From: a bacterium
Lineage (GTDB): Bacteria > ARS69
NCBI GenBank assembly: GCA_025774865.1
Contig: JALGZO010000458.1
Coordinates: forward strand, 1-30,331
Direction: 5' to 3'
DNA length: 30,331 bases
In this document: one piece after another, positions 1 through 30,331 of the stretch
How positions within the stretch are numbered: position 1 is the stretch's first letter
Layout: every line of letters starts with the position of its first letter
The notes under the pieces: model-generated
Told to the model about the DNA's origin: nothing
The model's input: only the letters and a program-made list of their open reading frames with translations
The model's database searches: none
Translations under genes and position numbers: made by a program

Positions 1-74
1 TCCGTCGCAAGCTCGGCTTGACCGAGTTTCCGCTGCCGCCGGTGGACTGGAGCTCCGTCTCGCGGCGCGACTGA
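1..74 (+). CDS. C-terminal end of an unidentified protein (partial)
   Basis: An open frame enters from the left edge (first full codon at position 3) and stops with TGA at 72-74. The visible tail is 23 residues, RRKLGLTEFPLPPVDWSSVS followed by RRD. The frame has codon use like the genes downstream, but the fragment is too short to name. The next 160 bases contain no convincing gene, so the following operon probably starts independently. Function unknown. Confidence 0.45.
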   Translation, partial: RRKLGLTEFPLPPVDWSSVSRRD

Positions 75-238
75 GGACGGATTGCATCTTGCGGGCGGTC
101 GTGCAGTCTGCAATACGTCACGGTACCCCGTCCGGCTCGTTCCGACGGACCCGACTTCCGCCGGCCGCCGCCACGCATGCCCGTAACCCGGTGGTAGCGC
201 GGCGGCTGACGGTTTTCTTTCCCACACCCCACGCCCGG

Positions 239-254
239 CGGCACCCCTCTTGCA
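239..254 (+). promoter_or_regulatory. Sigma-54 (-24/-12) promoter before the kinase/ATPase operon
   Basis: The sequence reads CGGCACCCCTCTTGCA. It fits the sigma-54 consensus TGGCAC-N5-TTGCA at every position except the first. The invariant GG (240-241) and GC (252-253) are exactly ten bases apart. It lies 51 bases before the ATG at 306, and a purine-rich ribosome-binding site (GGGGGAAA) sits just before that start. An NtrC-family activator is encoded at 21277-22680 in this window. I did not identify an upstream activator site. Confidence 0.62.
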
Positions 255-305
255 CCTTCGCCCGAACGAATCATTGCGTCTTCTCACGAGGGCCGGGGGA
301 AAGCC

Positions 306-2138
306 ATGCCACCAGGCGGGGAGACCGAGCGCGGTGAGTCGCTCGGGGGAGACCAGCGCGGCAGGCTCGAAGGCCAACGGAAAGCGCGGAGCTGGGCCCC
401 ACTTCAGGGCGGGATCCTGTTCGCGCTCGCTTTGGTCGCGACCGGGCTGCAGCATCGGGCGAGCGTCCTCGATCAGACGAGGGATCTCGAGCAGCGAGGA
501 CGATCGCTCGCCGAGATGGTCGCGCACGCCATCGGTCCGAAAATCTCGGACGACTCGTCGTCGCGGGTGGCGCGGATCTTTCCCACCGCGATCCGCGACG
601 GGCATCTGATCGCGGGCGCAGTTCTCGATGCGGAGGACACGATCGTTGCCCACACGAACCCGGAGCGTGTGGGCGCGCCCGCGTCACCCGACCTCGACAC
701 CGCCCTTTTCGGAGAGGCGGACGGCCGGGTCTTTTCACACCCGGTCGTCGGCCCCGACGGGCGAAGCGGGACCGTGACCCTTCTCGTGCCCGGTTCTCCC
801 GCGGCCGCGAGTGCCGCGACGTGGCGGCTCCTGCTGACGCCCGGGTTGATACTCCTCGCGTGGCTCGCGACGAACCGGATCGCGGTCCGCCAATTACTCG
901 CCCCGACGAGGGACTCCCTCCGGCGGCTGACCCGAGCGCTGGACGGCGCCCCGGAAGAGGGCGAGCCCCCTCCGTCGGAGGTCGCCGAGTCGGCGTTGGC
1001 CATGGACGGGCTGGTCTCCCGGGTCGAGGCGCTCCGAGAATCGGAGCACGAGCTCACCGTGAGAAACCAGATCCTCAGCTACCGCAAGGAGAGGATGGAG
1101 CTGATCCTCCATCGATTCCCGGACGGGTTGATCGTCGCCGACCCCGCGAGGAACGTGATCTTCGCGAACCCCGCATCTGTCCGCGCCCTGGGAATGGCGG
1201 CCGCGGATCTGGTCGGCACGAACCTCCGAGAGTGCCCCCCGGCGCTCGGCCAGCTCATCGACGTGGCGGATCGCAGCGGGCGGGCCGTCGTGCCCGCCGA
1301 GCTGGCCGGCCCCGACCGACACCTGAGCTTGACGCGCGCTCCGCTGATGGCCTCGGGGAATCAGGCCGTCGGCACCCTCTACACGCTTCGGGACGTCACC
1401 GCGCAGCAGGCGTCACAACGGGCCCAGGCGGAATTCCTCTCGCAGGTCACCCACGAGCTCAAGGCCCCGCTGCACACGATCGTCGCGTACGTGGAGGAGC
1501 TCGCCGATGACGAGGGATTGACGCGCGAAGAGCGGCGAGACTACTCGAATACGCTCGACGCCGAGGTGAATCGCATGGCGCAGCTCATCTCCAATCTGCT
1601 CCAGCTCTCTCGCATCCAGCTCGGCAATCTCTCGGCGCAGCGAGGATTCGTGAAACCGTCGTCTCTCATCGCCGACCAGGCCGCTTCGCAGCGCGCGGCC
1701 GCCGAGGATCGGCAGCTCGAACTCGAGACGAGCATCCCGGAGAACCTGCCGGCTCTGTATGGAGACAAGGATCTCCTCGGCGTCGCCATCACCAATCTCC
1801 TCACGAACGCGATCAAGTACACCCGACCGGGAGGCCACGTCCGCGTTGCCGCCTCGGCCACGCCGGGCGGGGTGTCGGTCGAGATATCCGACACGGGAGT
1901 CGGAGTCCCGAAGGAAGAGCAAGCCCGCATTTTCGAGAGGTTCGCCCGGTCGGAGCAAGACTGGGTGCAGGAGCAATCCGGGTCGGGGCTGGGACTGTCG
2001 CTCGTCAAGGAGATCGTCGAGATTCACGAGGGGCAGATTTCCGTGGAAAGCGAAGTCGGCAAGGGAAGCTGCTTCCGAATCTCGTTGCCCTGCCGGGAAG
2101 CGGGCACACGCCCGGACGTCGTGGAATCTTTGACGTGA
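306..2138 (+). CDS. Membrane PAS sensor histidine kinase
   Basis: This 610-residue kinase opens the regulatory cassette. Two hydrophobic stretches (about residues 36-50 and 173-193) flank a roughly 120-residue presumably extracytoplasmic sensor region. A linker/HAMP-like stretch and coiled coil follow (about 195-260), then a PAS domain (about 263-365). The dimerisation helix carries the phospho-acceptor in HELKAPLH (His383). The ATPase domain shows the N box NLLTNAIKYT (497-506), DTGVG (529-533) and GSGLGLSL (559-566). The start is ATG 306 behind GGGGGAAA and downstream of a sigma-54-type promoter. The receiver gene begins 33 bases after the stop, so that protein is the likely phosphotransfer partner. 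The signal sensed is unknown. Confidence 0.9.
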   Translation: MPPGGETERGESLGGDQRGRLEGQRKARSWAPLQGGILFALALVATGLQHRASVLDQTRDLEQRGRSLAEMVAHAIGPKISDDSSSRVARIFPTAIRDGHLIAGAVLDAEDTIVAHTNPERVGAPASPDLDTALFGEADGRVFSHPVVGPDGRSGTVTLLVPGSPAAASAATWRLLLTPGLILLAWLATNRIAVRQLLAPTRDSLRRLTRALDGAPEEGEPPPSEVAESALAMDGLVSRVEALRESEHELTVRNQILSYRKERMELILHRFPDGLIVADPARNVIFANPASVRALGMAAADLVGTNLRECPPALGQLIDVADRSGRAVVPAELAGPDRHLSLTRAPLMASGNQAVGTLYTLRDVTAQQASQRAQAEFLSQVTHELKAPLHTIVAYVEELADDEGLTREERRDYSNTLDAEVNRMAQLISNLLQLSRIQLGNLSAQRGFVKPSSLIADQAASQRAAAEDRQLELETSIPENLPALYGDKDLLGVAITNLLTNAIKYTRPGGHVRVAASATPGGVSVEISDTGVGVPKEEQARIFERFARSEQDWVQEQSGSGLGLSLVKEIVEIHEGQISVESEVGKGSCFRISLPCREAGTRPDVVESLT

Positions 2139-2171
2139 TGCGATCGACGCGGTGGACCGAGGAGTAAGCCG

Positions 2172-2567
2172 ATGAGCACGAAGAGAGTACTGATCGTCGA
2201 CGACGATTCGAGCGTACGACGAGTGCTCGCTCGATCCTTCGAGCGCGCGGGATTCGAGGTGGGGACGGCGGGCGACGGAGAGGCCGCTCTCACCGAACTC
2301 GTCGGTGCGCACTTCGACGCGATGATCTGCGACATCCAGATGCCGAAGATGAGCGGCCCGATGCTTTGCCAGCACCTCGCCTCGACCGGACCCTACCTGC
2401 CCGGTTGCACGCTGATCGTGACTTCACACACCGGGGCCGAGGATCGCGACTGGGTGTCCTCCTTCCAGGGGGTCTCCGTCATCGAGAAGCCGGTCGGCCC
2501 GAAGCAGCTGCTCCGAGAGGTTCGGCAACGCCTGCAGGCGCAGACTTCGACGGGAGCGGATCGATGA
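2172..2567 (+). CDS. Single-domain response regulator (CheY-like)
   Basis: A 131-residue protein made of one receiver domain, with no output domain. All catalytic positions are present: acidic cluster Asp10-Asp11-Asp12, phospho-acceptor Asp54 in ICDIQMPKMSG, Thr84 and Lys106 (EKPVG). GAGGAG precedes the ATG. The stop overlaps the next start as ATGA (2564-2567). Lying between a histidine kinase and an HD-GYP protein, it probably passes phosphoryl signals within this cassette, acting by protein contact rather than DNA binding. The downstream target is not shown by the sequence. Confidence 0.9.
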   Translation: MSTKRVLIVDDDSSVRRVLARSFERAGFEVGTAGDGEAALTELVGAHFDAMICDIQMPKMSGPMLCQHLASTGPYLPGCTLIVTSHTGAEDRDWVSSFQGVSVIEKPVGPKQLLREVRQRLQAQTSTGADR

Positions 2568-3991
2568 CCACCGCCGCCGCGTTCGCGTCCTTCGTCCGCT
2601 CGTCTTGCGAGGGTCTGATTCGCAACCTCGCGGAGACCCTCGACACGCCGCTCGCCGTGCTCGATCACGCCGGCGAGGTCGTGCTCGGAGCCCCGGACGG
2701 ATGCGACATCGAAACCGCGCGCCCAGCGGACCGATCGATGGCGGCCCCGATCGAGGTCGGCGGTGACTCGCACGGCAGTCTCGTCGCGCTCCGCGAGGAA
2801 CCGACCCTTGCTCCGCTCCTCCAATCGCTGGCGCAGGACATCGGGACCCGGTTCGGATTGGAGCGTGATCTCAATCACCTCACCGACACGCTGTCGCACT
2901 CCTGCGACGAGATCAACCTGCTCTATCGCTTCGCTCGAATCCTCAGGAGCGACGAGGAGTTCGAGCCGAACGCCCACCGTCTGCTCGAGGAGACGGCTGA
3001 CCTGCTGGAGCATCGCCTCGTGGTTCTCGGAATGGCGAGCCAGGGTCGCTTCGCGTGGAAGGCGGGACCCGAGCTCGAGATGTCGAAGAGCCTCTCCTGG
3101 GTGGTCTCGAACCAGGCGATCCTCGAGAGCGTCCACGCCGAGGTCGGTCGCGAGCTGCGCGAGGAGGGAGTCGGGCAGCAGAGACGCGCCGGTTCGCTGC
3201 CCTCTCCCTTCGGCGTCGTCGAGTACATGCTGACCCCGGTTTCCGTGCGCTCGGAGGTGGCGGGGTACGCGGGACTGTTCAAGGCCGCGGACGACCCCCC
3301 GTTCGAAACGACGGAGCTCCGGTTCCTGGAGTGTCTCACGGCGGAACTCGGCAACGCCGCGACGGCCCGCGAGCTCCAGGACGAGCTCAGCGAGCTCCTG
3401 TTCAATGTCGTGCAGAGCCTCGTCGCCGCGATCGAGGCGAAGGACGAGTACACCCGCGGTCACTCGCAGCGGGTCTACCAACTGTCCCTTCGGATCGGGC
3501 AGCGAATGGGACTGCCTCCGCAGGAGCTCCAGACGCTGTCCTGGGCGGCGCTGCTGCACGACATCGGGAAGATCGCCATCGACGGTCAGGTGCTCAACAA
3601 GATCGCGAAGCTCACCGAGGAAGAGTTTCAGATGATCAAGTCGCATCCGGAACGCGGCTGCCGCGTGCTCGAGCCGATTCCGCAGCTCCGCGGCGTGCTT
3701 CCGGGGATTCGCCACCACCACGAGCGTTTCGATGGCAAGGGATACCCCGACAACCTGAAGGGAGAGGAAATCCCGATGCTGGCGCGCATCATTTCGGTCG
3801 CCGACAGCTACGACGCGATCGTATCCGCGCGCGCCTACCGTCCCGCTCGCACCAAGAACTTCGCATTGGACGAAGTCCGACAGGGCGCCGGAGCGCAGTT
3901 CGATCCCCAGGTTGCCCAGACGATGCTCGAGCTCGCCGTCGAAGGGTTCTTGCCCGAGATGGAGATCAACCGCAACGGAGATTCGGCGTGA
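2564..3991 (+). CDS. GAF-like plus HD-GYP domain protein, probable c-di-GMP phosphodiesterase
   Basis: The frame is open further upstream, but the ATG at 2564 overlapping the previous stop (ATGA) is the sensible start, giving 475 residues. Residues about 1-115 form an N-terminal sensor-like region and about 115-270 look GAF-like. The HD-GYP domain fills about 285-460. It shows GHSQRV, the HD pair in LLHDIGK (His332-Asp333), KSHPERG, HHHERFDGKGYP (GYP at 393-395) and ADSYDAI. The metal ligands and the GYP signature expected of active enzymes are all present. The family hydrolyses cyclic di-GMP. The gene is followed by a STAS protein and an assembly ATPase in one coupled run, so control of fibre assembly or secretion by c-di-GMP is a reasonable inference. 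Confidence 0.9.
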   Translation: MTTAAAFASFVRSSCEGLIRNLAETLDTPLAVLDHAGEVVLGAPDGCDIETARPADRSMAAPIEVGGDSHGSLVALREEPTLAPLLQSLAQDIGTRFGLERDLNHLTDTLSHSCDEINLLYRFARILRSDEEFEPNAHRLLEETADLLEHRLVVLGMASQGRFAWKAGPELEMSKSLSWVVSNQAILESVHAEVGRELREEGVGQQRRAGSLPSPFGVVEYMLTPVSVRSEVAGYAGLFKAADDPPFETTELRFLECLTAELGNAATARELQDELSELLFNVVQSLVAAIEAKDEYTRGHSQRVYQLSLRIGQRMGLPPQELQTLSWAALLHDIGKIAIDGQVLNKIAKLTEEEFQMIKSHPERGCRVLEPIPQLRGVLPGIRHHHERFDGKGYPDNLKGEEIPMLARIISVADSYDAIVSARAYRPARTKNFALDEVRQGAGAQFDPQVAQTMLELAVEGFLPEMEINRNGDSA

Positions 3992-4323
3992 ACATCAGAA
4001 CGACGAAGCTGGGCGTCGGCATCTACCTCCAACCCAACGGAGCTCTCGTCGAGGAGAGCCTCGGCGATCTGCGGCAGTCCGTCGGGGCGCTCAACGCCGG
4101 GCAACCTCTCCATCTCGTCCTCGATCTTCGTCAAGTTCCGTTCTTCGACAGCGCTGGGCTCGAGTACTTGCTGGATCTGTCGATCGAGCTGAGGGAAGCG
4201 GGCGGCTCGCTCCGTCTCGCCAACGCGAACTCGATCGGCCGCGATGTCCTGGCGATGACTCGCCTCGACCGGACGATCGCCGTCCATCAGGACTTGGAGA
4301 GCGCCGGCCGGAGCTTCGTGTGA
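3988..4323 (+). CDS. STAS-domain protein (anti-anti-sigma-factor type)
   Basis: A 111-residue single STAS domain. The start is GTG 3988, overlapping the HD-GYP stop as GTGA. The motif FFDSAGLEYLL carries Ser55, the residue phosphorylated in SpoIIAA-like antagonists, and strands such as LHLVLDLRQV fit the fold. In the known family such proteins swap between a serine kinase and a partner. No SpoIIAB-like kinase or anti-sigma gene is visible in the window. Its stop overlaps the start of the ATPase gene (GTGA, 4320-4323), so it may work within the signalling cassette upstream or on the assembly machine. The partner is unknown. Confidence 0.85.
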   Translation: MNIRTTKLGVGIYLQPNGALVEESLGDLRQSVGALNAGQPLHLVLDLRQVPFFDSAGLEYLLDLSIELREAGGSLRLANANSIGRDVLAMTRLDRTIAVHQDLESAGRSFV

Positions 4324-6029
4324 ACCCGACAGGGGTCGCCCGGAAAGCTCTGCTCGGCGACCTGCTCATCGAGAAGGGTCTGATCACCCCCGAGCAGCGG
4401 GACGAGGCGCTGGCCGCGAGCCGCGAGAGCGGACACCGCCTCGGCGAAGTACTCGTCGAGCGCGGTTTCCTGACGTCCGAAGACGTCAGCCGGGCACTCG
4501 CCGAACGAGGGGGTCTCCCCTATTTCCGTCTTCGGAAGGGCCTCGTCGATCCCCGGATCGTGAAGATCCTGCCGCGGGAGAAGGCCGAGCTCCACGAAGT
4601 TCTCCCGCTGTTCCGCGTGCACGACAAGCTCACGCTCGCCATCAGCGATCCGAACAAGATCTTCATCCTCGATGTCATCTACAAGCTCACGGGCTGCGAG
4701 ATTCAGCCGGTCGTCGCTCTCCGAGCCGACATCCTCCGGATGATCGACGAGGTCTATGTCGACGGCGAAGTACCGATGGAGGAGTTCATCTCCGACCTCG
4801 ACGATTCCGATCTCGAGCTCGTCTCGGTCGACACCTCCGCGGGGTTCGAGGACATCGCCCAGATGGCGGGCGACAGTCCGACGATCAGTCTCGTGAACCA
4901 CGTGATCCTGAAGGCGATGAAGGAGCGCGCGAGTGACATTCACATCGAGCCGGAGCGATCCTTCCTCCGTGTCCGCTTCCGCATCGACGGCATGCTCTAC
5001 GAAGTCATGCGCCACCGCATCGAGCTTCACGCCCCGGTGATCTCGCGGTTGAAACTGATGGCGAACGTCGACATCGCCGAGCGCCGCCTGCCTCAGGACG
5101 GCCGGATTCAGGTGCTCGCGCAGGGACGCACCGTGGATCTTCGCTTCTCCTCGCTGCCCGGAGTGATCGGCGAGAAGGTCGTCCTTCGCGTGCTCGACCG
5201 CGAGCGAGGCGTGCTTGGCCCGGAGGAGCTCGGCTTTCGCGCCGGGACGCTGGGCGCCTTTCGATCGCTCCTGCGGCGTCCGCATGGGCTCGTGTTGGTG
5301 ACCGGCCCCACCGGCAGCGGCAAGACCACGACCCTCTACGCCGGCCTGCGCGAGCTCAACTCGCTCGAGAAGAACATCGTGACGATCGAGGACCCGGTCG
5401 AATACCAGTTCGAGATCATCAATCAGAATCAGGTCAAGGACGAGATCGGGCTCACGTTCGCGAGGCTCCTGCGGCACACGTTGCGACAGGACCCGGACGT
5501 GCTGATGGTCGGCGAGATCCGCGACTCCGAGACGGCGCAGATCGCCGTCCAGGCGGCGCTCACCGGGCACCTCGTTCTGTCGACGATGCACACGAACGAC
5601 GCGGCCGGGTCGATCACCCGGCTCCTCGAGATCGGCATCGAACCGTACCTGCTCGCTCCGTCGCTCATCGGCGTCATCGCCCAGCGGCTGGTACGGACGA
5701 TTTGCCCCGACTGCGCGACCTCCTACCACGCGACCGAGACGGAGCGGAATGCGCTGGAAGCATCCGATCGGCCGACGCTCAAGCTGACGCGTGGTCGCGG
5801 CTGCGCGAGCTGCTTCGACTCCGGATATCGGGGCCGGCTCGGGATCTACGAGCTGCTCACGGTGGACCGTGAGCTCCGGGAGCTGCTGCTCGGCAACCCC
5901 ACGCTCGATGAGGTGCGCCAGCACCAGGAGCGGCACGAACACCCGACGTTGCGTCACGAGGCGATCCGCCGAGTGCTGGAAGGAAAGACGACGCTCGAGG
6001 AAATCTCGCGCGCCGTCATCATCGAATAG
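4320..6029 (+). CDS. gspE: GspE/PilB-family assembly ATPase
   Basis: A 569-residue hexameric-type secretion/pilus ATPase, cytoplasmic, which powers pseudopilin polymerisation. The GTG start at 4320 gives the usual GspE N-terminus beginning with a two-unit MshEN-like domain (LLGDLLIEKG, about 12-34; RLGEVLVERG, 40-62). The catalytic part has Walker A GPTGSGKT (329-336), the Asp box around IEDPVEYQ, Walker B ending in VGEIRD (Gly398-Glu399), and a His box. A four-cysteine zinc site CPDC (462-465) / CASC (495-498) marks the GspE/PilB extension type rather than PilT. GspF, pseudopilins, PilM-P-like proteins and a secretin are encoded just downstream. The MshEN repeats lack some c-di-GMP-contact residues (Arg in the first unit, the terminal Gln in both). 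Confidence 0.95.
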   Translation: MNPTGVARKALLGDLLIEKGLITPEQRDEALAASRESGHRLGEVLVERGFLTSEDVSRALAERGGLPYFRLRKGLVDPRIVKILPREKAELHEVLPLFRVHDKLTLAISDPNKIFILDVIYKLTGCEIQPVVALRADILRMIDEVYVDGEVPMEEFISDLDDSDLELVSVDTSAGFEDIAQMAGDSPTISLVNHVILKAMKERASDIHIEPERSFLRVRFRIDGMLYEVMRHRIELHAPVISRLKLMANVDIAERRLPQDGRIQVLAQGRTVDLRFSSLPGVIGEKVVLRVLDRERGVLGPEELGFRAGTLGAFRSLLRRPHGLVLVTGPTGSGKTTTLYAGLRELNSLEKNIVTIEDPVEYQFEIINQNQVKDEIGLTFARLLRHTLRQDPDVLMVGEIRDSETAQIAVQAALTGHLVLSTMHTNDAAGSITRLLEIGIEPYLLAPSLIGVIAQRLVRTICPDCATSYHATETERNALEASDRPTLKLTRGRGCASCFDSGYRGRLGIYELLTVDRELRELLLGNPTLDEVRQHQERHEHPTLRHEAIRRVLEGKTTLEEISRAVIIE

Positions 6030-6044
6030 GCACGGTCCGCCGGC

Positions 6045-6953
6045 TCATTGGATTCGCTTTCCCGTTCGCTGAAGCACGTTCCGCGGGTACACGAGCTCGG
6101 TGAACGTGATCGACTCGTCCGCGTCACTCGTGAGCGTCAGCGAGAGCGAAATGATCGGCCCGCGCGTCGACGAGGGCAGCACGTACGTCGCGGTGAACGC
6201 AGTGACGTGCGTGCACAGGTCCCCTCCGGCTGCGGTCTGCGGCACGACCTCACGAAGCACGCCGCGGCCCGCGTCGAGCTCGAACACCACGGGGTTGAGC
6301 CGGTCCTCCGTGAATTGCCCGTCCTCGTCGTCGTCGCTCGTCGTGCTCGTGACGATCTGCTCGTCGATCTGTCCGTCACCGTCGTCGTCCACGTTCGCGA
6401 GTCCCGCTTCGCCATCCTCGTTCATGTCGAAAGGGACGTCCTCGTCGATGTTGCCGTCGCCGTCATTGTCCCGTCCGTCCCACGGATCCTCGTTCCACAG
6501 CCCGTCCTCGTCGTCGTCGTCGGGGGCCCGGAGCGGATCCGCCGGCAACTCGTCCACCAGCCCGTCGCCATCGTCGTCGTACCCCTGGATGCCGGCATAG
6601 CCGTCGAGCGTCATGTCGTCCCCCAGGTCTTCGTCGATGCGGGGAAACGTGGTGTCGCCGAAGTAGGAGTCGACGTCGTCGTCGAGAGCGCCGGACACCG
6701 CCAGCGTTGTCCGACTCGGGGTGTGGGCATTCGGAAAGTGGACGATCGTCGCGCGGCGGACGCTCGTCGCCATCCGCCCCATCGCCGCGATGCCCTCCGA
6801 GTACAGGTCGGACTTGTCGTCTCCCACCGCCTGCGCCTCGAGGCTCGTCTGCACCAGGCCCGCGAGCGCGACGCACAGGAGGGCCAGAAGGCCGAGCGCC
6901 AGCGTCAATTCCACGAGCGTGAATCCCGGTGAACCGGGGCGGCGACGGCTCAC
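6045..6953 (-). CDS. GspJ-like pseudopilin with calcium-loop repeats
   Basis: A 302-residue last gene of an inverted minor-pilin operon. The class III prepilin signal is clear: after a basic leader, cleavage would fall at G|FTLVE with Glu at mature position 5, followed by a hydrophobic helix. Between about residues 118 and 220 there are six acidic loops of the type DxDxDG with a following Glu or Asp, for example DDDGDGLVDE, DNDGDGNIDED and DDDGDGQIDE. They resemble dockerin, thrombospondin-3 or EF-hand calcium loops. The C-terminal third looks like an ordinary pseudopilin domain. Position in the operon suggests GspJ, but the insertion is unusual. ATGA overlap (6950-6953) couples it to the gene upstream. 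It converges on gspE with a 15-base gap. Confidence 0.82.
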   Translation of the reverse strand: MSRRRPGSPGFTLVELTLALGLLALLCVALAGLVQTSLEAQAVGDDKSDLYSEGIAAMGRMATSVRRATIVHFPNAHTPSRTTLAVSGALDDDVDSYFGDTTFPRIDEDLGDDMTLDGYAGIQGYDDDGDGLVDELPADPLRAPDDDDEDGLWNEDPWDGRDNDGDGNIDEDVPFDMNEDGEAGLANVDDDGDGQIDEQIVTSTTSDDDEDGQFTEDRLNPVVFELDAGRGVLREVVPQTAAGGDLCTHVTAFTATYVLPSSTRGPIISLSLTLTSDADESITFTELVYPRNVLQRTGKRIQ

Positions 6954-7363
6954 AGCTTGCCCACCCAGCCGCCGTGATCGACCACGACGGTTTCGAGCGA
7001 TCGATCACGCAGCGTGATGACGACATGCTTCGCTGCGACCTCCGGCAGGGCGTCGCCGTCCAGGTCGAGCGGCGTCACGGTCCAGACGACCTGGTAGGCG
7101 GTCCCTCCCACGTTCACGTTGGCCTGACCGCTCGCCACCGCGGAGAACCGCTCGGCGAGCAAGAGTTCCAGGAAGCTTCGCAGGTGGCCATCGACCTGAG
7201 CCTCCGTCGCGTGGGCGTCGAGAGCGCGCAGCCCCGTGTAGTAGGCCTCCGAGATCGCGACAACCGAGAATCCGAGGATCACGATCGAGAGCAGTACCTC
7301 GACCAGAGTCGTTCCGCGGGACGCCGTGCGGGCCCCGGCGCGAGGGCGGGCTCGGCTACTCAA
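6950..7363 (-). CDS. GspI/PilV-like minor pseudopilin
   Basis: A 137-residue prepilin-like protein. A basic leader ends at SRG|TTLVEVLL, where Gly is the cleavage residue and Glu sits at mature position 5. The helix VLLSIVILGFSVVAISEAYY follows. The remaining about 95 residues form a small globular domain rich in valine. Length and N-terminus match GspI or PilV. The start overlaps the end of the GspH-like gene by eight bases, and the stop overlaps the GspJ-like gene (ATGA). In type II systems such proteins build the tip complex of the pseudopilus, which is the likely role here. Confidence 0.8.
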   Translation of the reverse strand: MSSRARPRAGARTASRGTTLVEVLLSIVILGFSVVAISEAYYTGLRALDAHATEAQVDGHLRSFLELLLAERFSAVASGQANVNVGGTAYQVVWTVTPLDLDGDALPEVAAKHVVITLRDRSLETVVVDHGGWVGKL

Positions 7364-7940
7364 CGACCACTTCGATCGCGCTCACCTCCGTGCGCGTCAC
7401 CCGGCCGGTGACGACATCGACGGTGAGCAGGACGCCGACCTCCCCGAGCCCCAGCCGGACCGAGCCGCCCTCCGACGGCCGGCCTCGATCGTCGAACGTG
7501 ATCCCGTCGTCCGGGCCGAAATCCACGGCGGTTACGTCGACACCCCGGAAGCGGGCGTCCTTGCCGAAGTTCACTTGATAGCCGTGGCCGCGCTTGAGGG
7601 GATGCTGGACGACGGCGTACTGGATCGCTTCGACCTTGCTCGCGGCGATCTCGCTCACGAGGTCGTCCTTCAGTCCGACCAGGTCGGCGCTGTCGGGCGA
7701 CGCCTGTTCGACGACGAAGGTGTCGGCCGCCAGATCGAAGGTCACCCGGCACGGTCGCCCCTGACTCGCGGCCGACATCCGCGCGAACCGGAGCGCCGTC
7801 ACGGTCTCCCCCGCGGCGGCCGAGAGAGCCGCCTCTTGCAGGGACGAGCTCAAGAGCGGCCGGCTGATCGCCGCCACGACCGCGACCACGAGGAGGACGA
7901 GCACGATCTCGACGACGGAGTAGCCGCGAATGTCTCTCAA
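7356..7940 (-). CDS. GspH/FimT-like minor pseudopilin
   Basis: The frame is open far upstream, but that part is a shadow of the neighbouring gene. The TTG at 7940, which overlaps the upstream stop as TTGA, gives a 194-residue protein with a standard prepilin N-terminus. The short leader ends at DIRG|YSVVEIVLVLL, with Glu at mature position 5. ALSAAAGETVTALRFARMSA is the typical GspH/FimT helix end, followed by a beta-rich domain. The same kind of 4-base overlap occurs at most junctions in this window, which supports the non-ATG start. Likely a minor subunit of the pseudopilus tip. Confidence 0.78.
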   Translation of the reverse strand: MRDIRGYSVVEIVLVLLVVAVVAAISRPLLSSSLQEAALSAAAGETVTALRFARMSAASQGRPCRVTFDLAADTFVVEQASPDSADLVGLKDDLVSEIAASKVEAIQYAVVQHPLKRGHGYQVNFGKDARFRGVDVTAVDFGPDDGITFDDRGRPSEGGSVRLGLGEVGVLLTVDVVTGRVTRTEVSAIEVVVE

Positions 7941-9553
7941 ATCGCGGCCCCCGCGATCGCGAACGGGAGCTGGAGGGTCGACAGACTCGCCGAGAGCAGC
8001 TGTGCCGGATCCGCGACGAACTTGTCTCCGATCCACAGGCAGTAACGCAGCTCGGAGGAACTGTTGCCCGCGAGCACGATCACGTTCTCGGTGCCGTCTA
8101 CGGCGAACATCCTCGTGGCCCGGATCGTATCCCCGAAGTCGGGGCCCGTTTGCACGGTACGACTCGCGAGCGTCGTGCTCGTCATCCACCGTACGAAGCG
8201 CAACGTGTTCGCTCCCTGTCGGGCCCACGAGATGATCAGTTCGCCGCCAGAGCTCTCCCACGCCAGGTCGAAGTTCACGTAGGTGGGTCCGCCGCCGGGC
8301 TGAAGCGTGGTCGTCTCCAGCTCGGCGGAATCGACCCAGGCCGTCCCGTCCCACGCCGCCACGTTGAGGTCTCGGCTCGCGTCCACTGCGGCCACCACGA
8401 CGTGGTCGCTCGTCGGATCGGTGACGGCGCGCACGAGGTGGGCTTCGGCTCCGAAGGTGGGCAACATTCCGACGGGGCTCAGGACGGTCCCGTCCCAGGT
8501 GGAGTAGCGGCACTGATCCTGCTTGTCCTTCCCCCACACGACCATCGCCTCGGCGGACTCCTGCTCGTAGACGACGTCGGCGACGAAGGGGGATCCGGTG
8601 GTAGCCGCGGCTTCCAGCTCCGGAAAGAGGCTGAAGGCGCTTCCGTTCCAGCGAAGAAGCCGCACGACCTGGTTCACGTGGACCACCAGCAGGAGAATCT
8701 CGTCGGCCTTGGGGTTCGAAGCCATTCGAACGAAAGAAACGTCGTCGGGCTCCCCGGTGCTGACCGTCCCCGGCACCGACCAGGCGCTGCCGCTCCAAAC
8801 CGAGTAGCTCAGCTGGCCCGCCACGCTGTTGAAAGCCGCGACGAGTGCGTCGCCCGACACGCTCTCGTACGCGACATCGACGGCTTTGTAGTCCTTGCTC
8901 GAGCTCGCGAACAAGACCTCGCTTCCCCAGCTCGCACCGTTCCAGACCGCGAGCCGGACTTCGTTGTTGCCGTTGACCGTCGCCATCAGAATCTCGTCAT
9001 CGAACGGGCTTCCGGCGAGCTCGGCCCAGCTCACGACCTGGCTACCGACATCGACGCTGGCCCCCGCAGCGCTCCACGAGGCTCCGACGAGTCGGCGGTA
9101 AGGCGGAAACTGAGTCGCCGATTGGCCGTACGCCGTCATGATCCGTGAGATCACGTACTGTCCCCAGCTCTGGCGGACGACGCTCTCGCCGACCACTCCG
9201 ACCGTCGCGATCGTGGCGAACGTCGTTGGCGTGGGCGCCCGCACCTTGTAGCCGTACCGCCCGGCCCCCAGCGAATGCATGGAATAGACCGTTTCGTTCG
9301 GGGGGAATCCCGGCTCGTGAAAGAGCCGCCACATCGCGTGGTTCACGCCCGCCTCCGCCAGGTACGCCGCCTGGGCGTCTTCCGTACGGTTCGATCCGGC
9401 CGACACTTGCGTCCCGGTCTGCGTGACGAACGTGAGCGCGGACGCGGAGAGGATGCTGACGAGAATCAGCACGGCGACATACGACGAGCCAGCCTGCCGG
9501 GGCGAGACGGCGACCGATCCAAGCCGCGGGGGAATGGGAGGCAATCGATTCAT
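7937..9553 (-). CDS. PilX/GspK-like minor pilin with predicted beta-propeller domain
   Basis: A 538-residue first gene of the inverted minor-pilin operon. The N-terminal helix (about 22-45) follows a Gly that could be a prepilin cleavage site, but Glu5 is missing, as in GspK. AAYLAEAGVNHAMW is the PilX/GspK-type signature. From about residue 150 to the end there are seven units of about 50 residues, each ending in a strand with a W-x-G-type turn (VWNGASW, VWSGSAW, RWNGSAF, TWDGTVL, AWDGTAW, then RWMTSTT and LWIGDKF). Seven regular units suggest a seven-bladed beta-propeller displayed on the fibre. The ribosome site GGGGAT precedes the ATG. The propeller is inferred from repeat spacing only. 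Confidence 0.78.
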   Translation of the reverse strand: MNRLPPIPPRLGSVAVSPRQAGSSYVAVLILVSILSASALTFVTQTGTQVSAGSNRTEDAQAAYLAEAGVNHAMWRLFHEPGFPPNETVYSMHSLGAGRYGYKVRAPTPTTFATIATVGVVGESVVRQSWGQYVISRIMTAYGQSATQFPPYRRLVGASWSAAGASVDVGSQVVSWAELAGSPFDDEILMATVNGNNEVRLAVWNGASWGSEVLFASSSKDYKAVDVAYESVSGDALVAAFNSVAGQLSYSVWSGSAWSVPGTVSTGEPDDVSFVRMASNPKADEILLLVVHVNQVVRLLRWNGSAFSLFPELEAAATTGSPFVADVVYEQESAEAMVVWGKDKQDQCRYSTWDGTVLSPVGMLPTFGAEAHLVRAVTDPTSDHVVVAAVDASRDLNVAAWDGTAWVDSAELETTTLQPGGGPTYVNFDLAWESSGGELIISWARQGANTLRFVRWMTSTTLASRTVQTGPDFGDTIRATRMFAVDGTENVIVLAGNSSSELRYCLWIGDKFVADPAQLLSASLSTLQLPFAIAGAAI

Positions 9554-9569
9554 GGCTCATCCCCGGCGT

Positions 9570-9585
9570 CGGCATTCGAGTTGCG
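9570..9585 (+). promoter_or_regulatory. Sigma-54-like promoter before the gspF operon
   Basis: The sequence reads CGGCATTCGAGTTGCG. The GG (9571-9572) and GC (9583-9584) are separated by ten bases, and GGCA-N6-TTGC follows the sigma-54 pattern; the T at the end of GGCAT and the initial C deviate. It lies in the 97-base divergent gap between the minor-pilin operon (minus) and gspF (plus), 65 bases before the ATG. GGAGGGAGGAC precedes that ATG. A TTGACC lies nearby at 9590-9595, so a sigma-70 alternative cannot be excluded. Confidence 0.48.
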
Positions 9586-9650
9586 TTTCTTGACCGTCGC
9601 TGGCTCAAGCTCGTCCCGACGGACTCCGAACCCTCGGAGGGAGGACCTCG

Positions 9651-10823
9651 ATGGCCATCGATCTCACCAAAGTCGAAGCCGCCAGCCGCGCGAAGCCCGG
9701 TGTCGCGCCGCCGCCGAAACGGCACGCCCGGCCGCGGATCCCTCGCGACCCGCGCCGCCTGGCGACTTATCGCTTCATGACCTCGAAGAAGGTCCCCCTC
9801 GACGACGTCGTCCTCTTCACCCAGCAGCTGGCCCTGCTCCTGCAAACCGGCAACGGCCTCGTCCCTTCGATCGGGGCACTCGCGACCCAGACGGGGTCGC
9901 CAGCGCTCCGGGACGTGCTCCAGGACGTACAGACACGCCTGGAGGAGGGGAACGAGCTTTCGGATTCCCTGGGCCAGCATCCGGCCGCCTTCGACCACCT
10001 GTACGTGAGCCTCGTGAAGGCCGGCGAGGCGACCGGCCATCTCCGGGAGAGCTTGGAGCGCCTCGTCGGGATCCTGGAGATCCGCCGCCGGCTCAGGGCA
10101 CGCATTCGCGAGGCGATGACCTACCCGACGCTCCTGGCGGTCGTCATGACGGGGGTCGTGGTCTTCGTATTCACGTTCATGATCCCACGCTTCGCCGAGC
10201 TCTTCGCGTCCCTGGGCGACGAGCTACCCCTCTCCACCCGGCTCCTGGTGGGCATCAGCGACGCTTTGCGCTCAAGGTGGTGGTTCTTCGTTCCGATGGT
10301 GATCCTGACAGGAGTAGGTGTGGGCCGGCTCGGACGGACGGAGTTCGTTCGGCGAGCCTGGGATCGGACGAAGATGCGCCTGCCCGTCGTAGGTAAGCTC
10401 TACGGCGAGGCTTATCTGTTTCAGCTCTCGTCGACCTTGGGCCTTCTGCTGGGGAGTCGCGTTCCCCACCTGGAGGCGATCCAGATCGCGAAAGACGTCG
10501 TGAAGAGCCCCGGTTACGAGCGTCTATTTGCGGATCTCGAGAAGTACGTGGAGGCGGGACGCGGGGTCGCGCCGGCCTTTCAAGAGGCACCGTTCCTTCC
10601 CGATACCGTCAAGCTGATGGTCTCAACGGGGGAGGCTTCGGGAGCGCTCGACATCGTGATGGGAAGGCTCGCGGAGCACTACCGGGAGGAGTTGGAGAGC
10701 GACATCCGGCGTCTGAGCTCGTTGCTCGAGCCGGCCATGCTAGTCGGCATGGGGTTGATGGTCGGGTTCATCGCGATCTCGCTCATCGTGCCGATTCTCA
10801 GAATGTCTCGGGCAATTCACTGA
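9651..10823 (+). CDS. gspF: GspF/PilC-family inner-membrane platform protein
   Basis: A 390-residue platform protein of the type II secretion / type IV pilus family, which binds the assembly ATPase and the PilM-O complex. The two repeated T2SSF domains are visible: the first (about 55-180) with VVLFTQQLALLLQTGNGLVPSI, the second (about 255-380) with LFQLSSTLGLLLGSRVPHLEAI. Three membrane segments lie near residues 158-185 (TLLAVVMTGVVVFVFTFMIP), 205-230 and 362-385 (AMLVGMGLMVGFIAISLIVP). The N-terminus is basic and cytoplasmic. The start has a strong ribosome site and a sigma-54-like promoter upstream. The major pseudopilin gene follows after 13 bases. Confidence 0.94.
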   Translation: MAIDLTKVEAASRAKPGVAPPPKRHARPRIPRDPRRLATYRFMTSKKVPLDDVVLFTQQLALLLQTGNGLVPSIGALATQTGSPALRDVLQDVQTRLEEGNELSDSLGQHPAAFDHLYVSLVKAGEATGHLRESLERLVGILEIRRRLRARIREAMTYPTLLAVVMTGVVVFVFTFMIPRFAELFASLGDELPLSTRLLVGISDALRSRWWFFVPMVILTGVGVGRLGRTEFVRRAWDRTKMRLPVVGKLYGEAYLFQLSSTLGLLLGSRVPHLEAIQIAKDVVKSPGYERLFADLEKYVEAGRGVAPAFQEAPFLPDTVKLMVSTGEASGALDIVMGRLAEHYREELESDIRRLSSLLEPAMLVGMGLMVGFIAISLIVPILRMSRAIH

Positions 10824-10836
10824 AGGAGCCAAAGAA

Positions 10837-11352
10837 ATGACGCGCGGGTTATTCAATCGGTCAGGTTTCACGCTTGTGGAAGTCCTGATCGTGGTCGTCA
10901 TTCTCAGCGTGCTGGCCGCGATCGCCATTCCACAGTTCACCTCCAGTACGGAGGATGCGAAGCTCGCGGCGCTCGACGTCGATCTCGCCGAGCTCCGGAA
11001 TGCCATCGAGTTGTACTACCACCAGCACAACTCCGTGTACCCGGGAGCGATCAACCACACGACGGGGGCGGCGGCAGCCAGCGCCGCAGAAGCCCAAGCG
11101 GCGTTCACCGCGCAGCTCACGCTTTACACGAGCTCCGCGGGCATCACGGCCAACGTGAAGGACGCGACTTACAAGTACGGTCCGTACATGAAGAAGGTCC
11201 CGGAGAATCCGTACAACGAGCTCGCCAGCATCCTCGCCGACATCACGGAGACCGACATCACGATTGCGGCTTCGAGCGGCGTCGCCGGCTGGAAGTTCTA
11301 CACCAACACGGGACGTTTGGTCGCGAACGACGGGGCCCACGACTCGAACTGA
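10837..11352 (+). CDS. Major type IV pilin / GspG-like pseudopilin
   Basis: A 171-residue prepilin. The leader ends at RSG|FTLVEVLIVVVILSVLAA, with cleavage after Gly, Phe at mature position 1 and Glu at 5. The following helix and IAIPQFTSSTEDAKLAALDVDLAELRNAIELYYHQH is the standard GspG/PilA stem. The middle (about 70-110) holds an alanine-rich stretch. KKVPENPYNE resembles the conserved GspG loop, and the tail is WKFYTNTGRLVANDG. AAGGAG sits before the ATG. Being directly behind gspF and having this canonical stem, it is the most likely main fibre subunit. A 117-base gap separates it from the next gene. Confidence 0.92.
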   Translation: MTRGLFNRSGFTLVEVLIVVVILSVLAAIAIPQFTSSTEDAKLAALDVDLAELRNAIELYYHQHNSVYPGAINHTTGAAAASAAEAQAAFTAQLTLYTSSAGITANVKDATYKYGPYMKKVPENPYNELASILADITETDITIAASSGVAGWKFYTNTGRLVANDGAHDSN

Positions 11353-11469
11353 CGCCGGGTACGCCGCCTTCTCGCGGCCCCCGACGTGCTCCCGGCCCGA
11401 CGAGGGCGGAGGCGCCGGCCCGCACGATCAGGAAGCAACCGCCTGCGACCCCGCCCTCTGGAGGCCGAC

Positions 11470-12549
11470 GTGACGACCTCGACCGCGGCTGCCCGAATGG
11501 GCGATCTCTGGCGCCGATCGACGCTCCCGCGCAGCGTCATCGGCGTTGAGGTCGGTGAGACATGGCTCTGCGTCGCCCGCCGACGCCGCGGCCCCGATCC
11601 TTGGTCTCTGGCTACCCTCCCGATAGAGCCGGAAGACCTCGACGCGGCCCGTCCGCTTCCTCGCCGGTTGCGGGAGCTCGCGCGATCGGCGAAGCTGCCC
11701 CGCGGCGAGGCGATCTGCGCCCTGTGCTCTCCGGCCGTCACCATCTTTCCTCTGACACTGCCGGTGGCGCGATCCGAACGCCTCGACTATCTGGTCGCTA
11801 CTCAGGCGGAGAAGCACCTCAGCCGGCCCCTCGACGAAGTGGTTCTCGACTACGCGGCCGTGCCCGAGGCGATCCGGCGTCCCGGCGAGAGCACGACCGT
11901 CGTCCTCGTCTTCGCCGTCCCCCGCACCGTCGTCGACGGCGTGCTGGCGGGATTGGCGCAGCTCGGCCTCCGCGTGGACCGACTGATCACGCCGGCCTGC
12001 GCGTTGGCCCGCCACTTCAGGTCCCGGGCCGGGGATCGCCGCCTCCTGATCGACACCTCTCAGAACGCCACGTCGATCTCGGTCGTGCAGGACGGTCACG
12101 TGCTGCTCGAGCGGATCCTCCCGTGGGGACGACAATCCCTGCTCGCGCGACTGGAGACCGAGCTCTCTCTCGAGACCGAGCACGCCCGCACCCTCCTCGA
12201 ACGCGGGCATGATGACGCGGAGGAATCGTCGGGCTCCCCCGGCACGGACTCCCCGGCGGGTGCGCTCCGCGAGATTCTCGCTCCGGTCTTTCGCAGTCTG
12301 ACCGGCGAAGCCGCCAGTTGTCTGGCTTACGGCGGCTCCGTGTTCCGTCACGCTCCCGCCGGCGGAGCGATTCTCGTCGGGGCGCTGGCGAACCACGAGC
12401 CGTTGCGCGAGGCGTTGAAACGTGAGCTCGGACTCGGTGTCCAGGGGGCCGCCGATGCGTTCGGCTTCGCGGACCGCGAGAACTCGGACGTGGCTCGCTA
12501 CGCCACCGCGATCGGCTGCGCCCTCTGGGCGCAGGGGCGCGCAGCATGA
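11470..12549 (+). CDS. pilM: PilM-like cytoplasmic assembly protein (actin-like ATPase fold)
   Basis: The GTG at 11470, behind GGAGG with a short spacer, gives 359 residues. An in-frame ATG at 11497 lacks a ribosome site. The protein starts with SVIGVEVGETWLCVARRR, the first phosphate-binding strand of the PilM/FtsA fold, and later has RLLIDTSQNATSISVVQDGH, the second such loop, and an AYGGSVF segment. In type IV pili PilM binds the N-terminus of PilN beneath the inner membrane; in type II systems the GspL cytoplasmic domain plays this part. The gene order PilM-N-O-P-secretin supports the assignment. The stop overlaps pilN (ATGA). Confidence 0.85.
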   Translation: MTTSTAAARMGDLWRRSTLPRSVIGVEVGETWLCVARRRRGPDPWSLATLPIEPEDLDAARPLPRRLRELARSAKLPRGEAICALCSPAVTIFPLTLPVARSERLDYLVATQAEKHLSRPLDEVVLDYAAVPEAIRRPGESTTVVLVFAVPRTVVDGVLAGLAQLGLRVDRLITPACALARHFRSRAGDRRLLIDTSQNATSISVVQDGHVLLERILPWGRQSLLARLETELSLETEHARTLLERGHDDAEESSGSPGTDSPAGALREILAPVFRSLTGEAASCLAYGGSVFRHAPAGGAILVGALANHEPLREALKRELGLGVQGAADAFGFADRENSDVARYATAIGCALWAQGRAA

Positions 12550-13232
12550 CGTCGATCGACCTCATCCCTCCGGACACGATCGCTCGGCGCGACTCACGAC
12601 GACGGCTCCGGCGGTGGGGCTTCCGGCTCGGATTCGGGACGGTCCTGGCGACGACTCTTCACGTCGCGCTCGTGGAGCTCGCCACGGGCCAGCACGCGGA
12701 GCTCTCGCAGCTGACACAACGGTACACGCGGCTCCAAGAGGAGTTGGAGCGAGCCGATGGATTGCTCGAGAAACGCGAAGAACTGGGGCGCCGTCGCGAG
12801 GCCATTTCGCTCATTCGGGGCACCCAGACGGCCGGGCACTATCTCGAGCTTCTCGAATCGACGCTGACTCCCGAGAGTTACCTCACGACCCTCGTCCTGG
12901 AGCGCTGCCCGCCGTTCGAACGAGACGAGCGGGATCCCACTCGACAGGAAGCGTGCCGGGCTCGCCTTCGAATCAGCGGACTCGCGGCCGAGCACGCTCA
13001 CGTCGGCCGCATCCTTCGAGGAATGATCGCCCGGGACGAGTTCGTCAAAGTGGGACTCGTCTCGGTCAACGAACTCCCCCCCGAGCCCGAATCCCGCAAG
13101 AAATCCCGCAAGAAGTCCCGCACCAAGCCGAAGCCCCCGGGGGTGGCGTTCGAGATCTTGTGCGTTCTAGCCGAAGAAGAGACCGGGATGAACGCCGTGA
13201 CCGACGGCCCGCGGAAGGAGGGGATGAGATGA
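12546..13232 (+). CDS. pilN: PilN-like inner-membrane assembly protein
   Basis: A 228-residue bitopic protein. It begins MTSIDLIPPD, close to the conserved INLLP-type PilN N-terminus that binds PilM. A basic stretch, one membrane segment (about 27-48) and a coiled coil (about 50-80, TQRYTRLQEELERADGLLEK) follow. A ferredoxin-like periplasmic domain comes next (about 90-195). Near residues 183-195 there is a small tandem of Lys/Arg/Ser (RKKSRKKSR), coded by a short DNA repeat at about 13090-13125; this is not usual for PilN. ATGA overlaps join it to both neighbours. It would form the PilN-PilO heterodimer. Confidence 0.82.
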   Translation: MTSIDLIPPDTIARRDSRRRLRRWGFRLGFGTVLATTLHVALVELATGQHAELSQLTQRYTRLQEELERADGLLEKREELGRRREAISLIRGTQTAGHYLELLESTLTPESYLTTLVLERCPPFERDERDPTRQEACRARLRISGLAAEHAHVGRILRGMIARDEFVKVGLVSVNELPPEPESRKKSRKKSRTKPKPPGVAFEILCVLAEEETGMNAVTDGPRKEGMR

Positions 13233-13768
13233 TCGATCCCCCGAGGGTGGATCGCGTCGGACGGATTGCGGCCGCCACGCTCGTCGTCGGGTTCTCGGCC
13301 CTGGTGACGTTCCAGGCGATCCGCCCCCTCGTGGGCGCTCGCCGGGATCTCGGCGCGTTCCGCGAAGCGATCGTGATCCTGTCGGACGCCGAGGTGTCGG
13401 TCGATCGTCTGGACTCGGAGATTCAGCTCGCGACCGAGGACCTTCGTCGGAGTCAGTCTCTCCTACCGGCCGAGCTGAACCTGGATTCCTTCCTGGAGCA
13501 AGTCGGTGAGATCGCCAAGGACACCGGCACCCGGATCGAGACCCTCACGCCGGTCGGCTCGGCGGAGCACTATCTGTTTCGGGAGATGATGCTCGAGGTT
13601 CGCGTGAGGGGATCGTTCCCGGAGATTCGCGAGTTCCTCGACCAGCTGGAGCATGGCACCCAGCTCTCTCGTGTCGAGCAGTTGCAGGTGGCCAAGAGCA
13701 AGGGAGACGAGGATTGCTCCGCGAGTCTGCGCGTGGCGCTCTACTTCGCCCCCGGTTCGAAGGGATGA
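13229..13768 (+). CDS. pilO: PilO-like inner-membrane assembly protein
   Basis: The start is ATG 13229 behind AAGGAGGGG, with an ATGA overlap to pilN; 179 residues. One membrane segment (about 12-32, AAATLVVGFSALVTFQAIRP) is followed by a coiled coil (about 40-75). A compact periplasmic domain ends in strand-turn patterns typical of PilO (SLLPAELNLDSFLEQVGEIAKDTGTRIETL split over the coil end, then VRVRGSFPEIREFLDQLE). PilO pairs with PilN to form the alignment complex linking the cytoplasmic ATPase to the secretin. The assignment rests mainly on architecture and gene order. Confidence 0.83.
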   Translation: MIDPPRVDRVGRIAAATLVVGFSALVTFQAIRPLVGARRDLGAFREAIVILSDAEVSVDRLDSEIQLATEDLRRSQSLLPAELNLDSFLEQVGEIAKDTGTRIETLTPVGSAEHYLFREMMLEVRVRGSFPEIREFLDQLEHGTQLSRVEQLQVAKSKGDEDCSASLRVALYFAPGSKG

Positions 13769-13772
13769 TGCG

Positions 13773-14276
13773 ATGGCCGACGCGCTGATCGACCGAGGCT
13801 CCGACCGGCGGGTGACCTTCGTGTGGGGAACCGGGGTGGTGATTGCCGTCGGCGCCGTCATCGCTCTCGCGCTCTGGATCGATGACCGCAAAGTCGAGGA
13901 TCCGGCGGGTGACGCCGAGGCCGCCTACCGCGAGCTCATGCTCGAGATCGAGACGCGGGCCGCCGACCCCGTCGTGACCGCTCCCGACACGCTCGCCCCG
14001 GATCCCGTCGAGCCCGAATCCCGCCGCGACCTGTTCTCGCCGGCGGCCCCACGTCCGGACGTGGCCTCGGCGATGCCGCGGGTCAAGCGGCCTCGAATCC
14101 CGGCGCTCTCGGGAATTCTCATCGACGGGTCGGCTCGGCAGGCGGTTCTCGACGGTGAGGTCTTCGCGGTGGGTGAGCAGATCCGAGGCTTCCAGGTTCT
14201 CGAGATCGATTCAGACGCGGTCGTTCTCGGTCGCGCAGGCTCAACGCACCGCCTCGCGGTCGGCGGGGACCGATGA
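13773..14276 (+). CDS. GspC/PilP-like secretin-linking protein
   Basis: A 167-residue protein with one N-terminal membrane anchor (about 15-38, VTFVWGTGVVIAVGAVIALA) and a flexible Pro/Asp-rich linker (about 55-100). The C-terminal domain LSGILIDGSARQAVLDGEVFAVGEQIRGFQVLEIDSDAVVL (about 114-155) is the homology-region/PilP beta domain that contacts the secretin N0/N1 domains. True PilP is a lipoprotein; here the anchor looks uncleaved, which is closer to GspC. ATG 13773 follows the pilO stop by four bases. The stop overlaps the secretin start (ATGA, 14273-14276). Confidence 0.8.
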   Translation: MADALIDRGSDRRVTFVWGTGVVIAVGAVIALALWIDDRKVEDPAGDAEAAYRELMLEIETRAADPVVTAPDTLAPDPVEPESRRDLFSPAAPRPDVASAMPRVKRPRIPALSGILIDGSARQAVLDGEVFAVGEQIRGFQVLEIDSDAVVLGRAGSTHRLAVGGDR

Positions 14277-15550
14277 CGCGGCACTGGCTGCTTTCGGGGG
14301 TCGTCAGCGCCATCGTCGCGCTCGTCATCGCCGCCTCGATCGGGGCCGACGCGCCACCGGAAGCGGTCGATCCAGACACTCCCGCTCCCGTCACTCTCTC
14401 CACTCACGACACGGACATCCGCGAGGTCCTTGCGCTCTTTTCGCGTTCCCGGGGTCTCAACATCGTCACGAGCGGCGAGGTCGAAGGACGGATCTCGGTC
14501 GATCTGCACGAGGTCCCGTTCCACGACGCGCTGCGCGCGGTCGTCGGCATGGCCGGCTTCGAGGTGATCCGGCGCGGCGACATCTATTTCATCGGGAATC
14601 CTCCCGGCCACGATCCCGGAGCGTCGCTTCTTCGCGATACGCGCACGTTCCGACTCAGCTACGCGCTCCCCGAGGACATCACTCCCGTCTTCGAAAAGAT
14701 GAAGTCGCCGATCGGGCGCATCACGGCCTATCTTCCCCTACGCACCATCGTCGTGGAGGACCTGCCCGACGTCCTCGAGCGCATGGAGCGGGTGCTCTCC
14801 GACTTGGACCACGCGCCACGTCAGGTGCTCATCGAGGCGCGCATGATCGAGGTCTCGCTCAGAGACGACCTCGCGTTCGGGATCGATTGGTCGGCCGTTT
14901 TCTCGAGCGGCAGCGGCCAGGGTGACGCCAACCAGTCCGGCTTCGCGTCACCGCCCACGGCGACGAACCAAGGCCTGTTCATCTCCTGGGCGGACGTCGA
15001 CTTCACCGCCGAGCTGGAAGCACTCGAAGAGGTCGAGGATCTGAAGACGCTTTCCTCCCCACGAGTTCTCGCGGTCGACGGCGTTCCGGCCGAGGTCATC
15101 GTCGGCAGCCAGCTCGGCTTCCGGGTCACGACAACGGTCGAGAACGTGGTGATGGAGTCCGTCCAGTTCCTCGACACCGGGGCGCAGCTCCGGCTGACGC
15201 CGACGATCACCGGAGACGACCACGTCCTCATGACGGTCCACCCCGAGCTCTCCGACGGGAAGATCGAGCTGGGGCTGCCCTCCAAGACGACCGCCCAGGT
15301 CACGACGGACGCTCTGGTCCGGAACGGTCAGACGCTGTTCATCGGGGGTCTCATCCGCGAGCGCGAGGAGGAGACGCAACGGGGTGTCCCGATTCTGATG
15401 CGGATCCCGCTGCTCGGGCGGCTCTTCGGACGCACGGTCCAGAAGACGTTCCGGAGCGAGATCGTCACCCTGATCACGCCGCATATCGTGGAGCCGGGAA
15501 AGGCCCCGAGTCTCGAGCATCTGCCGGAGATGCAGTCGAGCATCGAGTGA
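14273..15550 (+). CDS. Secretin, GspD/PilQ family (short form)
   Basis: A 425-residue outer-membrane channel subunit. A signal peptide covers about 1-25 (WLLSGVVSAIVALVIAASIG). An STN/N-type domain follows (about 40-110, VTLSTHDTDIREVLALFSRS, then GLNIV) and a second small N domain (about 120-190). The secretin core runs from about 190 to 415 with RQVLIEARMIEVS, a Ser/Gly-rich gate loop, LKTLSSPRVLAVDGVPAEVIVG, TLFIGGLIREREEE, and the signature VPILMRIPLLGRLFG then EIVTLITPHIVE. Most GspD and PilQ proteins are 600-750 residues, so this one has few N domains. It is the last gene of the plus-strand operon and converges on the hydrolase gene. Confidence 0.92.
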   Translation: MTRHWLLSGVVSAIVALVIAASIGADAPPEAVDPDTPAPVTLSTHDTDIREVLALFSRSRGLNIVTSGEVEGRISVDLHEVPFHDALRAVVGMAGFEVIRRGDIYFIGNPPGHDPGASLLRDTRTFRLSYALPEDITPVFEKMKSPIGRITAYLPLRTIVVEDLPDVLERMERVLSDLDHAPRQVLIEARMIEVSLRDDLAFGIDWSAVFSSGSGQGDANQSGFASPPTATNQGLFISWADVDFTAELEALEEVEDLKTLSSPRVLAVDGVPAEVIVGSQLGFRVTTTVENVVMESVQFLDTGAQLRLTPTITGDDHVLMTVHPELSDGKIELGLPSKTTAQVTTDALVRNGQTLFIGGLIREREEETQRGVPILMRIPLLGRLFGRTVQKTFRSEIVTLITPHIVEPGKAPSLEHLPEMQSSIE

Positions 15551-15561
15551 CCGCCGGAGCG

Positions 15562-16215
15562 TCAGAGCTCCCGCAGAACCTGCTCGCGGACGGACGCTTG
15601 GAGGTAGGGGTTGGACCGACGCTCCGCGCCCACCGTCGTCGAGGGGCCGTGGCCGGGGTGAAGCACGGTGTCGTCTCCCAGTGGAAGGACGACCTCGTCG
15701 ATCGAGCGCAAGAGTGTGGCGAGGTTCCCGCCCGGCAGATCGACGCGGCCGATGGAGCCAGCGAAGATGACGTCGCCGGAAATCGCCTGGTCTCCCTGCA
15801 CGAGCACGACGCTTCCCGGCGAATGTCCGGGTGCGAGGTACACGCGGAGCTCGCACGACCCGAATCGGAAAGATTCCCCGGCGACCAGATCATGATCCGG
15901 CGGCGGAGGCGGAGGGAAATCGAGGCCGAACATCGCGGCCTGCTCCGCGAACCCGTCCACGAGGAACCGATCGTCCGGGTGCATCCAGATCGGCAAGTCG
16001 TACCGAGCTCGGATGGCGCCGTTCCCGACGATGTGGTCCAGATGACCGTGGGTATTCACGATTGCCACGGGCTGGGTGCCCAGTTCGTCGAGCCGGCGCA
16101 GGAGGATCTCCGGTTCGTCTCCGGGGTCCACCACGACGGTATCTCCCGTCTCCTCGCACCGAAGGAGGAAGGAGTTCACCTGGAACATTCCCATCGGGAA
16201 GGTCTCGATCCTCAC
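15562..16215 (-). CDS. Metallo-beta-lactamase-fold hydrolase (glyoxalase II-like)
   Basis: The frame is open upstream, but GTG 16215, overlapping the Fur-type gene's stop as GTGA, gives a 217-residue protein. That is the normal length for the YcbL/glyoxalase II-like group. The metal-binding motif is THGHLDH (His56, His58, Asp60, His61). Further ligands lie in APGHSPGSV, SGDVIF and LHPGHG. Members hydrolyse thioesters or related bonds using two metal ions; the substrate cannot be told from sequence. It is the last gene of the sigma/Fur/hydrolase run. Confidence 0.88.
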   Translation of the reverse strand: MRIETFPMGMFQVNSFLLRCEETGDTVVVDPGDEPEILLRRLDELGTQPVAIVNTHGHLDHIVGNGAIRARYDLPIWMHPDDRFLVDGFAEQAAMFGLDFPPPPPPDHDLVAGESFRFGSCELRVYLAPGHSPGSVVLVQGDQAISGDVIFAGSIGRVDLPGGNLATLLRSIDEVVLPLGDDTVLHPGHGPSTTVGAERRSNPYLQASVREQVLREL

Positions 16216-16703
16216 CGGCCCGATCCAGGTGGATCGTTCCCGTTCCGCGAGTGCCGAGAGCCGCACTTCTCGCACAGTCCGTGGAAAAGAAGAGGATATC
16301 GAGCGACGCGAAAGCCCGTGCGCTCCGCGACCCGCTCCCGGATGTCCCCCACTTCCGGGAGGTCGACGTCGACGACGGCTCCGCAGCGCACACACCGGAC
16401 GTGCTCGTGCTCGTGGAGCGTCCCGTCGAACCGAGACGGCGACGCTCCTCCCGAGAACTCGTGAATGAGATCATGCTCCTTCAAGAGACGAAGCGTGCGG
16501 TACACGGTGGCGAGGCTGATGTCGGGGATCCTGAGGCGGGCCTGCTGGTGGATCCACTCCGCCGTCGGGTGGTCGTGACAGGATCTCACGAGCTCGAGCA
16601 CCACCTGACGCTGGGGGGTTCGCCGCAGGCCGACGGTGCGCCAGTCGACCGCGGGGGTCGGGGGCGCCAACGGATCGGACCGACCGGAGTGGGATGAGTC
16701 CAT
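16212..16703 (-). CDS. Fur/PerR-family metal-dependent transcription regulator
   Basis: A 163-residue Fur-superfamily repressor. The winged helix covers about 25-100, with RRTPQRQVVLELV and the recognition segment ISLATVYRTLRLLKEHDLI. The dimer domain has the regulatory metal cluster RFDG and HEHEHVRC, and two CxxC zinc sites (Cys104/Cys107, Cys144/Cys147). The RFDG...HEHEH pattern is closer to PerR or general Fur than to Zur. The gene lies 45 bases after the sigma gene. A Fur-box-like palindrome sits over that operon's promoter, so autoregulation is plausible. Whether it senses iron, peroxide or another metal is open. Confidence 0.9.
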   Translation of the reverse strand: MDSSHSGRSDPLAPPTPAVDWRTVGLRRTPQRQVVLELVRSCHDHPTAEWIHQQARLRIPDISLATVYRTLRLLKEHDLIHEFSGGASPSRFDGTLHEHEHVRCVRCGAVVDVDLPEVGDIRERVAERTGFRVARYPLLFHGLCEKCGSRHSRNGNDPPGSGR

Positions 16704-16748
16704 GCCCTGGTTCCTCGGGGAGAGCGCCGCGAACGCCGCCTCCGCCGA

Positions 16749-17600
16749 TCAGTTCAGGTGCGCCTCGAGTCGCCGGTGCATCGGACTGGTTCGTAGACGA
16801 TGGAGAGCCCGATCCTTGAGCTGTCGGATGCGCTCCTTCGACAGATGCAGCTTCTCGCCGATCTCGCCCAGAGTGTACGGCTCCTCACCCGTGAGACCGA
16901 AGTAGAGATTGATGATCAGCTCTTCACGCTGGTTGAGTGACTCCACGGCCTCGCGGACATCGTGATCCCGCTCGAGACCCTCGAGCCCGATCTGCGCCGA
17001 TAGCTCGCCGGCGTCATCTGCGATGCGATCCAGCGGAGCCTCTCGATCGGGCTCATCGTAGTCCGTCACGATCGAATACGCTCGGACGGAGGCCATGGCC
17101 TCCTGGATCTCGGCCGGGGCCTTTCCGATCGCCTGGCCCACTTCCTCCAGCGAAGGCTCTCGCTCCAGCTTCTTCTCGAGCGACTCCTCCGCACGGCAGA
17201 CGTTGCGAAGCGTGTCGCGCCGACTGTGCGGGTAGTGCACGAGGTGAAGCTGATCCGCCAGCGCCTTGTTGAGGTTCCGCCGGATCCACCACACCGCGTA
17301 CGAGATGAACGCGCATCCCTTGCGCTCGTCGAAGCGGCGCGCAGCCTCGTAGAGACCGAGGTTCCCTTCCGTCACGAGATCGGACAGCGGGATACCCCTA
17401 TTCATGTACCGCTTGGCGATGCTCACGACGAACCGTAGATTCGCCTGGACCATCTCGTGAACAGCCGCCTCGTCGCCACGGCGAATGCGACGCCCGAGCT
17501 TCTGCTCCTGTTCGCGCGTCAGGAGGGAAATCCTCCCGATCTCGCGGAGGTACATGCCGAAGGAGTCGTCCAGGGGGACCCTTTCCTGAGTCTTCTTCAT
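16749..17600 (-). CDS. Sigma-70 family RNA polymerase sigma factor (RpoD/RpoS group)
   Basis: An in-frame ATG exists at 17636, but ATG 17600 has AGGAGG seven bases upstream and is preferred; 283 residues. Region 1.2 is DSFGMYLREIGRISLLTREQE. Region 2 contains ANLRFVVSIAKRYMNRG and ISYAVWWIRRNLNKALADQ. Region 3 is YPHSRRDTLRN onward. Region 4 has ESLNQREELIINLYFGL and the helix-turn-helix LGEIGEKLHLSKERIRQLKDRAL. There is no region 1.1, so it is probably a group 2 (RpoS-like) sigma rather than the housekeeping one, though short RpoD forms exist. A Fur-type regulator follows in the operon, with a candidate operator upstream. Confidence 0.92.
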   Translation of the reverse strand: MKKTQERVPLDDSFGMYLREIGRISLLTREQEQKLGRRIRRGDEAAVHEMVQANLRFVVSIAKRYMNRGIPLSDLVTEGNLGLYEAARRFDERKGCAFISYAVWWIRRNLNKALADQLHLVHYPHSRRDTLRNVCRAEESLEKKLEREPSLEEVGQAIGKAPAEIQEAMASVRAYSIVTDYDEPDREAPLDRIADDAGELSAQIGLEGLERDHDVREAVESLNQREELIINLYFGLTGEEPYTLGEIGEKLHLSKERIRQLKDRALHRLRTSPMHRRLEAHLN

Positions 17601-17682
17601 TCTCTTCCTCCTGGAGGGCCGCTCACTGCCGCCCAAGGTCCGGCTGCCAAAAGTCCGAACTCTTGCCCTAGATAACCCCTAC

Positions 17683-17697
17683 GAATGAGAATCGTTC
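17683..17697 (-). promoter_or_regulatory. Fur-box-like palindrome at the sigma operon promoter
   Basis: GAATGAGAATCGTTC is an imperfect inverted repeat (GAAyGA ... TCrTTC). Its core AATGAGAATCGTT matches 11 of 13 positions of the classical Fur-box core AATGATAATCATT. It begins just downstream of the predicted -10 and covers the likely transcription start, a repressing position. The operon's own second gene encodes a Fur/PerR-type protein. The region is AT-rich relative to the genome, so chance similarity is possible. Confidence 0.5.
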
Positions 17698-17703
17698 CTA
17701 TCC

Positions 17704-17734
17704 CCTATATCGTCTAGTTGCGAACCAGTGTCAA
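17704..17734 (-). promoter_or_regulatory. Sigma-70-type promoter for the sigma/Fur/hydrolase operon
   Basis: On the minus strand a perfect TTGACA (17734-17729) is followed by TATAGG (17709-17704) after 19 bases. With 17-base spacing the -10 would instead be GATATA (17711-17706). It is about 105 bases upstream of the ATG at 17600. The leader between them contains the Fur-box-like site. Confidence 0.5.
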
Positions 17735-17845
17735 GTGATTCTTTTCACTAGACTGCCGGATCAGGAATTCTTCCTCTCCCGGCCCCTTGGATGCATCTCG
17801 GGGATCGGAGGATTCGGACGCGGGTCAAACCCAGAACGGGATGAT

Positions 17846-17865
17846 ATTCGCCTTCAGAGGCGAAT
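17846..17865 (-). terminator. Hairpin enclosing the lipoprotein stop codon
   Basis: A perfect 8-base stem (ATTCGCCT / AGGCGAAT) with a four-base loop. The TGA of the lipoprotein gene (17854-17856) lies in the loop. There is no long U tract downstream on the minus strand. A second small hairpin (GGGT-caa-ACCC, 17822-17832) follows. It probably ends the 19331-17854 transcript before the next operon's promoter. Confidence 0.45.
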
Positions 17866-18660
17866 CCGCTGCCAGCGCGCTCGAGCGGCGGCCGGAGTCA
17901 GGACTTCGCGGTTCTGGTCGGGTTCGAACCGGAACGTGCTCTCCGAGAGCGATCGTCCCGGCTGGAGGAGGCCCAAGCGGACCTGGAGCGATTCCGTCGC
18001 CTCCCCTACCCGGATGGCGATTCGGGATGGCCACGCCTGTCCATGCCGAAGCCCCCAGTCCGCCCACGAGATGTGCAGCCGCTCATCCGAGGTTCGCTCG
18101 AAATCGAGCGGGAGACCCGTTCGGTGATCGAGCGTCATCGTCCAGTCGGAACTCTCGATCGTGCGCGTTTCTCCGCCGTCTTTCGCGAGCTCGAGCTCCT
18201 CTTCGAGGCACGGCGTGTCCACGCACGGGTCGGCGAGGAGTGCGATCAAGAGAGCCTGCGGCGACAACGGCAGCTCCTCCCAGGCGGCGTCGGCCCGCGA
18301 CCCGAACACGACGAAGTTCTCCCGGGGAACATCCAGCCACACGCGCTCTTCCCCCACGACGAGATCGAATACGGTGAAGAACGCGGCCGAAGTGCCCCGG
18401 ATCCGCAGCCGGTTCGGACGCGCGTAGGACAGTGACGCTCCGCAGGATTTGAGCTCTCCGGTGTCGGGGTCGGGCCAGCTGAGCTCGAGGCCCGCGCGGA
18501 GTGTCTCGAGCGAATCGGTCCGACCGCGAACTTCACGAAGCAACTCCGCGGCCGTCCACTCCCGCTCGGCGATGCTCGCGGGGGGGGGCGGGGGCGCGCC
18601 GCAGCTTCCCAGAATCCCGACCGCGACGAGCGCGACGGCCCCGCCAGACCAGAGTCTCAT
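17854..18660 (-). CDS. LolA-like outer-membrane-type lipoprotein
   Basis: The start is ATG 18660, overlapping the rhomboid stop as ATGA; 268 residues. A lipoprotein signal is present (ALVAVGILGSC, lipid-bearing Cys20) followed by a Pro-rich linker. The rest alternates long amphipathic strands with one helix at the start (AELLREVRGRTDSLETLRAG). Motifs such as YARPNRLRIRG and the terminal FRFEP are seen in LolA-like/DUF4292 proteins. Such folds carry lipids or lipoproteins, or act as anchored assembly factors; the exact role here is unknown. It shares an operon with a rhomboid protease. Confidence 0.72.
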   Translation of the reverse strand: MRLWSGGAVALVAVGILGSCGAPPPPPASIAEREWTAAELLREVRGRTDSLETLRAGLELSWPDPDTGELKSCGASLSYARPNRLRIRGTSAAFFTVFDLVVGEERVWLDVPRENFVVFGSRADAAWEELPLSPQALLIALLADPCVDTPCLEEELELAKDGGETRTIESSDWTMTLDHRTGLPLDFERTSDERLHISWADWGLRHGQAWPSRIAIRVGEATESLQVRLGLLQPGRSLSESTFRFEPDQNREVLTPAAARARWQRIRL

Positions 18661-19331
18661 CGGGCCCACCGTCGGCGCGCCGGGCACCAGATTCGAAACA
18701 GGATCACGCCGACGATGAAGCCCCCGAGATGCTCGAACCACGCGATCCCGCCCGATGCGACCGACCCGAACTCACTGAAACCACCGACGACTTGAGTGAG
18801 GAGCCAGAGCCCGATCACGAGCCCGGCCGGAACGCGTATCAAGCGGATGAAGAACACGATGAACACGAGCGACAATACGCGCGCCCCCGGGAATCCGATG
18901 AGGTAGGCCCCCAGAACGCCCGCAATCGCGCCGCTCGCACCGATCGTCGGGATTTCCGAGCTCGCGTTCGTCACGAGGTGGGCGAGATGGCCGCCGAGAC
19001 CCGCCAAGACGTAGAACACGAGAAACTTGGCGTGTCCGAGCACGTCTTCGATGTTGTTCCCGAAGATCCACAGGTAGAGCAGGTTGCCGCCCAGGTGAAC
19101 GAGACCACCGTGGAGGAACATCGACGTCAACAACGTCGTGAACGGGAAGGGTGCGACCGCCTCGACCCCGAGGAACCGAGCCGGGATGAGCCCCCGCTCG
19201 AAGACGAGGCGATCGGCGGGCACCCCTCCAAAGAGCTGGAACAGATAGGCGGCGGCGTTCGCGACGACGAGCAGGATCGTGATCCACGGCGTGCGGACAG
19301 CGGGGTTGTCATCCTTCAGAGGGAGAAACAA
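18657..19331 (-). CDS. Rhomboid-family intramembrane serine protease
   Basis: A 224-residue polytopic protein. The TTG at 19331 behind GGGGAG gives the common rhomboid N-terminus (F-L-P-L-K-D-D-N-P, then six to seven membrane helices). Catalytic features are intact: HLGGN (Asn83, oxyanion side), GASG with nucleophile Ser133, and EHLGG with His201. It cleaves membrane proteins inside the bilayer; the substrate is unknown. The stop overlaps the lipoprotein gene's start. A terminator-like hairpin ends 16 bases upstream of the start codon. Confidence 0.93.
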   Translation of the reverse strand: MFLPLKDDNPAVRTPWITILLVVANAAAYLFQLFGGVPADRLVFERGLIPARFLGVEAVAPFPFTTLLTSMFLHGGLVHLGGNLLYLWIFGNNIEDVLGHAKFLVFYVLAGLGGHLAHLVTNASSEIPTIGASGAIAGVLGAYLIGFPGARVLSLVFIVFFIRLIRVPAGLVIGLWLLTQVVGGFSEFGSVASGGIAWFEHLGGFIVGVILFRIWCPARRRWAR

Positions 19332-19347
19332 GTGGGCTCCCCGCAGG

Positions 19348-19372
19348 AAAAAGGCCCCGCGGTGGCGGAGCC
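19348..19372 (-). terminator. Rho-independent terminator after the zinc-ribbon gene
   Basis: On the minus strand the sequence forms GGCTCCGC - CACC - GCGGGGCC, an 8-base stem with one G-U pair, followed directly by TTTTT (19352-19348). It is 30 bases past the stop of the zinc-ribbon gene. It also lies just before the rhomboid start and its ribosome site, so it might act as an attenuator for the rhomboid/lipoprotein genes unless they have their own promoter. Confidence 0.72.
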
Positions 19373-19402
19373 TCGATCAAGTCGGAACGCGCCGGGCGCC
19401 GT

Positions 19403-19819
19403 CTAACGGACGAACTCCTCGGCCTCCACGATGAGCATCTTCAGCCCGTAGTTGAGGAAGGCCACGTCGATCGCACACCGGCCCCCGGCCAGCTCGCGGC
19501 GCTCGATCACCTTGCCGACGTCACGCCAGGTCTGGTGGTAGATGAACTCCCCAACCTCGTAAGTCTCCTCGGGGACGTACGTGCGGAACTCCTCCGGGGC
19601 CGGGGCTCCGAAATCCCCGACGACGGCTGCATCCCCCAAGGTATCCGTCTCTTCATCCAAGGTCAGACAGACGAGCCCGTTGCAGGTCAGGCAGTTCAGC
19701 CATTCGAGCCCGGTCGGATCGAGCGTTCGCAAGATCCTCATCTTGCGCCGCTTGTCACAACGGGGGCAGACCTGAAACCTGGTGTCCCGCTCGACGGGAC
19801 GCGCCACGGAAGCCGCCAT
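19403..19819 (-). CDS. Zinc-ribbon protein with a small beta-barrel-like C-terminal domain
   Basis: The ATG at 19819, with AGAGGAA before it, gives 138 residues; an in-frame GTG at 19840 is less likely. Cys18/Cys21 (CPRC) and Cys43/Cys46 (CLTC) form a zinc ribbon. After an acidic linker, residues about 85-135 read YEVGEFIYHQTWRDVGKVIERREL and end in a strand MLIVEAEEFV. This resembles small SH3/Tudor-type nucleic-acid or polymerase-binding domains seen in CarD-like or DUF3553-like proteins. I do not recognise a named family. Cytosolic, probably nucleic-acid or protein binding. It has its own promoter and terminator. Confidence 0.75.
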   Translation of the reverse strand: MAASVARPVERDTRFQVCPRCDKRRKMRILRTLDPTGLEWLNCLTCNGLVCLTLDEETDTLGDAAVVGDFGAPAPEEFRTYVPEETYEVGEFIYHQTWRDVGKVIERRELAGGRCAIDVAFLNYGLKMLIVEAEEFVR

Positions 19820-19898
19820 CGAATTCCTCTTCCTCACCACATGGTTCGGAGCCGGAGCCCGGCGGCGCCATCCCGGAACCAGGTAGAGAATCTCGGCT

Positions 19899-19927
19899 AA
19901 TCAACCAAGAAACGTGAATCATGTCAA
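19899..19927 (-). promoter_or_regulatory. Sigma-70-type promoter for the zinc-ribbon gene
   Basis: On the minus strand a perfect -35 TTGACA (19927-19922) is followed after 17 bases by TTGATT (19904-19899), a weak -10. It lies in a locally AT-rich stretch about 80 bases before the ATG at 19819. The remaining part of the 19820-20082 gap shows no gene. Confidence 0.42.
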
Positions 19928-20082
19928 GAAGAAACGAATTTTCACAGATAGTAACGAACCCTCTCCCCGAGTTCGTCCCCTTTCGCCGAAACCGGCCGAC
20001 TCTAGCTTCTGGCACGGTTTCTCGACTCTTCGTTGGATTCAACGCGGGAGCGGTCCGGATGTTCCCGTCCCCCACAGACGAA

Positions 20083-20111
20083 GGGGCGAGGAGCCACGAG
20101 CCCCCCGCCCC
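20083..20111 (-). terminator. Terminator hairpin after the Lys/Arg-rich gene
   Basis: On the minus strand a 12-base stem (GGGGCGGGGGGC with GCTCCTCGCCCC, two G-U pairs) closes a five-base loop TCGTG. It starts 18 bases past the stop codon. The tail is TTCGTCT, poor in U, so it may terminate inefficiently or protect the 3' end. Confidence 0.55.
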
Positions 20112-20129
20112 GAAACGTCGGTCCGTCGC

Positions 20130-20483
20130 TTAGCGGGTGCGACGCTTGCGCCGAGCCTTGGCCTTCGTCTTGCGCTTGGCCTTGGCCTTGGTCTTCGTGC
20201 GGCGCTTGGTCTTGCGCTTGGCTTTGGCCTTCGTCTTGCGCTTGGCCTTGGCCTTCGTGCGGCGCTTGGTCTTGCGCTTGGCTTTGGCCTTCGTCTTGCG
20301 CTTGGCCTTGGCCTTCGTGCGGCGCTTCGTACGGCGCTTGGCCTTCGCCTTCGTCTTGCGCTTGACCTTGCGCTTGGCTTTGGCTTTCGTGCGACGCTTC
20401 GTACGACGCTTCGCCCCAGCCTTCGTCTTCCTCTTCGCCTTCGTCCTGCGCTTGGCTTTCGCCCGCGAGCGAGCCATCGCCAT
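20130..20483 (-). CDS. Repetitive Lys/Arg-rich histone-H1-like protein
   Basis: The ATG at 20483 is chosen because GGAGGG lies seven bases before it; an ATG at 20498 is in frame. The 117-residue product is almost only Lys, Arg, Ala and Thr, built from units such as KAKAKRKTKRRT. It has no hydrophobic core and must be highly basic and disordered. Such proteins resemble the C-terminal tails of histone H1, chlamydial Hc2 and AlgP, which bind DNA and compact the nucleoid. The codon pattern is a near-perfect DNA tandem repeat, so length may vary between strains. The opposite strand has an equally long open frame, but that is a mirror of the repeat. Confidence 0.72.
   Translation of the reverse strand: MAMARSRAKAKRRTKAKRKTKAGAKRRTKRRTKAKAKRKVKRKTKAKAKRRTKRRTKAKAKRKTKAKAKRKTKRRTKAKAKRKTKAKAKRKTKRRTKTKAKAKRKTKAKARRKRRTR
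20161..20340. repeat. About 60-base direct tandem repeat inside the Lys/Arg-rich gene
   Basis: Blocks 20221-20280 and 20281-20340 agree over the first 47 bases and again at the last six (about 55 of 60 identical). The right half of 20161-20220 matches the same unit with one change. The period is 20 codons, so unit gain or loss keeps the frame. Less regular copies continue to about 20460. Confidence 0.8.
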
Positions 20484-20584
20484 GCTGGATCCCTCCATCG
20501 GATGGTGACGTTCGAGACCCTTCAGGGTCCCACCGTTCCCGGAAACGACGCCTCCGGCATTCGCCGGAAGTGAGAAACGTCGAA

Positions 20585-20610
20585 TGACTCCCGCCCCGGG
20601 GCGGGAGTCA
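20585..20610 (-). terminator. 26-base perfect palindrome at the pseudo-receiver stop codon
   Basis: Two 13-base arms (TGACTCCCGCCCC / GGGGCGGGAGTCA) meet without a spacer. The outer TGA is the stop codon of the receiver gene (20608-20610). As RNA it would make an 11-base GC-rich stem with a four-base loop, followed on the minus strand by TTCGACGTTTCTC. A terminator or 3'-end stabiliser is most likely. A smaller hairpin TCCGGC-attc-GCCGGA lies at about 20552-20567. Confidence 0.6.
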
Positions 20611-20991
20611 CGTCGCGCTCCCCGCTGTCGAATCCGCTTCCAGCAACTTGTTCACGATGGACCGGAAGTCCTCCAGATCAAAAGGCTTCCGCATTCGCAC
20701 TCCCGCGTCCACCTTCTCGACTCTCCTCTTCTTTCGTTCCCCGTCCGTCGTCAACAAGACGATCTTCGCGGTCGGTCGACGCCGTCGAAACGCCTTGATC
20801 ACGTCGGCCGAATCCCCTCGGGTTCGCTCGGGCGCGATCAGCAGGTCGAATCGCTCCCGCCCGATCTTCAGGGCCGCCTCCTCCTCGTCCGCCGCCGTCT
20901 CGACCCGGTACCCCGCTTCCGTCAGATCGAGAGCCAACGCCCGAGTGGTCACCGTCTCGTTGTCCATCAAGATGAGAAGCCGCTTTTCCAT
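20608..20991 (-). CDS. Degenerate receiver-domain protein without phospho-acceptor
   Basis: The ATG at 20991 gives 127 residues that follow the CheY fold from MEKRLLILMDNE to the final helix. The phospho-acceptor position in DLLIAPERT is Pro54 instead of Asp, and the first acidic pair is reduced to Asp10-Asn11. Thr (LLTTDGE) and Lys in RKPFDLEDF remain. It therefore probably cannot be phosphorylated in the usual way and may work as a constitutive or ligand-gated adaptor. It has no output domain. An in-frame GTG at 21042 would add 17 unusual residues. The activator/kinase pair encoded upstream is a possible partner, but this is not shown. Confidence 0.75.
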   Translation of the reverse strand: MEKRLLILMDNETVTTRALALDLTEAGYRVETAADEEEAALKIGRERFDLLIAPERTRGDSADVIKAFRRRRPTAKIVLLTTDGERKKRRVEKVDAGVRMRKPFDLEDFRSIVNKLLEADSTAGSAT

Positions 20992-21276
20992 CGGACGACC
21001 CGAACGCAAGGAGACGAACCGAACCGCACTGTTTACACGCACGGTTCATGCCAGCGCGCACAAAAACACGATTCGCGCCGCTTCGACCCCGCAGAGCACA
21101 CTCGAGGGCGAAGAGTTAAGTGACAGCCGAGGAACGAGTTCGAGACCAGCGTGAGGTTTCCACGTGAACATCGAAATGAGGTGTTGTCTCGACGTCTCTG
21201 CAGGCGGGAATCGACGAACGAATCGCTGCAATCGTCAAATCATTCGACAGGGATCGCGCGGCGTCGTCAATTTCTT
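20992..21276. other. Intergenic region without a supported gene
   Basis: The 285 bases between the pseudo-receiver start and the sigma-54-activator stop are moderately AT-rich. They contain several TTGAC-like hexamers on the minus strand (for example TTGACG near 21260) but no convincing -10 partner. I saw no strong terminator behind the activator gene. A short minus-strand frame encodes a CKQCG motif near 21030 but runs into the receiver gene in the wrong frame. Confidence 0.4.
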
Positions 21277-22676
<1,400 letters not shown>

Positions 22677-22680
<4 letters not shown>

Positions 22681-23930
22681 CCGCCGCTACCCTCCGTCAC
22701 GAGCTCCGCCTTGGACGCAGCGTCCTGGCTCTTCGCGGTCGCGTCGGAGCGACGAGGAGCCGGCACCGGAGGAATCGGCAAGATCACGGTGAACCGGGCG
22801 CCACCATCGGCGTTGTTCGTGGCCGAGATGAGCCCGCCGTGCGCCTTGCAGATCCACTGGCTGATCGAGAGCCCGAGTCCGAGCCCCTTCGACGTCGACG
22901 AGAAGAACGGCTCGAAGATCTCCGCCGACCCGCCCTCGGGGATCCCCGGCCCGGTGTCACTGAACGCGATTCTCACTCCCGTCGGGGAAGAACGATTGGA
23001 ACGCGGACTCGACCAGCTGGATACGCGGAGGTTCCCCCGCTTCTTCCGCATCGCGTTGCGCGCGTTGATGATGATGTTGAGGAAAACCTCTCTCATCATG
23101 TTCCCGTCGATGTTGAGCCGGGGCAGGTCGTCCTCCAGGTCCGTCACGAGGTCGATTCCGGCGGCTTCCAGGGATTCCCGGGCCAGGGCGAGGGAGTCGC
23201 TCAGGATCCGGTTCACGTTGGCGAGCCGCCGCCGCGGGGTCGGGGGACGGGAGTACGCGAGGAAATCGGAGATCACCGCCTCGATCCGGTCCAGCTCCTT
23301 GATGGAGGCCGTCAGGCTCTCCCGGTTGGCCTCATCCCCCTCGAGGTGCTTCAGCACGTACTGGATCGTGGTCCGGATCCCGGTCAGAGGGTTCCGGATC
23401 TCGTGGGCGATTCCGGCCGAGATCGTCCCGAGGGACAGGAGCCGGCGCGCCTCCGCCCCGAAGCTCCCGATCCACTCCCCCTCGCCGGCGTTCCGGAGCA
23501 CCCCCACGCAGTGGATGCCCTGTCCCTTCGGGTCATGGGTGGAGGTGTAATCCGACTCCAGAAAACGGACGTCGCCGGACTTCGACGTGATGAGAGTGGG
23601 GAGCGTCGATCGACTCTTGGCGTGCTGGAGAAGAGGATCGAGCGGGCACCCCTCGTCACAGAGCAGCGTGCCGTCCGTGTCCTGGCAGCGGAGGATCTCG
23701 GAGCAGGAACGCCCGATCGCTTCCGAGCGCTTCCACTCCAGCGTCGACTCGGCGGACGCGGAGAACTCCACGATCTTCTTGTCGGAATCGATGACGATGA
23801 TCGCGTCTCGGTTGGCCTGGAGCAGCGAGTCGAGAACCGACTCGTGCAAGTCGCGCTCGAGTAGCCAACGCGACACCCCCGCCAGCTTCTTCCGCCCCCG
23901 CTTCCGTTGTGTCGACGCCATGAGACCCAT
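22677..23930 (-). CDS. NtrB-type soluble PAS histidine kinase
   Basis: The start is ATG 23930 or ATG 23921; neither has a strong ribosome site. From 23930 the protein has 417 residues and no membrane segment. A PAS domain spans about 30-145 and contains four cysteines spaced C-x5-C-x8-C-x3-C (Cys76, 82, 91, 95; the last part reads CDEGCPL). The dimerisation helix has AHEIRNPLTGI (His176), and the ATPase domain has INARNAM, DTGPGIPEGG and GLGLGLSI. It should phosphorylate the sigma-54 activator it overlaps. The cysteines could bind a metal or sense redox state, though similar spacing occurs in other NtrB-like PAS domains. Confidence 0.92.
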
Positions 23931-23934
23931 GAAG

Positions 23935-23950
23935 GAAGATGTGCATCTTC
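23935..23950 (-). promoter_or_regulatory. Inverted repeat at the kinase translation start
   Basis: GAAGATG-tg-CATCTTC is a perfect 7-base inverted repeat ending five bases before the ATG at 23930. It occupies the place of the ribosome-binding site, which is otherwise weak. It could be an operator or an RNA hairpin that limits translation. Confidence 0.35.
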
Positions 23951-23967
23951 GTTCGTGCGACGCTCGA

Positions 23968-23996
23968 ACCGTATGAAAACCCGCCGCGAGGGTCAA
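23968..23996 (-). promoter_or_regulatory. Sigma-70-type promoter for the kinase/activator operon
   Basis: On the minus strand TTGACC (23996-23991) is followed after exactly 17 bases by TACGGT (23973-23968). The -35 matches five of six positions and the -10 about three. It lies between the groEL terminator and the kinase start, where a promoter is needed. Confidence 0.42.
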
Positions 23997-24104
23997 CGGG
24001 AAACATCGGTGCACGAGACGAGAGACGACGCGGCGGGCCGACGAAGATTCGTTCGTTGGAACACCCGATCGATTCGCATCGCGCCGTCATTTGATCGCGT
24101 GACA

Positions 24105-24139
24105 CAAAAAACGGGAGGGTCCCGAAGGATCCCTCCCGT
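24105..24139 (-). terminator. Strong rho-independent terminator of groESL
   Basis: On the minus strand ACGGGAGGG pairs with CCCTCCCGT. The stem continues through TCC/GGA to a TTCG tetraloop, with one bulged A, and is followed by a run of T (24110-24105). It is 23 bases beyond the groEL stop. All features of an efficient intrinsic terminator are present. Confidence 0.9.
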
Positions 24140-24162
24140 TCGAGATGTGCCGGGCGGTCGGA

Positions 24163-25806
<1,644 letters not shown>

Positions 25807-26100
25807 CTATTTCTTCGCGAGCGTGGCGAGGACATCGTCCTCCCGCAGAATGACGTATTCGTCGCCGCCGATCTTCACTTCCGTGCCGGTGTACTTTCCG
25901 ATCAGAACGCGGTCTCCCTTGGCAACGCCCATGGCGAATCGTTTTCCTTCTTTGCCGAGCTTGCCCGGGCCCACGGCGACCACCTCGCCCTCCATGGGCT
26001 TCTCCTTCGCCGTGTCCGGGATGATGATGCCGCCGCGCACTTCCTCGTCGGCATCGAGCCTTCGAATCAGGATTCGATCCGCGAGCGGTTGTACCTTCAT
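25807..26100 (-). CDS. groES: Co-chaperonin GroES (Hsp10)
   Basis: A 97-residue co-chaperonin, the lid of the GroEL cage. It starts [14 protein letters not shown], carries the mobile loop [17 protein letters not shown] (about 19-35), and has [10 protein letters not shown] and [11 protein letters not shown] near the end. GAGGAG precedes the ATG. I found no CIRCE-type TTAGCACTC-N9-GAGTGCTAA element upstream, so HrcA control is not evident. A TGGCACG-N4-TCGC element at 26178-26164 suggests possible sigma-54 control. Confidence 0.98.
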
Positions 26101-26163
26101 TTCGTCTCCTCGGGCTGAGGGTCCAGATCGCGCTTCGAGCGCAGGTTCACGGAATACGGTCTA

Positions 26164-26178
26164 GCGAACGCCGTGCCA
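26164..26178 (-). promoter_or_regulatory. Possible sigma-54 promoter for groESL
   Basis: On the minus strand TGGCACGGCGTTCGC has a perfect TGGCACG -24 element and the required ten bases between GG and GC. The -12 element is TCGC instead of TTGC. It lies 63 bases before the groES start. A TTGACG (26189-26184) is just upstream, but its -10 partner (CGCTAG) is poor. Confidence 0.42.
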
Positions 26179-26388
26179 GAAGACGTCAAAAAACGCAACC
26201 CCTTGACTTCATGATGGTTGAGCGGATCGTCGGGTCCGCGCGTGCCTCCCGGGCGCGCCAGGTGGCAGGCGGCGGAACGGCCCGATGTCAGTCAGACACC
26301 CGGACCTCCGTCAGATTGGCAGGGTATCTCCTTCCGGGCCGCCGGCCCCGCTGAAGTGGTATCTTCCCCTCGCGAAGCGGAGGGTGTC

Positions 26389-27384
26389 GTGAGATTCGGA
26401 ATCAGCTACTTCGGGGTCCGGGATCCGCGTCACGCCCGGAGCGATCTCGACGAGATCGCGGACGCGGGATTCACGGACGTGATCCATACGTTCTCCGAGT
26501 ACGACCTCCGTTACCACGTCGAGGACGTCGAACGTCTCGTGACGGAGACCCGGTCCCGCGGGCTCGCGGCGGCGCTTGATCCGTGGGGAGTCGGGGGCGT
26601 GTTCGGAGGCGAGGCCTACTCCGAGCTCGCGCTCACGCAGCTCGACTGCCGGCAGATCGACGCCGAGGGCCGCTCGGTCCCGGCGGCCTGCCCGAACGCG
26701 CCCGCCACGCTCGATCTGCTCCGGCGCTGGACGCGCGTCGCCCTCGAGCTCTCGCCCGATCGATTGTTCTGGGACGAGCCCCACTTCTATCTCGGGGCGT
26801 TGCAGGACGGTCCGGTCTCGCCCGGCTGCCGTTGCGAGGCGTGCGCCGCCGCGTGGGGCAAGGCCGGTTCCGACGAGCCCCTGCCGCCGGAGGGGGATCC
26901 CCGCCTCGCGCACTTCCGGGCGGAGAGCCTGAAGCGTCTCCTCGAAGGAGCGATCGCGGAGGCCCGCGGTTCGGACGTCGGTCACACTCTCTGTTTTCTT
27001 CCCCGGGGTGAGTTCGCCGGGGCGGCCAGCGACGCATGGGAACTGTTCGCGGACATCCCGGGCGTCGACCGTCTGTCCACCGACCCCTACTGGATGGACC
27101 GTCCCGTGGCACCTGCCGATTTCGTCGGGGAGCACGCCACGGGGCTCGGCCAGCTCTGTCGTAAAACGGGACACGAGATGGAGGTATGGATCCAGGGCAT
27201 CCGGATCGCGGCCGGTGAGGAGTCGAAGATCGAACAGGCGGTGGAGGCGGCGGTGGAGGCCGGCGCCGACAGCATCGCGTTCTGGAGTTTCCGCGCGACG
27301 GAGCGAATGAGCTGGCTTGCATGCGGTGATCCGGAGGCGGCGTGGTCCACCATGAAAGGCGCGGTCCGATCCTTTGTCGGATGA
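26389..27384 (+). CDS. TIM-barrel glycoside-hydrolase-like protein
   Basis: The GTG at 26389, behind GCGGAGGG, gives 331 residues starting (M)RFGISYFGVRDPRH; the open frame upstream has no matching features. Repeating strand-helix units such as GFTDVIHTF, RGLAAALDPWGVGG, RLFWDEPHFYL and ADSIAFWSF fit a beta/alpha barrel. WDEPHF places Asp129-Glu130 at the end of a strand, a usual site for a catalytic acid. Cys147, Cys149 and Cys152 (CRCEAC) form a knuckle also seen in some glycosidase-like families. No signal peptide, so probably cytoplasmic. I cannot name the substrate. It is coupled to the following exported protein by an ATGA overlap. Confidence 0.68.
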   Translation: MRFGISYFGVRDPRHARSDLDEIADAGFTDVIHTFSEYDLRYHVEDVERLVTETRSRGLAAALDPWGVGGVFGGEAYSELALTQLDCRQIDAEGRSVPAACPNAPATLDLLRRWTRVALELSPDRLFWDEPHFYLGALQDGPVSPGCRCEACAAAWGKAGSDEPLPPEGDPRLAHFRAESLKRLLEGAIAEARGSDVGHTLCFLPRGEFAGAASDAWELFADIPGVDRLSTDPYWMDRPVAPADFVGEHATGLGQLCRKTGHEMEVWIQGIRIAAGEESKIEQAVEAAVEAGADSIAFWSFRATERMSWLACGDPEAAWSTMKGAVRSFVG

Positions 27385-28214
27385 TCCCGCCTTGCTTTGC
27401 GGGCTCGGCCGGAACGGTCGCGGCATGGACCGCGATCGCCATTCCCTTGACCTTCGCCCCGAGCTTCGCCCATCCGATGGGCAACTCGTCGATCAACCAT
27501 TACGCGGGTCTCGAGATTCGGCCCGATGTCATCGAGATCAAGTACCTTCTCGACTTCGCGGAGATCCCGTCCGCCCGGGAGCTCGAGAGCGTCGATCCCG
27601 ATCGCGACGATCGCGTGACCCCCGAGGAGCGGGAAGCCTACCTGCGTGAGAAGACGGCGGAGGTGATCCCGAAGCTCCGCCTCGAAGTGAACGGCCGTCC
27701 GCTCGCGCTTCGACTCGACCAGCGCCACGTGTCCTTTCCGGCGGGAGAAGCCGGTCTCTCGACCGTCCGCATCGCCTGGCGGCTCCACGCGAACCTCACG
27801 GAGAACTCGAGTGACCGGAACTTCCTCCTTTGGAACGACTCGAACTACGAGAGGTACGCCGGTTGGAAGGAGATCCGACTCCTCGGCACCGAGGGGGTCG
27901 GAATCGGGAAGACCTCGCTACGAAGAGCTCCGTCGAGCGGCGAGCTCTCCGACTATCCGGAAGGGGTCTTCCGTCCCCCGAACGACACGAAGGCGTGGTG
28001 TCAGTTCGGTCCCGAGCTCGAGATGACCCGCACGCGCGCCCCGACCGCGCCCGAGCCGGGACCAGGGCCGGCCCGCGCTGGTCGAAAGGGCGTGCGCCTT
28101 CTGGCGATCGTGGTCGGAACTCTCACCGTCGCGGTGACTCTCGGCGTCCTCCGATTCCGACGCCGGCGGGCCTCTACGGAGCGTGGTGGTCGGGCTCGGG
28201 AAAACTTTTTTTGA
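27381..28214 (+). CDS. Exported, membrane-anchored protein resembling the periplasmic domain of Ni/Co transporters
   Basis: ATG 27381 overlaps the previous stop; 277 residues. A signal peptide would be cleaved before His31, leaving HPMGNSSINHYAGLEI at the mature N-terminus. That sequence resembles the extracytoplasmic domain in front of HoxN/RcnA-like nickel or cobalt transporters and related proteins. Residues 72-83 form a canonical EF-hand-type calcium loop (Asp72, Asp74, Asp76, Glu83). One membrane helix near 238-258 and a basic tail end the protein. The multi-helix transporter part expected in the larger family is absent, and nothing downstream in any frame restores it. It may be a stand-alone metal-binding or sensor protein. 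Family link from memory of motifs only. Confidence 0.65.
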   Translation: MIPPCFAGSAGTVAAWTAIAIPLTFAPSFAHPMGNSSINHYAGLEIRPDVIEIKYLLDFAEIPSARELESVDPDRDDRVTPEEREAYLREKTAEVIPKLRLEVNGRPLALRLDQRHVSFPAGEAGLSTVRIAWRLHANLTENSSDRNFLLWNDSNYERYAGWKEIRLLGTEGVGIGKTSLRRAPSSGELSDYPEGVFRPPNDTKAWCQFGPELEMTRTRAPTAPEPGPGPARAGRKGVRLLAIVVGTLTVAVTLGVLRFRRRRASTERGGRARENFF

Positions 28215-28394
28215 GGGCGAGCTGTCGGCCCGGTCACTCTCGACAAAGATGGATCAGTTTCGCCCAACGACACCTGTTCAGGATCGCGACGATGACTCAC
28301 TCTTCCCGTGATCCTGTAGCCGTTCACACACCACTGGCGAGAATGGCCCAACAGTTCCCAACGCCGACGCGCGACGACGTCGCCACAGGGCGGA

Positions 28395-28417
28395 ACGGTG
28401 TGACACCGTGATATAAT
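28395..28417 (+). promoter_or_regulatory. Extended -10 promoter with an adjoining 15-base palindrome
   Basis: TGATATAAT (28409-28417) is a perfect extended -10 (TGnTATAAT). No TTGACA is present at the proper distance. Directly upstream and touching it is ACGGTGTGACACCGT (28395-28409), an odd-centred perfect palindrome that could be a regulator site. The predicted start, about seven bases after the -10, falls at 28424, where the structured RNA segment begins. Confidence 0.6.
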
Positions 28418-28423
28418 GCTGCT

Positions 28424-28566
28424 GCGGCGGTGGCTGCCCTCCCTGTGGTCCTTCACATCCTGGACGTCGCATTCGGCCGATCCGGGAGGGGTTCGCGAGG
28501 CCCGTGAAGCACGTTTGTGGCGGCTACGCCGCGCTACTCAGCGCGGCGTCCCCCACCACTCGCCGC
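28424..28566 (+). ncRNA. Candidate structured non-coding RNA, 6S-like architecture
   Basis: No coding frame is convincing here, yet pairing is extensive. The predicted 5' end GCGGCGGTGG (28424-28433) pairs with CCACtCGCCGC (28556-28566), leaving a single bulged base, as a closing stem. CTTCAC (28451-28456) pairs with GTGAAG (28504-28509), and CCTGGA (28459-28464) with TCCGGG (28481-28486). ACGCCGCGCT / AGCGCGGCGT (28526-28549) is a perfect ten-base hairpin on the 3' side of the large bubble. A long rod with a central bubble, a 3'-side hairpin and transcription from a strong promoter is the pattern of 6S RNA. I cannot confirm family membership by eye. The hairpin could alternatively serve moeA termination. 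Confidence 0.42.
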
Positions 28567-28569
28567 GGT

Positions 28570-28584
28570 CGGAGCTAGGCTCCG
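28570..28584 (-). terminator. Hairpin around the moeA stop codon
   Basis: CGGAGC-tag-GCTCCG forms a six-base perfect stem. The moeA stop codon (28575-28577) lies in the loop and adjoining base. No U tract follows. A larger perfect hairpin at 28526-28549 lies 25 bases further along the minus strand and may assist termination. Confidence 0.4.
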
Positions 28585-29846
28585 GCGTCCTGGTCTTCGG
28601 AGTCCGGGAACCCCAGAAGCACCACGGTCAGAAGCTCACCGGCTTCCGCCATCGCTCGTCCTTCGGGGATGATCGCCAACCCGTTCGCGTACACCATCGA
28701 TCGCAAGTTGCCGGATCCGAGTGGTCTGACTTCGCGCGCGACGAACCCGTCGGCCGTCCACGCGACCCGCACTCTCGCGAAGTGGCGCCGGGACTCGGGA
28801 CCGGAGATCGAGTCCAGGAGCTTCGCCTGCACTCGTGGGCGCTCCGGGCGCGTGTCTCCCTGGAGCGACCGGAGCACCGGCCGGACGAAATTCTCGAAGC
28901 AGACCATCGAGGAGACCGGATTTCCCGGTAGCCCGAACACGAGCGTCTCGCCCATGCGTCCGAACAGAAGCGGCTTCCCCGGGCTTGCCGACACGCGCCA
29001 CAAGAGCCGCTCCAAGCCGGCCGCGAGCAGTACGTTCTGAACCTCGTCGTGGTCTCCGACCGACACGCCGCCCGACGTGATCAGAACATCGGCGTCGCGA
29101 CCCCGCTCGATGCGCCGCGCGAGATCCCGGGGATCGTCGCGGCCGATTCCGAGATCTTCGAGCTCGCCGCCGGCATCGCGAACCTGGCCGGCCAACGTGT
29201 AGTTGTTGCTGCTGCGAATCTTCCCGGGGGCGAGCTCTTCGCCGACCTCGAGCAGTTCGTCGCCGGTCACGAGCACCGCGACCCGGGGGCGACGGTACAC
29301 GCGAACGCGCTCGCTCCCGATCGACGCGAGGACGCCCGTGTCGGCGGCGCCGAGCGTTCGCCCGGCCTCCAGCATGGACTCCCCCGCTCGAGTGTCCTCC
29401 CCTGCGCGGCGGATGAAACGGCCGGGGGTCGTCTCGCGCTCGACCCTCACGCGCCGGGCGCCGGGTGTCGTCCATTCGAGCATCACGATGGCATCGGCGC
29501 TCGCCGGGACTGGCGCGCCGGTCATGATCCGTACCGCCGTGCCGGTCGCGACCATCACGTCCCCCAAGTCACCCGCGGCGACCTCGCCGACGACGTCGAG
29601 CTCGACGGGCGATTCGGGAGTCGCCCCTTCCACGTCCGCCGCCAGCACTGCGAACCCGTCGACCATCGAGTTGTCGAACGGCGGCACGGGATGAGGTGCC
29701 ACGATTCGTTCCGCGAGGACGCGCCCCCACGCTTCGCGCAGCGCCACCTCCTCGACGTCGAGAGGCGTGACGGTCGAACGGACAATCCGCTCCGCTTCAT
29801 CGAACGGGGTGACCGGCTCGAATTCCCGCCGCGGGGGCACGGTCAC
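28575..29846 (-). CDS. moeA: Molybdopterin molybdenumtransferase MoeA
   Basis: GTG 29846, overlapping the cutA stop as GTGA, gives 423 residues; the frame runs a little further upstream but that part lies inside cutA. MoeA inserts molybdate into adenylylated molybdopterin. PPFDNSMVDGFAV is the MoeA signature near the N-terminus, TGAPVPASADAIV follows, and LVTGDELLEVGEELAPGKIRSSN and ITSGGVSVGDHDEV form the MoCF-like active domain. LVFGLPGNPVSSMVCFE and the C-terminal beta-barrel domain complete it. Length and motifs are normal. No molybdenum enzyme or other cofactor gene is visible in the window. Confidence 0.96.
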   Translation of the reverse strand: MTVPPRREFEPVTPFDEAERIVRSTVTPLDVEEVALREAWGRVLAERIVAPHPVPPFDNSMVDGFAVLAADVEGATPESPVELDVVGEVAAGDLGDVMVATGTAVRIMTGAPVPASADAIVMLEWTTPGARRVRVERETTPGRFIRRAGEDTRAGESMLEAGRTLGAADTGVLASIGSERVRVYRRPRVAVLVTGDELLEVGEELAPGKIRSSNNYTLAGQVRDAGGELEDLGIGRDDPRDLARRIERGRDADVLITSGGVSVGDHDEVQNVLLAAGLERLLWRVSASPGKPLLFGRMGETLVFGLPGNPVSSMVCFENFVRPVLRSLQGDTRPERPRVQAKLLDSISGPESRRHFARVRVAWTADGFVAREVRPLGSGNLRSMVYANGLAIIPEGRAMAEAGELLTVVLLGFPDSEDQDAGA

Positions 29847-30205
29847 GACGAGCCCTCTCGCTCCGGTCCCTCCTCCCAGAGGGACTCGAGCGCCCACCGC
29901 TCGTAGTCGGGGTTCACGGCGAGTATGGGCACCCGGAGCACCGCCGGCGTCTCGTAGGGATGCCGTTCCCGGATCCAGCGCTCGGCCGCCTCCGCGGTTC
30001 GCTCATCGGTCTTCAGGACGACCTGAACCTCGTCCTCGTCGCAGACCGCACCCTTCCAGCGGTAGAGAGAGCGCACGCGAAAGAAGCTCGCGCATGCCGC
30101 CAGTCGCGCCTCGACGGCCTCGCGGGCGAGCTCCCGCGCCTGCTCCTCGGTGGACACGGTCGTGACGATCTCGACGAGAGCCGGGGGACAGTGGGATTCG
30201 TTCAT
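29843..30205 (-). CDS. cutA: CutA1 divalent-cation tolerance family protein
   Basis: A 120-residue small trimeric protein of the CutA1 family. It shows VEIVTTVSTEEQARELAREAVEARLAACASF at the start, LYRWKGAV with the conserved Trp, VVLKTDERTAEAAERWIRERHPYETPAVL and the final LAVNPDYERWALESL. GAGGAG precedes the ATG by four bases. The family has been tied to copper tolerance, but its biochemical role is unsettled. It is coupled to moeA by the GTGA overlap. Confidence 0.95.
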   Translation of the reverse strand: MNESHCPPALVEIVTTVSTEEQARELAREAVEARLAACASFFRVRSLYRWKGAVCDEDEVQVVLKTDERTAEAAERWIRERHPYETPAVLRVPILAVNPDYERWALESLWEEGPEREGSS

Positions 30206-30231
30206 GTTCTCCTCACCGATGCGTTCGCAGC

Positions 30232-30275
30232 CATCCTAAAGGATGCCCCGGGTCCGGGCGATGGCGTGGACCCGG
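30232..30275 (-). repeat. Two inverted repeats in the cutA upstream region
   Basis: CATCCT-aa-AGGATG (30232-30245) and CCGGGTCC / GGACCCGG (30248-30255 and 30268-30275, 12-base loop) lie 27 to 70 bases before the cutA start. They could form leader hairpins on the cutA-moeA mRNA or end a gene coming from the right. Near the right edge a TTGACA (30320-30325, plus strand) may be the -35 of a rightward promoter outside the window. No gene is seen from 30206 to the end. Confidence 0.35.
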
Positions 30276-30331
30276 ACGGCCAAGTCATTGAAATCAACGA
30301 TATTACCGCCAGTGGGAACTTGACACTCCGG

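Follow-up and report, generated by a model that had tools for sequence, protein, structure and literature searches.

A small STAS-domain protein and an assembly ATPase of type IV filament systems form the constant core of a gene module that recurs across bacterial lineages, while the c-di-GMP enzyme encoded with them is exchangeable. The module is seen in full in the window, the 30,331-nucleotide stretch of bacterial DNA analysed here, where genes for a sensor histidine kinase (HK), a stand-alone receiver (REC), an HD-GYP phosphodiesterase, the STAS protein and a GspE/PilB-type ATPase occupy positions 306-6029 in a single row on the plus strand (Table 1). All five open reading frames named in the original prediction are present at their claimed place and strand. 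The chances are about even that the five genes constitute one control module for a T2SS/type IV pilus-like assembly ATPase, with STAS as its dedicated partner and a two-component system as its input. The HK and REC genes are separated by a 33-base gap, and the remaining junctions are indeed the predicted 4-base overlaps (ATGA at REC/HD-GYP, GTGA at both HD-GYP/STAS and STAS/GspE). To call the cassette translationally fused to the ATPase was an overstatement, as these are separate genes joined by stop/start overlaps. Since such overlaps occur in 9 of 14 co-directional neighbour pairs called in the window contig, by themselves they are weak proof of linkage.

Table 1. Signalling genes and downstream machine genes in the window.
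Feature	Position	Strand	Remarks
Sensor histidine kinase (HK), 610 aa	306..2138	+	Pfam HisKA, HATPase_c, PAS_4
Stand-alone receiver (REC), 131 aa	2172..2567	+	Pfam Response_reg
HD-GYP phosphodiesterase, 475 aa	2564..3991	+	Pfam HD_5, weak GAF
STAS-domain-only protein, 111 aa	3988..4323	+	Pfam STAS; GTG start
GspE/PilB-type assembly ATPase, 569 aa	4320..6029	+	Pfam MshEN, T2SSE; GTG start
GspJ/PilW-like minor pseudopilin	6045..6953	-	D-x-D-G-D-rich insert; same machine, inverted block
GspI/PilV-like minor pseudopilin	6950..7363	-	
GspH-like minor pseudopilin	7356..7940	-	Proposed TTG start at 7940
GspK/PilX-like pseudopilin	7937..9553	-	C-terminal part long and repetitive
GspF/PilC-type platform protein	9651..10823	+	
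GspG-like major pseudopilin	10837..11352	+	
PilM/GspL-like protein	11386..12549	+	Start uncertain
PilN-like protein	12546..13232	+	Assigned partly by position
PilO/GspM-like protein	13229..13768	+	
PilP/GspB-C-like protein	13773..14276	+	
Secretin (PilQ/GspD type)	14273..15550	+	

The complete five-gene order was found again in eight further loci, in eight other genomes from several separate lineages that include Candidatus Eisenbacteria, Schekmanbacteria and Nitrospirae. The predicted order is therefore conserved among distantly related bacteria, well above chance and no local accident. The module is absent from the four same-family genomes that were searched, which have no full-length HD-GYP or STAS match and no GspE match above 50%, and carry generic paralogues only. 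When a DNA pattern consisting of the STAS C-terminus plus its TGA stop was searched over a collection of 84,980 species, 29 stretches matched, 17 of which carry the operon; GspE lies downstream of STAS in 16 of these, and the remaining one is at a contig end. The 4-base STAS/ATPase overlap is also present in six loci found independently of the pattern (G362, G323, G268, G275, G365 and G391). It is missing in G386, and in L154, L160 and G386 the STAS gene lies 94-172 bases from the ATPase start, so that strict coupling is not universal. A plasmid search with STAS returned a single, unrelated match from Streptomyces.

As judged from their sequences, the STAS-linked ATPases have one origin: in a tree with 34 other ATPases they form one clade of 19 rows with 100/100 support, and the STAS-linked PilB of locus G276 is its sister (99/92). 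Searching 386 genomes with the ATPase gave six best matches (860-1093 bits) that all have STAS upstream, compared with one of the 24 lower-scoring loci inspected (665-725 bits), namely G276. In a further phylum, probably the planctomycetes, STAS directly precedes PilB in all 20 STAS matches, and the slot before STAS holds a diguanylate cyclase in seven, an HD-GYP gene in five and nothing extra in eight. Within the T2SS-type clade, REC and HD-GYP are either jointly present (11 loci) or jointly absent (5). In all, about 40 loci came to light. STAS is thus invariant beside the ATPase, while relatives either lack HD-GYP or carry a GGDEF protein in its stead, which identifies STAS and the ATPase as the core. 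A GGDEF-like gene in Phycisphaerales carries FDDSRF in place of GGDEF and is a degenerate rather than an active cyclase, and the HD-GYP genes beside GspE in G010 and G033 accompany separate ATPase branches and are independent of the module.

A shared operon can mean co-expression alone. The five proteins might have different targets, with HD-GYP acting on global c-di-GMP and the kinase on other regulators, and both the frequency of 4-base overlaps in the window contig and the variation of the signalling genes among relatives would suit such an arrangement. It is nevertheless quite improbable, given that the order is kept over several phyla and that the STAS-ATPase pair persists while everything upstream changes.

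Downstream of the ATPase, the window encodes a GspF protein, GspG-K pseudopilins, L/M/C-like proteins and a secretin, the composition of a T2SS cluster, and PilT is absent from it. The secretin scores 199 against the PilQ model and 187 against the GspD model; the machine is therefore placed as T2SS/T4P-like, with neither type singled out. The ATPase itself scores 582 bits against TIGR02533 (GspE), below the curated cut-off of 630, and 554 against the PilB model, below 676, and by these profile scores is neither a canonical GspE nor a canonical PilB.

Turning to the signalling proteins, the catalytic residues of HK, REC and HD-GYP are all intact in the window. In HK, hydrophobic segments at approximately residues 30-50 and 175-195 flank a region of about 125 residues that is probably periplasmic and sCache-like, followed by PAS, HisKA (His383) and HATPase_c domains. 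REC has Asp10/11, Asp54 and Lys106. The HD-GYP protein combines a GAF-like N-terminal region with complete HDIGK and HHERFDGKGYP motifs and the residues expected of an active enzyme (H300, H332/D333, H361, H385/H386, D414 and GYP). Among relatives, Asp54 is kept in 12 of 12 REC proteins, the phosphorylatable histidine in every complete HK, and the metal and GYP residues almost intact in 13 of 13 HD-GYP proteins (D390 is N once and H386 is Q twice). For the window HD-GYP protein the nearest solved chain is 5z7c, a 3'3'-cGAMP enzyme, a relation of homology only, and the protein is predicted to be a c-di-GMP (or cGAMP) phosphodiesterase.

The original prediction traced a chain from a membrane signal through c-di-GMP turnover to the fibre motor, implying a read-out by an MshE-type N-domain. 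The conserved cassette joined to a GspE-type ATPase stands, while the read-out of c-di-GMP through the N-domain is not supported. In such a scheme HD-GYP would lower c-di-GMP, the ATPase would read it directly through MshEN and STAS would be a side component. Besides the intact HD-GYP, the ATPase, which has a Walker A motif (GPTGSGKT), matches Pfam T2SSE (1.5e-133) and MshEN (6.3e-17) and passes the NCBIfam c-di-GMP motif model NF053729 (65 bits, cut-off 38), and most relatives retain one half-site well, either Gln61 in the T2SS-type clade or Arg9 and Gln32 in the pilus type. However, the two RLGxx...LxxxLxxQ motifs do not keep their conserved Arg, Leu and Gln in the window ATPase, where R9, L25, Q32 and Q61 are replaced by L, R, S and R, the worst state among 40 sequences. 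In MshE, loss of Arg9, Leu25, Gln32 or Gln61 lowers binding (PMC4624772, PMC5013675), by 83% for R9A and 61% for Q32A (PMC4624772). Both motifs are perfect in none of the 40 sequences, and their intactness does not track the presence of a c-di-GMP enzyme. Because the window ATPase has lost the key arginine as well as the two glutamines that contact the nucleotide, the direct route is weak here, and we consider it distinctly unlikely. The ATPase resembles MshE and PA14_29490 in its GspE/PilB-type architecture, N-terminal MshEN region and link to c-di-GMP (PMC4624772, PMC5013675), but differs in those missing residues and in the STAS gene coupled to its own.

The preferred reading instead gives STAS the central role. 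STAS would be a small dedicated partner of the ATPase, co-produced with it through stop/start coupling, and would most likely dock on the N-terminal part of the ATPase, thereby switching or localising the motor, by analogy with PilZ on PilB. HK would sense an envelope signal and phosphorylate REC, which, we infer, may act on the HD-GYP enzyme and/or STAS; c-di-GMP would then change locally, and with it the complex would change state, in a direction still to be regarded as provisional. HK, REC and HD-GYP would together serve as input to a STAS adaptor or gate, in the manner of PdeK-PdeR. The Xanthomonas PilZ-FimX-PilB system with PdeK-PdeR (reviewed in PMC11656802) offers a parallel both in its small partner, which there has about 120 residues and binds the ATPase N-domain, a contact predicted here, and in its use of a histidine kinase, a receiver and a c-di-GMP phosphodiesterase for control. 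In contrast, the small partner here is STAS rather than PilZ, the genes form one coupled operon, and the phosphodiesterase is of the HD-GYP type on a protein separate from REC. None of the five module genes encodes a PilZ or EAL protein, and FimX is absent from the module. In Xanthomonas RpfC/RpfG, a histidine kinase, a receiver and an HD-GYP phosphodiesterase likewise form one relay. The window shares this combination but has REC and HD-GYP as separate genes and a non-hybrid HK, and its operon runs on to STAS and GspE.

STAS-domain-only proteins are established as partner switches in SpoIIAA/RsbV, BtrV, which controls a T3SS, and SypA (PMC8256260). The window protein has the same fold with a phosphorylatable serine in its DSxGL loop (DSAGLE, with Ser55), as in SpoIIAA/RsbV, together with a C-terminal A-x-R-S-F whose R108, S109 and F110 are invariant, and BtrV shares its link to a secretion system. 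STAS could accordingly work by classical partner switching, the dephosphorylated form being an anti-anti-sigma factor that binds an RsbW-type kinase and alters transcription, with the ATPase neighbourhood reflecting co-expression only. Ser55 is conserved in 21 of 21 sequences, the nearest solved structures are the anti-sigma antagonists TM1442 and SpoIIAA, and the match to TIGR00377 (ant_ant_sig) is 49.3 bits, slightly below the 53.45 cut-off; that to TIGR02886 is 27.8 bits, below 114.75. Other contigs of the genome carry RsbW-type genes that have STAS genes beside them, so STAS could target those kinases. Even so, partner switching is unlikely. Unlike the known examples, the operon has no RsbW-type kinase gene among the loci examined, its HK being a HisKA kinase, and the constant partner is a secretion/pilus ATPase; moreover, a single ATPase clade has held on to this STAS protein from phylum to phylum, a constancy that an anti-anti-sigma factor free to diffuse does not require. 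A sigma-70 gene at 16749-17636 in the window was rejected as STAS partner, as it is on the operon contig in none of 11 relatives searched, several of whose contigs are short.

It is still an open question by what means a cell sets its pilus and secretion motors running at the right time. Few protein partners of PilB are known (PilZ, FimX), and a recent review names no STAS protein among them. The literature on STAS with GspE, PilB, a pseudopilin or HD-GYP yielded no description of the STAS-PilB/GspE pair, which appears to be a mode of motor control not described before. A broader proposal, somewhat short of an even chance, is that these STAS proteins act directly on the assembly ATPases of type IV filaments and make up a class of regulators not described so far. 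They would gate the motor itself in the style of a partner switch, in T2SS-like and type IV pilus systems alike and in several phyla, and the input slot would be interchangeable, holding HD-GYP, a diguanylate cyclase, a degenerate GGDEF protein or two-component proteins alone. The pair's presence across phyla, with makers and breakers of c-di-GMP swapped upstream, amounts to a natural experiment. Planctopirus limnophila, with the order HK-REC-STAS-PilB, is probably among the carriers; as genetic tools are available for this planctomycete, the STAS-motor idea is directly testable.

The window is one entire contig (C462, 30,331 bases) from an incomplete genome of 4.7 Mb, and the row of kinase (HK), receiver (REC), HD-GYP, STAS and GspE genes described in the original prediction is real. 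Its last three junctions are 4-base overlaps, ATGA between REC and HD-GYP and GTGA at both HD-GYP/STAS and STAS/GspE. Since 9 of the 14 co-directional neighbour pairs called in the contig have such an overlap, it is no special signal by itself. The catalytic residues of HK, REC and HD-GYP are kept across the family, and STAS keeps Ser55, the position of the phosphorylation site in partner-switch STAS proteins (PMC8256260).

Recurrence in related genomes had been proposed as one check on this arrangement. The order is absent from the other four genomes of the window's family (the five genomes available in its GTDB phylum form that one family) but present further afield. By ATPase, the nearest relatives are the Candidatus Eisenbacteria MAGs RS_17_35 (68% identity) and CSMAG_775 (66%). 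An HD-GYP protein survey of 386 genomes found the exact order in genomes G362, G323 and G268, while a STAS-profile survey ranked six STAS-GspE pairs at the top with a score drop beneath. A DNA pattern consisting of the STAS C-terminus and stop, tried beforehand on known loci, matched 29 stretches in the genomes of 84,980 named species, and 17 of these stretches carry this operon, from Eisenbacteria, Schekmanbacteria, Nitrospirae, Phycisphaerales and unclassified MAGs. Overlap counts from these loci are biased because the pattern requires an R base before TGA and thus selects for possible ATGA or GTGA overlaps; among loci found without it, G362, G323, G268, G275, G365 and G391 have the STAS/ATPase overlap, and G386 lacks it. 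The full order is carried by the window, G362, G323, G268, GWA2_38_11, HOT.CON.50, SZUA-224, RS_17_35 and CSMAG_775, and HK-STAS-GspE without REC and HD-GYP by RS_13_32, two Nitrospirae MAGs and one Phycisphaeraceae MAG. At Phycisphaerales loci L149, L150, L154 and L160, a membrane GAF protein with a degenerate GGDEF (FDDSRF) lies between HD-GYP or HK and STAS. The STAS-ATPase pair is the constant feature of the module.

The STAS-linked ATPases have one origin, as 19 of them form a single clade (100/100) in a tree against 34 others. When the 386 genomes were surveyed with an ATPase profile, the six matches at 860-1093 bits (four were part of the search profile, two not) were all STAS-linked; the next scored 725 bits. 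STAS was upstream in 1 of 24 lower-scoring loci inspected, that of G276, whose ATPase is sister of the clade (99/92), a placement less sure than these values imply because G276 is a long branch. Its gene row is secretin-TPR-HK-REC-GAF/GGDEF-STAS-PilB-PilT-PilC, with the YGGEEF motif of the GGDEF protein intact. Among 343 genomes sampled from its phylum, which we infer to be Planctomycetota, STAS directly precedes PilB/GspE in 20 of 20 STAS matches below 1e-12, itself preceded by a GGDEF protein (7), REC (8) or HD-GYP (5). Related ATPases at L188 (G202), L192 (G298), L180 (G241) and L181 (G369) have HK-REC or three receiver-like genes ahead, without STAS; two-component genes are frequent neighbours of this ATPase group. 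On other ATPase branches, L103 (G010) and L104 (G033) place HD-GYP directly 5' of GspE, also without STAS; these pairings are independent. At L115 (G126) and L131 (G263), a different STAS subgroup lies just 5' of GspE genes from a distant branch and does not overlap them; STAS and ATPase may have been paired there a second time, independently.

That pilus and secretion motors can be under two-component and c-di-GMP control is already known. The N-domain of the window ATPase is MshEN-like, with Arg9, Leu25, Gln32 and Gln61 of the c-di-GMP motifs all replaced; the Eisenbacteria sister ATPases have lost motif I alone. In MshE, R9A lowers c-di-GMP binding by 83% and Q32A by 61% (PMC4624772), and the polar contacts that side chains make with the ligand come from the two Gln (PMC5013675). 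The window ATPase nevertheless passes the NCBIfam c-di-GMP motif model, so it may bind c-di-GMP weakly. Both MshEN motifs are perfect in none of 40 ATPases compared, and across these the motif state does not track the presence of a c-di-GMP enzyme.

The closest analogy to the STAS-ATPase module is PilZ-PilB with PdeK-PdeR. PilZ, a protein of ~120 residues, binds the PilB N-domain without itself binding c-di-GMP, and the kinase/phosphodiesterase pair PdeK-PdeR lies upstream (PMC11656802); its counterpart here would be HK-REC-HD-GYP. Because the STAS-ATPase pair is constant, and by analogy with PilZ, we propose that STAS may serve as an adaptor or gate of the ATPase, with HK-REC-HD-GYP as the input; every protein contact in the module, and its sign, we infer. 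A STAS protein as a standing motor partner was not found in the open-licence papers searched, which is weak evidence of absence, and the word STAS does not occur in a 2024 PilB review.

Located 3' of the ATPase are four pseudopilin-like genes (minus strand), then GspF, GspG, PilM, PilN, PilO, PilP-like and secretin genes (plus strand). Since all machine genes of G323 (L106) are collinear behind gspE, in a single run with the signalling genes, the oppositely oriented pseudopilin block of the window appears to have been inverted locally. GspE, GspF, GspG and secretin each score under the curated cut-off for canonical T2SS or T4P, and no PilT gene was found within the cluster; we call the machine T2SS/T4P-like.

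Features of the window downstream of the five-gene row
Feature	Position	Strand	Remarks
Pseudopilin block	6045-9553	-	orientation opposite to G323
GspJ-like pseudopilin	6045-6953	-	long D-x-D-G-D-rich insert, calcium-binding-repeat-like
PilX/GspK-like pseudopilin	7937-9553	-	450-residue C-terminal part, W-containing repeats
RpoD/RpoS-like sigma-70 factor	16749-17636	-	regions 1.2, 2, 3, 4; TTG start; adjoins machine cluster
Rhomboid protease	18657-19331	-	
NtrC/NtrB-type two-component pair	21277-24014	-	GTGA overlap; named from translations only
GroEL	24163-25788	-	named from translation only
MoeA	28575-29897	-	

A search of 11 relatives found no copy of the sigma-70 gene near the operon. The C-terminal part of the PilX/GspK-like pseudopilin has no Pfam match, and its repeats are possibly a beta-propeller tip. 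Homologues of the GspJ-like pseudopilin are present in related clusters.
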